Source: Pseudovibrio exalbescens (GTDB lineage Bacteria; Pseudomonadota; Alphaproteobacteria; Rhizobiales; Stappiaceae). Taken from it: a DNA stretch of 64,000 nucleotides. This document shows, piece after piece, positions 1 to 64,000 of this stretch. The notes under the pieces are model-generated. The model was not told the origin of the DNA. It did no database searches and worked only from the letters and a program-made list of their open reading frames with translations. Made by a program: the position numbers and the translations under genes. The stretch spans positions 620,001 to 684,000 of the forward strand of contig NZ_JAQZAJ010000002.1 of NCBI RefSeq assembly GCF_028737195.1. Reading direction: 5' to 3'. Each line of letters begins with the position of its first letter. The first letter of the stretch is position 1.

Positions 1-84
1 GTGCCGGGAACGCCGTCCTTCACCTGCCCGCAAAGGGCACTTCAGTTTGGCCGCTTGCGCCGCTGTTCAATGGGAGGAGAAAAC

Positions 85-1116
85 ATGTTCTTCAAGAAAA
101 CCGCCGCCGCATTTGCGCTCGCTGGCATGCTGGCACCATTTGCCCTGTCCAGCTCCGCTTCCGCAGAAACCCGTCTGGTGCTGTCTTCCTGGCTGCCACC
201 AAAGCACCCAATCGTGGTCAATGCCATCAAGCCTTGGGCCAAGCAGGTGAAAGAAGTAACTGATGGCCGCGTGAGCGTTCGCGTTCTGGCCAAGCCAGCA
301 GGCGCGCCCCCAGCCCACTACGACATGGCAGTCGATGGCATCGCCGACATCACCTATGGCCTGCACTCCTTCACCAAGGACAATCGCTTTGAGCGTTCGC
401 GCATAGGCCAGTTCTCCTTCATTGGGGATGATGCTGTGTCCGGTTCCAAGGCGTTCTGGACAGTCTACGCGGGCGATCTTGAAGCTCAGAAAGAGCATGA
501 AGGCACCAAGCTGCTTGGCCTGTTCGTTCATGGCCCCGGCGTTCTGCACAACAACGTGCGCAAGATCGAGCAGCCATCTGATCTGGAAGGTCTGAAGATC
601 CGCGTCCCTGGTGGCTACATCGCAGACCTCATGGGCGACATGGGCTCCAACAGCATCTTCATGTCTTCCGGCGAAGTCTATGAGAAGCTGTCTCGCGGCA
701 TCATCGACGGCGTCACCTTCACCTATGAAGCGCTCACCGCGTTCAAGCTTCTGGATCACGTGAAATACTCCATGAAGGTGCCCGGCGGAATCTACAACAC
801 CACTTGGTTCCTCGTCATGAACGACGACAAGTGGGCCGAGCTGTCGCCGGAAGATCAGGCTGCCATTGAAGCCATTTCCGGGGAAGCCTTTGCTGAAATG
901 GTCGGGCAGGCATGGAACGATGCTGACGCCAAGGCCATCGAAGAGATCAATGCAGCAGGCATTGAAATCTACGACGCTCCTGAGGGCATGGTCACTGCTA
1001 TCCGTGAAAAGGCCGCCGGTTATGAGGCCGCTTGGGCGGAAGCCGTTTCCGAAGACGGTTATGATGGCGCTGCCGCCCTCACGAAGATGCGTGAGATGAC
1101 CGGAGTGGCTCAGTGA
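85..1116 (+). CDS. dctP: TRAP transporter substrate-binding protein (DctP family)
   Basis: Periplasmic solute receptor that delivers an organic anion to a TRAP membrane complex. The ATG at 85 is chosen over the GTG at 1 because it has a strong ribosome site (ggagg, 74-78) and begins a classic signal peptide: Lys-rich start, hydrophobic stretch, then an Ala-X-Ala-like cleavage region near residue 27. The mature part has the DctP pattern, including the segment LEGLKIRVPGGYIAD and a late SSGEVYEKLSRGIIDGV stretch in which family members carry ligand-contacting residues. The stop overlaps the next gene by 4 bases, so dctP, dctQ and dctM form one operon. The ligand cannot be read from the sequence; family substrates include C4-dicarboxylates, sialic acid, sulfonates and lactate. 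Confidence 0.93.
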   Translation: MFFKKTAAAFALAGMLAPFALSSSASAETRLVLSSWLPPKHPIVVNAIKPWAKQVKEVTDGRVSVRVLAKPAGAPPAHYDMAVDGIADITYGLHSFTKDNRFERSRIGQFSFIGDDAVSGSKAFWTVYAGDLEAQKEHEGTKLLGLFVHGPGVLHNNVRKIEQPSDLEGLKIRVPGGYIADLMGDMGSNSIFMSSGEVYEKLSRGIIDGVTFTYEALTAFKLLDHVKYSMKVPGGIYNTTWFLVMNDDKWAELSPEDQAAIEAISGEAFAEMVGQAWNDADAKAIEEINAAGIEIYDAPEGMVTAIREKAAGYEAAWAEAVSEDGYDGAAALTKMREMTGVAQ

Positions 1117-1625
1117 CCCGCGCCACAGCAAACGGTCGGAGCGCGCTTTCTGCGCGCTCTGTCTCCCAACTGCTCCTCAATCTGTTGGGGCTTTGCTGTG
1201 TTCTCCTGCTCATCTGCTTGACGTCGCTCACCCTCGTGGATGTAGTTGGTCGCTATTGGTTCAATGCCCCGCTGCGCGGTGCATTTGAAATCACCCAGCT
1301 TCTGCTCTGTGCGCTGGTTTTCGCTGCGCTGCCGCTCACAACACAGGCCAAGGAGCATGTGGAGGTGGATTTGATCTACGGCATGGTGCCGCCTGTCATG
1401 CAGGGTGTCATGCGTTTCACATCCGCTGCCGTGTCGACCATTGTGTTGGGCGTTCTCGCTTGGCGTCTGGCCCATCACGCCGAGCAATTGGCAGAGGACG
1501 GCACAATCACCAACGCCCTCAATATTCCTTTTGCGCCGCTGGCCTGGTTTGCCGCTGTCTGCGCGCTGCTGAGCGGCCTTTATGCCCTGCAACACCTCCT
1601 TACTGCGCTGCGCAGAGGGTACTGA
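1113..1625 (+). CDS. dctQ: TRAP transporter small permease (DctQ family)
   Basis: Small membrane subunit of the tripartite ATP-independent periplasmic transporter. The protein has four hydrophobic segments and the family pattern of TM1 followed by a V-V-G-R-Y turn (near residue 45) and a TM2 ending before the A-K-E-H-V-E-V-D motif (residues about 72-79), which is typical of DctQ. It starts at a GTG that overlaps the stop of dctP and ends 3 bases before dctM, consistent with translational coupling. At 170 aa it is the usual size for the family. Confidence 0.92.
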   Translation: MTRATANGRSALSARSVSQLLLNLLGLCCVLLLICLTSLTLVDVVGRYWFNAPLRGAFEITQLLLCALVFAALPLTTQAKEHVEVDLIYGMVPPVMQGVMRFTSAAVSTIVLGVLAWRLAHHAEQLAEDGTITNALNIPFAPLAWFAAVCALLSGLYALQHLLTALRRGY

Positions 1626-1628
1626 TCC

Positions 1629-2945
1629 ATGTTTGAATCTCTCATCGGCTTTGCCGCCCTCCTGACCCTGATCTTTCTTCGGGTGCCCATAGCCTTTGCC
1701 ATGATCGCCGTAGGCGCCTTCGGGTTTGCCAGCATGCGCGGATGGGATGCCACGTGGGCCATGATCAGCTCCATCGGGTTTGAAACCGGCTTGTCCTACT
1801 CGCTCTCGGTGGTGCCCCTGTTCATCCTCATGGGCAATCTGCTCACCATTTCCGGTGTCAGTCATGGTCTTTATGCAGCGGCAAACCACCTGCTCGGCGG
1901 TGCCCGTGGCGGTCTGGCCATGGCTTCGGTCGTGGCATGTGGCGGCTTCAGCGCGGTCTGCGGGTCTTCGCTGGCAACAGCGGCCACCATGTCCAAGGTC
2001 GCCATGCCGTCCATGCGCAAGTATGGCTATGCGGACAGTCTCGCAGCGGGTTCCATTGCTGCCGGGGGAACACTGGGCATCCTGATCCCGCCCAGTGTCA
2101 TCATGATCATCTACGGCCTCTTGACAGAGTCCGATATTGGCAAGCTGTTCATTGCGGGCGTCATTCCCGGCATTCTCGGTGTGCTGCTCTACATCGCCGC
2201 CGTTTACATCGCCACGCTCATCAAACCTGAACTTGCCCCCAAGGCTGAAAACAACGAGCCTTTCAGCACCAAGGAAAAGTACGGCGTTCTTGCGGTTCTG
2301 GGGCTTTTCATCCTCATCATGACCGGCATCTATGGCGGGTTCTTCACGCCGACAGAAGCTGCCGGCATTGGCGCGGGCGCAGCGTTCTTCATTGCGCTGG
2401 GCATGGGCGGCCTCACGAAAGAGCGTCTGTTCAGTGCCGGGCTGGAGAGCGCGCGCACCACGGCGATGATCTTCGTCATCATCATCGGGGCGGAAGTCTT
2501 CTCCAACTTTGTGAACTTCGCAGGCCTGCCAGATTATCTAGCCGAATGGGTGCTGGATCTTGAGCTGAACGCCTACATGGTCATCTTCGCGATTGTGCTC
2601 ATCTACATTGCGCTCGGTTGTGTGCTGGAAAGCCTTTCTATGATCTTGCTCACCGTACCGGTGTTCTACCCGCTCATCATGGAACTGGACTTTGGCGTTG
2701 AAGCCTTGAGCGATCCGGAGGCCGTGCTCATCTGGTTCGCTGTCATCGTGGTCGTCGTCACGGAGATCAGCCTCATCTCACCGCCCGTGGGGCTCAACGT
2801 GTTCGTTCTGCGCAATGTGCTGCGGGATGTGCCGCTGGCCACCATCTTCAAGGGCGTTCTGCCGTTCTGGCTTTCAGATATCGTGCGCCTCTTGCTGTTG
2901 ATTGCCGTGCCATCCCTGTCACTCTGGCTCACCGGCGCCATGTAG
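1629..2945 (+). CDS. dctM: TRAP transporter large permease (DctM family)
   Basis: Large membrane subunit (438 aa, about 12 hydrophobic segments) that carries out Na+-coupled substrate translocation. Family signatures are clear: an N-terminal hydrophobic run with L-R-V-P-I-A-F-A, the conserved G-G-F-S-A-V-C-G-S-S-L-A-T-A-A-T block near residues 106-120, the G-I-L-I-P-P-S-V motif near 150, and a C-terminal S-L-I-S-P-P-V-G-L-N-V-F motif. A terminator-like hairpin follows 28 bases after the stop, so the TRAP operon probably ends here. Confidence 0.94.
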   Translation: MFESLIGFAALLTLIFLRVPIAFAMIAVGAFGFASMRGWDATWAMISSIGFETGLSYSLSVVPLFILMGNLLTISGVSHGLYAAANHLLGGARGGLAMASVVACGGFSAVCGSSLATAATMSKVAMPSMRKYGYADSLAAGSIAAGGTLGILIPPSVIMIIYGLLTESDIGKLFIAGVIPGILGVLLYIAAVYIATLIKPELAPKAENNEPFSTKEKYGVLAVLGLFILIMTGIYGGFFTPTEAAGIGAGAAFFIALGMGGLTKERLFSAGLESARTTAMIFVIIIGAEVFSNFVNFAGLPDYLAEWVLDLELNAYMVIFAIVLIYIALGCVLESLSMILLTVPVFYPLIMELDFGVEALSDPEAVLIWFAVIVVVVTEISLISPPVGLNVFVLRNVLRDVPLATIFKGVLPFWLSDIVRLLLLIAVPSLSLWLTGAM

Positions 2946-2973
2946 CCGGACCGCCAGATGTGATCCTCCAAGT

Positions 2974-3004
2974 GAAAGCCCCGGAAACGATAGCTGGGGC
3001 TTTC
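2974..3004 (+). terminator. Probable terminator hairpin after the TRAP operon
   Basis: A perfect 9-bp stem, gaaagcccc (2974-2982) pairing with ggggctttc (2996-3004), with a 13-base loop. It lies between dctM and the next gene. The T-run after the stem is short, so termination may be partial. Confidence 0.55.
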
Positions 3005-3121
3005 GCTGTGCCACAAGACCGACGGTTCTTGTGAAAGATCCCTCGTTCACGGCGATTTCAGACCTTCAATCGCCCGGGCTGTGCTAGTCATCGCGCTTTC
3101 GGTCCTTGAACGGAAACCTGA

Positions 3122-3562
3122 ATGCTCGCAGACCTTGGGCTGTACTTTGGCCTGTTCACCACCTCGTTCCTCTCTGCAACCCTGTTGCCCGGCTCGTCCG
3201 AAGCCGCGTTGGCAGCGCTTGTCCTGATCGGCAAGTCCGATCCCGTGCTGTTGCTGATCGCGGCCACAACAGGCAACGTGCTGGGCTCCCTGTTCAATTG
3301 GTACTGCGGCGGCTTTCTCATGCAGTTCATTGGCAGGCGCTGGTTTCCGGTCTCGCAGCAGCACTACGACAAGGCGGTGGGCTGGTTCGCTGCCTACGGC
3401 AAGGCATCCCTGTTGTTTTCATGGGCACCGGTGGTGGGTGATCCGCTCACTGTTGTCGCGGGCGCGCTCCGTGTCCCGCTGCTGCAGTTCCTTGTATTGG
3501 TCAGCATTGGTAAGGCCGCACGCTATCTCTCTATCTATCTGGCATTGATCTACTGGCAATAA
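3122..3562 (+). CDS. YqaA-family (DedA/SNARE-associated-like) membrane protein
   Basis: A 146-aa inner-membrane protein of the YqaA branch of the DedA/VTT superfamily. It begins with an amphipathic stretch, then the diagnostic L-P-G-S-S-E-A motif (residues 22-28), which is the YqaA version of the DedA re-entrant helix, followed by a G-N-V-L-G-S-L-F-N-W-Y block and a later W-A-P-V-V-G-D-P-L-T segment (about residues 100-109). DedA relatives act in lipid scrambling or envelope homeostasis; the exact role of YqaA is not known. The ribosome site upstream is weak. Confidence 0.85.
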   Translation: MLADLGLYFGLFTTSFLSATLLPGSSEAALAALVLIGKSDPVLLLIAATTGNVLGSLFNWYCGGFLMQFIGRRWFPVSQQHYDKAVGWFAAYGKASLLFSWAPVVGDPLTVVAGALRVPLLQFLVLVSIGKAARYLSIYLALIYWQ

Positions 3563-3644
3563 CTCCCCTAAAGTTACCAAGGAATCAGAGGGGGCTGGCA
3601 ACGGCTCGGCGCCCTGATCGGGAGTTCCTGGCGTAACTTGGGAG
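3563..3644 (+). promoter_or_regulatory. Interrupted inverted repeat overlapping the ribosome site of the next gene
   Basis: Left arm ctcccctaaagttac (3563-3577) can pair with gtaacttgggag (3633-3644) with two unpaired bases. The right arm contains the start of the ribosome site (gggagagg, 3640-3647) of the gene at 3654. It could act as a terminator or attenuator for the YqaA-like gene or as a translation-blocking hairpin. This is an inference from pairing only. Confidence 0.4.
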
Positions 3645-3653
3645 AGGTTCCGC

Positions 3654-4394
3654 ATGAACGCGTTTTCCGCTGTAAAGTCGTGTCGTGCCGAAAGGTTGTG
3701 GCATCGCTTCAGAAGCTACAAGGACGGCGGCGTGCTTGTCTTTGCTCAGGTGGACCCGGCTGTGCCTACTCTCGAAGAAGATCTGGACGCGGCTCTTGCT
3801 TCAAATGCCGATGGGTTGGAAATCAGCCTTGGCCGACATGACGGGCTGGACTGGCGTTTGGGCCAGGGCACCCAGGCACTTGTTCTGGAAGACATTCTGG
3901 ACAAGCTGGGCGAGACAACCCTCCTTTGTCTGAAGTTGCAGGACGCAGGCCTTCAGGACTACGCCGCCATTGCCGCGCAGCTGCATGACCATGGCGCAGC
4001 GCAGCAAACCATCCTTCAGGTGCGCTTGTCAGCTCGCTGCCCGCTCGCCGCTCTGGTGAAAGAGCCGTTCTTCCACAGCGTGGCAGTCATCATCGAAACG
4101 CCACTGGAAGTGCTCACCACCGAGCCGAATATGCGCCAACTGCATGTTCCTGCTCACGAAGTAGACTTCAAAAGTTTTGAAGAGTTGAACAAAGCGCTCT
4201 TCATAACCCGCGCCAAACAGGCCCGCCTCAGTGTTGATGTGACAAAATGCGCGGCAAACTTCAGCGTGCTGGATTTACAGCATGCACGTGTGATCTGGCA
4301 GAGCTTGGTTGACGCCGGTGTCACCCTGATCAAAGCGCAAAATCCAGATAACTTGTTGAAGGCGCTAGGTGACTGGGGGCTGAGGCCGGGATGA
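3654..4394 (+). CDS. Degenerate glycerophosphodiester-phosphodiesterase-like TIM-barrel protein
   Basis: A 246-aa protein with the order of elements seen in GDPD enzymes: an acidic strand reading A-D-G-L-E-I-S (residues about 51-57), a loop rich in G and D, a V-L-E-D-I-L-D-K-L helix (the GDPD T-L-E-E-x-L position), a strand ending in C-L-K-L, and a C-terminal D-A-G-V-T-L-I-K-A-Q-N-P-D block that corresponds to the G-V-D-G-I-x-T-D-x-P end of true GDPDs. The catalytic HRG motif is absent (A-Q-V-D-P in its place), and the second acidic ligand is Ser. It therefore looks like a non-catalytic or altered relative. This is a fold-level guess from pattern only. A strong ribosome site precedes the ATG. 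Confidence 0.45.
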   Translation: MNAFSAVKSCRAERLWHRFRSYKDGGVLVFAQVDPAVPTLEEDLDAALASNADGLEISLGRHDGLDWRLGQGTQALVLEDILDKLGETTLLCLKLQDAGLQDYAAIAAQLHDHGAAQQTILQVRLSARCPLAALVKEPFFHSVAVIIETPLEVLTTEPNMRQLHVPAHEVDFKSFEELNKALFITRAKQARLSVDVTKCAANFSVLDLQHARVIWQSLVDAGVTLIKAQNPDNLLKALGDWGLRPG

Positions 4395-4542
4395 GAAAAA
4401 TATAGATCTGAGAAACTTATTTTAGTCTGGGCTGAATTACTTATAGTGTGCCGCGTCTCGCTACGGGTTTAGACGATCTGCAGGTAAACATGCATGTCGT
4501 ATATTGCTTAAACGCAAAACCAATCCGAGTTCATGCATAATC

Positions 4543-5220
4543 ATGCCAGCCCTAAGCTCCAATGTATTTCTTGCCTATACGCGTTTGAAGGATGCGATCC
4601 TGAAAGGGAAGTTCGCGCCCAATCAGCGTATGCTTGAGCAAGAAGCGGCTGACTTTTTGAAAATGAGCCGCACGCCAGTTCGTGAAGCCATGCTTTTGTT
4701 AGAAAAGGACGGGCTTATTCAGCTTCGCCCGCGCCATGGCATGCAGGTTCTGGATCTTTCGAGAGAAGATATTCGCGAGATTTATCAGATGATTGCAGCG
4801 CTGGAGCCCATAGCGGCCCGCGCTTTGGCGCAGGGAGACCATTTCCCCAGCCACATCAAGCCGCTTGAAGATGCCCTTGAAATGATGGAGCTGGCCACAG
4901 CTCAAAACCAGATGGACATCTGGGCGGCAGCAGACAGAAAATTCCACGAAAACATCGTTTCCCTCAGCGGGCATAACCGCATGAGTGCTGTTCTCACCCA
5001 GTTGTGGGACCAAAGCCATCGTGCCCGTATTGCCCTGTTGCGCGACCCGGCCAGTAAGACCGCGTCTACCGCCGAGCACATCGAAATTTTCGAGGCTATC
5101 CGGTTCGGGCATGGTGAGCTCGCATTCGAGCGTCATCAGGCGCATCTGGAAAACGAGTGCGCTCGCATCATGCAGATCATCGCAGGCATTGAGCTGCCAA
5201 AGGAAAACGCCGAGGCATAA
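4543..5220 (+). CDS. GntR-family transcriptional regulator with FCD ligand domain
   Basis: DNA-binding repressor or activator of the FadR (FCD) subfamily. An N-terminal winged helix shows L-K-D-A-I-L-x-G-K-F and the recognition segment M-S-R-T-P-V-R-E-A (about residues 39-47 from the ATG). The C-terminal all-helical FCD domain keeps metal-site residues in an A-A-D-R-K-F-H-E-N motif and a late H-x-x-H pattern. The ATG at 4543 is preferred to an upstream TTG at 4504. It points toward the ubiV end but is separated by convergent orientation, so its target is unknown; FCD members usually sense organic acids, and the TRAP operon upstream is a possible target. Confidence 0.88.
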   Translation: MPALSSNVFLAYTRLKDAILKGKFAPNQRMLEQEAADFLKMSRTPVREAMLLLEKDGLIQLRPRHGMQVLDLSREDIREIYQMIAALEPIAARALAQGDHFPSHIKPLEDALEMMELATAQNQMDIWAAADRKFHENIVSLSGHNRMSAVLTQLWDQSHRARIALLRDPASKTASTAEHIEIFEAIRFGHGELAFERHQAHLENECARIMQIIAGIELPKENAEA

Positions 5221-5244
5221 CCCCGGCGTTGCTCTCAACTCACT

Positions 5245-6141
5245 TTAATCGACCAGCCACAGGTGACCCGGCTTGCCGGTAAGATAGCCGTTTGCCAGCT
5301 GCCCTGGCAGCGGCAATGCGCGCAGACGTGCAGCGCATTCTTCGCCGTCAATCCGCCCCTCAGCCAAGTCGCGGAAGATGTTGATCACGGCCACCATGTC
5401 CAGCGAATGCGGGGACAGGCGCAGGCGTTTTACGCCCTTCTCGATCAGTTCATCCTTGGTCAGGGCCGTGGCATGCACGGTGTTTGACAAGGTCTGAATG
5501 CCGTTGGCAGCCAAAAAATTCTCGTCATCAAGAGTGGTCACATCCATGCCGTCAGGGTCACGGTCGCAGATGAACTGGCAACTGTCCTTGTGCAGCTTGT
5601 GGGCGCGGGCGTGGTAGCAACGTCCGGAAACCGCCAGTGGCAATCGACCAAATGCAAACAGCTCCATATCCAGATCCGGCACAGCCTTGGCGATCGTTTC
5701 TATGGACGTCATCGGCAGCTCCACCGGCGGGCATACGCTTTCCATGCCCATGTTTACCAGTGTTTGTGCAGCGCCTTCATTGTAAACGTTCAGGAATGGC
5801 CCCGCTGCAAACGGTTTGCCCTTGCGCTTTGCAACGCCCGCAAAGTCGTTTACTTCAACAAGGCCGTCCCACTCACACAGTTCCACAATCGACTTGCGAT
5901 CACGCACGGTGACAGGCAGCGCCAGCGTGGAAACCACAACGGTCTTGCCTGCAGCCTGCAAACGCTCGATGATTTCCGGAAACACCTTGTCAGAAAACGG
6001 CATGCGCTTGCCGCAGATCACTTCACCCACATAAACGCGCTCAATCTGAGCTTCATCCGCAATACGGGCATAAAAGTCGACCAGTTGCTCATTGGGCCAA
6101 TTGAAGAAGTTGGGGCCGAGGGATAGTTCAACAGTGCTCAT
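5245..6141 (-). CDS. ubiV: O2-independent ubiquinone biosynthesis protein UbiV (U32 family)
   Basis: Partner of UbiU in the oxygen-independent hydroxylations of the ubiquinone ring, which use prephenate as hydroxyl donor in the bacteria studied. The 298-aa protein keeps the four cysteines expected to bind a 4Fe-4S cluster: C43 in G-E-V-I-C-G-K-R, C175 in S-G-R-C-Y-H-A-R, and C188 and C192 in C-Q-F-I-C. The N-terminal L-S-L-G-P-N-F-F-N-W and the ending T-G-K-P-G-H are typical of YhbV/UbiV. It is the last gene of ubiT-ubiU-ubiV, 5 bases after ubiU. It belongs to peptidase family U32 by sequence only and is not a protease. Confidence 0.92.
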   Translation of the reverse strand: MSTVELSLGPNFFNWPNEQLVDFYARIADEAQIERVYVGEVICGKRMPFSDKVFPEIIERLQAAGKTVVVSTLALPVTVRDRKSIVELCEWDGLVEVNDFAGVAKRKGKPFAAGPFLNVYNEGAAQTLVNMGMESVCPPVELPMTSIETIAKAVPDLDMELFAFGRLPLAVSGRCYHARAHKLHKDSCQFICDRDPDGMDVTTLDDENFLAANGIQTLSNTVHATALTKDELIEKGVKRLRLSPHSLDMVAVINIFRDLAEGRIDGEECAARLRALPLPGQLANGYLTGKPGHLWLVD

Positions 6142-6146
6142 GGGTC

Positions 6147-7166
6147 TTACCGCCAGATTTTCTTGTATGCGCCAGTTGTTTCGCGGCCACCTTCGGTCAT
6201 GGAGGCCAGCATTGCGGAAACTTCTTCTTCGGAAGTCTTGCCTTCCCGAAGACCGTCCACGGCTGTGCGGAAGGCCTTCACCACTTGAGAGATGTAGGCC
6301 TTGCCCCGTTGGCGGCCTTCAATCTTGATGGCAGTCACCCCGGCTTTGTGCAGCTTCGGCAACAAGCTCGCCGCATTCAGGCTCACCGGGTCTTCAAAGA
6401 GGTAGCTTGTTTCCCCTTCCGCTTGGAAGCGGCCCTTGCACAAGGTTGGGTAACCGGCCGTCTCGCCTTGTGTAAAGCAGTCGATGGTAAAGCCGCCCAG
6501 GCGTGCCGACAGCGTGCCGCCATTTTCTTGATAGTCCACGTCGCCCGGAGGAGAGCACACACCTGTCAGGTTTGGCGATTTGCCCGTGGCGTAGGAGGAC
6601 AGCGAGCAGCGTCCCTCTGTCATCACGCAGAGGCCGCCGAACACGAACACTTCCGTCTCTGTGTCAATTTCCTTGTTGAGGCGCACAATCTCTTCCACGG
6701 ACATTACCCGTGGCAGGACCACACGCTGAACGCCAAAGGTTTCAGCATAAAAATTGACGGACTCAGGCGTCGCTGCAGCTGCCTGCACAGAAAGGTGCAG
6801 CCGCAGGTTCGGGTGGTGGGTTGCCGCGTAGTCCAGCACTGCCAGATCCGCAACAATCATGGCGTGCGCGCCAGAGGCGGCCACAGCGTCCACTGCGCGG
6901 GTCCATAGCTCGGTGTCGCCTGCGCGGGCAAATGTGTTCACGGCAACCAGCACATTGGCGCCATGGCGGGCAGCGGTTTTAACGCCCGCGTTCAGTTCTT
7001 TTTCGGAGAAATTGAGACCGGGAAAATTACGCGCATTGGTCTCATTGCGGAACCCGCAATAGATGCTGTGCGCGCCCGCTTCAGCAGCCGCTTTCAACGC
7101 CGCTGGCGTCCCGGCCGGGCATACAAGCTCCAGAAGATGAGAGTCCTGCGTGGTTTCCAATGACAT
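6147..7166 (-). CDS. ubiU: O2-independent ubiquinone biosynthesis protein UbiU (U32 family)
   Basis: The 339-aa partner of UbiV; together they form an iron-sulfur heterodimer that hydroxylates the ubiquinone precursor without oxygen. The cluster-binding cysteine pattern is visible in the middle of the protein: F-G-G-L-C-V-M-T-E-G-R-C-S-L, then G-V-C-S-P-P-G-D, and finally Y-P-T-L-C-K-G. The start L-V-C-P-A-G-T-P-A-A-L-K-A-A and the K-I-E-G-R-Q-R motif near the C-terminus are family hallmarks. It sits between ubiT and ubiV on the minus strand. Confidence 0.93.
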   Translation of the reverse strand: MSLETTQDSHLLELVCPAGTPAALKAAAEAGAHSIYCGFRNETNARNFPGLNFSEKELNAGVKTAARHGANVLVAVNTFARAGDTELWTRAVDAVAASGAHAMIVADLAVLDYAATHHPNLRLHLSVQAAAATPESVNFYAETFGVQRVVLPRVMSVEEIVRLNKEIDTETEVFVFGGLCVMTEGRCSLSSYATGKSPNLTGVCSPPGDVDYQENGGTLSARLGGFTIDCFTQGETAGYPTLCKGRFQAEGETSYLFEDPVSLNAASLLPKLHKAGVTAIKIEGRQRGKAYISQVVKAFRTAVDGLREGKTSEEEVSAMLASMTEGGRETTGAYKKIWR

Positions 7167-7217
7167 GGATCTGGTCCTTAAATGATGGGGCCCGAGAAAG
7201 GTTATGGTTTTCTGTTC

Positions 7218-7754
7218 TTAGGTGCTTGCCTGTGGTGCGTTCAGGTATGCGCGCATTTTGGCAAAGGTCTTATCCGCCGTGGCGTCCAGATGCTTTCGCA
7301 CCTCGCCCTTGAAACCCAACAGTTCTGCGGGGGTCAGGTCTGCTTCTTCCATGGTGTTGCGCAGGGCCAGTACCGCGTCCGTGTCGCCATCGATCACCAG
7401 ATCGCGCGTAAAGAACACAGCGTCACCGTCATAGGTACCGTCCACCAGTCCCAGCAGAACGATCAGCGGTCCGGAAATGCGTGCCGTGCCTTCAGGCATA
7501 TCCTTGCGGGGCAGCATTTCCACGCTCGCATGTTCGCCATTTGGAATCAGTCGAAACACATGGGGCAGGTCAATTGGGTTGATAATGAAGTGGGCGTGGC
7601 GGTACGCGTCCAGTCGGTCGAAAAGATCCGGGCGCTGATGCGCCAATCTTCTCACCGCACGGGTGAGCACAAATCCCAACGGAGGCGGCGGCACAAATCG
7701 CAGCGCGCGTTGCAGGATTGGCGGAAACATGCCGCGTTCAGGCTGAAGTGTCAT
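7218..7754 (-). CDS. ubiT: O2-independent ubiquinone biosynthesis accessory protein UbiT (SCP2 domain)
   Basis: UbiT carries an SCP2 lipid-binding fold and is thought to hold hydrophobic ubiquinone intermediates during anaerobic synthesis. The ATG at 7754 is chosen because taaggagg lies 8 bases upstream; an in-frame start further out at 7808 has no such site and would overlap the FNR-like box. The protein (178 aa) has a P-P-P-P-L-G-F-V-L-T entry segment and an SCP2-like core with I-S-G-P-L-I-V-L-L-G-L-V-D-G-T-Y-D-G-D, followed by the F-F-x-R-D-L-V-I-D-G-D-T motif seen in UbiT/YhbT. First gene of the ubiTUV operon. Confidence 0.88.
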   Translation of the reverse strand: MTLQPERGMFPPILQRALRFVPPPPLGFVLTRAVRRLAHQRPDLFDRLDAYRHAHFIINPIDLPHVFRLIPNGEHASVEMLPRKDMPEGTARISGPLIVLLGLVDGTYDGDAVFFTRDLVIDGDTDAVLALRNTMEEADLTPAELLGFKGEVRKHLDATADKTFAKMRAYLNAPQAST

Positions 7755-7807
7755 GAAGAGGGCCTCCTTAAGCCCTCCATCCGTAAAAGCGGTTGTGATT
7801 ACCTTCA

Positions 7808-7821
7808 TTGATGGAAGTCAA
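7808..7821. promoter_or_regulatory. FNR/Anr-type box between ubiT and ubiD
   Basis: The sequence TTGATggaaGTCAA matches the FNR consensus TTGAT-N4-ATCAA at 9 of 10 positions. It is centred about 60 bases upstream of the ubiT start and about 90 upstream of the ubiD start, in the only divergent promoter region of the quinone cluster. An oxygen-sensing FNR/FnrL regulator is therefore a likely activator of ubiTUV, and possibly also of ubiD-ubiX. Seen in sequence; regulation is inferred. Confidence 0.65.
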
Positions 7822-7902
7822 GGACCGGTACGTCATCTGGCATCTATTGAGACTAATAAAAGTCAAAATTGCCGCACAGTTGCACAGCGGCCCGGATCAT
7901 GT

Positions 7903-9420
7903 ATGTACAAACGCACCAAGCCCCCCTTCGACACGCTCGGAGCTTTTCTGCGTCACTTTGAAGAACAAGGTCAGGTGTGCACCGTCACCCCCGACGTTTC
8001 TTTGAATGTTGAGGCAACCGAAATCCATCGCCGTGTAATCGAGCAGGGCGGGCCCGTGCTCAAGTTCACCAGCCCGGTCGCCGTGAACGGTGCTCGCCCT
8101 TCGCTTCCGCTGGTCACCAACGTGTTTGGCACCAAGGAACGCGTCGCCGCCGGGCTCGGATGCATGCCGGAAGACCTCTCGGCGCTGGGCGAGCTGATGG
8201 CTTTCCTGCGGTCGCCTAAGCCGCCCAAGGGGCTGCGCGGCATGTGGGATGCTCTGCCCGTTGCAAAGGCTGCCCTTGCTTCACGGCCGAAGAAGGTCGG
8301 CCCGTCCCGGCAGCTTCATGATCTGCCGCTGGATCTGGAAGAACTGCCTGTGCAGACCTGCTGGCCGGACGATGCAGGACCGCTGATCACGTGGGGCATC
8401 GTCATCACCCGTCCACCGGGAGAGGATGATCCGTCAACCTACAATCTCGGCATCTACCGTGTTCAGGTGATTGATGGAGACAATGCCATCCTGCGCTGGC
8501 TCGCCATGCGCGGCGGCGCGGCCCACCATCGTTTGTGGGCGGAACGCGGCGAGCCCATGCCGGTTGCCACAGTCATCGGCGCAGACCCTGCAACAATCCT
8601 TGCAGCCGTCTTGCCGACACCTTCCGATGTTACGGAACTCACCATTGCAGGCCTTCTGTCTGGCAAGCGCCCCGAGCTGGTGCCCTGCAGCACCATCCCG
8701 CTGCACGTTCCGGCCAGCAGTGAAGTTGTGATCGAAGGCTTTGCAGCGGCAACAGAGACAGCCCCTGAAGGTCCGTTTGGCGATCACACCGGCTATTACA
8801 ATGAATCCGAAGAGTTTCCGCTCTACACCATCACCAAGATCCGAGCGCGAAAGGACGCAGTTTACATGAGCACCTTCACAGGGCGCGCGCCAGATGAACC
8901 CGCCGTCCTATCCGAAACCATGAACGATGTGTTCCTGCCCCTTTTGAAGCAACAGCTGCCGGAGGTCGTGGATCTGTGGCTGCCGCCGGAAGCGGCGTCC
9001 TATCGCATTGCGGTGCTCAAGATCAAAAAGAGCTACGCCGGTCAGGCCAAGCGGGTGATGATGGGCATGTGGTCCTTGCTGCCACAGTTCACCATGACCA
9101 AGATGATCATCACGGTAGATGAGGACATCGACTGCCGCAGCTGGAGCGATGTCATGTGGGCAGTGGCAACGCGCATGGATCCATCCCGCGATCTGACCGT
9201 TATTGACCGCACTGCAGTAGACACCCTCGATTTTTCATCGCCGCTCGAAGGATTAGGCGGAAAACTTGGCATTGATGCCACAAAAAAGATTGGCACTGAG
9301 ACAACGCGTGACTGGGCACAGCGTATCATCATGCCAGAAGAAATGGCCCGGGCGGTGGAGAAACGTTGGGACGAATTGTTCCCTGACGGCCTGCCGGGCG
9401 TAAAAAAAGGGAGAGAATAA
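7903..9420 (+). CDS. ubiD: UbiD-family 4-hydroxy-3-polyprenylbenzoate decarboxylase
   Basis: Prenylated-FMN-dependent decarboxylase of the ubiquinone pathway. From the ATG at 7903 it is 505 aa, close to the length of E. coli UbiD. Recognisable blocks are the Y-N-L-G-I-Y-R-V-Q and H-H-R-L-W segments of the prFMN pocket (about residues 182-215), the acidic catalytic region E-G-P-F-G-D-H-T-G-Y-Y (about 290-300), and M-S-T-F-T-G-R-A-P-D-E-P-A. The next gene, ubiX, supplies the prFMN cofactor and starts one base after the stop, so the pair is co-translated. It diverges from ubiTUV, which supports a joint role in quinone synthesis. Confidence 0.92.
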   Translation: MYKRTKPPFDTLGAFLRHFEEQGQVCTVTPDVSLNVEATEIHRRVIEQGGPVLKFTSPVAVNGARPSLPLVTNVFGTKERVAAGLGCMPEDLSALGELMAFLRSPKPPKGLRGMWDALPVAKAALASRPKKVGPSRQLHDLPLDLEELPVQTCWPDDAGPLITWGIVITRPPGEDDPSTYNLGIYRVQVIDGDNAILRWLAMRGGAAHHRLWAERGEPMPVATVIGADPATILAAVLPTPSDVTELTIAGLLSGKRPELVPCSTIPLHVPASSEVVIEGFAAATETAPEGPFGDHTGYYNESEEFPLYTITKIRARKDAVYMSTFTGRAPDEPAVLSETMNDVFLPLLKQQLPEVVDLWLPPEAASYRIAVLKIKKSYAGQAKRVMMGMWSLLPQFTMTKMIITVDEDIDCRSWSDVMWAVATRMDPSRDLTVIDRTAVDTLDFSSPLEGLGGKLGIDATKKIGTETTRDWAQRIIMPEEMARAVEKRWDELFPDGLPGVKKGRE

Positions 9421-9421
9421 C

Positions 9422-9991
9422 TTGGCCCGTAGAATTGTAGTGGGGGTCACCGGCGCGTCCGGCGCCGTTTTAGCGCTTGAAACGCTCAAGATCTTGGAGA
9501 GCATGGGCGTGGATTCGCGCCTTGTGATCAGTAAAGGCGCAGACCTGACGATCAGGCATGAGCTTGGCGAGGAAGGTGTGGAGCGTCTCAAAGAGCACGC
9601 CAGAGCCTCTTATGATGCGGACCAGATGATGGCTCCCATGGCCAGCGGTTCTTCGCCGGGCAATGGCATGATCATCGTGCCGTGTTCCATGCGCACCTTG
9701 TCGGCGGTTGCTTATGGCTTGGGGGACAGTCTGCTCACCCGTGCAGCGGATGTAACCCTCAAGGAGCGCAGGCCTTTGGTGCTGGTCACCCGTGAAGCCC
9801 CGCTTCACCTGGGCCACATTGAAGCCATGGAAAAGGTCACGCGCATGGGCGGCATCATCTGCCCGCCCGTACCTCCGTTCTATTCCATGCCAGAGTCGTT
9901 AGAGAGCATGTACACGCAAATTGCCGCCCGCGCGGTATCGACACTTGGTCTCGACCGGGTGCCCGTGCTCAAAAGCTGGGACGGCGAGTAA
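9422..9991 (+). CDS. ubiX: Flavin prenyltransferase UbiX
   Basis: Makes prenylated FMN from FMN and dimethylallyl phosphate, the cofactor of UbiD. The 189-aa protein starts at a TTG two bases after ubiD and shows the family pattern: G-V-T-G-A-S-G-A near the N-terminus, the I-V-P-C-S-M-R-T-L-S-A-V-A-Y-G block (about residues 85-99), N-L/D-L-L-T-R-A-A-D-V-x-L-K-E-R-R-P-L-V-L-V-x-R-E-A-P-L, and P-P-V-P-P-F-Y near the end. All of these line the FMN and DMAP sites in known UbiX structures. Confidence 0.95.
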   Translation: MARRIVVGVTGASGAVLALETLKILESMGVDSRLVISKGADLTIRHELGEEGVERLKEHARASYDADQMMAPMASGSSPGNGMIIVPCSMRTLSAVAYGLGDSLLTRAADVTLKERRPLVLVTREAPLHLGHIEAMEKVTRMGGIICPPVPPFYSMPESLESMYTQIAARAVSTLGLDRVPVLKSWDGE

Positions 9992-10119
9992 CCCTAAGAG
10001 GAGCTGGGATCATTCAATTCATTTCGAATGGTCCCTCTCAGCACTCGTTAACAGGAGCAGGGTAGATTGGACTGCGTGCCAATTCGCGCCATCAGAAGCG
10101 CATCCAAACCGGAGGCCCC

Positions 10120-10431
10120 ATGCTCAAGTCCCTTCTAGCATCCGCAACTTTCTGCACTGCCCTGATCGTTGCCGCATCCGCCAGCCACGCCAACATCACC
10201 GTAATGAACCTGCAGCGAAGCATCTGCGAAATTCAGGTGGTTGTTGGCCCCAATGCGCCGGAGGGAACCATCGAGACCCTTGGCCAGATGGATTCTGATG
10301 AGCGCCGTACCTTTGAAACCAACAAGCTGTGTGTGCGCCGCACCGTGGGCGAGGACACGTGTGGCGAGTACTCCGAGTGGAAATGCTGTGAGGCCGCCGA
10401 AGGCGAAGAGGGCGAGTGCCTCGTGCCGTAA
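10120..10431 (+). CDS. Small secreted cysteine-rich protein of unknown function
   Basis: A 103-aa protein with a clear signal peptide (hydrophobic stretch to about residue 24, ending S-H-A). The mature region has six cysteines, including a C-C pair (W-K-C-C-E-A) and an acidic C-terminus, so it is probably exported and disulfide-bonded. The ATG follows a good ribosome site (ggagg). I recognise no family. Confidence 0.7.
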   Translation: MLKSLLASATFCTALIVAASASHANITVMNLQRSICEIQVVVGPNAPEGTIETLGQMDSDERRTFETNKLCVRRTVGEDTCGEYSEWKCCEAAEGEEGECLVP

Positions 10432-10547
10432 GCGCGGTTTACGGCAACCCATTTTGGTTGGTTTCGACCTTGCATCAGGCTTTTCTGCGGCCCTGTCCTG
10501 TGACATGATCTCCGTTCTGTTCAGGAAATCACGTCACAGGCATCCCT

Positions 10548-11240
10548 ATGAAAACGCTTGGTCTTCTGGGTGGCATGAGCTGGGAAAGCACTGTCACCTA
10601 CTACCAACTGCTCAACCGAATGACACGAGAGCGCCTCGGCGGCCTTCACTCCGCCCGTCTGCTGCTCTGGTCCTTCGACTTTGCCGAAATCGAGGCCCAT
10701 CAGGCCTCAGGTGATTGGGCCGCGGCCACCGCAATGATGGTGGATGCCGCCAAGCGGCTGGAAGACGGCGGGGCAGAAGGCCTCGTCATTTGCACCAACA
10801 CCATGCACAAGATGGCCGATGATGTTCAGGCCGCCCTCTCAATTCCCTTGATCCATATTGCAGAGGCAACCGGAGCGGCTTTGTCTGAGGCGGGCTGCAA
10901 GCGCCCTTTGCTGTTGGCCACCCGCTACACCATGGAGCAGGCGTTCTATCGTGGGCGTTTGGAAACCCACTTCGATCTGCAGCCCATGGTGCCCGACCAA
11001 GCTGGGCGAGATTTGGTCCACACCATCATCTACGAGGAGCTGTGCCGGGGCATTGTCTCTGACGCCTCGCGTCAGGCTTATCTTGGTGTGGTCGCAGAAG
11101 CCGAACAACAGGGCGCAGATTCTGTCATTTTTGGCTGTACGGAGGTTGGTCTTCTGCTGTCGCAGCACCACCTCAATCTTCGCGCGTTCGACACCACGGT
11201 GCTTCACGCGCAAGCCGCACTCGATTTTGCTTTAAGTTGA
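10548..11240 (+). CDS. Aspartate/glutamate racemase family protein
   Basis: A cofactor-independent amino-acid racemase-like enzyme (230 aa) of the YgeA/RacX group. It begins with the family motif L-G-L-L-G-G-M-S-W-E-S-T and carries both catalytic cysteines, in V-I-C-T-N-T-M-H-K (about residue 82) and I-F-G-C-T-E-V-G-L-L (about residue 197), which act as the two acid/base residues in this fold. The substrate is not evident. It is close to, and in the same direction as, the gamma-glutamyltransferase gene, so both may work in glutamate or D-amino-acid recycling (inference). Confidence 0.9.
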   Translation: MKTLGLLGGMSWESTVTYYQLLNRMTRERLGGLHSARLLLWSFDFAEIEAHQASGDWAAATAMMVDAAKRLEDGGAEGLVICTNTMHKMADDVQAALSIPLIHIAEATGAALSEAGCKRPLLLATRYTMEQAFYRGRLETHFDLQPMVPDQAGRDLVHTIIYEELCRGIVSDASRQAYLGVVAEAEQQGADSVIFGCTEVGLLLSQHHLNLRAFDTTVLHAQAALDFALS

Positions 11241-11269
11241 TACCAAAAGTCCAAGAGGGGGAGAATATT

Positions 11270-13030
11270 TTGAAGAAACTCATTCTAGCTTTGTCCGTTG
11301 CGACGGCGCTTGGTTTTACGGCCACATCTGGCCTCAATGCGCAGCAAGCAGCAGATGCTGTTGCGCCGGAAGCCGCCAGTGGCACCACTGAAAAGCCCTT
11401 GGTTCGGGCAGACGAGTTCATGGTCGCAGCTGCCAACCCCTATGCGGTTCAGGCTGGCTATGATGTGCTCGCCGCCGGTGGCAACGCCATTGACGCCATG
11501 GTCGCTGTTCAGTTGGTTCTGGGCTTGGTTGAGCCTCAGTCTTCCGGCATCGGCGGCGGCGGTTTTCTGGTCTATTTTGATGGTGAAAACAAACGCCTGA
11601 CCACTTTTGATGGCCGCGAAACCGCGCCGCGTGCCGCGACCCCGCAGCTCTTCCAAACGGAAGAAGGGGAACCACTTCGTTTTTATGATGCCGTGGTAGG
11701 TGGGCGTTCGGTTGGCACGCCGGGCACAGTGCGCCTTCTTTTTGACAGCCACCAGCAATATGGCAAGCTGCCTTGGGCCGATCTTGTTGCGCCAGCCATC
11801 AAGCTCGCCACCGAAGGCTTTGAGGTTTCTGCGCGTCTCAATGCATTGATCACCCGCGATCAGGAGCGCTTGAGCCGCTTTGAGGAAACCCGAGATTACT
11901 TTCTACCCGGTGGCGCGCCGCTTGAGGTGGGCACATTGTTGAAGAACCCGGAATATGCGCAAACGCTCACCGCAATAGCTGAAGGCGGGGCGGACGCGTT
12001 CTATTCCGGCCCAATTGCAGCAACCATCGTTGAGACTGTCCAGAACGCGGAAGGCAATCCGGGTCTGCTTTCGCTGGAAGACTTTGCAACCTATCAGGTC
12101 AAGGAGCGTGCCCCGGTCTGCGCGGAATATCGGGCCTATGAAGTGTGCGGCATGGGGCCACCGTCTTCTGGCGCGCTCACGGTTGGCCAGATCCTTGGAA
12201 TGGTCAACACCTTCGACTTTTCCAATCTTGATCCGTCTGATCCAGAGGCCTGGCGCATCATTGGCGATGCGTCTCGTCTCGCATTCGCCGACCGTGGTCG
12301 TTACATGGCCGACAGCGATTTTGTGCCTGTCCCGTCAAAGGGATTGGTGGATCCGGCCTATCTTGCTCAGCGGGCAGAACTGCTGGATCGTGACAGCGCT
12401 CTGCCAGACAACGAGGTGATGCCGGGCACGCCAAGTTGGGATCACGCCTTGCTTCTGGCAGATGATGAAAGCATTGAACTTCCTTCCACCACCCACTTTT
12501 CCATTGTGGATGGCGAAGGCAACGCTGTTTCCATGACATCTTCTGTCGAGAACGGGTTTGGTTCCCGGCTTATGGCCGGTGGGTTCATCCTCAACAACCA
12601 GCTGACGGATTTCTCCTTCCGCACTCATCAGGATGGTGTCCCGATTGCAAACCGGGTTGAGCCGGGCAAGCGGCCACGCTCCTCCATGTCGCCGACCATC
12701 GTCATGCAGGATGGGGAGCCATACATGGTCATCGGTTCGCCAGGCGGCAGCCGCATCATCGGCTATGTGGCCAAGACCATCATCGCCCATGTGGACTGGG
12801 GCTTGAACGTGCAACAGGCCATAGAGATGCCCCATGCGCTGAACCGCTTTGGCACCTATGACTTTGAGCAAGGCACCGCTGCCGAAGAACTGGCGCCGCA
12901 GTTGGAAGCGCTCGGCTTCAAGGTCAATCTGCGTGATCTGAACTCTGGTCTTCATGCCATCGTGTTGACCGAGGACGGATTGCAGGGTGGCGCTGACCCG
13001 CGCCGTGAAGGCATTGTGCTCGGCAAGTAA
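11270..13030 (+). CDS. ggt: Gamma-glutamyltransferase (periplasmic)
   Basis: Cleaves and transfers the gamma-glutamyl group of glutathione and related compounds; made as a proenzyme that cuts itself into two subunits. A TTG at 11270 is favoured because agaggggga lies just upstream and it begins a signal peptide (K-K-L-I-L-A-L-S-V-A-T-A-L); an in-frame TTG at 11237 overlaps the previous gene. The self-cleavage site and nucleophile are seen in S-T-T-H-F-S (first Thr near residue 407), followed by S-S-V-E-N-G-F-G-S and the N-N-Q-L-T-D-F-S motif. The N-terminal A-G-G-N-A-I-D-A and G-I-G-G-G-G-F motifs and the late S-P-G-G-S-R-I motif are intact. A terminator follows. Confidence 0.94.
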   Translation: MKKLILALSVATALGFTATSGLNAQQAADAVAPEAASGTTEKPLVRADEFMVAAANPYAVQAGYDVLAAGGNAIDAMVAVQLVLGLVEPQSSGIGGGGFLVYFDGENKRLTTFDGRETAPRAATPQLFQTEEGEPLRFYDAVVGGRSVGTPGTVRLLFDSHQQYGKLPWADLVAPAIKLATEGFEVSARLNALITRDQERLSRFEETRDYFLPGGAPLEVGTLLKNPEYAQTLTAIAEGGADAFYSGPIAATIVETVQNAEGNPGLLSLEDFATYQVKERAPVCAEYRAYEVCGMGPPSSGALTVGQILGMVNTFDFSNLDPSDPEAWRIIGDASRLAFADRGRYMADSDFVPVPSKGLVDPAYLAQRAELLDRDSALPDNEVMPGTPSWDHALLLADDESIELPSTTHFSIVDGEGNAVSMTSSVENGFGSRLMAGGFILNNQLTDFSFRTHQDGVPIANRVEPGKRPRSSMSPTIVMQDGEPYMVIGSPGGSRIIGYVAKTIIAHVDWGLNVQQAIEMPHALNRFGTYDFEQGTAAEELAPQLEALGFKVNLRDLNSGLHAIVLTEDGLQGGADPRREGIVLGK

Positions 13031-13043
13031 GCGCTGGAACGAG

Positions 13044-13083
13044 AAAAAAGCGTCGGGGATTGCATCACCCCCGACGCTTTTTT
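13044..13083. terminator. Strong, probably bidirectional terminator
   Basis: The arms aaaaaagcgtcgggg and cccccgacgctttttt give a GC-rich stem with an A-run on one side and a T-run on the other. It separates ggt (plus) from guaD (minus) and could stop transcription from both sides. Confidence 0.85.
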
Positions 13084-13139
13084 ATGCGCAAATCGGATTT
13101 TTTCGCTGTGCAGCAACCTGCGTCAGCATTCAAAAACCG

Positions 13140-14465
13140 TCATGACGGTTTTTGGTAGACTTTTTTGCCACCCACGTAGGTTGCTTCAATCGCGCGGTCA
13201 TCGCCCAGAATCATCTGGATGAACAGCGCTTCTGTCAGGTCGTTGGCATAGCTCATGCGATGCTGGATGAGTGGTGTGGACTGCGGATCCACAATGGTGA
13301 TGTCCGCCTCAAGGCCCGGCAAAATGTTGCCGATCTTGTCTTCCAGATAGAGCGTTTTGGCTGAACCCACCGTTGCCAGATAGTAGGCCTGCGCCGGGTG
13401 CAGGGAGTAGCCGCGCAACTGGGCAATCTCATAGGCCGTGCGCATGGTGGACAGCATGGAGAAGCTGGACCCGCCGCCAACATCCGTCGCAAGGCCAACA
13501 CGGAACGGCAGCTTGCCAAAGTGGGCTTCTTCAACATCAAAGAGCCCTGAGCCAATGAAGGTGTTGGAGGTTGGGCAATGGGCCACTGCCGTGCCGGTCT
13601 CGCTGATGATCGCGCGCTCCCGGTCATTCAAATGAATGCCGTGCCCCAGTACGCTGCCTTTGCCCAGCAGGCCGTAGTGCTCATAAACCCCAACATAGTC
13701 GGGATGTTCTGGGTAGAGTTCCTTCACCCACGCAATTTCCTTCAGGTTTTCTGAAGTGTGGGTCTGCACCAGTGTGCCCGGATGCTCTTTCCAAAGTACG
13801 CCCGCCGCTTCCAGCTGCTCGGGGGTAGAGGTCGGTGCAAACCGCGGCGTGATCGAGTAGAGGGCGCGGCCCTTGCCATGCCAGGTCTCGATCAGTTTTT
13901 TGGAATCGTCGTAGCCCTTTTGTGCAGTATCCCGCAGCGTATCAGGGGCGTGCCGGTCCATCAGCACCTTGCCCGCCACAATCCGCATGTCATACGCGGA
14001 CGCGCGTTCAAACAGCGCTTCGGCAGATTCAGGATGCACCGTGCAGTAAACCGATGCACTGGTGATGCCGTTTCTGAAGCTCTCGTTGAGGTAGACCTCT
14101 GCGGCGTTCAGGGCATAGTCCTTGTCGTGAAACTTGGATTCAGCCGGGAAGGTGTATTTGTTCAGCCACTCGATAAGCTGTGTGCCGTAGGAAGAAATGA
14201 CCTCCGACTGCGGATAATGGGCATGGCAGTCGATGAAGCCGGGCAGGATGAACTTGCCGCGATAGTCTTCGATAACTGCTCCTTCTGGCAGGGCAGAGAT
14301 CATGTCTTCGGCTTGGACAACACTATGAATAATGCCGTCAACAATCACCACAAGGCCGTCAGACCAGTCGGTAATTGCGGCCTCGGGGGCGTCGGTAAAG
14401 GGATCGCCGCTGAACTGCAAGACATGGCCGCGCAAGGCGCGCACCGTGCTGGGGGAGCCGGTCAT
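13140..14465 (-). CDS. guaD: Guanine deaminase
   Basis: Zn-dependent amidohydrolase that converts guanine to xanthine. The 441-aa protein has the metal site P-G-F-I-D-C-H-A-H-Y-P-Q (near residues 75-86), where guanine deaminases carry H-x-H-x-x-Q. Other hallmarks are the P-R-F-A-P-T-S substrate segment, Q-T-H-T-S-E-N, the G-H-G-I-H-L-N-D motif, A-H-C-P-T-S-N and the late G-L-A-T-D-V-G-G-G metal Asp. A gaagga site precedes the ATG. No other purine-degradation gene lies beside it. Its promoter side abuts the repeat-bounded cassette (14594-16209). Confidence 0.93.
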   Translation of the reverse strand: MTGSPSTVRALRGHVLQFSGDPFTDAPEAAITDWSDGLVVIVDGIIHSVVQAEDMISALPEGAVIEDYRGKFILPGFIDCHAHYPQSEVISSYGTQLIEWLNKYTFPAESKFHDKDYALNAAEVYLNESFRNGITSASVYCTVHPESAEALFERASAYDMRIVAGKVLMDRHAPDTLRDTAQKGYDDSKKLIETWHGKGRALYSITPRFAPTSTPEQLEAAGVLWKEHPGTLVQTHTSENLKEIAWVKELYPEHPDYVGVYEHYGLLGKGSVLGHGIHLNDRERAIISETGTAVAHCPTSNTFIGSGLFDVEEAHFGKLPFRVGLATDVGGGSSFSMLSTMRTAYEIAQLRGYSLHPAQAYYLATVGSAKTLYLEDKIGNILPGLEADITIVDPQSTPLIQHRMSYANDLTEALFIQMILGDDRAIEATYVGGKKVYQKPS

Positions 14466-14593
14466 GAGGTGTCCTTCGTTTTATTGTGCTTAGTGGGCAA
14501 TACAGTAGCCCACGGGCACATTCAAGCACCAGAGACAACCGCCTCAATTTGCTGCAGAAACAGGTTCAGTCACGATAAATTTTGTGCGCCCAA

Positions 14594-14612
14594 GCCTGAA
14601 TTCGGCTCAGGC
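14594..14612 (+). repeat. Left copy of 19-bp perfect direct repeat
   Basis: GCCTGAATTCGGCTCAGGC occurs here and again at 16191-16209, in the same orientation, bounding an AT-richer segment. Each copy is itself a small hairpin (gcctga/tcaggc). Bases outside the 19 bp do not match. Confidence 0.85.
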
Positions 14613-14874
14613 AATTTGAAGGGGCTTCTAGACTTTCTGATGAATAGATTTTAAAGCGAGTTGGAAAATTCGACTTGTTTGGCGCATCGCAAATGCGCCG
14701 ACATACAGTGTCGACAAATTCTGGCTTGTATTTAATTTGGGCATTGCCAAATCCGGAAGTTGTTATGTCTGTCAACGGGCGCTTGAATTAAAGTTTAGTT
14801 TGCCTTTATCTCTCATACAATTTTATTCACTGGGGTCTCGTGCCCCTGAGATTCTCATAGAAAAACGGTATCCA

Positions 14875-16077
14875 ATGTTAAAGACGCTTAGAGATAGTGT
14901 GGTAGCCTTGTCTACTTTTAATCTAGAGCGCGTAATACCTGACGTTCCAAAAAAAGCATATGAAGAATTCATTGACGACTGTGATAGAACAACATTGTTT
15001 TATGCAGTTTTTCGCTCTGTGGATAGAAAACATGTCGTTTTTATTGGACCACCACCCTACGGCTTCGAAAGCGTGCTAAAGAAAGCTAAGTTCTATCTTT
15101 ATGACAAACGTATCAGGGCCAAACATCGATACTTAAGTAGATCCTATGAGATATGGGTTCCCGTCCCAGAGGGAGAGGATTTAGAGCGCATCGAAGTAGA
15201 GATGAACGGAAAGCGTGTCAAACTTGATGTGCAATCCAACGAATGCAACCGTTTTAGAGGACGTCGTGTCATTGCAACATTGTGTAAAGACACGCCGGTA
15301 CGGTGGATTGAAGACTGGGTGCGCTTTCACGTTGTCAATCATGGTGCAAATGCAGTTGTCATTTTTGAGAACAGTTCCACTCCTGAACACGCTGCGTGCG
15401 TACACTCCGCATTGCTTGCTTTGAATTTGGACCTCGAGGTCGAGGTCGTTCACACTCCGCTAAAATACGGACCTCCTAAAGTTTCCGATTACAAGTTTTT
15501 ACAGCAATCTTTGTGGCAGTATGTGCGTTGGCAATATGCATATGCGTCGGAAGGGTACCTATCATGCGATATTGATGAATTGATCGTCTGCGAAGATGAC
15601 ATCAGCATTTTCGACAAGGTGAAAGATAGCGCGCTTGGTTATTGCCTAATCGCTGGTATTTGGATTGAGCCGGTAACTGACGTTGCAATCACGAGTTTGA
15701 CGGATTTATCCAAACGCAGGCACCATTTGTTTCGTTGGACGAAAAAGCCGCCAACTAAAACTCACAGGAAGTGGGTAGCAAAGCCATCCAAAATACCAAT
15801 TGGCCTGCAATTCAAAGTGCATGCCGTGCGTCCTGAGCCGAAGTATAACGCTTGGCTTCATCCAATATACACACGCTTTTGGAAGTTTGCCGATGCCGCT
15901 TACGTCTGTCACTTTAGGTCCGTCAACACCAGTTGGCGTGGAGATAGAACTGCCATATCGCAGATTGATATTGAGACCTATCAAGAATATGAACCCCTAA
16001 GAATTGCCCTAGAGCGGGCAATTCCGGATTTTTCTACAACACAAAAACCAAATCGACAGCTAGAGCTTGCCGACTAG
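14875..16077 (+). CDS. Glycosyltransferase family 92/2-like protein in an AT-rich cassette
   Basis: Probable sugar transferase. The reading frame is open from 14737, but the ATG at 14875 fits better (400 aa); no strong ribosome site is seen for either. The core shows V-R-W-I-E-D-W-V-R-F-H, typical of the N-terminal part of GT92-type transferases, then A-N-A-V-V-I-F-E-N-S and the D-x-D motif S-C-D-I-D-E (the metal/nucleotide-sugar site), and a late Y-V-C-H-F-R-S-V-N-T-S-W segment like the G-x-x-x-H-y/F-r end of the family. Codon use is visibly AT-richer than in neighbours. It is the only gene between the two 19-bp repeats, so it was probably gained by transfer. The acceptor is unknown. Confidence 0.72.
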   Translation: MLKTLRDSVVALSTFNLERVIPDVPKKAYEEFIDDCDRTTLFYAVFRSVDRKHVVFIGPPPYGFESVLKKAKFYLYDKRIRAKHRYLSRSYEIWVPVPEGEDLERIEVEMNGKRVKLDVQSNECNRFRGRRVIATLCKDTPVRWIEDWVRFHVVNHGANAVVIFENSSTPEHAACVHSALLALNLDLEVEVVHTPLKYGPPKVSDYKFLQQSLWQYVRWQYAYASEGYLSCDIDELIVCEDDISIFDKVKDSALGYCLIAGIWIEPVTDVAITSLTDLSKRRHHLFRWTKKPPTKTHRKWVAKPSKIPIGLQFKVHAVRPEPKYNAWLHPIYTRFWKFADAAYVCHFRSVNTSWRGDRTAISQIDIETYQEYEPLRIALERAIPDFSTTQKPNRQLELAD

Positions 16078-16190
16078 TTTGCAGGTTTAAGAAGCTGAGC
16101 CAACGATTAGGATAAGCACTTTACAGACCATGTATTTCTGAGTCCCGGTGACCCATCCACTTTATGCGAGACTGGATCCTGCAAAATCTG

Positions 16191-16209
16191 GCCTGAATTC
16201 GGCTCAGGC
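16191..16209 (+). repeat. Right copy of 19-bp direct repeat, overlapping the gcvR-like stop codon
   Basis: Identical to 14594-14612. On the minus strand it starts with the last sense codon and the TGA stop of the gene at 16204-16725 and continues into a hairpin followed by a short T-run, so it may also serve as that gene's terminator. Recombination between the two copies would remove the glycosyltransferase cassette and leave the gene intact. Confidence 0.85.
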
Positions 16210-16725
16210 TGTTGGCTCCAGTGAAATCTCGATCATGAGATCACCGGCAATGTTCTCCAGCGCAGAGGAAAGCTGTCCCGCATCGACGTGGGGCGGCAGG
16301 ATGACCTCAGCCGTAGCCTTGAACATCAGCTCTCCACTCATGGAGCCGGGCTCCACAATGGATTCCAGCGTCTCAATGTTCACGCCAAGTTCCGCAAACA
16401 CCGCCGAAACCCGGCTCACCATGCCGGGCTGTTCCTGCCCGATCAGCGAGACCACCGCATGTGTTCCGTCAGGCTTTGTTCCTGCCGTCGCATCGTGAAA
16501 TGTGATGGTGAGCCCTTGGTCGGCGAGTGACGCAATATCGTCGATCAGCGCCTTTTCTTTGTCGCCAGCCACCGCAACGCGCAGGATGCCGGCAAAGTGC
16601 CCTCCCAGCCGCGACAGGGAGCTGTCGATCCAGCTTGCTCCATGATTTGCGATTTTGCCGGATAGCAGGCCCACCAGGCCGGGGCGATCATCAGCGATAA
16701 TGGTGAGGATCAATTCCTTTGTCAT
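16204..16725 (-). CDS. GcvR-like ACT-domain protein
   Basis: A 173-aa protein with two ACT domains, like the glycine-cleavage regulator GcvR. Domain 1 (about 1-80) starts I-I-A-D-D-R-P-G-L-V-G-L-L, and domain 2 (about 88-170) starts L-I-G-Q-E-Q-P-G-M-V-S-R-V; both have the D/Q-x-P-G-x-V ligand loop typical of ACT modules. A very good ribosome site (gggaggt) precedes the ATG. No gcv genes lie nearby, and the alphaproteobacterial relatives are usually unstudied, so glycine sensing is only a family inference. Confidence 0.82.
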   Translation of the reverse strand: MTKELILTIIADDRPGLVGLLSGKIANHGASWIDSSLSRLGGHFAGILRVAVAGDKEKALIDDIASLADQGLTITFHDATAGTKPDGTHAVVSLIGQEQPGMVSRVSAVFAELGVNIETLESIVEPGSMSGELMFKATAEVILPPHVDAGQLSSALENIAGDLMIEISLEPTA

Positions 16726-17090
16726 AAATTACCTCCCAGCAGATTGGTGCAGCAGCGCTGCGCAATGCTTTGAATTGTCATGACTATAGCAGCATTCTTG
16801 TAAGCTGCTTAAAGAAATCCGGGGGGCAGTATCCTCACCGGATATGGCAAGAATTGTTCCTTGCCTGCTTAACCAATCTCCACTAGCGTAACCTTTGAAG
16901 GACGGCGTCCCGTGATGGACTGAAAGAGAATCTGATTGCGGCCGACCCACCTCGGGGGCCAACGCCAGAGCTGTCTGAGCTGCGTGCGCTGGCCTTGGCG
17001 TGCGTTCCCAGATCTTTTTCGAACAATCACTCTGGCGTCTCCATTGGATCAGCGGGCCCCTATCCAGCCTTGCCAATTCGGGGAGAAACT
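16726..17090 (+). promoter_or_regulatory. Divergent promoter region and possible structured leader before the cobalamin genes
   Basis: 365 bases between the gcvR-like gene and the first gene of the B12 cluster. A 9-bp perfect inverted repeat, acgccagag (16962-16970) with ctctggcgt (17030-17038), would fold about 60 bases of G+C-rich RNA just upstream of the ribosome site. I looked for the conserved B12-box and gccactg core of a cobalamin riboswitch on both strands and did not recognise them. No open reading frame here looks real. Confidence 0.4.
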
Positions 17091-17327
17091 ATGAGATTTC
17101 TTTGTGGTGCCATTCTGGCCTCATGCTTTTCTGCTTCCTCAGCCCTTGCTCACCCCGGACATCTGGGGGAACTTGCGGGCCACAGTCATTGGGTTGGCGT
17201 TGGTGCCCTTGTTCTGGCCGGTCTTGTGGCGGCCATTGCAATGAAGACCAAGAAGAAGAAAACCGAGGAACAGCAACAGCCTCAAGACGCTGAAGCCGCC
17301 GACGCAGATGTGGCGGAGAAGGCATGA
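17091..17327 (+). CDS. Small His-containing membrane protein heading the cobalamin cluster (DUF6732-like)
   Basis: A 78-aa protein with a signal peptide (to about residue 20), a short His-rich segment directly after it (H-P-G-H-L-G-E-L-A-G-H-S-H, about 21-33), one transmembrane helix (about 35-52), and a Lys- then Glu/Ala-rich tail. The mature N-terminus resembles that of HupE/UreJ-type metal proteins, where H-P-G-H follows the signal peptide. It overlaps cbiX by 4 bases, so a role in cobalt handling at the membrane is likely but inferred. The ATG at 17091 follows ggggag. Confidence 0.75.
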   Translation: MRFLCGAILASCFSASSALAHPGHLGELAGHSHWVGVGALVLAGLVAAIAMKTKKKKTEEQQQPQDAEAADADVAEKA

Positions 17328-18481
17328 TGGCCAAGACCGACGCGAAAATTGGTGTGATGATCTGCGGTCATGGCAGTCGCAATCGCGCCGCTGTGGGCGA
17401 GTTTGCACGGCTGGCCGAGGGTTTGCGCACACGCTTCACTGATTGGCCTGTTGACTATGGCTATCTGGAGTTTGCCAACCCGGTCATTCACAGCGGGCTG
17501 GACAATCTGCGTCAGGCAGGCGCCACGCGCATTCTGGCTGTGCCCGGCATGTTGTTTGCTGCTGGTCATGCCAAGAACGACATTCCCTCCGTCTTGAATA
17601 CCTATCAGGCGCAACACCCTGAAATCACGATCGAATATGGCCGTGAACTCGCCGTGGACACCCGTATGGTTCGTGCCGCAGGGGCGCGTGTTACCGAGGC
17701 GCTGGAAACCGCAGAAACCGAAGTTCCGCGCGAAGAAACCCTCTTGGTCGTCGTTGGCCGTGGAGCTTCTGACCCGGATGCCAACTCCAATGTCGCAAAG
17801 ATCACCCGTCTGTTATGGGAGGGCATGGGCTTTGGTTGGGCGGAAACAGCTTATTCTGGCGTTACGTTCCCGCTGGTGGAGCCTGCTTTGGAGCACGCCG
17901 TCAAGCTTGGCTACAAGCGCATCGTCGTGTTCCCGTATTTCCTTTTCAACGGCGTTTTGGTGCAGCGCATCTACAACTACACAGATGAAGTTGCCGACCG
18001 CTATCCGGAGATCGAGTTTCTGAAGGCCGGATACCTGAACGATCATCCGCTGGTCATCGATACCATGCAGGAGCGGGTCATGGAGATTCTTGAAGGCAAG
18101 AACACCATGAACTGCCAGCTCTGCAAGTACCGTGAGCAGGTACTGGGCTTTGAGGCAGAAATCGGCCAGCCTCAGGAAAGCCATCACCACCACGTGGAAG
18201 GTCTGGGGGAAGAGGCTGAGTGCAAGCTCTGTGATGAAATCTGCACAGGTGCCTGTGACAGGAAGGGCGCCGACAAGGTCGGCCATGGCCATGGTCACGA
18301 TCATGCTCAAGGGCACGGACATCCTCACGGAGATGGGCACGGTCATCATCATCACCATGCACACGATCACGACCACCACCACGGCCATGATCACAGCCAC
18401 GATCACGGGCATCACCATCACCCTTATCCCCATCGGGACCACCCATTGGGGCCGAAATCCATGTTGAAGGGCCCGCGGTAG
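17324..18481 (+). CDS. cbiX: Sirohydrochlorin cobaltochelatase CbiX with Cys motifs and His-rich tail
   Basis: Inserts Co2+ into sirohydrochlorin, the entry step of the cobalt-early B12 route. Two chelatase repeats are seen: an N-terminal I-C-G-H-G-S-R-N motif (metal His near residue 15) and a second half starting L-V-V-V-G-R-G-A-S-D-P, with F-P-Y-F-L-F-N-G-V-L-V near 205. After residue 260 comes a tail absent from short CbiX: a cysteine motif M-N-C-Q-L-C, then E-C-K-L-C-D-E-I-C-T-G-A-C, and about 60 residues dominated by His, Gly and Asp. Long CbiX proteins with M-x-C-x-x-C plus a His tail are known to bind an Fe-S centre and metals. Overlaps the previous gene. Confidence 0.94.
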   Translation: MMAKTDAKIGVMICGHGSRNRAAVGEFARLAEGLRTRFTDWPVDYGYLEFANPVIHSGLDNLRQAGATRILAVPGMLFAAGHAKNDIPSVLNTYQAQHPEITIEYGRELAVDTRMVRAAGARVTEALETAETEVPREETLLVVVGRGASDPDANSNVAKITRLLWEGMGFGWAETAYSGVTFPLVEPALEHAVKLGYKRIVVFPYFLFNGVLVQRIYNYTDEVADRYPEIEFLKAGYLNDHPLVIDTMQERVMEILEGKNTMNCQLCKYREQVLGFEAEIGQPQESHHHHVEGLGEEAECKLCDEICTGACDRKGADKVGHGHGHDHAQGHGHPHGDGHGHHHHHAHDHDHHHGHDHSHDHGHHHHPYPHRDHPLGPKSMLKGPR

Positions 18482-18482
18482 C

Positions 18483-19139
18483 ATGGCCGGGTCTGGCAAG
18501 CGCACCTATGTGAGCGATCCAACGCAAATATACCGGGATTCTTTCAAAATCGTGCGTCGGGAAACGCAACTGGATCACCTCCCGGAGAGCCTCCACAAAA
18601 CGGCTATCCGGTTGGTTCATGCCTGTGGCATGCTGGAGATTGTGAAGGATCTGGAGGCCTCCCCGGATGTGGCGCAGCGTGCTGCAGCCGCGCTGGTGGC
18701 AGGTGCGCCAATTCTCACGGATGTGGAGATGGTGGCTCACGGCGTTATCCGTCGTCATTTACCTAAAGAAAACAAGGTGTTGTGCACCTTGTCTGATCCG
18801 CGTGTGCCAGAGCTTGCCGAGCGGATCTGCAACACCCGATCAGCTGCCGCAGTCGAGCTTTGGAAAGACCATCTGGAAGGAGCCGTCGTCGCCATTGGTA
18901 ATGCGCCGACCGCCTTGTTCCATTTGTTGGATTTATTGGAGGAGGGATGGCCGAAACCCGCAGTAATCCTCGGGTTTCCCGTTGGCTTCGTGGGGGCAAG
19001 TGAATCCAAACAGGCCTTGATTGAGCAGGAAATGGGCCTTCCGTTTTTAACACTCAAAGGCCGAAAAGGGGGCTCGGCCTTGGCAGCCGCCGCTGTAAAT
19101 GGCTTGGCTGCAGGCCTGCGCGAGGAAGAAGATGGCTGA
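18483..19139 (+). CDS. cobH: Precorrin-8X / cobalt-precorrin-8 methylmutase
   Basis: Moves the C11 methyl group to C12 to give (cobyrinic acid or hydrogenobyrinic acid). The 218-aa protein has the family pattern: I-R-L-V-H-A-C-G-M at residues about 40-48 with the catalytic His, L-V-A-G-A-P-I-L-T-D-V-E-M-V with the Asp/Thr pocket, and the C-terminal G-F-P-V-G-F-V-G-A-x-E-S-K motif. It starts one base after cbiX and ends inside the start of cobL. Confidence 0.95.
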   Translation: MAGSGKRTYVSDPTQIYRDSFKIVRRETQLDHLPESLHKTAIRLVHACGMLEIVKDLEASPDVAQRAAAALVAGAPILTDVEMVAHGVIRRHLPKENKVLCTLSDPRVPELAERICNTRSAAAVELWKDHLEGAVVAIGNAPTALFHLLDLLEEGWPKPAVILGFPVGFVGASESKQALIEQEMGLPFLTLKGRKGGSALAAAAVNGLAAGLREEEDG

Positions 19140-20349
19140 AGCACTCAGCGCCCCTTGGCTCACCATCATCGGCATTGGTGAAGACGGCGAGGACGGGTTA
19201 TCCCCTCTCGCAAAGGCTGCATTGCGCCAGGCCGATGTTATTTACGGCGGAGAGCGCCATCACGTGCTGACCCCCTCGGGCATGGGGGAGCGGCGAGTTT
19301 GGCCTTCACCATTTTCCAAGAGTTTTGAAGAGCTTGAGGCCTTGCGAGGCCGTTCGGTTGTGGTGCTGGCCTCGGGTGACCCCATGTGGTTTGGCGCGGG
19401 GTCCACGCTGCTGTCTCGGTTTGCGCGCGAAGAAGTTATCCTCCTGCCCGGTCTTTCTGCTTTCGCACTTGCCGCGGCCCGTATGGGCTGGCCCCTGCAG
19501 AAGGTGGAGACCATCAGCTTGCACGGCCGCCCCCTGGATACCCTTCGACTGTTCCTTTATCCGGGCGCAAAAATCTTGGCCCTGACCAGCGACGGCACCA
19601 CACCGAACCAGATCGCCGACATTCTTGCTGATGAAGGGTATGGCGCTAGCAGATTGATAGTGCTCGAAAATTTGGGATCTCCCGGAGAGCGGGTGATCGG
19701 AGGAGAGGCGGAACAGTTCAACATGCAGGTTGGCGATCTGAACACAGTTGCAATTGAAGTCTTGCCGATTGCCAACACACCGCTACGACCGCGCACACCG
19801 GGTCTTCCAGATGAGGCGTTTCGTCATGATGGCAAACTGACAAAGCGGGAAGTCCGGTCCGTAACCCTTTCAAAACTATGTGTAATTCCGGGACAATTGC
19901 TGTGGGATGTTGGTGCGGGCTGTGGCTCTGTCGCCATTGAGTGGTTGCGTGCAGCACACAATACAAAGGCCATCGCCATCGAGCCGAATGACCAACGTGC
20001 CATGATGATGATGGCAAACGCCGCCAGCTTGGGCGTTCCTCAGCTCGATCTCCGTCAAGTTACTGCGCCAGAAGGACTTTCCGACCTTCCCGACCCAGAC
20101 GCAATCTTTATTGGCGGTGGCCTCACAGCGCCTGGCATGGTGCAAACCTGCCATGAAAGGCTGAAGTCTGGCGGGCGTTTGGTTGCCAATGCTGTAACCT
20201 TGGAGGGGGAGGCCGTGCTTATGGCGTCTTGGCAGAAGTACGGCGGTGACCTGACCCGAATGGCAGTTTCAAGAATAGCGCCGGTCGGTGCTTTCTCAGG
20301 CTGGAAGCCAATGATGCAAGTTACACAATGGAGCATGGTGAAGGCATGA
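19132..20349 (+). CDS. cobL: Precorrin-6Y C5,15-methyltransferase (CbiE-CbiT fusion)
   Basis: Bifunctional enzyme that methylates C5 and C15 and decarboxylates the acetate chain at C12. The N-terminal CbiE half (about 1-200) begins I-I-G-I-G-E-D-G and has A-S-G-D-P-M-W-F-G; the C-terminal CbiT half (about 210-405) has the SAM motif L-L-W-D-V-G-A-G-C-G-S-V-A-I-E-W. The ATG at 19132 follows gaggaag; an in-frame ATG at 19099 lies deep in cobH and is less likely. Ends with an ATGA overlap onto cobI. Confidence 0.95.
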   Translation: MAEALSAPWLTIIGIGEDGEDGLSPLAKAALRQADVIYGGERHHVLTPSGMGERRVWPSPFSKSFEELEALRGRSVVVLASGDPMWFGAGSTLLSRFAREEVILLPGLSAFALAAARMGWPLQKVETISLHGRPLDTLRLFLYPGAKILALTSDGTTPNQIADILADEGYGASRLIVLENLGSPGERVIGGEAEQFNMQVGDLNTVAIEVLPIANTPLRPRTPGLPDEAFRHDGKLTKREVRSVTLSKLCVIPGQLLWDVGAGCGSVAIEWLRAAHNTKAIAIEPNDQRAMMMMANAASLGVPQLDLRQVTAPEGLSDLPDPDAIFIGGGLTAPGMVQTCHERLKSGGRLVANAVTLEGEAVLMASWQKYGGDLTRMAVSRIAPVGAFSGWKPMMQVTQWSMVKA

Positions 20350-21068
20350 GCGGAACCCTTTATGGCGTCGGCCTCGGGCCCGGTGACCCGGAGCTCGTCA
20401 CCCTGAAAGCCCATCGCCTTATCACGCAGGCCCGCGTCATCGCCTACCCGAAAGCGGAGGGCGCGCCTAGCTTCGCACGCGCAATCGCTGAAGGCTACAT
20501 TGCTGAAAACACAATGGAAATACCGATTGAAATGCCCATGCGTGCAGATCGCGTCCCAGCAAGGGAGGTCTATGACAGGGCCTCAGCGCAAATCAGCGAG
20601 GTGCTTCGCGGGGGCAGAGATGTGGTGGTTTTGTGTGAGGGAGACCCATTCCTGTTTGGCTCCTTCATGTATTTGTATGAACGCCTTAGCGCTGAGTTTC
20701 AGGTTGTTGTGGTGCCGGGCGTTTCCTCGGTCACCGCATGCGCAGCCGCTTTGGGACGCCCGCTGTCTGCCCGCAACGACACCCTCACGGTCTTGCCCGC
20801 AACGCTTTCGGATGAAGAGTTGGAACAACACCTGCTGAACAGCAGTTCGCTCGCTATCATGAAGGTAGGACGTCATCTGAGCAGAATTAAAGCGTTGCTG
20901 GAAAAGAACAATCTGGTCGATCATGCCGGTTATGTAGAACGTGCCAGCCTTGCTGAGCAAAAGGTGATGCCGTTGACTGAGCAAGACGAAGACAATGCAC
21001 CCTATTTCTCTATGGTGTTGGTTTATAAGGGAGAAGAGGCGTGGATGCTTCCCCGGCAATCGTCCTGA
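20346..21068 (+). CDS. cobI: Precorrin-2 / cobalt-precorrin-2 C20-methyltransferase
   Basis: SAM-dependent methylation at C20. The start is the ATG in the ATGA overlap with cobL. The 240-aa protein shows the tetrapyrrole methylase signatures G-V-G-L-G-P-G-D-P-E-L-V-T-L-K-A near the N-terminus, V-V-L-C-E-G-D-P-F-L-F-G-S-F-M-Y near 95-110, and V-V-P-G-V-S-S-V-T-A. The length fits CobI/CbiL. The next gene starts 28 bases before its stop. Confidence 0.95.
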   Translation: MSGTLYGVGLGPGDPELVTLKAHRLITQARVIAYPKAEGAPSFARAIAEGYIAENTMEIPIEMPMRADRVPAREVYDRASAQISEVLRGGRDVVVLCEGDPFLFGSFMYLYERLSAEFQVVVVPGVSSVTACAAALGRPLSARNDTLTVLPATLSDEELEQHLLNSSSLAIMKVGRHLSRIKALLEKNNLVDHAGYVERASLAEQKVMPLTEQDEDNAPYFSMVLVYKGEEAWMLPRQSS

Positions 21069-22897
21069 TCAATCCGATCGGTCTCAAATGCGCCCAAAAA
21101 ATTCAGGCGAGTTTGACCGGAGCACAGCTCCATATCCTTGCTGAAAAATGCAGCCCGACCAAGGGGATTGCGAGCATGGAGTTCAGCGATGTGGGCAAGC
21201 ACCTGCGTACTCTGTTCGCAGCGGGCACTCCCATTATCGGTGTGTGTGCTTCAGGCATTTTAATCCGCTTGCTTGCGCCTGTTTTGGGCCAAAAAGCCGA
21301 GGAGCCGCCCGTACTTGCCGTCTCCGAAGATGGTGCCAGCGTTGTTCCGCTTCTTGGCGGCCACAGGGGTGCCAATCGGTTAGCGCGCACAATTGCGGGT
21401 CTCACGGGCGGGCATGCCGCCATCACCACCGCTGGTGAAACTGCGCTGGGCGTTGCACTGGATGAACCACCTCCGGGATGGGAGCTGGCCAACCCACAAC
21501 ATGCCAAGGGCTTCATGGCGAAACTTCTGGCAGGACAGGCGACGCGCCTTGAAGGCGAAGCTGACTGGCTGGCGGACAGCGCGATTGCGTTCAGCAGCAA
21601 TGCGGATCTCAGCATCATAGTTGGTAGTGCACCGTGCGTAGCGACGCCTCAAACCCTTGTGTATCATAGGAAAACTCATGTGGTGGGGCTTGGAAGTGCC
21701 CGCGGTTGCAGCTTTGATGAACTGAAAAAGCTGGTTGATGACACTTTGAAAGAGGCAGGAATTGCTATCGGAGCCGTTGCCGCCTTTACCAGTCTGGACC
21801 TAAAGGCCGACGAACCGGCCATGAACCAATTGGCCGCCCACTACGGCAAGCCATTCCGTGTCTTTTCGAAGGAGGAACTGCTGGCTCAGGCAGGGCGTTT
21901 GCAAAATCCCTCCGACGTGGTGCGGGATGAAGTGGGGGTGCCGGGTGTTTGCGAAGGGGCCGCACTGGCCGCTGTTGGAACAGAAGGCCGCCTTGTTGTA
22001 GCGAAGCGCAAATCTGCAAATGCCACGGTCGCCATCGCTGAAGCCCCAGAGACATTGGACCCAAACAGCTTCGGTCGCGCCCGAGGCCGCCTTTTGGTTG
22101 TAGGGATTGGCCCCGGCTGCGAGGAGTGGCGCACGCCGGAAGTCAGCAGGTTCCTGCAAGAAGCGGAAGAAGTAGTGGGTTACAGCCTCTACCTTGACTT
22201 GGTCGCATCGCTCATCACCAGCAAAACGCGTTACGCATTTCCGCTTGGTGCAGAAGAAGACCGGGTGCGTTTTGCTTTGGAAAGGGCAGCGGCGGGAAAG
22301 ACAGTCGCGTTGGTATGCTCCGGAGATAGTGGCATCTACGCTATGGGAGCACTGGTCTACGAACTTATTGATCGTGAAGAGAAAAACGGCGGAGTTAGTG
22401 ATGCCGCGCGGCGGGTTGAGGTCACATCTTCGCCCGGTGTATCTGCCATGGTCGCACTCAGCAACCGCTGTGGTGCACCGCTCGGCCATGATTTCTGCGC
22501 CATTTCCCTATCGGATTTGCTGACGCCTTGGGAAACCATCGTACAGCGTATCGAAGGGGCCGCCCTCGCCGACTTCACAATCGGTTTTTACAATCCGGTG
22601 TCAAAGCGGCGTCGAACCCAGCTCGCCTATGCCAAAGATGTTCTGTTGAAGCATCGACCAGCGGATACGCCTGTCGTTTTGGGCGCCAACATTGGCCGCA
22701 CGGAAGAGAAGATCATCACGACCACCCTCGGAGCACTTGAGGTCGATGACGTCGACATGCTCACAACGGTGCTGGTGGGAAGCAGTCAGACCCGTAGAGG
22801 CGGAGATGGTGTGTCCAGAGACTTTGTCTACACGCCACGGGGCTATTCAAAAAAGATTGATGCGGGCAAGCTGCCGAACTCGGAGGATGCGGTGTGA
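21041..22897 (+). CDS. cbiG-cobJ: Fused cobalt-precorrin-5A hydrolase (CbiG) and precorrin-3B C17-methyltransferase (CobJ)
   Basis: A 618-aa two-enzyme protein. Residues about 1-325 match CbiG: N-terminal A-I-V-L-I-N-P-I-G, a central G-A-N-R-L-A-R-T-I-A segment, and a C-terminal CbiG_C region with V-V-G-L-G-S-A-R-G-C-S and the A-A-H-Y-G-K-P motif. CbiG opens the delta-lactone and releases the C2 fragment in the oxygen-independent route. Residues about 345-612 match CobJ/CbiH, beginning V-V-G-I-G-P-G and containing V-C-S-G-D-S-G-I-Y-A-M-G and S-S-P-G-V-S-A-M-V-A-L. Such a fusion links ring contraction and lactone opening. GTG start with a gggagaag site, inside the end of cobI. Confidence 0.94.
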   Translation: MDASPAIVLINPIGLKCAQKIQASLTGAQLHILAEKCSPTKGIASMEFSDVGKHLRTLFAAGTPIIGVCASGILIRLLAPVLGQKAEEPPVLAVSEDGASVVPLLGGHRGANRLARTIAGLTGGHAAITTAGETALGVALDEPPPGWELANPQHAKGFMAKLLAGQATRLEGEADWLADSAIAFSSNADLSIIVGSAPCVATPQTLVYHRKTHVVGLGSARGCSFDELKKLVDDTLKEAGIAIGAVAAFTSLDLKADEPAMNQLAAHYGKPFRVFSKEELLAQAGRLQNPSDVVRDEVGVPGVCEGAALAAVGTEGRLVVAKRKSANATVAIAEAPETLDPNSFGRARGRLLVVGIGPGCEEWRTPEVSRFLQEAEEVVGYSLYLDLVASLITSKTRYAFPLGAEEDRVRFALERAAAGKTVALVCSGDSGIYAMGALVYELIDREEKNGGVSDAARRVEVTSSPGVSAMVALSNRCGAPLGHDFCAISLSDLLTPWETIVQRIEGAALADFTIGFYNPVSKRRRTQLAYAKDVLLKHRPADTPVVLGANIGRTEEKIITTTLGALEVDDVDMLTTVLVGSSQTRRGGDGVSRDFVYTPRGYSKKIDAGKLPNSEDAV

Positions 22898-23670
22898 CGG
22901 TTTACTTTATCGGCGCAGGGCCCGGTGATCCTGATCTCATCACGGTAAAGGGGCTGCGGCTCATCAAGCAATGTCCAGTAAACCTCTATGCCGGGTCTTT
23001 GGTGCCAGCGGCAATCGTGGCTGCAGCCCCGCCTGATGCGCTGGTGATCGACACAGCTTCACTGACACTGGATGAAATCATTGCGCACATTGTGGAGGCC
23101 CATGCGCAAAAAAAAGATGTAGCGCGCGTACATTCGGGAGACCCGTCAATCTATGGCGCGACGGCGGAGCAGATGCGCCGTTTGGATCAGTTGAACATCC
23201 CCTATGAAGTCGTGCCCGGCGTTCCGGCATTTGCGGCAGCAGCGGCAGCACTGAAAACCGAGCTCACACTTCCAGAGGTCGCGCAGACGGTGATTGTCAC
23301 GCGCACCTCCATGAAATCCTCAGGCATGCCTGAGGGGGAGGATCTGGAGACGCTCGGGAGAAGCGGCGCAACGCTTGCGATCCATCTAAGTATCAGGAAC
23401 ATCTCGGAAATTCAGCGTACACTGTCCCCGCTTTATGGTGAGGACTGCCCGGTGGTCGTGGCCTATCGCGTGGGCTGGCCAGACGAAACCTTCGTGCGCG
23501 GTACACTGGCCACCATCCGGGACCAGGTCCGCAAACAGAAGATTACCCGAACGGCCCTGATCTTCGTCGGCCCGGCTCTAAGCAAGGCGCAGGACTTCAG
23601 GGACAGCGCGCTATATGACGCCGAGCATGTGCATGTGCTCCGCCCAAAGCGCAAGGTCGCTGAGGGCTGA
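22894..23670 (+). CDS. cobM: Precorrin-4 / cobalt-precorrin-4 C11-methyltransferase
   Basis: SAM-dependent methylation at C11. The 258-aa protein starts at a GTG that overlaps the previous stop. It has V-Y-F-I-G-A-G-P-G-D-P-D-L-I-T-V-K-G, then V-H-S-G-D-P-S-I-Y-G-A-T, Y-E-V-V-P-G-V-P-A-F-A and a T-R-T-S-M-K-S-S-G-M-P block with the substrate-contact residues found in CobM/CbiF. Last gene of the plus-strand run; it converges on cobB. Confidence 0.95.
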   Translation: MTVYFIGAGPGDPDLITVKGLRLIKQCPVNLYAGSLVPAAIVAAAPPDALVIDTASLTLDEIIAHIVEAHAQKKDVARVHSGDPSIYGATAEQMRRLDQLNIPYEVVPGVPAFAAAAAALKTELTLPEVAQTVIVTRTSMKSSGMPEGEDLETLGRSGATLAIHLSIRNISEIQRTLSPLYGEDCPVVVAYRVGWPDETFVRGTLATIRDQVRKQKITRTALIFVGPALSKAQDFRDSALYDAEHVHVLRPKRKVAEG

Positions 23671-23698
23671 GCTGGCTTTGTTGCCAGTGGCTTGCCGA

Positions 23699-25039
23699 CT
23701 ACCAGTCGGCCCCGCGCTCGCTGATCACATGCGCGAAGGACCCTGCAACACGGTTTCTGACAAGCCCGATGTTTCCAAGTGGATGACGCTCAGAGTCGGC
23801 AGAAGAAAACAGAGGGGCGGCCTCTCCTTCACGCAAAATAGTGGCATAGTGAAACTCGTGGGCAGACAGATGTGTTTTCCATGGCAACAGCGCATCAGCA
23901 GCAGGCAGCAGGTGCAGCCTGCGATAGCCAAGATGCAGCTTGCGTTCAGCAAAGCTTGTTTCAAGCGGCAGGAACCCAAGCATGGGATGGCTGATGCCAT
24001 CAGCACCTGTTACAGCGTCTCCCAGAACCATGTAGCCGCCGCACTCGCCGTAAATCAGGGCATTGCGGTCTTTTGCAGCAGTCATTTTGGCTTTGAATTC
24101 AGCCGCTTGTGAAAGTGTCTCCAGATGCAGTTCCGGATAACCGCCGGGCAGGAAAACCGCATCGGCGTCCGCTGCCGGGCCCTCGTTGTTCAAAGGGGAG
24201 AATAGCTGTATTTCCGCGCCCAAATCCTGCCAGTCCTGCAACATGTGCGGATAGCTGAAAGCAAAGGCGAGATCATGAGCAACGGCAATGCGCTGCCCCA
24301 AGGGCGCAAGCTTGTTTGAAACGCTGGCCTTCTTGTGTTCCTGCTCTGGAATGCAAAGCGGGCGGCCAATGCGTTGAAGAACTGAAAGGTCCATCTGTTC
24401 CTCTGCAACCCGCCCCGCTGCGACGAGAAAATCCTCAAGATCAGTCCGTTCCTGCGCCTGAACGAGGCCAAGGTGACGGTCTTCCAGTTTGATTTCTGCA
24501 TCCCGGTAGACAACACCGAGCACAGGCACGGAGTTGATCTGCAATGCCCGGCGTAGGAGTGTTGCATGGCGCGGGGAGCCAACCCGATTAAGTATGACCC
24601 CCGCAATTTTCGGAGACTTTCGGAAGGTGCAGAAGCCATGCACGAGCGCTGCAACTGATTGGGCCTGCTTGGCACAGTCGACGACCAGCACCACTGGCAG
24701 GCCGAGCTGCGCGGCTAGGTCAGCAGCAGAACCTGTGTCGTCTGCCGCGCCATCAAACAAACCCATCGCAGCTTCAACGATCAGCAGTTCCTTGCCATGG
24801 GTGTGTTGAGCAACCAGCGAAGAAATGCGCACCGGCGTCATGCCCCACGCATCCAGGTTGATGCACTCTGCACCGGAAGCGGCGCTGTGAAATGCCGGAT
24901 CGATGTAGTCCGGGCCAGACTTGGCGGAAACAACGGAAACGCCTCGGTCACGAAATGCGCGCAACAGAGCCAGGGTGATGGTCGTCTTGCCTGCGCCAGA
25001 GGAGGGGGCAGCGACAACAAAACCGCGAGCGATGGTCAT
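23699..25039 (-). CDS. cobB: Cobyrinate / hydrogenobyrinate a,c-diamide synthase
   Basis: Glutamine- and ATP-dependent amidation of the a and c side chains (CobB/CbiA family, 446 aa). The N-terminal half has a deviant Walker A, S-S-G-A-G-K-T-T, at about residues 13-20, and the S-A-K-S-G-P-D-Y-I-D-P-A-F-H motif. The C-terminal class I glutaminase domain has G-G-Y-P-E-L and the catalytic Cys in Y-G-E-C-G-G-Y-M. Since cbiX, cbiG and cbiD are present, the CbiA role on cobalt-containing substrate is more likely. Paired with cobA on the minus strand, 6 bases apart. Confidence 0.94.
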   Translation of the reverse strand: MTIARGFVVAAPSSGAGKTTITLALLRAFRDRGVSVVSAKSGPDYIDPAFHSAASGAECINLDAWGMTPVRISSLVAQHTHGKELLIVEAAMGLFDGAADDTGSAADLAAQLGLPVVLVVDCAKQAQSVAALVHGFCTFRKSPKIAGVILNRVGSPRHATLLRRALQINSVPVLGVVYRDAEIKLEDRHLGLVQAQERTDLEDFLVAAGRVAEEQMDLSVLQRIGRPLCIPEQEHKKASVSNKLAPLGQRIAVAHDLAFAFSYPHMLQDWQDLGAEIQLFSPLNNEGPAADADAVFLPGGYPELHLETLSQAAEFKAKMTAAKDRNALIYGECGGYMVLGDAVTGADGISHPMLGFLPLETSFAERKLHLGYRRLHLLPAADALLPWKTHLSAHEFHYATILREGEAAPLFSSADSERHPLGNIGLVRNRVAGSFAHVISERGADW

Positions 25040-25045
25040 GGGATG

Positions 25046-25912
25046 CTAAGCCTTCTTGCTTGCCTCAAAAGTGCTGCGAAGCCCCAGAGGGTCTTCACAA
25101 AGAATGCGTCCATGGGCTTGACCCAGCCAGTCAAGTCCAGCGCGAAGCCGTACCACGTCACCAATCACCACCAGTGCCGGCGGCTTGAGGTCGTGGGCGT
25201 CGGCATCTCGCTTGCAGTTAGCAAGGGTCGTCTCCAGAACCTGCTGTGTGTTCAGCGTGGCATTGCTGACCAAGGCCACAGGTTCGTCCGGGTGTCGACC
25301 GGCTGCTAGCAACTTCTGAGATATAGCCTGCAAGTGTTTCATCGCCATGTACATCACGATGACCGGAGAGCTTTTTGCAAGCGAGGTCCAGTCAATGGCG
25401 TCAGGGGTGAGCCCCGTCTGGTCGTGCCCAGTCAGGAATGTAACGGTTTGGTTCACATCCCGGTGGGTGGTTGGAATGCCTGCATAGGCCAAACCGCCAA
25501 CACCGGCGGTAATGCCAGGCACAATCCGAAACTGAATACCCGCCCCTACCAGCGTTAGGGCTTCCTCACCTCCACGACCAAACACAAATGGATCTCCGCC
25601 TTTAAGGCGCAAAACGCGTTTGCCTGCACGGGCAAGCTCGATCAGTCGCAAGGAAATGTCGCGCTGTTGGGGGGAGGGCTTGCCGCCGCGTTTCCCAGCG
25701 TACTCCGCCATGGTTCCCGGTCTTGCGAAGGAGAGAATGCGCTCGTCCACCAATGCGTCATATACGATGACGTCCGCATGCCTGAGCGCATGGAGCGCCA
25801 ACAGCGACAACAGGCCAGGATCACCCGGTCCAGCACCCGTGAGCCAAACAGTGCCATGCTGAAACTCTGGAAACTCGTAGCTGGGCAGGGGGAGCGGGGT
25901 CTCGCTGTTCAT
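25046..25912 (-). CDS. cobA: Uroporphyrinogen-III C-methyltransferase (SUMT)
   Basis: Methylates uroporphyrinogen III at C2 and C7 to give precorrin-2, the branch point to siroheme and B12. Signatures are V-W-L-T-G-A-G-P-G-D-P-G-L-L, Y-D-A-L-V near 50, L-R-L-K-G-G-D-P-F-V-F-G-R-G-G-E-E-A, and G-I-T-A-G-V-G-G-L-A-Y-A-G-I-P-x-T-H-R. The ATG at 25912 is chosen; a TTG at 25948 is in frame but no better. It lacks a CysG N-terminal dehydrogenase/ferrochelatase domain, so a separate precorrin-2 dehydrogenase must be elsewhere to feed CbiX with sirohydrochlorin. Confidence 0.93.
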   Translation of the reverse strand: MNSETPLPLPSYEFPEFQHGTVWLTGAGPGDPGLLSLLALHALRHADVIVYDALVDERILSFARPGTMAEYAGKRGGKPSPQQRDISLRLIELARAGKRVLRLKGGDPFVFGRGGEEALTLVGAGIQFRIVPGITAGVGGLAYAGIPTTHRDVNQTVTFLTGHDQTGLTPDAIDWTSLAKSSPVIVMYMAMKHLQAISQKLLAAGRHPDEPVALVSNATLNTQQVLETTLANCKRDADAHDLKPPALVVIGDVVRLRAGLDWLGQAHGRILCEDPLGLRSTFEASKKA

Positions 25913-25988
25913 GCGTGGAAGATTAGACCTTGCGTCACTTTTAGCCAACTAGCATAAACGCACAGACACCTGTTTTTCTAAGGGGAAG

Positions 25989-27092
25989 ATGGCAGAGCAC
26001 GGGCCCAAGACATTGCGGCGAGGATGGACAACCGGTGCCTGCGCGGCAGCAGCGGCTAAGTCGGCCTATCATGCTTTGCTCCATGGTGAGTTTCTGGATC
26101 CGGTGGTGATCACGCTGCCGCGGGGAGAAACGCCCGCTTTCCCTCTGGCAGAGGAAGCATTGCAACCCGATCAAGCCTCCTGCGGAATTGTCAAGGATGC
26201 GGGGGATGATCCCGATGTCACCCACGGGGCACTGGTGATTGCCAGTGTGCGCAAAGCCTCATTTGGCGCGGGCGTCAGTTTTAAAGCTGGCAAAGGGGTG
26301 GGCACCATCACCAAGCCGGGCCTGCCGCTCCCTCCGGGTGAACCTGCGATTAATCCAAAGCCAAGGCAGATTATCAGTGAGGCGCTTCAAGAGGTGGCCG
26401 CTGCGGCTGGCGTTTCGGCAGATGTGGAGGTGGAAATCTCCATTCCCGGCGGCGAGCTCTTGGCGGAAAAGACGCTCAATGGTCGCTTGGGGATTGTTGG
26501 TGGCCTCTCTGTCCTTGGCACGACGGGTATTGTGCGACCGTTCTCCTGCGCAGCGTGGATTGCCTCAATCCATCGTGGCGTGGATGTCGCTCGGGCCCAA
26601 GGCCTGACCCATGTTGCAGCCGCGACAGGTGCCACTTCAGAAAATGTTCTGCGTTCAATCTATCCTGCTTTGCCCGAAAGCGCTTATCTGGACATGGGAG
26701 ACTTTGCTGGCGGGCTGCTCAAGTATTTGCGCCATCATCCGGTGGAACGGCTCAGCCTTGCGGGCGGCGTTGCCAAGCTGACCAAGCTGGCCCAAGGCGC
26801 GCTTGATCTGCATTCTGCACGCAGTCAGGTGGATTTTCGAGCGCTGGCGCAGCTGATCGCTGCATCTGGGGCCTCTGCGGAGCTGGTGGCCCGGACGCAG
26901 GATGCCAACACGGTAAAGGAAGTCAGCGACTTTGCGCATCAAAATGGTGTTGAGTTAGGCGCTGTGATTGCGCGTCAGGCAAAGCGGGCGGTGCATCACG
27001 TTTTGCGCAGTGACCATGTGAGCGTGGAAGTCATTGTGGTGGACCGGGACGGCACTCGGTTGGGCTTTGCCGGTTGGGATGACGCTCCATGA
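25989..27092 (+). CDS. cbiD: Cobalt-precorrin-5B C1-methyltransferase CbiD
   Basis: SAM-dependent methylation at C1, a step specific to the oxygen-independent (cobalt-early) pathway. The 367-aa protein begins R-R-G-W-T-T-G-A-C-A-A-A-A-A-K-S-A-Y, the CbiD hallmark (T-T-G-x-C-A-x-A-A), followed by K-D-A-G-D-D-P-D-V-T-H-G and G-V-G-T-I-T-K-P-G-L; later come G-I-V-G-G-L-S-V-L-G-T-T-G-I-V and A-T-G-A-T-S-E. It diverges from cobA and overlaps cobK by 4 bases. Confidence 0.96.
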   Translation: MAEHGPKTLRRGWTTGACAAAAAKSAYHALLHGEFLDPVVITLPRGETPAFPLAEEALQPDQASCGIVKDAGDDPDVTHGALVIASVRKASFGAGVSFKAGKGVGTITKPGLPLPPGEPAINPKPRQIISEALQEVAAAAGVSADVEVEISIPGGELLAEKTLNGRLGIVGGLSVLGTTGIVRPFSCAAWIASIHRGVDVARAQGLTHVAAATGATSENVLRSIYPALPESAYLDMGDFAGGLLKYLRHHPVERLSLAGGVAKLTKLAQGALDLHSARSQVDFRALAQLIAASGASAELVARTQDANTVKEVSDFAHQNGVELGAVIARQAKRAVHHVLRSDHVSVEVIVVDRDGTRLGFAGWDDAP

Positions 27093-27841
27093 AGACTGGT
27101 AAAAACAGACTGCTCCTTCTTGCAGGCACCCGGGATGCCCGCGTGCTCGCCGAGAAACTGGCGGAGGTTGACGGTCTGGAGGTGATCGCTTCCTTGGCAG
27201 GCGTGACCAGCAAACCGAAGTCTTATGCGGTGCCCGTTCGGCGCGGCGGCTTTGGGGGAGCGGAAGGCCTTGCAGAGTTCCTACGGCTGGAGCAGATCAC
27301 CTGCATCGTTGATGCAACGCATCCATTTGCGCGGGTGATAAGCGCCAACGCGGTGAAGGCCGCCGATCTGGCGCAGGTTCCGCTGCTTCGGGTGAGGCGG
27401 CCTGCTTGGCAAAAGAAGCCCGGTGATGACTGGCGGTGCTTTGACCAGCTTGAAAAGGCCGTTGCAGCTCTGCCGCAGGCAGCGCGCGTTTTCGCGGCCA
27501 TCGGCCGGAAAGAGCTTCAGCTTCTTCAAGCGCGGCCGGACCTTTGGCTGCTCACGCGCATGGTTGAGGCACCAACCCAAGGCTCAATGCCGTTCACGGG
27601 GGAGACTGTTTTGGGGTATCCAAGCTGTTCGGTTCAGCAAGAGGCCGAGCTTCTAACGGCCTATGGCATTCAATGCCTTCTTGCCAAAAACAGCGGGGGC
27701 TCCGCAGCTTATGCCAAGATTGAAGCGGCGCGTAACGGCGGGCTGCCGGTCTACCTTGTAAACCAGCCCACTTTGCCACCAGTTGAGGAAGCGGCGAGCA
27801 CTTCCGAAGCGTTCAACTGGGTGATGCGGGTGTGTTCTTAA
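27089..27841 (+). CDS. cobK: Precorrin-6A / cobalt-precorrin-6A reductase
   Basis: NADPH-dependent reduction of the macrocycle. The 250-aa protein has L-L-A-G-T-R-D-A-R-V-L-A near the start, V-D-A-T-H-P-F-A at about 74-81, a later F-A-A-I-G-R-K-E-L segment and the C-terminal K-N-S-G-G-S-A-A-Y-A-K-I-E-A-A-R pattern of CobK/CbiJ. Overlaps cbiD by 4 bases. Its 3' end overlaps the 3' end of the convergent cytochrome b561 gene by 29 bases. Confidence 0.94.
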   Translation: MKTGKNRLLLLAGTRDARVLAEKLAEVDGLEVIASLAGVTSKPKSYAVPVRRGGFGGAEGLAEFLRLEQITCIVDATHPFARVISANAVKAADLAQVPLLRVRRPAWQKKPGDDWRCFDQLEKAVAALPQAARVFAAIGRKELQLLQARPDLWLLTRMVEAPTQGSMPFTGETVLGYPSCSVQQEAELLTAYGIQCLLAKNSGGSAAYAKIEAARNGGLPVYLVNQPTLPPVEEAASTSEAFNWVMRVCS

Positions 27842-28382
27842 CGGCACCAGTGCCAGTGGTCATGCGCTCAAATACGCCGTCTTTCAACACATACTTGTGG
27901 TAGAGCGCGCCTGCAATGTGCAGGACGATTGCAACGGACACCATGATGCCTAGTGCCGTGTGGAATGAGAACAAGATCTCCGCCAGAGCCTGATCCTTGG
28001 CCACAATTGGCGGCAGTATAAACAGATTGAACACCGATATCGGCGCACCGAACGCTGACGTGGCAACCCAGCCCAGCAGCGGACTGACAAGAAGCACCAT
28101 ATACAAAAACCATTGGGTGGCATGGGCAAGAGTACGCTGCCAGATCGCTATGGAGGAGGGAAGCGGCGGCGGAGGTACCTTGTATCGATAAAGCAGGCGC
28201 ATCGCGGTGATTACAAACAGCACAACACCCATGGAACGGTGGTAGTCGAACAAGGTGTTTTGCAGATTTCCCGGCCCAATGTTGATCATCACAATGCCCG
28301 CGGGCACCATGGTAAGCATACCCGCAGCAGTGATCCAATGAAACGCCCGTGCTGTAACAGAATAAACCTGTGGTGGCTGCAT
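27813..28382 (-). CDS. Cytochrome b561 family protein
   Basis: Inner-membrane di-heme electron carrier (189 aa, four transmembrane helices). Likely heme ligands are His in A-F-H-W-I-T (TM1), D-Y-H-R-S-M-G (TM2), F-H-T-A-L-G and L-H-I-A-G-A-L-Y-H (TM3-TM4). Such proteins oxidise ubiquinol and pass electrons to oxygen radicals or a periplasmic partner. The ATG at 28382 is chosen because caggggag precedes it by 4 bases; an in-frame start at 28460 has none. Confidence 0.9.
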   Translation of the reverse strand: MQPPQVYSVTARAFHWITAAGMLTMVPAGIVMINIGPGNLQNTLFDYHRSMGVVLFVITAMRLLYRYKVPPPPLPSSIAIWQRTLAHATQWFLYMVLLVSPLLGWVATSAFGAPISVFNLFILPPIVAKDQALAEILFSFHTALGIMVSVAIVLHIAGALYHKYVLKDGVFERMTTGTGAVKNTPASPS

Positions 28383-28453
28383 TTGGCTCCCCTGATATTG
28401 AGTGGCTACTGATCTACCGGGTTTATGAAACTCGACAGTAATTGCATGATCAT

Positions 28454-28468
28454 ATACCACTACGGTAT
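28454..28468. promoter_or_regulatory. 15-bp dyad in the divergent cytochrome b561 / RibD-like promoter region
   Basis: ATACC-actac-GGTAT is a perfect 5+5 dyad, with the palindrome atgatcat just to its left (28446-28453). It lies midway between two divergent start codons (28382 and 28517), a usual place for an operator. The binding protein is unknown. Confidence 0.35.
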
Positions 28469-28516
28469 CGTAACGTCATTGGACTTGTGTATTCAGGTTT
28501 ATCAAGGGAACGAGCG

Positions 28517-29302
28517 ATGAATATTGAACCGTCGGTGCCCAAGACAATCGCCGGCTTGATGAACTGCGCTGAATGGCAAGCTGTTCTTGATGCTTGGAAA
28601 CGCGGAGCCGCGCCCGACGCCGAAGGCTATGTGCAGGCATTCTCACCCTTGTGCGCACCTGAGAGACAAACTTTCGTTGGCCAGCTTGGTCAGTCAATAG
28701 ATGGCCGGATCGCCACAGCTACTGGCGACTCCTTTTACATCAACTGTCAGGAAGCGCTCGATCATCTACATTGCTTGCGGGCGCTGTGCGATGCCGTGGT
28801 TGTCGGCGTGGGCACCGTTGTTGCGGATAACCCGCAGCTCACGGTGCGCAGGGTGCCGGGTGATAGCGCAAGCCGTGTGATTATTGACCCAAACGGGCGC
28901 ATCCCAAAAGATGCCCGCCTTTTACACGATGAGGCCGCGCCAACAATTGTTCTAACCCGCGATCGCGTGACGCTGGACTTGCCAGCCCATGTGGAAGTGC
29001 GCCGCCTTCCAGAGGCAGATGATGGCCGCCTATGCTGTCATGCTATTGCGGAAGCTCTTTCCGACTTCAAGAGAATACTGATTGAGGGGGGCGCGTGCAC
29101 GGTGTCCAGGTTTATCGACTGCGGTTTGCTGGACCGTCTTCATGTGATGGTCGCGCCGCTTATCATTGGTGCCGGGCCAACGGGTATTCAGTTGCCCCCA
29201 CTTAACAAGTTGTCAGAGGCTCATCGGCCAATGGCTGCAATGCACCAGCTGGGGACGGATTGGCTGCTGGATTTGGATTTAAAGCAAGAGCTGCCTCACT
29301 AG
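28517..29302 (+). CDS. RibD C-terminal-domain reductase (no deaminase domain)
   Basis: Single-domain member (261 aa) of the RibD_C/dihydrofolate-reductase superfamily. After a roughly 50-aa N-terminal extension that is not a deaminase, the reductase core is nearly canonical: S-I-D-G-R-I-A-T-A-T-G-D-S, L-R-A-L-C-D-A-V-V-V-G-V-G-T-V-V-A-D-N-P-Q-L-T-V-R, R-V-I-I-D-P-N-G-R, I-L-I-E-G-G-A and the L-I-I-G-A-G-P-T-G end. In riboflavin synthesis this fold reduces the ribosyl side chain of a diaminopyrimidine. The start at 28517 has an aaggga site. Its stop overlaps that of the methyltransferase operon by 4 bases; the five genes may form one pathway. Confidence 0.85.
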   Translation: MNIEPSVPKTIAGLMNCAEWQAVLDAWKRGAAPDAEGYVQAFSPLCAPERQTFVGQLGQSIDGRIATATGDSFYINCQEALDHLHCLRALCDAVVVGVGTVVADNPQLTVRRVPGDSASRVIIDPNGRIPKDARLLHDEAAPTIVLTRDRVTLDLPAHVEVRRLPEADDGRLCCHAIAEALSDFKRILIEGGACTVSRFIDCGLLDRLHVMVAPLIIGAGPTGIQLPPLNKLSEAHRPMAAMHQLGTDWLLDLDLKQELPH

Positions 29303-30111
29303 TCACAAGGCAGTGCAACAAAATCCGTATGCCCAACGGTCACTTGCGCTGAGGAATTTTGGCTGAGAGACAGCCGTTCCTGTTTCCAGTCGTCTGCCAG
29401 CGCCTTTGGAATGCCAATCTCCACCGCCGCCTGTGCCCAGCCACGAATGAGGTCACGCAGCAAACTGCTGTATCTGTTGCCCAAAACCCAGTTAGAGGGG
29501 GCAGTGTGAACCTCATACCCAGCATCTCGGAAAACTTGGGCACACACTTGCGCAGCTGCGGGGCCCAATGCCAGACCAAATCCCTTGTCGGTCTTTTGAT
29601 GCATGTTCACCGCATCCATGATTACCCCATCGTGGCGATGTGGATGCGAAAAGGATACTTCGCCGTTGTAGGTGAGCGTTGCTAAAAAGGGCTGCCGCCC
29701 ATCTGCTACCGCCTTCACAAATCGCGTCACCCAATTGCGGCTCACCAGATCCAAAAATGCTGTCGTGACAATGCCGTGCGCGCCATCGAAATGCGCGAAA
29801 GAACGCTGAGCGCTGAGATCGGCCAACTGCGGCACGATTGTAATTTCGCTGGGTGTGTTCGGGGGGCGAATTTCATTGAGCAGATCTTGGTCGTGATCCA
29901 GCAGGGTCCAGTGCTGAGGCCCCTCCAACTTGTCGTAGAGTAACGCAAGATTAGCGCCGGTACCCGTTGCTATATCGACCAGTCGAACCGGTGAGCTTCC
30001 CTCTCGCACCCCTTCAAGGTAGTCCAGAAAGATCTTTTCAATCTTTGTGTCTCGTGCGGAGCGATCAGCTTCTCGTCTTAAATCCAGCCAATCGGCAGCA
30101 AAGGCTGTCAT
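29299..30111 (-). CDS. Class I SAM-dependent methyltransferase of a small tailoring cluster
   Basis: Rossmann-fold methyltransferase (270 aa). Motif I is V-D-I-A-T-G-T-G-A-N (about residues 44-53), followed by an acidic strand L-L-D-H-D-Q-D-L-L and a later F-D-G-A-H-G-I-V-T-T-A-F-L-D-L motif-IV-like block. The segment S-H-P-H-R-H-D near 160 is unusual and may form part of the substrate or metal site. Overlaps the glycosyltransferase gene by 4 bases, so the two are co-translated. The substrate is not known. Confidence 0.85.
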   Translation of the reverse strand: MTAFAADWLDLRREADRSARDTKIEKIFLDYLEGVREGSSPVRLVDIATGTGANLALLYDKLEGPQHWTLLDHDQDLLNEIRPPNTPSEITIVPQLADLSAQRSFAHFDGAHGIVTTAFLDLVSRNWVTRFVKAVADGRQPFLATLTYNGEVSFSHPHRHDGVIMDAVNMHQKTDKGFGLALGPAAAQVCAQVFRDAGYEVHTAPSNWVLGNRYSSLLRDLIRGWAQAAVEIGIPKALADDWKQERLSLSQNSSAQVTVGHTDFVALPCD

Positions 30112-31181
30112 AAAAGCGCCTCCAGCGTGTTAGAGAACAATGCGCCCTGCGTTGGCCACGTGGGTAGATTGCGACCGGCCTCCGCCGAGTATTTTGCAGT
30201 AACCTTGCGCGTAGACGGGTCGTTTATCATAAGAGACAGAGCTTGACCAAAGCTTTCCACGTCAGCTTCTTTGCAAAACAACGCTGCTTTTTCTGGAACT
30301 GTATCTCGAACAGCCCCGCGACCACTCGCGATGATAGGAAGGCCGGTCATCAACGCTTCAGCGAATGCCATGCCATATCCCTCGTAGTAACTGGCAAGTG
30401 CAAACACATCAGCATGCGCGTATATCTGGGCAAGGGCAGTTTCTGATACGGCGCCATGCAATGTAACGCGTTTCTCCAGCCCCTCCCTTTCGATTATCTG
30501 TTTGAGTTGCGCTGCGTAGGCAAGATCGCAACGCGTATCGCCGACCAAATCCAAATGCCATTTCAGCTCCTTGAGCTGTGCAAGCGCGCAGACAAGAACA
30601 TCCTGCCCCTTTCTCGGGATGATGGAGCCAACGCTGAGTATGCGAACCACATCAGTGCCGTGCTGCTCTGCGCCCGTCGGCGCAACGTCGAGGAGGCGCT
30701 CGGTTCCGGGCAAAATGGACCGCATGAGCGCAGCGGGCAGGTCAAACTCTTCGCGGAGCTGCACCAGTGTTGCCGGGCTGGTGGTAATGATCCTGCTCAC
30801 ATATTGAAGCGCCTCACGTTCGCGCTGGAAGAAAGCTGCCGAAACATCTTCAGACAGCCCATCCTCTTTGAACAAAGGGTGATGCACCAGTGCGACAAGT
30901 TTCAGACGGTCTTTTTGCTCTTTTGCGACTTCTGGCAGGACGCCGAACGCCAACCCGTCACAAACAACAAGCTCGCCATCAGGAAAGGCGCGAAATTGCG
31001 CTTGGGCATCCAGTCTGGCAATGCCGCCACACAGTGGGAACTCGTCCGAAAGGCTCACCACGTCCACTGTCCAGCCAAGCTGTCTCAGCTCGCTGATGAT
31101 ACGTCGATCATAACGATATCCGCCGGTAGGGCGCTCCAGATTGCCGGGTATGACGAAGCTTAGCCTGCGATTTTTACTCAT
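30108..31181 (-). CDS. GT4-type glycosyltransferase of the tailoring cluster
   Basis: GT-B-fold transferase (357 aa). The C-terminal domain shows the classic retaining GT4 features: S-V-G-S-I-I-P-R-K-G-Q-D-V-L (about residues 187-200), an A-D-V-F-A-L-A-S-Y-Y-E-G-Y-G-M-A-F-A-E-A stretch containing the E-x7-E nucleotide-sugar motif, and G-L-P-I-I-A-S-G. The N-terminus has G-G-Y-R-Y-D-R-R, typical of the acceptor side in this family. It overlaps both neighbours in the operon (4 bases with the methyltransferase, 8 with the PTPS-like gene), so a small-molecule acceptor made by the cluster is plausible. Confidence 0.88.
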   Translation of the reverse strand: MSKNRRLSFVIPGNLERPTGGYRYDRRIISELRQLGWTVDVVSLSDEFPLCGGIARLDAQAQFRAFPDGELVVCDGLAFGVLPEVAKEQKDRLKLVALVHHPLFKEDGLSEDVSAAFFQREREALQYVSRIITTSPATLVQLREEFDLPAALMRSILPGTERLLDVAPTGAEQHGTDVVRILSVGSIIPRKGQDVLVCALAQLKELKWHLDLVGDTRCDLAYAAQLKQIIEREGLEKRVTLHGAVSETALAQIYAHADVFALASYYEGYGMAFAEALMTGLPIIASGRGAVRDTVPEKAALFCKEADVESFGQALSLMINDPSTRKVTAKYSAEAGRNLPTWPTQGALFSNTLEALL

Positions 31182-31596
31182 TATGCACTTCGGAAGCGGT
31201 TAGCGGAGCTTCGAAGCTGGCGCTTGCCACATCAGATTCTGTTAGGGTGACACGGATACGGTCAAGCTCTTCCGGGCCGCGCGCCAGCTTGTGCAAGTAG
31301 ACTGCATCACAAACGCGCTGGAAAATGTAGCCGCACATGTATTCGGTTGTTGTGACAAGTCCTTGAAACTGCGGCAAGTCATCAAGATTTTGGTAGTTGA
31401 TTGGCTCCAGAACGCTATCCAGAACTTCCATTGCGCGCCCCATGTCGACCACGAGCCCGTTTTCATCTAGCTTTTCGGCGAAAAAGGACACCGAAACACC
31501 ATAGGTGGCGCCGTGAAGCCCTTGCGCTTTTCCAAAGACCTCTCGCGGCAAACTGTGCGCGATCATGATGCGGTTCTTCACTTCAACTGAATACAT
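31174..31596 (-). CDS. 6-pyruvoyl-tetrahydropterin synthase / QueD-like protein with altered active site
   Basis: A 140-aa T-fold protein. The start at 31596 follows caggaga. Alignment by eye to E. coli QueD keeps the Zn ligand H14 (A-H-S-L-P), H28 in L-H-G and the catalytic Glu in T-L-T-E-S-D, but three key positions differ: the catalytic Cys is A24, the third Zn ligand His is A30 (L-H-G-A-T-Y instead of L-H-G-H-x-Y), and the catalytic His of L-D-H is Y68 (I-N-Y-Q-N-L). It therefore should not do normal QueD or PTPS chemistry. It may catalyse a retro-aldol-like or isomerase step, or bind a pterin. Co-transcribed with GT4, methyltransferase and dehydrogenase genes. Confidence 0.85.
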   Translation of the reverse strand: MYSVEVKNRIMIAHSLPREVFGKAQGLHGATYGVSVSFFAEKLDENGLVVDMGRAMEVLDSVLEPINYQNLDDLPQFQGLVTTTEYMCGYIFQRVCDAVYLHKLARGPEELDRIRVTLTESDVASASFEAPLTASEVHNE

Positions 31597-31616
31597 GGCG
31601 TGTGTCTCCTGCGGGC

Positions 31617-32573
31617 TCAGTAGGAAAGGGGTTGGCAAAGGCCGGATTGCTTCCCTGTAAAAATCTCGGGAAGCGCTTCTGCGGCTTGTTTGAAAGGAAT
31701 TGCGCGCGCCAACAAGCAATCCAAAGCAGGATCGCGCAGTAGGCGCAGAGCGGCCTCCAGACGTTGGCGGTGTGTGTGGCTTTGCCGCATCGAGGGCGCG
31801 ACGGTGCCAACTTGAGAACTGATCAGCTGCAACCGCTTGGAATGAAACCCGCCGCCAAGGCCGATGCCAACTTGGCGGTTGCCGTACCAGGAAACTTCAA
31901 TCACTCGCCCTTCATGGCGGGCAAGGGCAAAGGCTGTGTCGAGGCCCTCTGGTGTCGCGCTGCAATGAAAGACAATATCAAATTCGGTCGCAGGGGGCGG
32001 CGTCTGCGAAAACGTGCACCCAAGCTGTTCTGCAATCTCACGTCGATTCGGCTGAGGGTCGATCAAGGTTACGTCCACTTCAGGAATGCGCGCACACAGG
32101 TAACCAATCAGGCAGCCGAGGGTACCGGCGCCGACCACGCAAACACGATGGGCTGGCAAAACGCCCCCATCCCAAATGGCATTTAACGCGGTTTCCATGT
32201 TCGCAGCCAAAATGGCACGCTGCGGATCAAGCCCATTGGGCAGCTCCACGAGATCTTTCGGGTCAATGTTGAAGGCATCTTGATGCGGATGAAGCGCGAA
32301 GCAGAGCCGGTCGTCTGTTTCGCGGCGCACCACGGTGCTGTAGCCATACTTGACCGGGAACGGAAACTCCCCGTGTTGATGGGGTGCCCGCATCCTAAAA
32401 AATTCGGAGGGTGGAACAGCGCCAGAGAACACCAAAGCTTCTGTGCCGCGGCTTATGCCACTAAAAAGTGTCATGACGCGCACTTCAGGTTCCTTTGGTT
32501 TAGAGAGAAATTCCTCCCTAATCTCAATTGTTTGCGGTGCCGTATACCAAAGAGCTTGCGCTGTCGTTGCCAT
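31617..32573 (-). CDS. Medium-chain dehydrogenase/reductase-like protein of the tailoring cluster
   Basis: A 318-aa MDR-superfamily oxidoreductase. The nucleotide-binding fold is seen at V-C-V-V-G-A-G-T-L-G-C-L-I-G (about residues 143-156), followed by V-T-L-I-D-P-Q as the end of the second strand. The catalytic domain starts with S-G-I-S-R-G-T-E, as in the zinc-free or single-zinc MDRs of tailoring pathways, where the usual Cys ligand of S-G-I-C/S-H position is Ser here. The usual structural-zinc cysteine quartet is absent. First gene of the four-gene minus operon. Confidence 0.82.
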   Translation of the reverse strand: MATTAQALWYTAPQTIEIREEFLSKPKEPEVRVMTLFSGISRGTEALVFSGAVPPSEFFRMRAPHQHGEFPFPVKYGYSTVVRRETDDRLCFALHPHQDAFNIDPKDLVELPNGLDPQRAILAANMETALNAIWDGGVLPAHRVCVVGAGTLGCLIGYLCARIPEVDVTLIDPQPNRREIAEQLGCTFSQTPPPATEFDIVFHCSATPEGLDTAFALARHEGRVIEVSWYGNRQVGIGLGGGFHSKRLQLISSQVGTVAPSMRQSHTHRQRLEAALRLLRDPALDCLLARAIPFKQAAEALPEIFTGKQSGLCQPLSY

Positions 32574-32754
32574 GAACGCACTTTCTGTGCCATTGGTTTT
32601 TCAAAAATATACCCTAGAGAAACCTAAGAAAGCCAAACTATAGAAACATCATATAAGATCGACATCTCCAATAAACAGGGAATCGTCGGTCGAATAAAGA
32701 CCTAACACAGCAGATGGAGTTTTCTCTCCCGCTCTCAATCGAGGAAGTTTGACT

Positions 32755-34539
32755 GTGCATCTCAGTTCTTCGCCTGCGTTGACGTATCGTCGTATTTCTT
32801 TTGGCCTTTTAGTGATCCTCAGCTTGATTGGGCTGGTGAGCCTTATGGTGCTTGCTTTGTCACCTGGGGGCTTCAACTTCCTTAAGGTACTGTTGCTGAT
32901 CTTCTTTTCGATCACACTTCCATGGTTGGTGGTTGGGTTTTGGCACGCCATCATCGGGCTCGCCATCATGCTGTTTTCGCGAGATGCAGCAGCACTGACG
33001 TGCCCTCTCGACCCGGACAACGACAGGGACCCGCTCCCCAAGCGAGCGACAGCGCTGCTCTCCTGCATTCGCAATGAGAACGTTGGTGAGGTCGAGCGCA
33101 AACTTGACGCCATGCTCTCCGGGTTGGCCAGCCTGAAGGCCCTAGACGGCTTTCAGCTGTATGTTTTGAGCGATACCAACGACGCCGAAATTGCTCAGGA
33201 GGAAGAACAGGCCTTTTCCGCACTGAGGGCGCGTTGGCAACACGAAGTCGAGGTCATTTACCGCCGTCGCGAGAACAATGTGGGTTACAAGTCCGGAAAC
33301 ATTGCGGACTTTTGCGCGCGGTGGGGTGCAAGCCATACCTATGGCATCACACTGGATGCTGACAGCTATCTCTCAGCCGAAACGCTGGTTGCTCTCGTGC
33401 GGAAGATGGAAGCAAACCCGCAACTTGGCATCTTGCAGACCCTAGCAGTGGGACTTCCCAGCAAGGCGCTGTTTGCCCGCGTGTTTCAGTGGGGCATGCG
33501 CTTGGGCATGCGCTCCTACACCTTGGCTGCAGCTTGGTGGCAGGCAGATACGGGCCCCTACTGGGGACACAACGCAATCCTGCGGTTGCTGCCCTTTCGG
33601 GAGCACTGCATGCTGCCCCAGCTCTCTGGAAAAGGGCCTCTTTCGGGTCATATCCTGAGCCACGATCAGGTCGAGGCCGCTTTCATGCGCCGCGCAGGGT
33701 TTGAAGTCCGCGTCTGGCCTGTTGAAGATGGCAGCTACGAGGAAAACCCACCTAACCTCATCGAGTTTGTTAGGCGCGATTTGCGCTGGTGCCACGGCAA
33801 TCTGCAGTATCTGAAACTGCTTGCAACGCCGGGACTGCATTTCATCAGCCGCATTCAGTTGGTGCTCGCAATTCTGATGTTTGTTGGCTCAGTGGCGTGG
33901 ATGGCTTTCATTGGCGTATCAGTCTATGCCTCATTGCTGGCCGATCCAGGCGCAATTCAGTTTGATGCCAACTACGGCTTCCCGTTGTTCTTGACGGTGA
34001 TGACCATGGTGTTTTCTCCGAAGCTGTCGTCGCTCGCTTATGTGCTGCTTAGCAGCCAACGGCGTGCGGGATTTGGCGGAACGCTGCGCATCTTTGTCAG
34101 TGCCATATGCGAGATCCTCTTCACAGTTTTGCTGGCGCCAATCATGGCAATCACCCACACGCTCTTCATTGCCATGCTGTTCATGGGCGCGAAGGTAGGG
34201 TGGCGGCGTCAGGAACGCCTGCCAAAAGGTGTGAGCTGGGAAATGGCGATCCGCAAATACTGGCCGCAATTCGTGTTCGGGTGCTTGGGGCTATGGTGGG
34301 CGAGCCTATTTCCGTTGAGCATGTGGTGGCTGTTTGCGCCGCTTGTCGCTGGACCGCTGATGGTTATTCCGTTCACGGTGATGACTTCACTGCCATATCT
34401 GGGGCAGGTCGCCGATCACTATGGTTTTTGGCGCCTACCGGAAGAAAGGCAGGCGCCAAAGGAGTTTCTTTTCTTGGAAGACGGCGCTTTGGCTACTCGC
34501 GAGCTCACAGCAACAGACCCTGCTGTCTTGCCACGGTAG
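32755..34539 (+). CDS. opgH: Osmoregulated periplasmic glucan glucosyltransferase OpgH (MdoH)
   Basis: Membrane GT2 enzyme that polymerises and exports the glucan backbone from UDP-glucose. After two N-terminal hydrophobic segments the cytoplasmic catalytic domain shows R-E-N-N-V-G-Y-K-S-G-N-I-A-D-F-C, the L-D-A-D-S DxD motif, G-H-N-A-I-L-R, G-P-L-S-G-H-I-L-S-H-D and R-D-L-R-W-C-H-G-N-L-Q-Y, followed by several C-terminal transmembrane helices. At about 594 aa it is the short alphaproteobacterial version, much shorter than E. coli MdoH (847 aa). A GTG at 32755 has the better ribosome-site spacing than a TTG at 32749. opgG/opgD are not in the window. Confidence 0.93.
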   Translation: MHLSSSPALTYRRISFGLLVILSLIGLVSLMVLALSPGGFNFLKVLLLIFFSITLPWLVVGFWHAIIGLAIMLFSRDAAALTCPLDPDNDRDPLPKRATALLSCIRNENVGEVERKLDAMLSGLASLKALDGFQLYVLSDTNDAEIAQEEEQAFSALRARWQHEVEVIYRRRENNVGYKSGNIADFCARWGASHTYGITLDADSYLSAETLVALVRKMEANPQLGILQTLAVGLPSKALFARVFQWGMRLGMRSYTLAAAWWQADTGPYWGHNAILRLLPFREHCMLPQLSGKGPLSGHILSHDQVEAAFMRRAGFEVRVWPVEDGSYEENPPNLIEFVRRDLRWCHGNLQYLKLLATPGLHFISRIQLVLAILMFVGSVAWMAFIGVSVYASLLADPGAIQFDANYGFPLFLTVMTMVFSPKLSSLAYVLLSSQRRAGFGGTLRIFVSAICEILFTVLLAPIMAITHTLFIAMLFMGAKVGWRRQERLPKGVSWEMAIRKYWPQFVFGCLGLWWASLFPLSMWWLFAPLVAGPLMVIPFTVMTSLPYLGQVADHYGFWRLPEERQAPKEFLFLEDGALATRELTATDPAVLPR

Positions 34540-34584
34540 GCAGCAAAGCAGGGCCTTTGTATTGCTTGTCGGATAGCGTGTGGC

Positions 34585-35763
34585 CTACTTCGCGTTGTGC
34601 GCAGGCGCCCGCCACGGATGCTTCTTGTACCAACTCACCGTGTAGGCTACGGCAATGAGGCCTGCAAAGCCTGCTAGATTGATAAAGAGTTCCGTCAGGG
34701 CTGTCTTTCCACCCAGGACTTCGTTTCGAACGATTGCCAAAGTCTGCGCAATCACGAGGCTGGCGAGGAAAACGGCAAGTGATTGCTGGCCGACCTTCTG
34801 AATAACAGTCACGACCTTACCCCAGAGGCCTGAAGAAAGCAGGTATTTGCCGCCTTCACCTACTGCGGTCCACGCCAGATACGCCAAAGCCAGGAAGTGC
34901 AGGTAGCGGAAAATGCCGAACTCGGTTTTAGCGGTCAGAACCTTGATGTCCCGTGCCATCTCAAGGAACACCGGCGCAACCTGAAACACGCGGAAGTACG
35001 AGAACGGCACAGACGCCAGCACGATAATGGCCGCTACAACAAGAAGCGACTTTTTTACGGGCGGGCGAGGAATCCAGCCACGCATCAAGGCAAATCCAGT
35101 AAAAAACAGAAGCTGCCAGCCGAAAGGATTGAAGAACCATCGACGGTCAGACCAAGGTTCCGCTGGCAAGTCCAGATAACGGAAGTTTGCAGCCAACCAT
35201 AAAGCGATTGCCAGACCGGCAACGGCGGTGCGTCCGCCAGTTTTGTAGGCCAAGAGCATTACCGGCATGAGGGCCAGTATGACCAGATACATGGGCAGAA
35301 TGTCGAAGTAGTTCGGCACGTAGGTGAGCGTCAAGATGCCCGGAATGTTGAAGATCGGATCTTCAAACAAGTGCCAGAGATTCAGACCGCCAACATAGTC
35401 GCGTTCAACCATGCCATGAATTTGCAAAAAGGCGAGCCACCCCGCGAGAAACAGAAGCAGTGTGACGTGGGCCCAATAGACTTGCCAGACCCGAAAGGAA
35501 ACGCGAGCGGTTCCCATCCACCAGCCTCGGTCCTCAAAGATTTTGCCAAAGGCAATTGCAGAGGCCATGCCGGAACAGAAAACGAATATTTCTGTAGCAT
35601 CGGAAAAACCAAATCGGGCAGGAATCCAGAGTGTCCACGTGTTACCCGGTGTATGGGACACGAAAATGATGAACATGGCGATGCCACGAAAGAAGTCGAG
35701 ACGCGGATCGCGTGGTCGCAGCGCACCGGCAGCGATCACAGGGCTAGGTTGGTGCTTGTTCAA
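34585..35763 (-). CDS. opgC: OpgC-type glucan-modifying membrane protein
   Basis: A 392-aa integral membrane protein with about ten hydrophobic segments, of the acyltransferase-related OpgC family that adds succinyl or other acyl groups to periplasmic glucans. It begins with R-D-P-R-L-D-F-F-R-G-I-A-M-F-I-I-F-V-S-H-T-P, where the conserved R-x-D-F-F-R-G and the His are family hallmarks; F-G-F-S-D-A-T-E-I-F-V-F-C-S-G follows. Convergent with opgH, 46 bases apart, which supports a shared role in glucan synthesis. Confidence 0.9.
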   Translation of the reverse strand: MNKHQPSPVIAAGALRPRDPRLDFFRGIAMFIIFVSHTPGNTWTLWIPARFGFSDATEIFVFCSGMASAIAFGKIFEDRGWWMGTARVSFRVWQVYWAHVTLLLFLAGWLAFLQIHGMVERDYVGGLNLWHLFEDPIFNIPGILTLTYVPNYFDILPMYLVILALMPVMLLAYKTGGRTAVAGLAIALWLAANFRYLDLPAEPWSDRRWFFNPFGWQLLFFTGFALMRGWIPRPPVKKSLLVVAAIIVLASVPFSYFRVFQVAPVFLEMARDIKVLTAKTEFGIFRYLHFLALAYLAWTAVGEGGKYLLSSGLWGKVVTVIQKVGQQSLAVFLASLVIAQTLAIVRNEVLGGKTALTELFINLAGFAGLIAVAYTVSWYKKHPWRAPAHNAK

Positions 35764-35840
35764 GGGCCTAAATCTTCAATTTGGGTATATGGAAATACAC
35801 TTACAGGCTACGCCAAGTCATCGGCTAAATAAACCCGAGG

Positions 35841-37226
35841 TTAACCGAGGTTTGCACGTAATGCCTCGTTCTGCATGACAGTCGCAGCGGCTGTCATCTT
35901 TTCCACCTGTTGTGCACGGACCTTTGCAAAGGCATCAGGTGCGCTGCGTAAGGTGGTTCGTTCCGTTATCATGCGCTGGGCGTCCTCAGGCATCCCGGCA
36001 CGCAGCGCTGCTTCAATTGTAAGCCGCTCGAATACATCCCGCTGAGCATGGCTGCCACCGATCTCGTTGAGGTTTGGTCGCGCCTGTTGCAGATGCTTCA
36101 AGGCAGAGAAGTAGTTGCCTTTTCTGAATTCAGAAAGGCCTTCGGCAGCAGCGACGCCGCTGTTGTTGGTGATCAGTGAGATGTCTCCGGAAAGTGCAGA
36201 TGCGGTTTCACGCATGCGGGCGACCATGCTTTCAGCTTCACGCCAACGGTTCCCCTGCAAAAGGGACATCATGTAATGAAGGTCTGCAAAGACGTTGCAG
36301 CCGTCGTCTATACGATTACTCGAAAGGTTGGCAAGCTCCTCCCAGCGGCCACCCACATTTATCCCCTCAAGCTCAAGGCGCATCAGCATTGAGGCTGCAT
36401 TGGAGATATCGCGGTAATCATCTGAGCGTTCCTTGCGGATCTTGTCGTCGTAAAGTTCAAGAACCCGGTCAACATTGCCTTTGTCCAGATGCATCAATGC
36501 CAGATGCCACCAGACATGAAAGCCAAAGTTGTTGCAGTGAGACCAGCTTTGGGGCTGGGTGTCGAGCCAGCGAATGCCCGTATCGCTTTCACCGCACATA
36601 TCGTAGACGTGGGCGACTGCATGAAGGCCCCACGCATCATCAGGACGTAGCTCCACAGCCTGCCTGCCATGTGTTTCCGCCAGCTTGTAGTCGCCGGTTT
36701 CCTCAAGTGAAAAAGCATAGCACCCCTTGATGTAACCAAGGGCCACATGCTGTTCACTGTAAGCATCAAAAACGGCCTCTATGGACCGTCGCATTTCCAC
36801 GCCCTGTCCAAGCACGAAGCGAAGGGCATGAACCAGCTTCAGGAGTAACGCATCCTCCGGCCACTCTTTCAAGGCGGCATCCATTAAATCAGCCGCGCGG
36901 CTGGGCCATCCCTCACACCACAGCCGCAAGCCCTTGATGTAGGCCGCCTCGCGTGCGGTGACGGGGGTTTCAAGGCTGCTTTTCTCAGCGATGCTCAGGG
37001 CGTCCTGTGCAACTGATACAAGTTCCTTGCGCCCCAGAAGCAAGTTGAACAACCCGCGGGAAGCCTGCGCCATTGCGAAATCCGGCGCGGCGTTCAAGGT
37101 TGCTGTCAGATGAACCGGCGTATGGGCCCCGTGAGCCAAGAAGGCGATAATGGTCTTGTTCCACGGTTCCAGTGCGGCAGCATTAGAGAGGGTCACATCG
37201 TAACCGAATTGATCTGTCATGCGCAT
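35841..37226 (-). CDS. Tetratricopeptide-repeat protein similar to TTC38
   Basis: A helical-repeat protein of about 460 aa in the TTC38-like family. It has repeated A-x-x-x-G-L-F/Y and A-L-x-x-A-x-x-x-x-P pairs typical of TPR helices, a conserved Y-A-F-S-L-E-E-T-G segment (near residue 170) followed by D-A-W-G-L-H-A-V-A-H-V-Y, and an N-F-G-F-H-V-W-W-H-L-A-L motif; the H-A-x-A-H and W-W-H-L-A patterns are the best-conserved parts of TTC38. Start options are ATG 37226 (best site spacing), ATG 37220 and TTG 37238. Function is unknown; it is probably a cytosolic scaffold. Confidence 0.8.
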   Translation of the reverse strand: MRMTDQFGYDVTLSNAAALEPWNKTIIAFLAHGAHTPVHLTATLNAAPDFAMAQASRGLFNLLLGRKELVSVAQDALSIAEKSSLETPVTAREAAYIKGLRLWCEGWPSRAADLMDAALKEWPEDALLLKLVHALRFVLGQGVEMRRSIEAVFDAYSEQHVALGYIKGCYAFSLEETGDYKLAETHGRQAVELRPDDAWGLHAVAHVYDMCGESDTGIRWLDTQPQSWSHCNNFGFHVWWHLALMHLDKGNVDRVLELYDDKIRKERSDDYRDISNAASMLMRLELEGINVGGRWEELANLSSNRIDDGCNVFADLHYMMSLLQGNRWREAESMVARMRETASALSGDISLITNNSGVAAAEGLSEFRKGNYFSALKHLQQARPNLNEIGGSHAQRDVFERLTIEAALRAGMPEDAQRMITERTTLRSAPDAFAKVRAQQVEKMTAAATVMQNEALRANLG

Positions 37227-37624
37227 GAGTGCCCTCAATCAAACAGGAAAAGGGGTAGCAGCAGCCATCCCAGTTCCTGCAAAAACCGGGCACGCCTGCG
37301 ACTACGGATTACGTACGAGGATAACTTTCTCGGAACCGCCTATGACAAGCAAAACACAAATTGTTGTTGGTTTCGTGTTTTATCTGAGCCTAATTCAAGG
37401 TTCCTGACAACTCTGAAATCTCCTGTACAAGAACGGTGACTTCTGGAGCAAATTGCTGATATTGCTAGTGAAAAGTTGTTTGTGAACCCGCGCATCAAGG
37501 TGCCCTTTTTGTCAAGCTGCCACTTGGCGTGATCACTTTTTTGACCAAGAATTCATTTGGCCTGTTACTGAAGCTTTTACTGTGCTGAACTGCTTTCAAG
37601 AAATATAAAGCAGCGGAAAGCTGA
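37227..37624. other. Divergent intergenic region without a gene
   Basis: About 400 bases, AT-richer than the genes, between the TPR gene (minus) and the YeeE/YedE gene (plus). It must hold both promoters. I see no convincing ORF, RNA or repeat. A short imperfect repeat (cttgg/ccaag around 37534-37553) brackets a T-run. Confidence 0.6.
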
Positions 37625-38800
37625 ATGGCACTTGCGCAAACGGGAAAGTCTTCCCAAAAGAAACCTCAGGCCCAGTGGGCTGTTGTTGGGGCGGGCCTCA
37701 TCGGAATACTTCTTGTCGGCCTCGCTTCTGCTATGCATGGCGGCTCCCGACTGTTCTGGGTGACACTTATTGGCGGCATCGCAGGCGTGTCCCTCTACCA
37801 TGCCAGTTTTGGTTTTACCGGGGCCTGGCGGCGCGCCATTGAAGAGCGGCGCGGGGCTGGTCTGAGGGCGCAGTTCTTGCTCCTGTTTTCTGTCTGTGTT
37901 GTGAGCTACCCGTTGCTTGAATATGGCAACTACATTGGTCTGGGCACGTCAGGATTTGTGTTTCCGTTCGGCGTTGCAGCTGCCTTTGGCGCTTTCATGT
38001 TCGGGGTTGGCATGCAGATCGCGGGCGGGTGCGCTTCTGGCACGTTGTTTACGGTTGGGGGCGGATCCACGCGTATGATCATCACTCTCACGTTCTTCAT
38101 CGTGGGCTCTGTTCTCGCTACCGCTCACTTGCCCGCGTGGAGCGATCTGCCCGCGCTCCCTGCAATTTCACTGGTAGAAGTGCTTGGGGCAGCCTGGGCG
38201 CTCATTCTGACCACTCTCCTTCTTGCGGCGCTCACCTTGGTCTCCGTGCTGCGAGAACGCAGGCACCATGGTTTCCTTGAGGACGATCCGCGAGACTTGT
38301 CGCTGCTGCGCGGGCCTTGGTCCAAGTCGTTTGGCGCAGGAATGCTGGCGTTCGTGTGTATTGCGACCTTCATCATAGTGGGAAGGCCGTGGGGTGTGAC
38401 CTCCGGCTTTGCGCTGTGGGGCGCGAAGCTGTTTTATGCCCTAGGTGTTCCAATTGATACCTGGAGTTATTGGCAGCACCAAATGGGCGCGGTAAACAGT
38501 TCGATCTTTCAGGACACTACGTCGGTGATGAACTTCAGCATCATGCTCGGGGCACTTGTTGCCTCGGGGCTTGCTGGTCTTTTTGCACCTGTTTATCGGC
38601 TGAGTGCCAAAGAAGTCACTTCGGCCATCATTGGCGGCCTTCTGCTTGGCTACGGGGCCAGACTGGCTTTCGGGTGCAATATTGGTGCGTTTTTGGGTGG
38701 AGTGACCAGCGGCTCTATTCATGGTTGGCTATGGCTTGTCTTCGCATTCTCTGGTGCGTGGGTGGTCAGCCGAAGTCGATTGTTGAGTTACTTGCGATGA
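37625..38800 (+). CDS. YeeE/YedE (TsuA-like) sulfur-transport membrane protein
   Basis: A 391-aa membrane protein with about ten hydrophobic segments in two halves. Each half has a conserved Cys motif: G-G-C-A-S-G-T-L-F-T (residues about 136-145) and G-C-N-I-G-A-F-L-G-G (near 350), which form the thiosulfate relay in TsuA. A role in importing thiosulfate or a related sulfur compound follows from family knowledge. Probably co-transcribed with the secreted DUF302 protein (22 bases apart). Confidence 0.88.
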   Translation: MALAQTGKSSQKKPQAQWAVVGAGLIGILLVGLASAMHGGSRLFWVTLIGGIAGVSLYHASFGFTGAWRRAIEERRGAGLRAQFLLLFSVCVVSYPLLEYGNYIGLGTSGFVFPFGVAAAFGAFMFGVGMQIAGGCASGTLFTVGGGSTRMIITLTFFIVGSVLATAHLPAWSDLPALPAISLVEVLGAAWALILTTLLLAALTLVSVLRERRHHGFLEDDPRDLSLLRGPWSKSFGAGMLAFVCIATFIIVGRPWGVTSGFALWGAKLFYALGVPIDTWSYWQHQMGAVNSSIFQDTTSVMNFSIMLGALVASGLAGLFAPVYRLSAKEVTSAIIGGLLLGYGARLAFGCNIGAFLGGVTSGSIHGWLWLVFAFSGAWVVSRSRLLSYLR

Positions 38801-38822
38801 GATTCCGACAGGGAGGAAGTTG

Positions 38823-39311
38823 ATGTTCATGAAAAGACTGATTTCGTTTGGGCTCGCACTGATGCTGAGCGCTTTTGTAGCTCATGCCTCAGAGGGCTTT
38901 GAGGCGCCGGAAGGCTGGCGTGTCATCGGGACTGAGAAGAGCTATCCGGATCTGGTAGCCGCACTGCGTGCGGCGGTCAAAAAGGAAGAAATGGGGTTGG
39001 TCACTCAGGCGAGCGCAACAGTAGGCGCAAAGAGCCAAGGCATCACAATCCCGGGCAATACGGTCATTGGCGTTTATCGAAATGACTTTGCACGGCGGAT
39101 GCTGGAGGCCTCCATTCCGGCGGGCATCGAAGCGCCCATCCGGTTTTATGTGACCGAAAACACAGACAAGACCGCGACGCTCTCATGGAAGACGCCAAGC
39201 TTTGTGTTTGAACCGTACTTTGACGACGGTGGCGATGCGCTGATCGGCCTTGCCGAGGAACTCGACGCCATTTTCCAGCGCATCGCGGATCGTGCAACGG
39301 GTAATTTATAG
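38823..39311 (+). CDS. Secreted DUF302-like protein
   Basis: A 162-aa exported protein. The ATG at 38823 follows gggagga; an in-frame TTG just before it is unlikely. The signal peptide covers about residues 1-21 (ends A-H-A). The mature part has a DUF302-type pattern: alternating strands with a long L-V-A-A-L-R-A-A-V-K-K-E-E helix, a G-V-Y-R-N-D-F-A strand, R-M-L-E-A, and a C-terminal E-P-Y-F-D-D-G-G-D-A-L. DUF302 domains may bind small ligands or redox partners. Its place after a YeeE/YedE gene suggests a periplasmic helper of sulfur uptake (inference). Its stop lies one base from the stop of the convergent gene. Confidence 0.75.
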   Translation: MFMKRLISFGLALMLSAFVAHASEGFEAPEGWRVIGTEKSYPDLVAALRAAVKKEEMGLVTQASATVGAKSQGITIPGNTVIGVYRNDFARRMLEASIPAGIEAPIRFYVTENTDKTATLSWKTPSFVFEPYFDDGGDALIGLAEELDAIFQRIADRATGNL

Positions 39312-39312
39312 A

Positions 39313-40935
39313 TCAGATCTTGCCATCGTAAGCCCGGCGATCAATCCGGCAAGCAAGGATCGTGAAGGTGTCGCGGTCGAGAGCCGCTTTTGCCTCACGC
39401 TCCAGACTTTGGGTGTCTTCCACCCAAACGCCATGACCACCATAGGCTTTGGCAATTGCTGGAAAATCGGTCTCTTCAAAGTCTACGCCAAGGTTTGGGC
39501 GCTGTGTGTTGCGTTGTTTCAGCTCGATGAGAGCAAGGCTGCGGTCGACCAGAACGCAGATGATCACGGGTATCTTTTGATCACGCAAGGTTGAGAGTTC
39601 GCCAAGGCCCATTTCCAGCCCAGCGTCACCAACAAAGACGACCACGGGTGTCGTTGGGGAGGCGAACTTGTAGCCCGCCCCAAGGGGAAGGGCGCAAGCC
39701 ATCGTGCACAGCGCTGAGCTTTGAAGCATGCGCCGCGGCAACGGGCTTTCCCAGATCTGGCTGACCAAAATGCGGTGGGCCCCACTGTCTGCAGTGGCAA
39801 CGGTAGAAGCAGGTAGCGCTTTTCGAAGACCATGAAACACTGAGGCCGGCCCCCAACCTTCAGCTTCCGCGGCAAACAGAGTTGAGAGCTTTGCCTTGGC
39901 GGTCAAAAGCGCTTCTGAAGACCATTTGCGCTGCGGCTCCAACACATCCGTCAGCGCCGCGATTGTCGCCTTTACGTCACCAACCAAGCTGTGAGTGATC
40001 CGATGCATTGCGTGATCGCGCAGGACCGGCGAGATGTCGATGCAGTGAGCGGCGTCATTCCATGGCATTCGCCAGTTCACCCGCATTTCAATGGGGTCAT
40101 AGCCAAGCAGAAGGACCACATCAGCGGCCTTCAGTGCAGGCAATAACACCTCATCAGCTTTTGGGGATAGGCCTGCCCCGCCCCATGAGTTTTCACTGGC
40201 CTCATCAATCAAGCCCTTGCCCTTGTATGAAGTGATCAGCGGGACCTGGAGCTTAGCGCAAAGAGCCTGGATTTCTGGCGCGGCGTGTGCGTTCACCGCA
40301 TCTACGCCAGCGATGGCAACTGGTTGTCTGGCGTTTGCGATGATTTCTGCCACTTCTGCGAGGGCGGCAGGGGTTGGAATACTGGGTGCTGGAAGCGGGA
40401 TGCGGGTTGGCTCCAGCCTTTCGTCCTGTTCTTTCTCGGCAACAGAAATTGGGACGTCAATATGGACCGGGCCGGGCTGGCCTGACATGGCAACGGCAAG
40501 GGCCTTGTCCATCATGGCATTCAACGCGCCGGGTTCGGCGCGGAAGCTGGCTTTCACGATGGGGCGCAGCATCGCTTGATGATCAAACACCTGATGGGTG
40601 TAGGTTTCTGCCTCCGCGCCATCAACTCGGCCAGTCAGGAACACCAAGGGCACGCGATCCTGAAACGCATTGGCCACGGTGTTCACCGCGTTGGCGACGC
40701 CGGGACCAAGTGTTGCGAGCAGAACAACCGGGGCGTCGTGCCCTTGGTTTGCAAGGGCGTGCCATGCGCCTTCTGCCATGAAGCCGCCCGCATTTTCATG
40801 CTTGACGAGCGCGAACTGAATGCCAGCCTTGTCGAGGCCGTCCATAAGGGCGAGAACCTCGCCCCCCGGAATGCCGAAGGCGAATTTGCAGCCTGCTGCT
40901 GCCAGTTTGTGTGCGATAACTTCTGCGCCCCGCAT
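39313..40935 (-). CDS. Thiamine-diphosphate-dependent enzyme (acetolactate-synthase-like)
   Basis: A 540-aa three-domain ThDP enzyme. The PYR domain has the cofactor Glu in V-K-H-E-N-A-G-G-F-M-A-E-G (near 47) and G-P-G-V-A-N-A-V-N; the central domain has V-A-I-A-G-V-D-A-V; the PP domain has the Mg-ThDP motif starting G-D-A-G-L-E-M-G (G-D-G replaced by G-D-A) and L-V-D-R-S in place of the usual N-N end. The substrate is not clear. The start shares one base with the stop of the upstream CoA-transferase gene, so the products are probably used in sequence, in the manner of formyl-CoA transferase and oxalyl-CoA decarboxylase, although this protein is nearer to acetolactate synthase in its motifs. 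Confidence 0.85.
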   Translation of the reverse strand: MRGAEVIAHKLAAAGCKFAFGIPGGEVLALMDGLDKAGIQFALVKHENAGGFMAEGAWHALANQGHDAPVVLLATLGPGVANAVNTVANAFQDRVPLVFLTGRVDGAEAETYTHQVFDHQAMLRPIVKASFRAEPGALNAMMDKALAVAMSGQPGPVHIDVPISVAEKEQDERLEPTRIPLPAPSIPTPAALAEVAEIIANARQPVAIAGVDAVNAHAAPEIQALCAKLQVPLITSYKGKGLIDEASENSWGGAGLSPKADEVLLPALKAADVVLLLGYDPIEMRVNWRMPWNDAAHCIDISPVLRDHAMHRITHSLVGDVKATIAALTDVLEPQRKWSSEALLTAKAKLSTLFAAEAEGWGPASVFHGLRKALPASTVATADSGAHRILVSQIWESPLPRRMLQSSALCTMACALPLGAGYKFASPTTPVVVFVGDAGLEMGLGELSTLRDQKIPVIICVLVDRSLALIELKQRNTQRPNLGVDFEETDFPAIAKAYGGHGVWVEDTQSLEREAKAALDRDTFTILACRIDRRAYDGKI

Positions 40936-42206
40936 CAGGTGGATGCCCCCAAGTCTATAATGTTGTCTTCTGCAAGCTTGCTGATTGTGTCGTCGTCCAG
41001 ATCAAGGAAACCGGCAAGGATTTCTCCGGTATGCGCGCCAAGCATCGGTGGTGCCTGGCGGTAGGTCACGGGAGTGCGGCTCAGCTTCATTGGGCTGCCG
41101 ATAAGATCCACAGTGCCGGTGTTGGAGGTGGGGTGTTCCAGCGTGACTTTCATCTCGCGGTGTTGGACCTGCGGATTGTCGAAAACCTGCTTGAGGTCAT
41201 TAACAGGCCCACACGGAACGCCGACGGCCTCTAGCTCCGTAATCCAGTCTTCGCAGCTTTTGAATACAGTCTGCTGCCGAATAAGAGGGATCAGCTCTTT
41301 GCGATTACGCACTCTGTCCGCGTTTGTGACAAAGCGCGGATCCTCAGCCAATTCCGGCGCGTTTGCCACCTTACAAAAGCGCTGAAACTGCGCATCATTG
41401 CCCACGGCCAGAATGAACTGGCCATCGGAAGCCGGAAACGTCTCGTAGGGTACGATGGTTGGGTGTGCATTGCCAAGGCGGCCCGGCACTTCACCTGAGA
41501 CAAGATACGCAACGCCTTGATTGATCAGCCAAGCCACTTGCGCGTCCAGAAGCGAAATGTCGATGTACTGCCCCTTGCCGGAACTGGTGCGCTCCACGGT
41601 GGCTGCCAAGATGGCATTTGCCGCGTACATGCCGCAAATGACATCAGACACGCCAACGCCAACCTTTGTTGGAATGCCGCCATTTTCAGCTGTTTCACCG
41701 GTGAGAGACATGATGCCACCCATCCCTTGCACAATGAAATCATAGCCTGCACGCTGGGCATATGGACCGGTTTGTCCGAAGCCGGTAATGGAGCAGTAGA
41801 TCAGGCGGGGGTTCAGGGCGCTGAGCTCTTCATAGCCAAGACCTTTGCGGTCAAGATCACCAACCTTGAAGTTCTCAATCAGGACATCTGCTTTTTCCGC
41901 AAGCCGTTTGATAAGCGCGGCCCCTGCCGGCTGCGAAAGGTCTATGGCAACCGAATGCTTGTTCCGGTTGGCGGACAAGTAGTAGGCGCTCTCGCGGGTC
42001 TCTTTTCCCTCCTTGTCCTTCAGAAAAGGAGGTCCCCAGCCGCGGGTGTCATCTCCCCGGTCAACACGCTCGATTTTGATAATGGTTGCGCCAAGATCGC
42101 CCAGTATTTGCGTGCAAGTTGGGCCAGCAAGGATGCGCGAGAGATCGAGAACAATCAATCCGTTAAGAGGGCCTTTGCCCTGAGGAGTGTCAGTGGTGGC
42201 AGTCAA
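40935..42206 (-). CDS. Class III CoA-transferase (CaiB/BaiF/Frc family)
   Basis: Moves CoA between carboxylic acids through an aspartyl-CoA intermediate (423 aa). N-terminal signature: G-L-I-V-L-D-L-S-R-I-L-A-G-P-T-C-T-Q-I-L-G with the nucleotide-side motif, then K-I-E-R. The catalytic Asp is in A-G-Y-D-F-I-V-Q-G-M-G-G (about residue 168), with G-P-Y-A before it and the L-T-G loop after. Substrates are unknown. It precedes and is translationally coupled to the ThDP enzyme. Confidence 0.92.
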   Translation of the reverse strand: MTATTDTPQGKGPLNGLIVLDLSRILAGPTCTQILGDLGATIIKIERVDRGDDTRGWGPPFLKDKEGKETRESAYYLSANRNKHSVAIDLSQPAGAALIKRLAEKADVLIENFKVGDLDRKGLGYEELSALNPRLIYCSITGFGQTGPYAQRAGYDFIVQGMGGIMSLTGETAENGGIPTKVGVGVSDVICGMYAANAILAATVERTSSGKGQYIDISLLDAQVAWLINQGVAYLVSGEVPGRLGNAHPTIVPYETFPASDGQFILAVGNDAQFQRFCKVANAPELAEDPRFVTNADRVRNRKELIPLIRQQTVFKSCEDWITELEAVGVPCGPVNDLKQVFDNPQVQHREMKVTLEHPTSNTGTVDLIGSPMKLSRTPVTYRQAPPMLGAHTGEILAGFLDLDDDTISKLAEDNIIDLGAST

Positions 42207-42296
42207 CGCGATCGGTTCCGTCTTTGGCAGGGGGCGGCGCGTCTTGCGCAGCCTCTAGGTGAACATACTAGCTGAAGTGAAGGAGAGCGGAAGGGG

Positions 42297-43139
42297 CTAC
42301 CAACCATTGGCAACTGCAAGTTTTTGCCAGGCGCGCTCCACCCACTCCGCGCGGAAGGTGTGGCCACCGTCATGAAGGCAGAGCTCCAAATAGGCCTCGT
42401 GCTGTTGCCAATCGTTGCAGGTCAAGCGCCCGTCCTGCTGTTCGTTCATGGGAGATTTTGGCAACTGCGCTCGGGCCTTCCATAGATCAAGGCTCTTGAA
42501 CACATCGGATTGATGCCACTTGCCGCCAATCCTTCGCCCTTCCAATGGCACTGTCCTGTCTTTGGTCCCGTGGATATGGGTCAGGAACGTCAGGTCCGAA
42601 GGGCAGGTTTGCGGCATGGGATCCCAGAAGGCCCCGGCAATAGGCGCAAAGCCATCAAACGCCTCGCCCCGGTAGCATGCCAGATACCAGACCATGGAGC
42701 CTCCCATGGAAAAGCCTGTAACCAAGGTGCGTTCAAGATTGAGTTCTGGCCTTTTTTTCAAGTCACTGAGGACCTCATCAAAGAACTGGAACTCGTCTCG
42801 GTGTTGAGAAGGAGAACTGGGGTAGGACCAAGTCTCCCCAAGGCCTTGGGGAACAACAAGCGCGAGACCATGCGTGTCTGCCATGGCAACAAGGCCGGGG
42901 TTTTCAATGGCCTTGGAAGCCTTGCCTTTCCAGCCGTGAAGATAGAACAAAGTACCCTTCGGCTCTTCACCAGGGGAGAGTTGGGGTAACTTGAACCAAT
43001 ACGCGCCGGAAGGAACGGTGCAAGGAGCACTCTGACCGCAAGCTTCCGTTGAGGAGGCATATGCGCCCCTCAAATTGCCGGGGCTTGCCACGACAAGTCC
43101 AAGGGCGGATAAACCAAGCAGCAATCGGGCTACACGCAT
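42297..43139 (-). CDS. Secreted alpha/beta-hydrolase (PHB depolymerase / feruloyl-esterase-like)
   Basis: Exported esterase (280 aa). The ATG at 43139 has a ggag site and begins a signal peptide (R-V-A-R-L-L-L-G-L-S-A-L-G-L). The catalytic triad is visible: nucleophile in G-F-S-M-G-G (near residue 135), Asp in H-G-T-K-D-R-T-V-P, His in D-G-G-H-T-F near the C-terminus. The N-terminal Y-L-H-G-W oxyanion segment fits the LpqC/depolymerase group. The natural ester is unknown. Confidence 0.85.
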   Translation of the reverse strand: MRVARLLLGLSALGLVVASPGNLRGAYASSTEACGQSAPCTVPSGAYWFKLPQLSPGEEPKGTLFYLHGWKGKASKAIENPGLVAMADTHGLALVVPQGLGETWSYPSSPSQHRDEFQFFDEVLSDLKKRPELNLERTLVTGFSMGGSMVWYLACYRGEAFDGFAPIAGAFWDPMPQTCPSDLTFLTHIHGTKDRTVPLEGRRIGGKWHQSDVFKSLDLWKARAQLPKSPMNEQQDGRLTCNDWQQHEAYLELCLHDGGHTFRAEWVERAWQKLAVANGW

Positions 43140-43235
43140 GAAGATCTCCAGAACACTCACCGCGGCAACGCTACAAAAAATCCGCGGCGGATGTGATCGC
43201 TTCTGATCACAATTTCGGGAGGTGCGAGATAGGGT

Positions 43236-43315
43236 GCTGCTCCAGCTCATCTTCTTAGCGGATGAAATTTTTAGACCAATCGGCATTCTTGGGGACCAAC
43301 TGGCGCTGGAGCAGC
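43236..43315. repeat. 11-bp inverted repeat between esterase and channel genes
   Basis: gctgctccagc (43236-43246) and gctggagcagc (43305-43315) are exact inverted copies 58 bases apart. It lies 3' of the K+ channel gene and 5' of the esterase gene. It could be a long-range hairpin or a regulator site; no transposase or target duplication was found. Confidence 0.55.
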
Positions 43316-43349
43316 TTCCCTTTATACCTGACCTAACGTTTTCAAATGA

Positions 43350-44171
43350 CTAATACCAAGTTCCCTCGGTTGGGATGTTCAGTGTGGTGCCGCAGTGCTT
43401 GCAGTGGACCGCGTCCGGGTCATGGCGGCTCAGGCCGCACGTGGTGCATGTGAACTTTACCTTCGCGGGGCGAAAAATCGTCTGCACCAACCGCAGGAAC
43501 AGGGCCACTCCGAAGATCATGATCAGGATCGTCAGGAACCTGCCCATGGTATCTGACATGGTTATGTCGCCAAAGCCTGTGGTCGTAAGTGTGGTAACGG
43601 TGAAGTACAGGGCATCCATGAAATTGTTTATGGACGGGTTCAGGTGTCCTTCGAGTACATAAACAACTGCGGATACCACGAACACGAACACAATCAGATT
43701 GATCCCGGAATGGATGATCTCCTCGTTGCGTCTGAACCATTTCGAAGCATCACGCAGTTCCCGCAGTACATGATAGGAGCGCAGCAATCGCAGCATGCGC
43801 ATGACTCTGAGGAAGCCGAGGTTATCGATGAATGCCGAGGCAAAAAGGGAAAAAATGACAATCACGTCTGTGATCGATGTAATGCTGCTGGCCTCCCGCC
43901 ATGGTCGCATGGCGATAAACAGCCTGACTAGATAGTCGGTCAGCAGCACGATGCCGATAGCGTAGTCCAGCGTATGGTTCTGCATTTCAACGCCGATTGT
44001 GGCGGCGAACATGAAGTATCCGATTGTGATTACATCAAATATTATGAGAGCAATCCGCCAGTAATGGGAATAGGATTCACTTCCGTAATACAGTGTCCTC
44101 AATCGGGCGCGCAGCGTTGCAAGTGAGCTTTCCTTTTTCTCTTCTGCTGTGCCGTTGCGTTCTCGGTTCAC
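43350..44171 (-). CDS. Voltage-gated potassium channel with C-terminal zinc ribbon
   Basis: Six-transmembrane channel subunit (273 aa). S4 carries regularly spaced arginines in R-V-M-R-M-L-R-L-L-R-S-Y. The pore has the filter T-T-T-G-F-G-D-I (residues about 195-202) in place of the usual T-V-G-Y-G-D. The last 45 residues hold two C-x-x-C pairs (C-T-T-C and C-K-H-C), a zinc ribbon not found in typical bacterial Kv channels. The N-terminus is charged and cytoplasmic. K+ selectivity is inferred from the GFG filter. Confidence 0.85.
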   Translation of the reverse strand: MNRERNGTAEEKKESSLATLRARLRTLYYGSESYSHYWRIALIIFDVITIGYFMFAATIGVEMQNHTLDYAIGIVLLTDYLVRLFIAMRPWREASSITSITDVIVIFSLFASAFIDNLGFLRVMRMLRLLRSYHVLRELRDASKWFRRNEEIIHSGINLIVFVFVVSAVVYVLEGHLNPSINNFMDALYFTVTTLTTTGFGDITMSDTMGRFLTILIMIFGVALFLRLVQTIFRPAKVKFTCTTCGLSRHDPDAVHCKHCGTTLNIPTEGTWY

Positions 44172-44551
44172 TCGAAAGCCTCATTTTTTGCTTCACACGC
44201 CATAATTGCTGTCATAATGTCATCCAAACGATGAATGCACCAGTTACAGCTGTAAACGAACTGAAATGCTACTAGGTTTTTCGTTGTTGTACTTAGGTAT
44301 ATTTACACCGTCTAAGGGGTTTATCGATCGATCTTTGAGGAATAGTGTACAAGACAACTGCTCATGTGATGTTCGTCACGCGGCAGCTGTTCTTGTTGAT
44401 GTAGTACGTCGCCTTAGACCTTCGATCCAACCATAAGGCTGGCTGTTTTGTGCAGCCATCTCCTCAGGCAGCTGTTTTTACTGACAAACATTCACTTCAA
44501 AGCCAATTGTTGGCTCACAGTTCAGCGTCGACCATAAGTGCGAGTGCCACT
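44172..44551. other. Divergent intergenic region without a gene
   Basis: About 380 AT-rich bases between the channel gene (minus) and the efflux operon (plus). It contains the palindrome atcgatcgat (44324-44333). The efflux frame is open from a GTG at 44450, but the signal peptide starts at 44552. No regulator gene of the TetR or MarR type flanks the efflux genes. Confidence 0.6.
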
Positions 44552-45703
44552 ATGAAAACTACAGAGCTTAAACAAGTCTCTCCAAAATTTTCCATTAGAC
44601 AGAACTTGGTTTCACTGGCATTTGCCACCGTGATTGGCCTCGGCGTTATGTCCTCACCCGTCGCCGCTCAGCAAGGCGAAGCTCCCAAACCGGCTGTCGT
44701 TGTTGAGCCAGTAACGACTCAGGTTGTGGAGGAGGAACGTATTTTTGCCGGGCGCACAGAAGCGATCAGCCGCGTGGATCTTATCGCGCGTGTAGGCGGT
44801 TTCCTGGAACCACTGAAATTTAAAGAGGGGCAGTCAGTCAAAAAAGGCGACGTGCTCTTTGTTATCCGTCAGGACCCTTATCAGTTTGCGGTAGAACAGG
44901 CGCAGGCCAATCTGGAAAGCGCGCAGGCACAAGTTGATCTGGCAAAGCTGGACTTCGATCGGAAGCAGCGCTTGGTGGACCGCGATACCGTTGCAGTCTC
45001 CGAGCTGGATGTTGCCCGCGCCAATCTGAAAGAGGCTGAAGCTGCGCGCTCCTTGCGTGAAGCAGATCTGGAACTTGCCAAGTTGGATCTGAGCTACACA
45101 GAGATTCTAGCGCCTACAGATGGCATCATCGGGTCGGCAACCTTTAAAGAAGGGGCCTACGTCACCGCAGCGAGCGGTACGCTGGCAACCGTTACCAGCA
45201 TGGACCCTATCCGTGTCACTTTCCCTGTGCCGCAAGATTTGATCATCCGTTCGCAACGGAACAACTACGAGAGCACCGAGAATCTGGTTCTGCGCATCCG
45301 CTTGAGTGACGGTGAGTTCTACGAACACGAAGGCCGACTGGAGTTTCTGGAAGCAACCGCGAACCCGGGTACAGACACTGTGACCGCCCGTGCGCAGTTC
45401 CCAAACCCGGACCGGATGCTGTTTGACCGGCAGCTAGTGGACGTCGTGGCATCGCCTAAAGATGCAGAGCCTCAGCTGGTTATTTCTCAGGCGGCCATGC
45501 TGTTGGATCAGGAAGGTTCATTTGTTCTGGTCGTCAACGACAAGGGTGAGGTTGAGCAGAAGCGCATCACAATCGGCGAGCAGGTAAGCGGTTTGGTGAT
45601 TGTAAGAAGTGGTTTGGAAGAAGGCGATCAGGTCATCACCTCTGGTATTCAGAAGGTGCGTCCTGGTCAGGTTGTTGACGCTCGTCTGGCGGGTCAGTCC
45701 TAA
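44552..45703 (+). CDS. RND efflux periplasmic adaptor subunit
   Basis: Membrane-fusion protein (383 aa from the ATG at 44552) that links an inner-membrane RND pump to an outer-membrane channel. A signal peptide runs to V-A-A-Q (about 42). Then come the barrel-sandwich motif R-V-G-G-F-L-E-P-L-K-F-K-E-G-Q-S-V-K-K-G-D-V-L-F, a coiled-coil hairpin with K-L-D-F-D-R-K-Q-R-L-V, and the second half-motif I-L-A-P-T-D-G-I-I-G. The AcrA/MexA type is clear. Its stop and the pump start overlap in TAATG. Confidence 0.92.
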   Translation: MKTTELKQVSPKFSIRQNLVSLAFATVIGLGVMSSPVAAQQGEAPKPAVVVEPVTTQVVEEERIFAGRTEAISRVDLIARVGGFLEPLKFKEGQSVKKGDVLFVIRQDPYQFAVEQAQANLESAQAQVDLAKLDFDRKQRLVDRDTVAVSELDVARANLKEAEAARSLREADLELAKLDLSYTEILAPTDGIIGSATFKEGAYVTAASGTLATVTSMDPIRVTFPVPQDLIIRSQRNNYESTENLVLRIRLSDGEFYEHEGRLEFLEATANPGTDTVTARAQFPNPDRMLFDRQLVDVVASPKDAEPQLVISQAAMLLDQEGSFVLVVNDKGEVEQKRITIGEQVSGLVIVRSGLEEGDQVITSGIQKVRPGQVVDARLAGQS

Positions 45704-48700
45704 TGATTTATGACGTCTTTATTCGCCGGCCTCGACTGGCGTTTGTGATATCGATCCTCATTGTGGTGGTCGGTATCATCTCGATGAATGCTATTCCGGT
45801 TTCTCAATATCCAACCATTGCCCCGCCGACCGTACAGGTGAACGCTACATACATCGGGGCAGATGCCTTGACGGTGGAGCAGAGTGTAGGCCAGCCCATC
45901 GAAAGCTCGGTGAACGGCGTGGACGGCATGCGCTACATGAAGTCCAACTCTTCAAGTGATGGCACCTACAGCCTGACGGTCTACTTTGACCTGACAACTG
46001 ACCCGGACATTGCCGCGGTAAACGTGCAGAACCGTGTGAGTGCCATTGAGTCCAAGCTTCCTCAGGAAGTTCGGGACCAAGGTGTTACCGTGCAGAAAAA
46101 AGCCGGTGACATGCTGCAAGCCTATACGTTCTACTCGCCAAACGGCACCCATGATGGTCTGTTCATTTCGAACTATGTCACCATCAATATTCTGGACGAG
46201 TTGAAACGTCTTCCTGGTGTGGGTGATGCGCAGGCTCTGGGCGCTCTGGATTACTCCATGCGCATCTGGGTCGACCCGGACAAACTGCGTGCCTTGAACC
46301 TGACGACTGATGATGTCATCGGTGCCATTCGCTCTCAGAACAAGCAGGCGGCAGTTGGCCGCGTGGGGGCTGCGCCTGTTTCTACAGATCAGCAACTTCA
46401 GTTGACCGTTACCGCAAAAGGGCGTCTGGAGACTCCAGAAGAGTTCGGTGCGATTGTACTGCGCGCCAATCAGGATGGTTCGCTCGTGCGCCTGTCTGAT
46501 GTAGCGCGCGTTGAGTTGAGCTCTGCCTCATATGACTGGAACGTGGAATTCCAGCAGCGCCAGTCCACCATGCTTGGTGTTTACCTGACGCCCGGTGCAA
46601 ACGCGGTGGCGGTGTCCGAGCTGGTGAACCAACGCCTCGAAGTCTTGGCAGAACGTTTTCCTGAAGACCTCACCTATCTATCCGTTTTCGATACGTCCCT
46701 ATTCGTGAACGAGATGATCTCCAAGGTGATTCACACCCTCATCGAAGCTTTTGTGCTGGTGACTGTTGTGGTGTTCATCTTCCTTGGCCGTTTCCGAGCA
46801 ACCCTTATTCCGTTGATCGCAGTGCCGGTGTCCATCATTGGTGCAATTGCGGTTGCCTACATCCTCGGGTTCTCGGCCAACACGATTTCCCTTCTGGCCA
46901 TGGTGCTTGCCATCGGTATCGTGGTCGATGACGCGATCATCGTGGTGGAGAATGTGGAACGCGTGATGCACGAGGATCCGCATCTGACACCGGCGCAAGC
47001 CACGTCCAAAGCGGTGAGTGAGATTGCGGGCCCGGTGCTGGCAATCACCTTCGTGTTGCTGTCTGTGTTCGTACCGGTGGCCTTCTTGCCCGGATCGTCA
47101 GGTGTGCTGTTCCGAGAGTTTGCGGTGTCCATCTCCGCGGCCATGGTGTTGTCTGCGATCAATGCGTTGACGCTGTCTCCCGCCCTTTGCGCAATCATGA
47201 TGCGCCCAGGTGAGCTGACTGGTGTCATGGCAAAAATCACGGGCTTCATCGACCGCATGGGGGAGGGCTACGCAAATCTCATCCGCCGCATGGTGCACCT
47301 GTCTGTGGCTTCGTTGCCAGCGGTCGCGATCTTTGCGGGGCTGGGTTATTTCATCGTGAGCAACACACCAGATGGTTTCGTGCCCGCCGAAGATAAGGGC
47401 TACGCGCTTGTTCTGGTCAACCTGCCTCCGGGTGCGTCGTTGAACCGTACTGAAGCGGCCATGAAACAGGCGGATGATATCATCCAGCAGGACCCAGCAG
47501 TGTTCGCGACCACTCTCGTCTCAGGCTTTGACTTCCTGGGCGGCGGTGGCACGAGCCCGAACGCCGGTGTGATCTTCGTGAAGCTGAAGGATTATGCCGA
47601 TCGCCCGAGTGCCGATCTGACGTCTTTCGCCTTTGTAAACCGAATGTACCCGGCACTACTTGGCATCCCAGAAGCAACGTTCTTCCCGGTGAACCCTCCG
47701 GCGATTGACGGTCTGGGTTCCGTGGGCGGTTTCGAGTATGTGCTTGAAGCATTGGAAGGTCAGGACCCTGCGGACATGGCCGCGGTGGGTCGTTCGTTGC
47801 AGGTCGCTGCCAACCAGCATCCGGCCATAACGGGCTTCTTCACAACGTTCGACGCGGAAACGCCGCAGGTGCGGGTGGTCTTGGATCGTGACCGCGCCAT
47901 GGTGCTCGGCCTCAACATCGCCAACGTTTATGGCGCGTTGCAGGCCACACTTGGTGGCTACTATGTGAACGACTTCAACCTCTACGGCCGTACGTGGTCT
48001 GTTCGTCTGCAGGCTGAGACCGATGCCCGCAACGAGATTGACGATATTCGCAAGGTCAACGTTCGCTCCAATACAGGCGAGATGGTTGAGCTTTCTGCGG
48101 TGGTCAACACGGAGCTGACACGCGGTCCGAAGTCTATCACTCGTTACAACAACTATCGGGCGATCAGCTACAACGGCAATGCCTCACCGGGCTTTGGTCT
48201 GGGTGAGTCCATGGCCGCGATGGAAGAGGTCTCAGCTGACACGCTTCCCGACGGCTTTGCCTATGAATGGACGGGTATTGCTCTGGAGCAGAAGCAGGCT
48301 GCAGGCCAAACCGGCTTGGTGCTTGGTCTTGCGTTCCTGTTTGCCTACCTGTTCCTGGTGGCGCTTTATGAAAGTTGGAACACGCCAATTCCGGTTCTCT
48401 TGTCTGTGGCACCGGCGATTGTGGGCGCACTTGCCAGCCTCTGGATCTTCAACCTGAGCTTCGACATGTATGCTCAGATTGGTTTGGTGATCCTGATCGC
48501 GCTTGCGGGTAAGAACGCCATTCTCATGAACGAGTTCTCACTGGAGAAACGTATTCATGGCATGTCGATCTACGAGTCTGCGGTGGAAGGTGCTCGACTG
48601 CGTTTCCGTCCGGTAATGATGACCTCGCTGGCGTTTTCTGCAGGCCTCGTGCCTCTGGCTCTGACCTCTGGTCCGGGTGCAGGTGCCATGGTGGCTGTGG

Positions 48701-48858
48701 GTATTCCGGTTTTGGCGGGGATGGTGACCTCGTTCACCGTGGGTATCTTCCTCATTCCAACCCTTTACACCGTGTTCCAATGGATGCGTGAGAAGGCCGG
48801 CTGGACCCCAGAAATGGGCTTGGCTGCGATGGGTGAGAACCCACACGAGAAGAGCTAG
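45703..48858 (+). CDS. RND multidrug efflux pump (HAE1 / AcrB-MexB type)
   Basis: Proton-driven drug/H+ antiporter (1051 aa, full length for HAE1). The N-terminus F-I-R-R-P-R-L-A-F-V, the substrate-loop pattern, and the proton-relay Asp pair in TM4 (V-V-D-D-A-I-I-V-V-E-N, about residues 407-417) with the Lys in TM10 (A-G-K-N-A-I-L-M-N-E-F) are all present. Drug type is not readable. No outer-membrane channel gene follows; a TolC-like partner must be elsewhere. Confidence 0.95.
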   Translation: MIYDVFIRRPRLAFVISILIVVVGIISMNAIPVSQYPTIAPPTVQVNATYIGADALTVEQSVGQPIESSVNGVDGMRYMKSNSSSDGTYSLTVYFDLTTDPDIAAVNVQNRVSAIESKLPQEVRDQGVTVQKKAGDMLQAYTFYSPNGTHDGLFISNYVTINILDELKRLPGVGDAQALGALDYSMRIWVDPDKLRALNLTTDDVIGAIRSQNKQAAVGRVGAAPVSTDQQLQLTVTAKGRLETPEEFGAIVLRANQDGSLVRLSDVARVELSSASYDWNVEFQQRQSTMLGVYLTPGANAVAVSELVNQRLEVLAERFPEDLTYLSVFDTSLFVNEMISKVIHTLIEAFVLVTVVVFIFLGRFRATLIPLIAVPVSIIGAIAVAYILGFSANTISLLAMVLAIGIVVDDAIIVVENVERVMHEDPHLTPAQATSKAVSEIAGPVLAITFVLLSVFVPVAFLPGSSGVLFREFAVSISAAMVLSAINALTLSPALCAIMMRPGELTGVMAKITGFIDRMGEGYANLIRRMVHLSVASLPAVAIFAGLGYFIVSNTPDGFVPAEDKGYALVLVNLPPGASLNRTEAAMKQADDIIQQDPAVFATTLVSGFDFLGGGGTSPNAGVIFVKLKDYADRPSADLTSFAFVNRMYPALLGIPEATFFPVNPPAIDGLGSVGGFEYVLEALEGQDPADMAAVGRSLQVAANQHPAITGFFTTFDAETPQVRVVLDRDRAMVLGLNIANVYGALQATLGGYYVNDFNLYGRTWSVRLQAETDARNEIDDIRKVNVRSNTGEMVELSAVVNTELTRGPKSITRYNNYRAISYNGNASPGFGLGESMAAMEEVSADTLPDGFAYEWTGIALEQKQAAGQTGLVLGLAFLFAYLFLVALYESWNTPIPVLLSVAPAIVGALASLWIFNLSFDMYAQIGLVILIALAGKNAILMNEFSLEKRIHGMSIYESAVEGARLRFRPVMMTSLAFSAGLVPLALTSGPGAGAMVAVGIPVLAGMVTSFTVGIFLIPTLYTVFQWMREKAGWTPEMGLAAMGENPHEKS

Positions 48859-48885
48859 GAAAGATCTCCAGCAGCAGTTAAAACG

Positions 48886-48917
48886 GGCCCGGCGCAGGAA
48901 ACTGCTCCGGGCCTTTT
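48886..48917 (+). terminator. Rho-independent terminator after the efflux operon
   Basis: ggcccgg (48886-48892) pairs with ccgggcc (48907-48913), followed by a T-run. Lies 27 bases after the pump stop. Confidence 0.8.
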
Positions 48918-48997
48918 TATGGCAGTCAAGCCGCACCAATTTCAGGGCAATTTTCCAGTGCACGACAGGAGAGTAGGCCAAGATTACACTCGATCCC

Positions 48998-49975
48998 ATG
49001 TTAAACGCGCTTCGACATACCTCTTACAGATTTGCGCCGGGCCGCAAGGCGGAGCCCTTTTGCGAGTTTGTCTCGAGCCGCGGTCTGTTGAAGAGCTGCG
49101 CGGTGCGAAACCGAGAAGTGCGGTCGTCTTCGACGTCGCTTGATTTGGATTTGATACGGGCGCTAGAGCCCGGCGACACCATCTATGTGTGTACAGACGC
49201 TCTGCCGGTGTTCGCGGCAACCATGCTGCCCAAAATCTCCATGCCTTTTGCATTGGTGTCAGGCGACAGCGATCTGTCAGTCTCTCTTGAGGGGCTCGGG
49301 CGCGATACCCTGCGCGCCTTGCTGGACAATCCTTACCTGACACGCTGGTTCGCACAAAACCTTGCCTTCTCCCATCCCAAGATCAACCACCTTCCGATCG
49401 GGATGGACTATCACACGGTGGCAGCCAAAGCGAAGCACCCGTGGGGCGGCTTCGAGGCGCCGTTGGATCAAGAGCAGTCCCTTAAGGATATTCGAAATGG
49501 GGCGGCCGCTTTGGAAGAAAAGAAGCCATTCGGCTACTGTAATTGGCATCATTCGTTGGGAAATGGCGACCGAGCCGAGGTGCTGCAACTTCTGGACTGC
49601 TCTGCGATCTATCTGGAGCACCACCGCGTGCCTCGTAAGAAGAGCTGGCTCAAAAATGCAGACTTCTTCTTTACCATCAGCCCTTTTGGAGAGGGGATGG
49701 ATTGTCATCGCACATGGGAGGCATTGCTGCTTGGCTCTGTGCCGATCATACCGGCTTCGCCCTTGAAGCCAATGTTTAAACGGTTGCCTGTCGTAATCGT
49801 GGAGGACTGGCGCCAGCTCAAACCCACATTTCTTGCTGAAGAAAAGCGGCGTATCTTGTCCCAAAGGTATGACTTCTCGCCGCTCTATCTGGACTACTGG
49901 CGTGCCCGCATCTCAGGACGCATCCCCTTGGCTCGCCCCATGATGACTTTCAGCGAGTTTCTGAGCCAGAGCTGA
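48998..49975 (+). CDS. Exostosin-like putative glycosyltransferase
   Basis: A 325-aa cytoplasmic protein without signal peptide. The middle-to-C-terminal region resembles the exostosin/GT47 donor domain: S-P-F-G-E-G-M-D-C-H-R-T-W-E-A-L-L-L-G-S-V-P-I-I (residues about 225-248), followed by K-R-L-P-V-V-I-V-E-D-W. This C-H-R-x-W-E-A-L motif is the best clue. Upstream parts (Y-V-C-T-D-A-L-P, G-M-D-Y-H-T-V) are not assigned. It lies alone between two transport operons. Confidence 0.6.
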   Translation: MLNALRHTSYRFAPGRKAEPFCEFVSSRGLLKSCAVRNREVRSSSTSLDLDLIRALEPGDTIYVCTDALPVFAATMLPKISMPFALVSGDSDLSVSLEGLGRDTLRALLDNPYLTRWFAQNLAFSHPKINHLPIGMDYHTVAAKAKHPWGGFEAPLDQEQSLKDIRNGAAALEEKKPFGYCNWHHSLGNGDRAEVLQLLDCSAIYLEHHRVPRKKSWLKNADFFFTISPFGEGMDCHRTWEALLLGSVPIIPASPLKPMFKRLPVVIVEDWRQLKPTFLAEEKRRILSQRYDFSPLYLDYWRARISGRIPLARPMMTFSEFLSQS

Positions 49976-50030
49976 GACGCCCGATCACGACGAGGGCCGG
50001 GCGCTTCAGACTTTTGACGTTCAGGTTCGA

Positions 50031-50810
50031 CTAGATCGCTAGATAGGTGTGACGGAGCTCTTCATTGTCGAGCACTTCCTGTGCTGTGCCGTCGAACACA
50101 ACTTCACCCATGTCCAGAATGACCGCACGGTCTGCAAGGTGCAAAGCTGCTACTGCATTCTGCTCCACGATAATGGTGGTGATGCCAAGCTCCTTCACGT
50201 TCACAAGGATACGTTCGATTTCCTGAACGATCACAGGAGCCAAACCTTCATAAGGCTCATCCAACAGCAAGAGTTTAACATCGCGAGCCAGCGCGCGGGC
50301 AACCGCCAGCATTTGCTGCTCGCCGCCGGACATGGTTACCGCATCTTGCTTGGCCCGCTCAGCAAGGCGCGGGAAATGATCGTAAATGCGATCAAGCGAC
50401 CAACCACGAGGCTCGGCGATTTGGGAAAGCTGCAGGTTCTCCTCGACAGTCAGACCCTGAATGATGCGCCGATCTTCCGGAACGAGTTGGATACCGCTGC
50501 GTGCGGCCTGATAGCTTTCCATCTCATGAACCGCTTGGTGATCAAGCCAGATTTCCCCGCGGCGCAGCTGCGGATCGCCTGCGCGCGCAATAGCGCGTAA
50601 GGTGGATGTCTTGCCTGCGCCGTTGCGGCCCAAGAGTGCGAGAATCTCGCCCTCACGCACCTCGAAGGTTACACCCTGCACAATATAGCTTTCGCCATAA
50701 TAGGCATGAAGGTTCCAGGCGGAGAAATAGGCATGCGCGCCGCCATGAGCTTTCGAGGGTGCAACGGCTGGGGCCTTGCGACCCTCGAATTGGTCTTCAA
50801 ACAAGGTCAT
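50031..50810 (-). CDS. livF: ABC transporter ATP-binding protein (LivF type)
   Basis: ATPase of a branched-chain-amino-acid-type (HAAT) importer (259 aa). Walker A G-R-N-G-A-G-K-T-S-T, signature M-S-G-G-E-Q-Q-M-L-A, Walker B L-L-L-L-D-E-P-Y-E-G-L-A-P, and the switch His replaced region I-I-V-E-Q-N-A are in order. A roughly 28-aa N-terminal extension precedes the usual LivF start. Overlaps livG by 4 bases. Confidence 0.9.
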   Translation of the reverse strand: MTLFEDQFEGRKAPAVAPSKAHGGAHAYFSAWNLHAYYGESYIVQGVTFEVREGEILALLGRNGAGKTSTLRAIARAGDPQLRRGEIWLDHQAVHEMESYQAARSGIQLVPEDRRIIQGLTVEENLQLSQIAEPRGWSLDRIYDHFPRLAERAKQDAVTMSGGEQQMLAVARALARDVKLLLLDEPYEGLAPVIVQEIERILVNVKELGITTIIVEQNAVAALHLADRAVILDMGEVVFDGTAQEVLDNEELRHTYLAI

Positions 50811-51562
50811 ATGTGCGCCCCTCCAAGATAGGCTTCCTGCACCCGTGGGTCACCTTTGATGTCCTCCGGCTTGCCTTCGACAATGACGGTGCCCTGAGCA
50901 AGCACGCTCACCTTATTCGCAAGCGAGAACACCACATGCATATCGTGTTCGATGACGATCTTGGTGATGCCGCGCTCACCAATGCGCTTCAACAGATCAA
51001 TGGTGTTGTTGGTGTCAGCGCGGGACATGCCTGCGGTCGGCTCATCCAACAACACCAGTTTCGGGTCTTGCACCAGACACATGGCGAGTTCCAGTCGCCG
51101 CTTGTCGCCCCGTGACAAAGAGGCAGCCAGAACGTCTTTCTTTTCGGCCAGCCCAATGTCCTCCAGAATGCTCTCTGCCTTCTCCTGAATTTCGGCGCGT
51201 TTGCGAACACCACGCCAAGCATTGAAGGTGAAAGAGCCATCGCTCGAAGCCAAGGCCGGAATGACCACGTTGTCCAGAATGGAAAGGTCGCCGAAGATCT
51301 CCGGAGTTTGAAACACGCGCGAAACCCCAGCCTGATTGATTTCGTGCGGCTTGATCCCGATCAGGTTCTTGCCCATGAAGGTCACGGTGCCTGTGTCAGG
51401 TGTCAGCCTTCCCACGAAGCAGTTCAGCAGAGTTGATTTACCAGCCCCATTTGGGCCGATAATCGCATGAACATTGCCTTGCTCGACAGACAGGTTCACC
51501 TCATTAAGGGCTTTAAGGCCGCCGAAGCTCTTGTTCACCCCTTCAACTTTTAAAATTTCCAT
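50807..51562 (-). CDS. livG: ABC transporter ATP-binding protein (LivG type)
   Basis: Second ATPase of the HAAT importer (251 aa): Walker A G-P-N-G-A-G-K-S-T-L, the LivG-type F-Q-T-P-E-I-F Q-loop, a signature S-R-G-D-K-R-R-L-E-L-A and Walker B L-V-L-L-D-E-P-T-A-G-M-S-R. The signature reads L-S-R-G-D in place of L-S-x-G-E/Q, an allowed but less common variant. Starts 9 bases after livM. Confidence 0.92.
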   Translation of the reverse strand: MEILKVEGVNKSFGGLKALNEVNLSVEQGNVHAIIGPNGAGKSTLLNCFVGRLTPDTGTVTFMGKNLIGIKPHEINQAGVSRVFQTPEIFGDLSILDNVVIPALASSDGSFTFNAWRGVRKRAEIQEKAESILEDIGLAEKKDVLAASLSRGDKRRLELAMCLVQDPKLVLLDEPTAGMSRADTNNTIDLLKRIGERGITKIVIEHDMHVVFSLANKVSVLAQGTVIVEGKPEDIKGDPRVQEAYLGGAHI

Positions 51563-51571
51563 GGGGCTCTC

Positions 51572-52780
51572 CTATTCTGCAGCTTTTGCGCTTGGGACCG
51601 CGCCACCGGACACTTCGTCTTTGGGCGAGCGCCGTTTGAACAAGTCAACGATGCGGCGAATGCCTTCCATGATTCCGCCTGGCAGGAAGATGACAACCAG
51701 CATGAACACGATGCCGAGCGTAAGGTGCCAGCCTTTGCCGATGAACGGGTGGATGAGGAAGACCAGTGTATCCTCGATGCCATCCGGCAGTGCCGCGAAC
51801 CATTGATGCAAGATGGTGTCATTGATCTTCGAGAAGATGTTCTCGAAGTACTTGATGAAACCTGCACCCAGGACCGGCCCGAAGAGTGTCCCAGCCCCAC
51901 CAAGAATGGTCATCAAGACCACTTCACCACTTGCCGTCCATTGCATGCGTTCTGCACCGGCGAGAGGGTCCATGGCGACCATCAGCCCCCCGGCCAGGCC
52001 GGCGTACATGCCGGAAATCACGAAGGCCGCGAAGGTGTAGGGCTTGGAGTTCACGCCGGTGTAGTTCAAACGCTGTTGGTTGGACTTGACCGCCTTGAGC
52101 ATCAGTCCGAAGGGGGACCGAAAGATGCGGATCGCTATGTAGAAGGCCACGATCATTACGACCGCGCAAAGATAGTAGCCCACGTTGAACGTAAAGGCCC
52201 ATCCGCCGAGTGTCATTTCGTAGCTGTCGCGCATGGCAAGCCCAAACAGACTTGCGGGCGGAATGGAGCCAGCTACCTGTGAAACACCGAGAATACGCGG
52301 GTCATCCAATGCGAGTTGGAGCCCGGTCTCCCCATTTGTGATTGGTGTTAGCACGGAATAGGCAAGGCTGAACGACATCTGGGCGAAGGCCAGTGTCAGG
52401 ATTGAGAAGTAGATCCCGGATCGGCGCAACGAGATGTAACCCACCAGTATTGAAAACAGACCTGCCACAATCATCGACATGAGGATCGCAGGGATCACAT
52501 TCATGGTGAGGAGCTTCATCATCCATACGCCTGCATATGAGCCCACACCAAGAAATGCAGCATGGCCAAATGAAAGGTAGCCGGTCAGGCCGAACAGGAT
52601 GTTGAAGCCGATGGCGAAGATCCCGAAGATCACAAAGCGCTGCATCAAGTCCGGATAACCGGCGTTGAATTGGGCCAGCTGCGAGGTTTCAGGAAATGGG
52701 TTCAGAATGAAGGGGGCAAACATCGTCATGATAACGACGATAATCAAGAGTGTGGTGTCTTTCTTGTTCAGTCCAAGCAT
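51572..52780 (-). CDS. livM: ABC transporter permease (LivM type)
   Basis: Integral membrane subunit (402 aa, about nine hydrophobic segments) with the LivM pattern [19 protein letters not shown] and [15 protein letters not shown]; the E-A-A-like coupling loop is [12 protein letters not shown]. Separated from livH by 4 bases. Confidence 0.92.
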
Positions 52781-52784
52781 GAGC

Positions 52785-53816
52785 TTAATCCTCCATCACA
52801 CCCTTGCGACCCATCAGGCCACGAGGCCGGGTCAACAGCACAATGATGGCTACCAGATAAATCACGATCTGATTGATCCCGGGGAACAGCGCCACCACTT
52901 GGGCCATAGAGGCAAAGCTCTCTAGGATGCCAAGCAGGAAGCCTGCCAAAACCGCGCCGGCAAGCGAGCCCATTCCGCCAACCACAACAACGACAAAACT
53001 CAGAACCAGAAAGTCCATGCCCATGTGGTAATTGGGGGAATTGATTGGCGCATACATCACACCAGCGAGGCCCGCGACAACCGCGGCGATCGCAAACATG
53101 ATGGTGAAGCGGCGGTCGATGTTGATGCCCAGAAAGCCGACAGTTTCGCGGTCGGCCATTCCGGCGCGCACCACCATGCCGAATGTCGTGTATCTGAGGA
53201 AGGCAAACACGGCGCCGATAATCCCAATGGCAAACGCGAAATAGACCATACGCCAGTAGGGATAAATGATGCTGCCCGGAGAGAAGCCCAGCCAGACCCC
53301 GAAGTCAAAACTGCCCGCAAACGATGGCGGCGCGGGCGTTGGGATCGGGTTCGCGCCAAAGAAATACTTGATGATTTCCTGAAGGACGATCGCCAGACCG
53401 AATGTCACCAGAATCTGGTCGGCATGTGGGCGTCTGTAAAAGTGTTTTATGAGCCCGCGTTCCATGATCAGGCCCACAAGCACCATCACCGGGATGGCGA
53501 ACAATATGGAAAGCGGAACGGACCATTGAATGATTGCCGCGCCGATCTCTGGGCCGAACCAGGACTCCACATAGGGTGTTTCGACGCGCAGAGGGTTGCC
53601 GAGGAAGTCCGTTCGGCTGTCGTCAATAGTGGTGAAGGAGAGGGATAGGATGCCGTTCAACGTTACAGCACAAAACGCCCCAAGCATAAACAGAGCACCG
53701 TGAGCAAAGTTCACCACGCCCAGTGTCCCGAAAATGAGCGTCAAGCCAAGCGCGATGAGCGCGTATGCCGACCCTTTGTCGAGACCATTCAGAATTTGCA
53801 GGAATATCGCGTCCAT
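52785..53816 (-). CDS. livH: ABC transporter permease (LivH type)
   Basis: Integral membrane subunit (343 aa from the ATG at 53816; ATG 53828 and GTG 53855 are alternatives). Pattern: [31 protein letters not shown], the LivH signature, and later G-M-G-S-L-A-G-A-V. The region between the binding-protein gene and this one carries a strong hairpin (53877-53917). Confidence 0.91.
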
Positions 53817-53876
53817 GTGTCCGACCATTCGTCGTGATTGGATTTCGTCCCTCACTCAAAGGGACGACTGAATGGC

Positions 53877-53917
53877 CCGGCTCTTCTTGCTGCCAATTGG
53901 CATTTCAGAAGAGCCGG
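53877..53917 (-). promoter_or_regulatory. Intercistronic hairpin between binding-protein and permease genes
   Basis: A perfect 10-bp stem, ccggctcttc (53877-53886) with gaagagccgg (53908-53917). The loop holds a second dyad (tgccaattggca). No long T-run follows on the minus strand, so it more likely stabilises the upstream transcript and lowers downstream expression, giving more binding protein than permease. Confidence 0.6.
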
Positions 53918-53941
53918 ATCTGCTCTCGCAAGTTTCAGGTC

Positions 53942-55303
53942 TTATGCACCCGGGTTACATGTCCCCAGAGCGCCACCAGCGAACTGCGGGTGATCTGGGT
54001 CGTATGTCACCTGATCGACTGGGGTAACTTCGACGATCTCCAGAAGGTCGAACTCAGAGCTTGGGTTCTCCTTACCGCGCACAACCAGCACATCCTTGAA
54101 GCACTGGTGGTCAGCGCCCCGGTAGAGCGTCTTGCCATTGCCCAAACCGTCAAACTCGAAGTCTTCAAGAGCTTCAACAACGGCACATGGGTTAAAGCTG
54201 CCAGCGCGCTCCACAGCATCTGCGTAAAGCAAGGTCTGGACGTAGCAGGTATGAGCAGCCTGGCTAGGCGGGAAGCCGTACTTCGTGCCGAAGGACTTTA
54301 CGAATGCCTTCGAGCCTTCGTCCTCCAGGGACCAGTGCCAGTTGGTCGAGCCGAAGATGCCCTTAACGTTGGCACCCGCGCCCTTTGCCATCAGTCGAGA
54401 GTACAGGGGTACGATGATCTCGAAGTTCTTGCCGTTGACTACACGGTCACGCAGGCCAAACTGCACGGCGTTGGTGAGTGAGTTCACCATGTTACCGCCG
54501 TAGTGGTTCAGAACCAACACGTCAGCGTCTGACTGCAGAACCGGTGTGATGTAAGCGGAGAAGTCGGTAGCAGCGAGAGGCGTTTTTACGGTCTCTACCG
54601 TTTCCCAACCCATGGCTTCGGTCGCTGAAGTAATTGCTTCTTCAGTCGTGTAGCCCCAGTTGTAGTCCGCTGTCAGGTGATAAGCCTTACGGTCGGAGCC
54701 ATAGGCGTTGTTGAGCACCGGCGCGAGCGCCGCACCAGACATGTAGCTGTTGAAGAAGTGACGGAACCCGTTGGCACGCCTGTCTTTACCCGTCGTATCG
54801 TTTGAGTGGGTAAGGCCTGCCATGAAGATCACGCCTGCTTCCTGACACAGCGCTTGAACCGCCACGGCCACACCAGACGAAGAACCGCCGGTGATCATGA
54901 TCGCACCGTCTTTCTCAATCATGGATTTGGCGGAGGCGCGTGCAGCATCCGACTTGGTCTGTGTGTCCCCGGTAACGTATCCCACCTTGTTGCCAAGAAT
55001 ACCGGTGCCCTGCAGTGCCTTGGAACTAAAGGTGCCGAGCATGCCGCCGTCACCTTCACCGTTCAGGTGTTCAACGGCCAGTCGGTAGGCACGCAGCTCA
55101 TCCGCGCCCTCATCTGCATAAGGTCCGGTTTGTGGCACATTGAAACCCAATATCAGTTTACCAGACTTGGCCGGGTCATTCAGGAACGCGCCCTGTGACC
55201 AAGCTTTACTGGTAAAAATAGTTGGGGTGGCGAGCACGATACCGCTTGCTGCGGTCGTTTTAAGTAGGTTGCGGCGGCTGATGGTCCCGCGAAATCCGCT
55301 CAT
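53942..55303 (-). CDS. ABC transporter substrate-binding protein with Tat signal (HAAT family)
   Basis: Periplasmic binding protein (453 aa, type 1 fold) that heads the liv-type operon. A twin-arginine signal is seen (S-R-R-N-L-L-K, residues 9-15) with a hydrophobic stretch and A-x-A-like end near 36. The mature region starts L-I-L-G-F-N-V-P-Q-T-G-P-Y-A, then G-D-T-Q-T-K-S-D and M-I-T-G-G-S-S-S-G-V-A. Tat export suggests folding before export. A branched-chain amino acid, amide or urea-like ligand is possible, not shown. A ggagg site precedes the ATG. Confidence 0.9.
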   Translation of the reverse strand: MSGFRGTISRRNLLKTTAASGIVLATPTIFTSKAWSQGAFLNDPAKSGKLILGFNVPQTGPYADEGADELRAYRLAVEHLNGEGDGGMLGTFSSKALQGTGILGNKVGYVTGDTQTKSDAARASAKSMIEKDGAIMITGGSSSGVAVAVQALCQEAGVIFMAGLTHSNDTTGKDRRANGFRHFFNSYMSGAALAPVLNNAYGSDRKAYHLTADYNWGYTTEEAITSATEAMGWETVETVKTPLAATDFSAYITPVLQSDADVLVLNHYGGNMVNSLTNAVQFGLRDRVVNGKNFEIIVPLYSRLMAKGAGANVKGIFGSTNWHWSLEDEGSKAFVKSFGTKYGFPPSQAAHTCYVQTLLYADAVERAGSFNPCAVVEALEDFEFDGLGNGKTLYRGADHQCFKDVLVVRGKENPSSEFDLLEIVEVTPVDQVTYDPDHPQFAGGALGTCNPGA

Positions 55304-55394
55304 GAAGTCCTCCCAGGAAGGCTGGTTATGCCTATTGTCGACACGTCACGGCTGCCGAGTTCCTCCAATCGACGTCGAGGCGAACGCAGGGGTA

Positions 55395-55460
55395 AATTGC
55401 GAACGCTACGACAGGTGACGTAGGGTCGAAATTATCGATTAAGAAAAACTGTTCGCAATT
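55395..55460 (-). promoter_or_regulatory. Candidate promoter and inverted repeat upstream of the ABC operon
   Basis: On the minus strand, ttgcga (55453-55458) and gataat (55431-55436) are 16 bases apart, a fair sigma-70-like promoter about 120 bases before the binding-protein start. A 10-bp inverted repeat overlaps it: aattgcgaac (55395-55404) and gttcgcaatt (55451-55460). The rest of the 383-base gap (55304-55686) is AT-rich and holds no convincing gene. Confidence 0.4.
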
Positions 55461-55686
55461 GGACTTATGGATCTATACGAAAGAACAATTCTATTTGAAG
55501 GTATTTGTGTTCTGGAATATTTCTTGGATGAGGTGTGATTTTTGCAAATATTAATATTTGCAGTGCAGCGGTTGCAGGGCGCTTGTCTGCGCATCTATAA
55601 TTGTTTTTATGGAAAATACTAGGTTCGTGTGCGCTGGTTACATATGCGGTTTGCGTGCACAAGTGCAGAAAAGCATATTTTCTCAA

Positions 55687-56625
55687 TCAGGTACACGGTA
55701 CCGGGTCTAGCAATGGTATTGGGTGCAGCGTCGCACGGACGCCGTTTGCCAGCGCTTTCGTTGCCTTCAAGACTGGATGGGTGCCGGCGGCATGAAGGAC
55801 ATCATACTCCGTCAAATCAGGCAGCATTTGCTGCAAATGCGCAGTGAGATCAGAAGCGGATGCATCAAACACCTCAATGCGGACTCCGCGTTCGTTGAGC
55901 AATGAGAAAGCGGGTTGAAGTTCGTTTCGTGAAGCAAGGCTTCGTTCAACGAGCATCACCTTTGGGCGCAAGGGTTGCCCACGGCAAGCTGCCATGGCGA
56001 TCGACCAGATTGGCGTGAAACCTTGTGCGTCTGCGATCAAAATGAGCCGCTCATCTTCAAAGCGAAGGAACGAAGTGCCGAATGGGCCAAAAAGCTTTAT
56101 GGCTTTTCCGTCTTTGAGCGGGTTGCGCGGGCGGTGCAGGCCGTCGAACAGCGTTTCAGGCCATAGATGAAAGGTGATCGTATTAAACTCTGGGGGTCGA
56201 TCCAGCGAGAAACAGGGGAAAAACTGTACCTCTAGCCCTGACTTCCATTGAGCACGAAAATACTGGCCGGTCATCCAGGCTGGGGAGCCTTGAAATCGCA
56301 CATCCAGCTCCACGAGATCGTTGGCCAGAGGTTGGAAATGGCACACGCGACCACGCCATTCAACGGGCTCGGCAAGGCCATCCCATGCCACTTCGCAGTC
56401 ACCGGTTATCTTCGCCTTGCATGCCAGAACACTATGTTTTTGCAGAGTTCCTGCATCATCGATGCTGCCACTCATCAGCTTGACGCGGCAGGCCTCGCAA
56501 ATGCCATCGTCGCAGTCATGTGGAAGCGCGACATCCGCCTCTTGAGCGGCTTCAAGGATGGTTTGGCCGTCACGGGCACTATGAAGTTTACCGTTTAGCT
56601 TTAAAGTATACTCGGGCGTGGCCAT
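55687..56625 (-). CDS. Ferredoxin-reductase-like protein with N-terminal 2Fe-2S domain
   Basis: A 312-aa electron-transfer protein, probably of the class that feeds oxygenases. Residues about 1-90 are a plant-type ferredoxin with C-x4-C-x2-C (C-D-D-G-I-C-E-A-C) and a later L-A-C-K. The rest follows the ferredoxin-NADP-reductase fold: a barrel with F-F-P-C-F-S where active FNR-type flavoproteins have R-x-Y-S, then L-F-G-P-F-G-T-S and L-I-L-I-A-D-A-Q-G-F-T-P-I. The FAD-binding Arg and Tyr are missing, so flavin binding is uncertain. The partner oxygenase is not nearby. Confidence 0.8.
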   Translation of the reverse strand: MATPEYTLKLNGKLHSARDGQTILEAAQEADVALPHDCDDGICEACRVKLMSGSIDDAGTLQKHSVLACKAKITGDCEVAWDGLAEPVEWRGRVCHFQPLANDLVELDVRFQGSPAWMTGQYFRAQWKSGLEVQFFPCFSLDRPPEFNTITFHLWPETLFDGLHRPRNPLKDGKAIKLFGPFGTSFLRFEDERLILIADAQGFTPIWSIAMAACRGQPLRPKVMLVERSLASRNELQPAFSLLNERGVRIEVFDASASDLTAHLQQMLPDLTEYDVLHAAGTHPVLKATKALANGVRATLHPIPLLDPVPCT

Positions 56626-56759
56626 TAAAATCCCCGTTTTGGCCCAAAACAATCAAGCAAGTGCTATCGTTCAGCAATTACAGGCTGCTATACCATGCAG
56701 CGCCATGGTTAAAAACAGGTGATCCGACCAGCCACGCCATTTATTTTAAATTTTAAAGG

Positions 56760-57575
56760 TTATCCGCGTTTCTTCGCCATGTAGAGATGTCCCGGAACCG
56801 GCTGCCCTTGCTCATAGCGCACGATAATCGGGTTGCTCTCAAGCGTCTCGAATCCATTTTGATCCAAGAGTTTGCGCACATAGGTTTCTGCATGAGCAAA
56901 ACGCTGGAAGCCGCCAACCTTGTAGTCCGCACCCTCAAACATCTCATCGGGCAAGGTTTCACTTGAGAATGCGAACATACCCTGTGCTGCACAATGTTCG
57001 CTCACGCCCGCAAAGAACTCTTCCAGCGCGCCCATGTAGGGCAAAACGTCTGTTGCGACAACCAGGTGCCACTGCGGGGCTTCAATGCCCTGAAGAAAGG
57101 CAACGAGTTCGGAGACATAGAGCGCGTCATAGACTTCTTTTTCATCGGCAATTTCAATCATGCCTTCGGAGATATCTACACCCGTGCGATCCTCGGTAAT
57201 GTCCTCAACAGCTTCGGCTGTAAGGCCGGTGCCGCAGCCCAGATCCAGCATGCGCTGGTATGGGCCCGGTGCGATCTTGTCGAGGCGGTCTCGAACCTGC
57301 AGGGGAACCGAGTAGCCGAGCTGATCGACCAAAACGCTGTCGAACACTTCTGCATGTTGATCAAACAGAGTGCTTACATAGGCATCTGGAGCTTTGGGCG
57401 GGGTGCTACCGCGTCCCATGCTTGCAAGACGAACCGCTGCGCCCCCATGATCAGCGGGATCAAGGCGAAGGACTTCGGCGTACGCCGCTGCCGCTTCATC
57501 AAGCTTGCCAGCCTTTTCCAGTTCCAATGCCCGATTATAGGCTTCTGCAAGAGCATCGTTCTCGATATCGCTCAT
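56760..57575 (-). CDS. TPR-containing SAM-dependent methyltransferase
   Basis: A 271-aa protein starting at the ATG 57575 (aaagga site); the frame is open far upstream but that part looks non-coding. Residues about 8-45 form a single TPR-like helix pair (A-Y-N-R-A-L-E-L-E-K-A-G-K-L-D-E-A). The methyltransferase domain has motif I M-L-D-L-G-C-G-T-G-L-T-A-E-A and the acidic strand R-T-G-V-D-I-S-E-G-M. It resembles predicted TPR-methyltransferases of Rhizobiales and Rhodobacterales; substrate unknown. Confidence 0.83.
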   Translation of the reverse strand: MSDIENDALAEAYNRALELEKAGKLDEAAAAYAEVLRLDPADHGGAAVRLASMGRGSTPPKAPDAYVSTLFDQHAEVFDSVLVDQLGYSVPLQVRDRLDKIAPGPYQRMLDLGCGTGLTAEAVEDITEDRTGVDISEGMIEIADEKEVYDALYVSELVAFLQGIEAPQWHLVVATDVLPYMGALEEFFAGVSEHCAAQGMFAFSSETLPDEMFEGADYKVGGFQRFAHAETYVRKLLDQNGFETLESNPIIVRYEQGQPVPGHLYMAKKRG

Positions 57576-57868
57576 GGGGTCCTTTGCCTCTGCTCCGATG
57601 GGGGCAGCGTTCTTTGAGTGGTCAGTGGTCCGGCTATAGGCGATGGCTATGATGAATGCAAATGCTGCCTGACAAGGGCCCGGGTTGCCGTGGCTGGCCA
57701 GCGTAAATCCTAAGCCATGGTATGCCTTGTTACGCAGCGTCATATTTGGTAGGGCTAGCTGGATTTTAAGGAACCAACGCTTCGCACACCGATCGGGCAC
57801 AATCAGCACCCAACTCTGAACTGCGACCCATACACGACAACAGAACAACACTTGAGGGAGCTATACCC

Positions 57869-59062
57869 ATGCATTTTGATGGGTTTTTGACTGTCACTTT
57901 TGCCATTCTCGTTCTGTTTGTAGGGAAGTACGCGACCGACAGGTTCGCATTGCTGCGGCGCTTTACCATCCCTGATCCACTTGTGGGAGGACTGTTGTGC
58001 GCCGTTGTGCTCGCGATTGCCGCTGCTTTTGCTGACTTCGCCGTCACTTTCGCCAGTGAGCCGCGTGACTTCCTGCTGATCCTCTTTTTCGCAGCCATTG
58101 GTCTGAGGGCCAACATCAAGGACTTGGTCCAGGGCGGACTACCGCTTCTCATATTGATAGCCGTTTCTTCGGTTTTTCTTGCCGCGCAAAATGTGATCGG
58201 CATGGCCGCAGCGACGCTTTATGGCTACGATCCGCTGCTGGGCGTTGCCTCAGGCTCCATGTCTTTGGTGGGTGGCGTTGGTACAACAGTGGCATGGGCC
58301 CCGATCTTTTCGGAAAGGCTGGGCATTACCAATGCAGAAGCCATTGGTGTGGCCTGCAATACGGTTGGCATTATTGGGGCTTGTGTCATTGGCGGTCCGA
58401 TCGCGCAGCGCTTGATCCATAAACACAATCTTTCCGGCTCAGCGGATGCGGATCTGGAAGTGGGGGAGCTTCAGGGAGAGATCAACCAGACGACGCTTAG
58501 CTACTACGATGTGCTGGCTGGTATCTTTCTCATCAATGTCGCCGTGGTTATTGGCTACTTCATGCATCTCTTTCTGGAAGAGGTGGGCGTAACCATGCCC
58601 ATGTTTGTGCCCGTGCTTGTCGCTGGCATCTTGATGAACAACATCGGCATGCTGTTTGCCCCTAAGTTCGATCGGGATGGCCGCAACAAAGGCATCGCAC
58701 TGGTCTCTGATATGTGCCTTGGCATTTTTCTGAGCATCACCCTGATGAGCATGGACTTGATCAGTCTTTGGTCCTCAATCAACTACGTCGCCTTTGTGAT
58801 GACCTTGCAAATCCTCTTTGCGGTCGTTTTCGCGCTCTACGTGGTGTTCTGGGCGATGGGGCGAGACTATGACGCAGCAGTGATTTCCGCAGGGTTTGGC
58901 GGCATCGCTTTGGGCTCGACGGCAACCGCGGTCCTGAACATGACCTCGGTTGCTCAGCGGTATGGCGCGTCCCACAAGGCATTTCTGATCGTGCCACTGA
59001 CCTGCGGCTTTTTCATCGACATCGCAAACTCAATGATGATCCGGTGGTTCACTGGCCTTTGA
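57869..59062 (+). CDS. gltS: Sodium/glutamate symporter (GltS family)
   Basis: Inner-membrane Na+-coupled glutamate carrier (397 aa, about ten to twelve helices). It shows the GltS pattern I-P-D-P-L-V-G-G-L-L in the N-terminal part, the re-entrant-loop segment with G-V-A-S-G-S-M-S-L-V-G-G-V-G-T, and the symmetric second loop A-A-V-I-S-A-G-F-G-G-I-A-L-G-S-T-A-T-A. The ATG follows gaggga. It overlaps the convergent gene by 14 bases. Confidence 0.93.
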   Translation: MHFDGFLTVTFAILVLFVGKYATDRFALLRRFTIPDPLVGGLLCAVVLAIAAAFADFAVTFASEPRDFLLILFFAAIGLRANIKDLVQGGLPLLILIAVSSVFLAAQNVIGMAAATLYGYDPLLGVASGSMSLVGGVGTTVAWAPIFSERLGITNAEAIGVACNTVGIIGACVIGGPIAQRLIHKHNLSGSADADLEVGELQGEINQTTLSYYDVLAGIFLINVAVVIGYFMHLFLEEVGVTMPMFVPVLVAGILMNNIGMLFAPKFDRDGRNKGIALVSDMCLGIFLSITLMSMDLISLWSSINYVAFVMTLQILFAVVFALYVVFWAMGRDYDAAVISAGFGGIALGSTATAVLNMTSVAQRYGASHKAFLIVPLTCGFFIDIANSMMIRWFTGL

Positions 59063-59552
59063 GGCTTGCCTGTCGCACAAGAAGATAGCGGGCCACAACG
59101 GCATGGCGCCCAGCCTCTGAATAGACGAGCTCAAGACTATCGGCATTTAGGAAACGACCTTCCAGCCGTCCGCTGTCTGGGTGTTGTACCAAGGTCAAAC
59201 TGCGCCCATCGTAACCGAGCACGCCTATGAACGGTTGACGCGCCTTGCGTGTCTCGCTGGACCCGTCATGCCCCGGGCCCTTGGTCGCGTCGTTGTCCCA
59301 ATGCACCATGCCTTCCAGCAGAGCGCCGTTTTGTTCTTCAATCTCCAGAGAGAAATGGGCGGTTTCTTCGTTGGTCTGATCTCGGTGCCAATAAAGTGCT
59401 TCAAGTTTAACTGCTGTCCAAAAGCCGGTGAGGCTGGGCAGAGGAGCGCCGCTGGGTTGCTCAAGTGCACTTGGTGGCTTTAGTCCCGTTGCAAAGGCCA
59501 TGCTGGCACTCACAAGAAGACATAAAAAAGTTAGACGCAGAACTCCAAGCAT
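59049..59552 (-). CDS. Small secreted protein of unknown function
   Basis: A 167-aa protein with a signal peptide (to about residue 21, ending A-F-A). The mature part reads as a beta-rich sequence with F-W-T-A-V-K-L-E-A-L-Y-W-H, a polar middle and R-Y-L-L-V-R at the end. No family recognised. It has only one possible site for a periplasmic lipid or ligand fold, which cannot be assigned. Confidence 0.65.
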   Translation of the reverse strand: MLGVLRLTFLCLLVSASMAFATGLKPPSALEQPSGAPLPSLTGFWTAVKLEALYWHRDQTNEETAHFSLEIEEQNGALLEGMVHWDNDATKGPGHDGSSETRKARQPFIGVLGYDGRSLTLVQHPDSGRLEGRFLNADSLELVYSEAGRHAVVARYLLVRQASLKGQ

Positions 59553-59662
59553 AGACGCGACCCTCCAACTGCATCAGCAGCCTACAGATCGGTGCCCTTC
59601 AGAAAAGCCTCATGGAATCCCTGCTCATTATCCCCATGCCCCGTTAAGGGAGGCAAAAACAC

Positions 59663-59690
59663 CAATGCGCGGGACAGTGCCCGCGCATTG
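59663..59690. terminator. Terminator after the pyr operon
   Basis: caatgcgcggg (59663-59673) and cccgcgcattg (59680-59690) form a perfect 11-bp stem with a 6-base loop; a T-run follows on the minus strand (gtgttttt). It lies 23 bases past the pyrE stop and may also act on the convergent side. Confidence 0.8.
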
Positions 59691-59713
59691 AAAAGTTTCT
59701 CTCCAAACCGAAC

Positions 59714-60409
59714 TCAGATGGAAATTTCTGTAACGCCGCCGTGGTTGCCAGACCACTCGAGCGGATTGTTCAGGAAGCTTTCCACTTCCTTCAGGGTCTG
59801 CGGGTCGAAATAGCCGTTTTTCTGGCACACGCGCAGCACATCCCACCAAGTGCATAGGTAATGCAGATTGAGGCCATGATCGGCCAGCTTCACCTTGGTT
59901 TCTGGAAAAATGTCGTAGTAGAACACCACCAGAGTGTCGCTCACTTCGGCACCGGCACGACGCAGGGCTTCGCAGAACTTGATTTTGGAGCCGCCGTCTG
60001 TTGTCAGGTCTTCCACCAGTAGAATGCGGCTACCTTCTTCAACGTGGCCCTCGATTTGCGCGTCGCGGCCAAACCCTTTTGGCTTCTTGCGAACGTACTG
60101 CATTGGCGCGTTCATCTTGTCCGCAATCCACGCAGCGAACGGAATGCCAGCGGTTTCGCCGCCTGCGACAGCGTCAAACTGCTCAAAGCCGACGTTTCGC
60201 AGGATGGTCGCAGTTGCGAAATCCATCAGGGTGTTGCGGATGCGCGGATATGAGATCAGCTTGCGGCAGTCGATGTAAACCGGGCTCGCCAGACCAGAGG
60301 TGAAGGTGTAAGGCTCCTCAGGGCGAAAATGAACGGCTTTGATCTCCAGCAGCATGTTCGCTGTGATTTCCGCCATCAACTCTGGTTCTGGGAATGAATT
60401 GGAAAACAT
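59714..60409 (-). CDS. pyrE: Orotate phosphoribosyltransferase
   Basis: Forms OMP from orotate and PRPP (231 aa). The PRPP-binding motif is seen in [14 protein letters not shown] (residues about 131-144); the family start is [14 protein letters not shown], and the flexible loop is [11 protein letters not shown]. Last gene of the minus-strand pyrimidine run. Confidence 0.95.
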
Positions 60410-60451
60410 GAGGCTCCCTCTAGTCAGCAGTTCTGGCCAGAGTGCCTATCT

Positions 60452-61501
60452 TTATTTTTCGACTTTCCAGAAAAGTTCAAACCCGGGATCAAAAACGGTT
60501 ACCGGGCCGTCCTCACTCCAGATTTGCCGCGGAAACTTGATAGGATCATCGCTCTTGACCAGGTCAATTGTGTTTTCGTTCGGAGCCATGCCATAGAAGG
60601 CCGGTCCGTTCAAGGAGGTAAACGCTTCAAGCTTGTCGAGCGCACCTTCTTCTGCGAACACATGTGCCAGACAACTCATCGTATTGATAGCCGTAAAAAT
60701 GCCCGCACAGCCACATGCACAGATTTTATTGGCTTCCGTGTGGGGGGCGCTGTCCGTGCCCAGAAAGAACTTGGGGGTGCCGGACGTGGCCGCTTCACGA
60801 AGGGCTAAACGATGATCTTCACTCTTCACGATCGGAAGACAGTAATAGTCGGGCCTGATGCCTCCGACCAAAAGGTGGTTGCGGTTCAGGATCAGGTGAT
60901 GGGTCGTGATCGTGGCGGCCAGATTGTCATCGCCTGATTTGGCATAGTCGACACCTTGTTTGGTGGTGATGTGCTCCATCACAACACGAAGAGAGGGGAT
61001 GCGACGGCGCAGTGGATCAAGAATCGTGTCTATGAACACCGCCTCGCGGTCAAAAATGTCGACCTCATGGGTGGTGACCTCGCCGTGGACCAAAAGCGGC
61101 ATGCCGATCTCGGCCATGCGCTCCAGCACCGGGATGACGTTCTCGATGTTGCGAACGCCGCTGTTGGAATTTGTTGTTGCACCGGCCGGGTAGAGCTTGA
61201 CCGCTGTGACGAGGCCAGACGTGTAGGCGTGCGCCAGATCGTCTGCGTCCGTATCCTCAGTCAGATAGAGGGTCATCAGCGGCGTGAACCCATGCTCTTC
61301 TGGAATGGCCGCAAGAATGCGGCCCTTGTAGGCGGCGGCATCCTTGGCTGTCACCACGGGCGGCACCAGATTTGGCATCACGATGGCGCGGGCGAAAGTT
61401 TCACTGGTGCTCGGGAGGACAGATCTCAGCATGCTGCCATCGCGCAAATGCAGGTGCCAATCATCGGGTTGGCGAATGGTCAGTCGGCTGATCTCAGTCA
61501 T
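60452..61501 (-). CDS. pyrC: Dihydroorotase (class II, PyrC)
   Basis: Zn-dependent ring closure of carbamoyl-aspartate (349 aa, the length of E. coli PyrC). The two metal His are in [10 protein letters not shown] (residues 12-21). Other conserved parts are N-S-x-S-G-V-R (here T-N-S-N-S-G-V-R), [29 protein letters not shown] and the Asp ligand in F-L-G-T-D-S-A-P-H. Precedes pyrE by 42 bases. Confidence 0.96.
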
Positions 61502-61502
61502 C

Positions 61503-62774
61503 CTAGGTCTCCATCAAGTAGCTGTAGAATATCTCTGTTCCGACCATAAAGTCCGAAATGTCCATGGCTTCAAGAGGATTGTGTGATCCATTTCGGTTAC
61601 GTACAAACACCATCCCCGTGGAAATGCCGGAATTGGCGAAAACAGCAGCGTCATGGCCCGCGCCACTGGCCATGTGAAACGGCTCATAGCCAATTTCGTT
61701 CATTGCGCGGGACAGGCCATGGACGATCCGGGAATCACAGAGCGCGGGTTCAACCCGGTGCTCGTCATCCAAAATGAAGCGTACGCCACGGTCGGCTTCG
61801 ATGGTTGCCATTTCCTGAGCCAGCATCTCGCGCATGCCGTTTAGAACGGCTTTGCTCTGGCTGCGGACATCCAGTGAGAAACCTACTTCATCGGGGATGC
61901 GTGTCATGGCATGGCGGTTCGGGTCAGTGCCCACAATGCCGCTGGTAAGAACAAGATCATTACCTTTCTGCAGAAGCGTGAGCCAGCTCTCATCAAGGCG
62001 CGTCAGCAGGTCTGCAAGAGCAAACACCGGGTCATGACGGTAAGCACGTGGTACGGCTCCAGAGTGACCGGGTTCACCAATGCAGCGAATGTTGCGATGG
62101 CGGAAGTTGCCCCTAATGCCAGTGACAATGCCTGCTGGAAGTTTCTTCTCGACAAGCAGGGGGCCTTGCTCGATGTGGAGCTCCAAATACTCAAGCACGC
62201 TTGACGGAGACAGAAATTGATCGCCGCGCTCGATGGGCTCCATATCAATGCCGATGTCATGCATGTGTTCGGCGAGCGTGCGCCCGTCCTCCTTATGGCG
62301 TGCAGCAAGCTCATCAAGGTGCAAATGGCCAAGCAATGCTTTCGAGCTGATGTAGCAAGGGCCGAACCAGGCGCTTTCCTCGCCGCGCAATGCAATCACT
62401 TTGACAGGGCGCTTGAAGCGCAGGCCCACCTGCTTGGCTTTCAGAAGGCACAGCAGTCCAGCAAGAATGCCTGCAAGGCCATCAAAGTTTCCGCCTTGAG
62501 GTACGCTGTCAATGTGGGAGCCGATAAGGACATATTGCGTTGCCTTGGCATCTTGCGGCAGCGAGAAGATGGCGTTCTCCAACGCATCATACTCCACATG
62601 CAAGCCATTGCCGCGTGCAAAATCTGCAAGGTACTTCAGGCTTTCTGTTTCGATCTCCGAGTAAGCAGGGCGGCTTACGCCCTCCGTATCGCGGGTGTGA
62701 AACTTGAAGTGCTCGAAAAGGTTCTTCGCGAGAGTTGCATCCGCTTCCGTGAAGCGCGAGTTACTGCGGTTCAT
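61503..62774 (-). CDS. M20-family Zn-dependent amidohydrolase (allantoate / N-carbamoyl-amino-acid hydrolase type)
   Basis: A 423-aa hydrolase with a bi-metal site: [14 protein letters not shown] (about 86-99), [14 protein letters not shown] (about 196) and the C-terminal G-S-H-N-P. This is the HyuC/AllC/beta-ureidopropionase pattern. It sits between pyrD and pyrC, with an ATGA overlap onto pyrD. It may act on a carbamoyl-amino-acid linked to pyrimidine metabolism, but the true substrate is not shown. Confidence 0.88.
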
Positions 62775-63712
62775 GAGAGAGCCTCCAGAAACTGCTGATC
62801 AGCAGCCTCACCATCGCGCACTGAACCGATCAGGCTGCTCAGGTCCGCAAGACCCTCCGCTTCGGCATAGGCCGCCAGTTCGTCCACGAGTGTGGTCATG
62901 ATTGTCGGATTGATGAATGTAGACGTACCAACTTGCACGGCGGTTGCGCCCGCGATGAGGTACTCCAGAATGTCTTCCAGATTTGCGATGCCACCACAAC
63001 CGATCACAGGAATCGAGACCGCCTTTGCGCATTGATAGGTCATGCGCAGGGTAATCGGCTTCAGAGCGGGGCCGGACAGCCCGCCCATCAGGTTGCCGAG
63101 CTTCGGTTTGCGGGTGCGGACATCGATAGCCATAGAGAGCAGTGTATTGGCAACAACCAGTGCATCCGCGCCGCCTTCTTCAGCGGCTTGCGCGACTTCC
63201 GCTGTTTCTCCGGTATTTGGCGACAGTTTCGCCCACAGCGGCAGGTCGGTCGCTGAGCGCAGCTTCTCCATGACGGCGAGCGTTGAGGATGGGCGCATGG
63301 CAAATGCCTTGCCATCCTCCTCAATGTTTGGGCACGAGATGTTCACCTCAATGGCAGCAACACCGGGCACACTGATGTCTTCGCAAAGCTTCGCGAACTC
63401 ATCGACTGTTCCGGCAGAAATGGACGCCACAAACGGACTGTCATAGTGCCTGAAGAACGGAAGGGTGTTTTCAAGGAAGTAAGCAAGCCCCTTGCTGGGA
63501 ATCCCGATGGAGTTCAGCATGGAACCACGCACCTCACATACGCGCGGTGTTGGGTTGCCAGTCCGCACCTCGCGCGTAATTGTTTTTGCAACCAACGCAC
63601 CAAGCTTGTTCAGATCCAGCACTTCCGAAAGGTCTTCAGAAAAAGTGCCTGAGGCTGGCATGATCGGGTTTTTCAGGGTCAGTTGGCCCAGTTTCACGGA
63701 AAGATCTACCAT
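62771..63712 (-). CDS. pyrD: Dihydroorotate dehydrogenase, class 1B catalytic subunit
   Basis: FMN enzyme that oxidises dihydroorotate and hands electrons to PyrK (313 aa). Class 1 features: L-K-N-P-I-M-P-A-S-G-T-F, V-A-K-T-I-T, R-x-x-E-V-x-G-S-M-L-N-S-I-G-I, E-V-N-I-S-C-P-N and the late V-I-G-C-G-G-I-A/ G-A-T-A-V-Q-V-G-T motifs. The active-site base is not Ser but the Cys class, seen with P-K-L-G-N-L-M-G-G-L-S-G-P. Overlaps pyrK by 7 bases. Confidence 0.95.
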   Translation of the reverse strand: MVDLSVKLGQLTLKNPIMPASGTFSEDLSEVLDLNKLGALVAKTITREVRTGNPTPRVCEVRGSMLNSIGIPSKGLAYFLENTLPFFRHYDSPFVASISAGTVDEFAKLCEDISVPGVAAIEVNISCPNIEEDGKAFAMRPSSTLAVMEKLRSATDLPLWAKLSPNTGETAEVAQAAEEGGADALVVANTLLSMAIDVRTRKPKLGNLMGGLSGPALKPITLRMTYQCAKAVSIPVIGCGGIANLEDILEYLIAGATAVQVGTSTFINPTIMTTLVDELAAYAEAEGLADLSSLIGSVRDGEAADQQFLEALS

Positions 63713-64000
63713 CCCATTGCCTCCTGAAGGTCAAACACTGGGCCCTCTTTGCACACGCGCAGGTGCACAACCTCTCCATTCTGCGAGAATGGGCGCACGC
63801 AGCATTGGCACATGCCGAGCCCACAGGCCATTTGCTGTTCCAGTGCGATTTCGCCGGGGATGTTATGCTTGGCGCCCAGCTCTTGAAGCAGCTTCAAGAG
63901 GCGATTGGAGCCACAGGTGTAGAACGCATCAACGCCTTGGCTGCCTATGAGTCCTTCAATCAGCGTTTGCAGGTTCTCAACGGAGGAGGAGCCATCTTCA
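63706..64000 (-). CDS. pyrK: Dihydroorotate dehydrogenase electron-transfer subunit PyrK (5' part outside the window)
   Basis: Open through the right edge; 97 C-terminal residues and the stop are visible. They contain V-D-A-F-Y-T-C-G-S-N-R-L-L, then the 2Fe-2S motif L-E-Q-Q-M-A-C-G-L-G-M-C-Q-C-C-V, and a last Cys in R-V-C-K-E-G-P-V-F, as in PyrK C-termini. The protein takes electrons from PyrD through FMN, FAD and 2Fe-2S to NAD+. An additional Cys (C-Q-C-C) is present. Confidence 0.92.
   Translation of the reverse strand, partial: EDGSSSVENLQTLIEGLIGSQGVDAFYTCGSNRLLKLLQELGAKHNIPGEIALEQQMACGLGMCQCCVRPFSQNGEVVHLRVCKEGPVFDLQEAMGW

Follow-up and report, generated by a model that had tools for sequence, protein, structure and literature searches.

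A conserved bacterial gene set around a PTPS-IV protein that may build a methylated glycoside from GTP

What does a bacterium make with a RibD-type reductase, a PTPS-fold protein, a dehydrogenase, a glycosyltransferase and a methyltransferase encoded side by side? The question is raised by a locus of Pseudovibrio exalbescens, within the 64,000 nucleotides of contig NZ_JAQZAJ010000002.1 (positions 620,001 to 684,000) that were analysed as a whole and are referred to here as the window. A sequence-only reading of this DNA had proposed that the five genes form an undescribed cluster acting on a pterin or flavin precursor.

All five genes are found at 28517-32573, with their families confirmed (Table 1). 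Four of them form the minus-strand operon that had been described, with close or overlapping ends: a gap of 20 bases with GGAG ahead of the ATG at the dehydrogenase/PTPS junction, an overlap of 8 bases between the PTPS and GT4 genes, and a 4-base ATGA overlap between the GT4 and methyltransferase (MT) genes. The reductase gene, which starts with the ATG at 28517 and has an in-frame TTG at 28442, does converge on the operon with a 4-base stop overlap, the CTAG common to the RibD_C and MT stops. Promoter and terminator signals show no excess over shuffled sequences between 27700 and 33000. GC3 gives no sign of recent foreign origin (0.57-0.59 in the window genes versus 0.58-0.66 in seven neighbours tested).

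Table 1. Features of the cluster and its flanks, in window coordinates
Feature	Position	Strand	Match and remarks
Cytochrome b561-type membrane protein	27813..28460	-	PF01292 E 2.6e-27; accessory
RibD_C reductase without deaminase domain	28517..29302	+	PF01872 E 2.7e-37; converges on operon
Class I SAM-dependent methyltransferase (MT)	29299..30111	-	Methyltransf_25; final gene of minus-strand operon
GT4 glycosyltransferase	30108..31181	-	PF00534 E 5.8e-29
Predicted PTPS-IV (SCO6650-type) PTPS-fold protein	31174..31596	-	PF01242 E 5e-22
Medium-chain dehydrogenase	31617..32573	-	PF00107 (E 3e-06) and the BchC model TIGR01202 (E 3.9e-15), each scoring under the curated cut-off; operon's first gene
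MdoH-like membrane glycosyltransferase	32749..34539	+	NF003958, NF003963; divergent from operon

The five genes are part of a gene set conserved among bacteria, and their adjacency is more than chance. In 20 same-family genomes, hand-picked from the 57 with a PTPS gene, the order dehydrogenase-PTPS-GT4-MT is unchanged in every case at protein identities of 32-79%, and RibD is present in 11. Among 84 wide loci from two phyla (those with less than 5.5 kb on either side excluded), the dehydrogenase gene lies immediately before PTPS in 79, GT4 follows PTPS in 75 and MT lies at most 2.6 kb downstream in 77. These four genes are thus adjacent in relatives; RibD is too, but less tightly, being near the cluster (within 5.5 kb on each side) in 54 of the 84. 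The same partners are found in other classes, in Actinomycetota and on plasmids, the records including Streptomyces, Microbacterium and Thiodictyon plasmids. Of 61 genomes of the family, the four without the PTPS gene also have no cluster-type RibD and no cluster-type MdoH, while the 57 with it have cluster-type RibD in 24 and cluster-type MdoH in 49. More widely, a PTPS-IV match of at least 140 bits occurs in 45 of 385 genomes sampled from the window's class, and the phylum sample has strong matches in 27 of 398. Two loci in that sample (L212 and L214) have RibD directly after PTPS, with GT4 and MT not found in the 1.5 kb downstream, and at two of the eight plasmid loci opened, from 23 matches, a PTPS relative stands without any further gene of the cluster (L168 and L169).

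One set of relatives comprises the best 80 of 567 confirmed loci, and the class set the 29 best-scoring of 45, with the window's own excluded. Locus counts omit L058, L065, L066, L073, L077 and L109 as duplicates, judged by the length of their contigs, L058 needlessly, as its genome is among the short loci only. Score limits in these counts are 100 bits for CDP-alcohol phosphotransferase and LPG_synthase_TM, 300 for NdvA and 120 for GTP cyclohydrolase II (GCHII). The list of clustered genes contains antisense ORFs and was used solely for finding GCHII and picking proteins to scan.

The PTPS-fold protein is most similar to SCO6650 of Streptomyces coelicolor, whose structure (PDB 3d7j) is matched by a profile of 16 sequences with E 7.8e-48 over 131 aligned positions, the next-best solved PTPS reaching 4.2e-09. 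In alignments, the window protein retains the His15, His29 and Glu121 of the QueD/PTPS-I kind, whereas the catalytic Cys, the third zinc His and the Asp-His pair are all replaced, as in 3d7j. The 16 PTPS-IV rows are uniform in this respect: Glu121 and His29 occur in 16/16, His15 in 15/16, an Ala at the Cys position in 16/16, and HGAT, HGLT or HGST in 16/16, while the PTPS-II and PTPS-III motifs CxxxxxHGH and ExxHGH are absent from all of them. FGPAQ is presented as a signature occurring 'preferentially' in PTPS-IV (COG0720) in a study that also gives a PTPS-IV gene neighbourhood with PF00925 and PF01872 (PMC5445326). SCO6650 is classed here as PTPS-IV because of its FGPAQ letters. By sequence, the window protein belongs with PTPS-IV of the SCO6650 type: an FG.AQ...HGAT plus NY.NL pattern is common to both, although the window has FGKAQ where its nearest relative (L032) has FGPAQ, and no GCHII alongside. 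Scanning 109 loci gave FGPAQ with HGAT in 84 of 86 pattern-fitting ORFs, the pattern itself demanding FG.A and HG.T.

The core of the cluster idea is therefore right and not wholly new, because the PTPS-IV neighbourhood has been published; its PF01872 member is present in the window as RibD_C, while the dehydrogenase, GT4, MT and membrane partners are not named in that source as far as its text was available (PMC5445326). Of the claim that the cluster is undescribed, what stands is the full gene set, for which no description was found in the literature searched, most subscription papers being outside its coverage. This full set supplies a context for SCO6650, a solved structure still 'uncharacterized' in the PDB and now placed in a widely shared operon.

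Databases annotate PTPS-IV proteins as 6-carboxytetrahydropterin synthase of the queuosine pathway, and the sequence-only reading likewise spoke of a PTPS/QueD-like protein. For a QueD among unrelated neighbours one can cite that the protein is the genome's only PF01242 match and that two QueC-model matches lie slightly above the Pfam cut-off. Both of these are weak and cover only part of the model (70 and 60 of 210 positions), so that the genome has no full-length QueC match; the CxxxHGH motif and Asp-His pair of QueD are missing, and the neighbours are conserved in two phyla. QueD-like chemistry is thus not supported. On the motif loss and the partial QueC matches, a queuosine role is unlikely, and a plain QueD among unrelated neighbours extremely improbable.

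A second published assignment, to cofactor F420, is stated from unpublished work (PMC5041015). The window's genome has cofH, cofD and cofC, and two genomes of a single genus have F420-like genes within a few kb of the cluster. Streptomyces, an F420 maker, has a relative as well. Across the 385 class genomes, however, PTPS-IV occurs in 45 and CofH over cut-off in 60, and both in only 9 versus 7.0 expected (p 0.38, overlap hand-counted), leaving 36 of the 45 PTPS-IV genomes without CofH over cut-off. The class-wide association being absent, an F420 role is not supported and is very unlikely; both the queuosine annotation of these genes and the printed F420 assignment become doubtful.

For the reductase, RibD_C is the only Pfam match and so no deaminase domain is seen, as had been claimed; the deaminase domain of bifunctional RibD was not found, and the NCBIfam RibD models match through their C-terminal part. 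The protein matches the archaeal reductase model TIGR01508 with a score below cut-off, and its nearest PDB entry is 6p8c, a 2,5-diamino-6-ribosylamino-4(3H)-pyrimidinone 5'-phosphate reductase (E 2.1e-27). G97, T100, D104 and P106, which we take to be the dinucleotide motif of RibD_C reductases, are retained in at least 93% of 64 sequences.

The set exceeds five genes: it includes the MdoH-like membrane glycosyltransferase, cytochrome b561 and, elsewhere, GCHII (PF00925). GCHII lies near the cluster in 35 of the 84 wide loci and retains its three Cys in 40/40. On a quick tree with 81 rows scored, the cluster has acquired or lost GCHII at least 20 times, RibD at least 13 times and b561 at least 14 times. 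A GTP-derived substrate, as first proposed, is supported by this repeated adjoining of GCHII, but within the window's own family GCHII stands beside the cluster in just 2 of 61 genomes, and it is not in the window. Given these counts, and RibD being absent from 33 of the 57 family genomes with PTPS, neither gene is obligatory. A dependence between the two, suggested by 29 loci that have both (Fisher p 0.003), loses significance when independent pairs are compared.

An ordinary source of pterin is conceivable too, since the window's genome encodes GTP cyclohydrolase I twice. Pterin glycosides are made by cyanobacteria (PMC13259868). The product here, like those of cyanobacteria and Chlorobium, would be a glycosylated pterin-type compound. 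Cyanopterin-like compounds carry a sugar and a methyl group, which the cluster's transferases would fit. Nevertheless, the cyclohydrolase found alongside the cluster is of type II; where those pathways use GTP cyclohydrolase I, this one has GCHII and RibD_C, and a RibD_C reductase is not known to play a part in the cyanobacterial route. The cluster's PTPS protein also differs in lacking its catalytic residues. A cyanobacterial-type pterin glycoside, built from GTP cyclohydrolase I products, is thus unlikely.

Across 102 GT4 sequences, R190, K191, E267 and E275 are conserved in 93% or more; we take E267/E275 to be the E-x7-E motif and R190/K191 the Arg/Lys of the donor site. Pfam gives nothing for the window MT at 0.001 and Methyltransf_25 at 0.014, a family that 22 of 24 members, the window among them, match at E <= 0.1; the MT profile matches SAM methyltransferases in the PDB (best 1.4e-05), and D46, G50, G52, D72 and D74 are retained. 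For the dehydrogenase, a 'zinc-binding' (zinc-dependent alcohol) type was rejected: Cys/His zinc ligands are not supported, and no Cys reaches 93% conservation among 103 sequences.

The full set further points to a membrane step invisible from the five genes alone. The MdoH-like protein scores 557 bits with NF003958 (cut-off 419) and E 8.2e-187 with NF003963, below that model's cut-off. Its gene occurs in 55 of the 84 wide loci and cytochrome b561 in 46; an NdvA-like exporter lies near some MdoH loci, mostly betaproteobacterial. Another clade has a CDP-alcohol phosphotransferase instead, in many cases accompanied by an LPG_synthase_TM protein. In 94 loci (those with less than 4.5 kb upstream excluded), MdoH is found in 65, the CDP-alcohol transferase in 20, both in none and neither in 9. 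Many independent swaps are not the explanation: the tree needs just 2 changes, so the low p-value mostly reflects two clades. The MdoH-like enzyme, cytochrome b561, GCHII and the CDP-alcohol transferase had all been missing from the sequence-only reading.

Such membrane partners would also suit an operon for a glycoconjugate linked to lipid or to the envelope and built on something other than a pterin. In that case the PTPS-fold and RibD_C proteins would have been recruited for other small heterocycles or for binding. The catalytic residues lost in PTPS-IV and the family genomes in which RibD is missing agree with this; the repeated joining of GCHII, and a nearest solved relative of RibD that acts on a GTP-derived pyrimidine, speak against it. 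We regard it as a real but minor possibility.

Most likely, the cluster uses GTP to make a small molecule that is methylated and carries a sugar. In the fuller form of this reading, to which we give somewhat better than even chances, a PTPS-IV biosynthetic cluster turns a GTP-derived diaminopyrimidine into a methylated glycoside, and the MdoH-like enzyme or the CDP-alcohol transferase acts on it at the membrane. As we infer the reactions and their order, GCHII would open GTP to 2,5-diamino-6-ribosylamino-4(3H)-pyrimidinone 5'-phosphate; in many other genomes its gene adjoins the cluster, and in the window's genome a candidate RibBA-sized gene elsewhere might supply it. The RibD_C reductase would then reduce the ribosyl chain like the archaeal enzyme; having no deaminase, it would keep the 2-amino group, and therefore the compound would part from the path to riboflavin. 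The PTPS-IV protein probably binds no metal; it may hold the 2-amino-4-oxopyrimidine or a derived pterin through its conserved Glu and help in ring closure or shaping. The dehydrogenase would adjust a hydroxyl or keto group, GT4 attach a sugar and MT a methyl group. The MdoH-like enzyme, in some loci with the NdvA-like exporter, might finish, anchor or export the product, a task that would fall in the other clade to the CDP-alcohol phosphotransferase, often with LPG_synthase_TM. A bolder and unlikely extension sees in the product a new redox or light-absorbing cofactor, either exported or anchored in the membrane. It would be a glycoside of an N-ribityl-type aminopyrimidine or pterin, made with no deamination on a metal-free PTPS fold; chemistry of the MdoH-like or CDP-alcohol kind would attach it to the envelope, where it would exchange electrons with cytochrome b561.

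The start of this route resembles that of archaeal riboflavin synthesis (GCHIII, ArfB, reductase), whose reductase likewise comes without a deaminase. One Streptomyces locus (L167) adds a variant: in its GCHII a Met replaces the Tyr of the other 39, presumably indicating the formylated route, provided that the SCO6655 work applies, and a creatininase-family gene lies alongside. BrbF of Sinorhizobium is annotated to the same family (PMC9478397). The cluster differs from both the archaeal and the BrbF systems in that lumazine or riboflavin synthase was not seen among the opened annotated neighbours, and in adding sugar and methyl transfer. The L167 creatininase itself scores best with MftE, below cut-off, and not with ArfB.

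The five genes placed by a sequence-only reading at 28517-32573 are found there. The minus-strand four are closely packed throughout, and the stop of the RibD-type gene shares the four bases CTAG with that of the methyltransferase.

Genes of the cluster, in positions of the window
Gene	Position	Strand	Junction
Dehydrogenase	31617-32573	minus	20 bases from PTPS
PTPS	31174-31596	minus	8-base overlap with GT4
GT4	30108-31181	minus	4-base overlap with methyltransferase
Methyltransferase	29299-30111	minus	end of packed run
RibD-type gene	28517-29302	plus	

This gene set is real, widely shared and partly recognised before; its product is only predicted. The cluster PTPS is present in 57 of the 61 genomes of the window's family. 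The co-occurrence check proposed from the sequence alone bears out the operon: the order dehydrogenase-PTPS-GT4-methyltransferase is unchanged in all 20 family genomes opened, with 17-18 kb read in each. Membership of RibD holds in part: the converging gene occurs in 11 of these 20 genomes, and RibD in 54 of 84 wide loci (5.5 kb or more either side of PTPS; Pseudomonadota and Actinomycetota). In the same 84 loci, PTPS has the dehydrogenase immediately before it in 79, GT4 after it in 75 and the methyltransferase downstream in 77, with an MdoH-like membrane glycosyltransferase in 55, cytochrome b561 in 46, GTP cyclohydrolase II (GCHII) in 35 and a CDP-alcohol transferase in 20. PTPS is flanked by the dehydrogenase on one side and GT4 on the other in all 29 best-scoring loci of an even class sample (1.5 kb flanks, window's own left out), 27 of which carry the methyltransferase; 23 further loci from a phylum sample have the dehydrogenase (23/23), GT4 downstream (20/23) and the methyltransferase (21/23). 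A named-genome scan with the family alignment yielded at least 567 confirmed relatives; the best 80 of these, short contigs counted, have the dehydrogenase in 79, GT4 in 77, the methyltransferase in 73, MdoH-like in 57, RibD in 49 and b561 in 36.

RibD is tied to the cluster, yet dispensable for some members. Cluster-type RibD (at least 174 bits) occurs in 24 of the 57 family genomes with PTPS, and cluster-type MdoH in 49, one stop-split and one fragmented; neither was found in the four family genomes without PTPS (G025, G042, G052 and G053, the last of these less complete). On a quick tree built on dehydrogenase and PTPS, with 81 rows scored, presence near the cluster changes state at least 13 times for RibD, 20 for GCHII and 14 for b561, a pattern better explained by functional association formed again and again than by a single frozen neighbourhood. 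Plasmid copies of the cluster occur in Methylosinus (pOB3b1), Agrobacterium (pAt), Palleronia (beside repABC) and Microbacterium (L171-L174), and locus L038 places with Rhizobiaceae on the quick tree; these are signs of horizontal movement. Plasmid records with cluster relatives include Streptomyces, Microbacterium and Thiodictyon, and in two Streptomyces records the PTPS relative stands alone, without partners.

Across 94 loci, 65 have the MdoH-like gene versus 20 with the CDP-alcohol transferase, none both and nine neither, a split requiring just two changes on the quick tree. An LPG_synthase_TM protein appears only alongside the CDP-alcohol transferase (12 of those 20 loci). An NdvA-like exporter (at least 300 bits) is present in 13 of 108 wide loci, eight of them labelled betaproteobacterial; in Polynucleobacter (L078) exporter, MdoH-like gene and methyltransferase form one run. 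G017 has all four operon genes, but its cluster-type MdoH-like gene (C2:99818-101481) is split into several pieces and looks disrupted.

The description of the PTPS protein as QueD-like fails, as the QueD motif is missing. Canonical relatives from the same search (L234, L236) carry CARLHGHN and WDHxNL; the window protein and its kin carry FGxAQxxHGAT and NYxNL, with the canonical Cys, third zinc His and Asp-His pair all replaced. In a 16-row alignment, Ala stands at the Cys place and Ala, Leu or Ser at the third His in all rows, Asn-Tyr takes the place of the Asp-His pair in 15 rows and Ala-Phe in one, and His29 and Glu121 are kept in 16 and His15 in 15. A role in queuosine is further disfavoured by the two QueC matches, which barely exceed the cut-off and span 70 and 60 of 210 positions. 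The top solved-structure match is SCO6650 (3d7j), reportedly zinc-free, lacking the catalytic triad and PTPS activity, with a pterin-like pocket.

The RibD_C protein lacks the deaminase, and its closest solved structure is a diaminopyrimidine reductase. GT4 keeps its donor-site residues and E-x7-E; a conserved Cys was looked for in the dehydrogenase family alignment and none was found. GCHII keeps three Cys in 40 of 40 proteins and Tyr301 in 39, with Met in Streptomyces L167, where a creatininase-family gene lies nearby and no RibD match was found at the locus. Met at the equivalent place in SCO6655 reportedly gives a formylated product. PMC9478397 describes deformylating enzymes for such a product from Archaea and Rhizobiales, the latter formerly annotated creatininase. 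In the window's family, GCHII lies beside the cluster only in G005 and G017 of 61 genomes.

In PMC5445326, PTPS-IV is a named group of 561 sequences with signature FGPAQ and a neighbourhood of PF00925 and PF01872 (RibD_C); PF00925 is called GTP cyclohydrolase I there but GTP_cyclohydro2 in Pfam. Among the rival readings, GTP cyclohydrolase I is a possible source of the precursor. PMC5041015 assigns PTPS-IV to F420 from unpublished work, and F420 genes are present in the window's genome; however, CofH exceeds its cut-off in 9 of 45 PTPS-IV genomes against 7.0 expected. The proposed reaction order, from a GTP-derived diaminopyrimidine to a methylated glycoside, is the interpretation that best fits the parts, every step being predicted.

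Elsewhere in the window's genome, cofH, cofD and cofC lie together (contig C23, ~48.0-51.8 kb), each over its NCBIfam cut-off, and contig C21 encodes a GAK-system CofD-like protein (TIGR04357, 499 bits). Two loci of one genus (L237, G306 C10; L238, G386 C132) hold cofC-, cofD- and cofE-like genes and an F420-dependent reductase-like gene, named by eye, CofH excepted, a few kb past the MdoH-like gene that accompanies PTPS-IV.

Immediately to the left of the cluster, window 21041-27841 is occupied by cobalamin genes (CbiG/methylase fusion, tetrapyrrole methylases, CobB-type, CbiD, CbiJ); members of two of these families are also found in 6 of 20 family loci, probably as mere synteny. To the right of the MdoH-like gene lie an OpgC-type protein (34585-35763; 9 of 20 family loci) and a TPR protein (35841-37238; 10 of 20).
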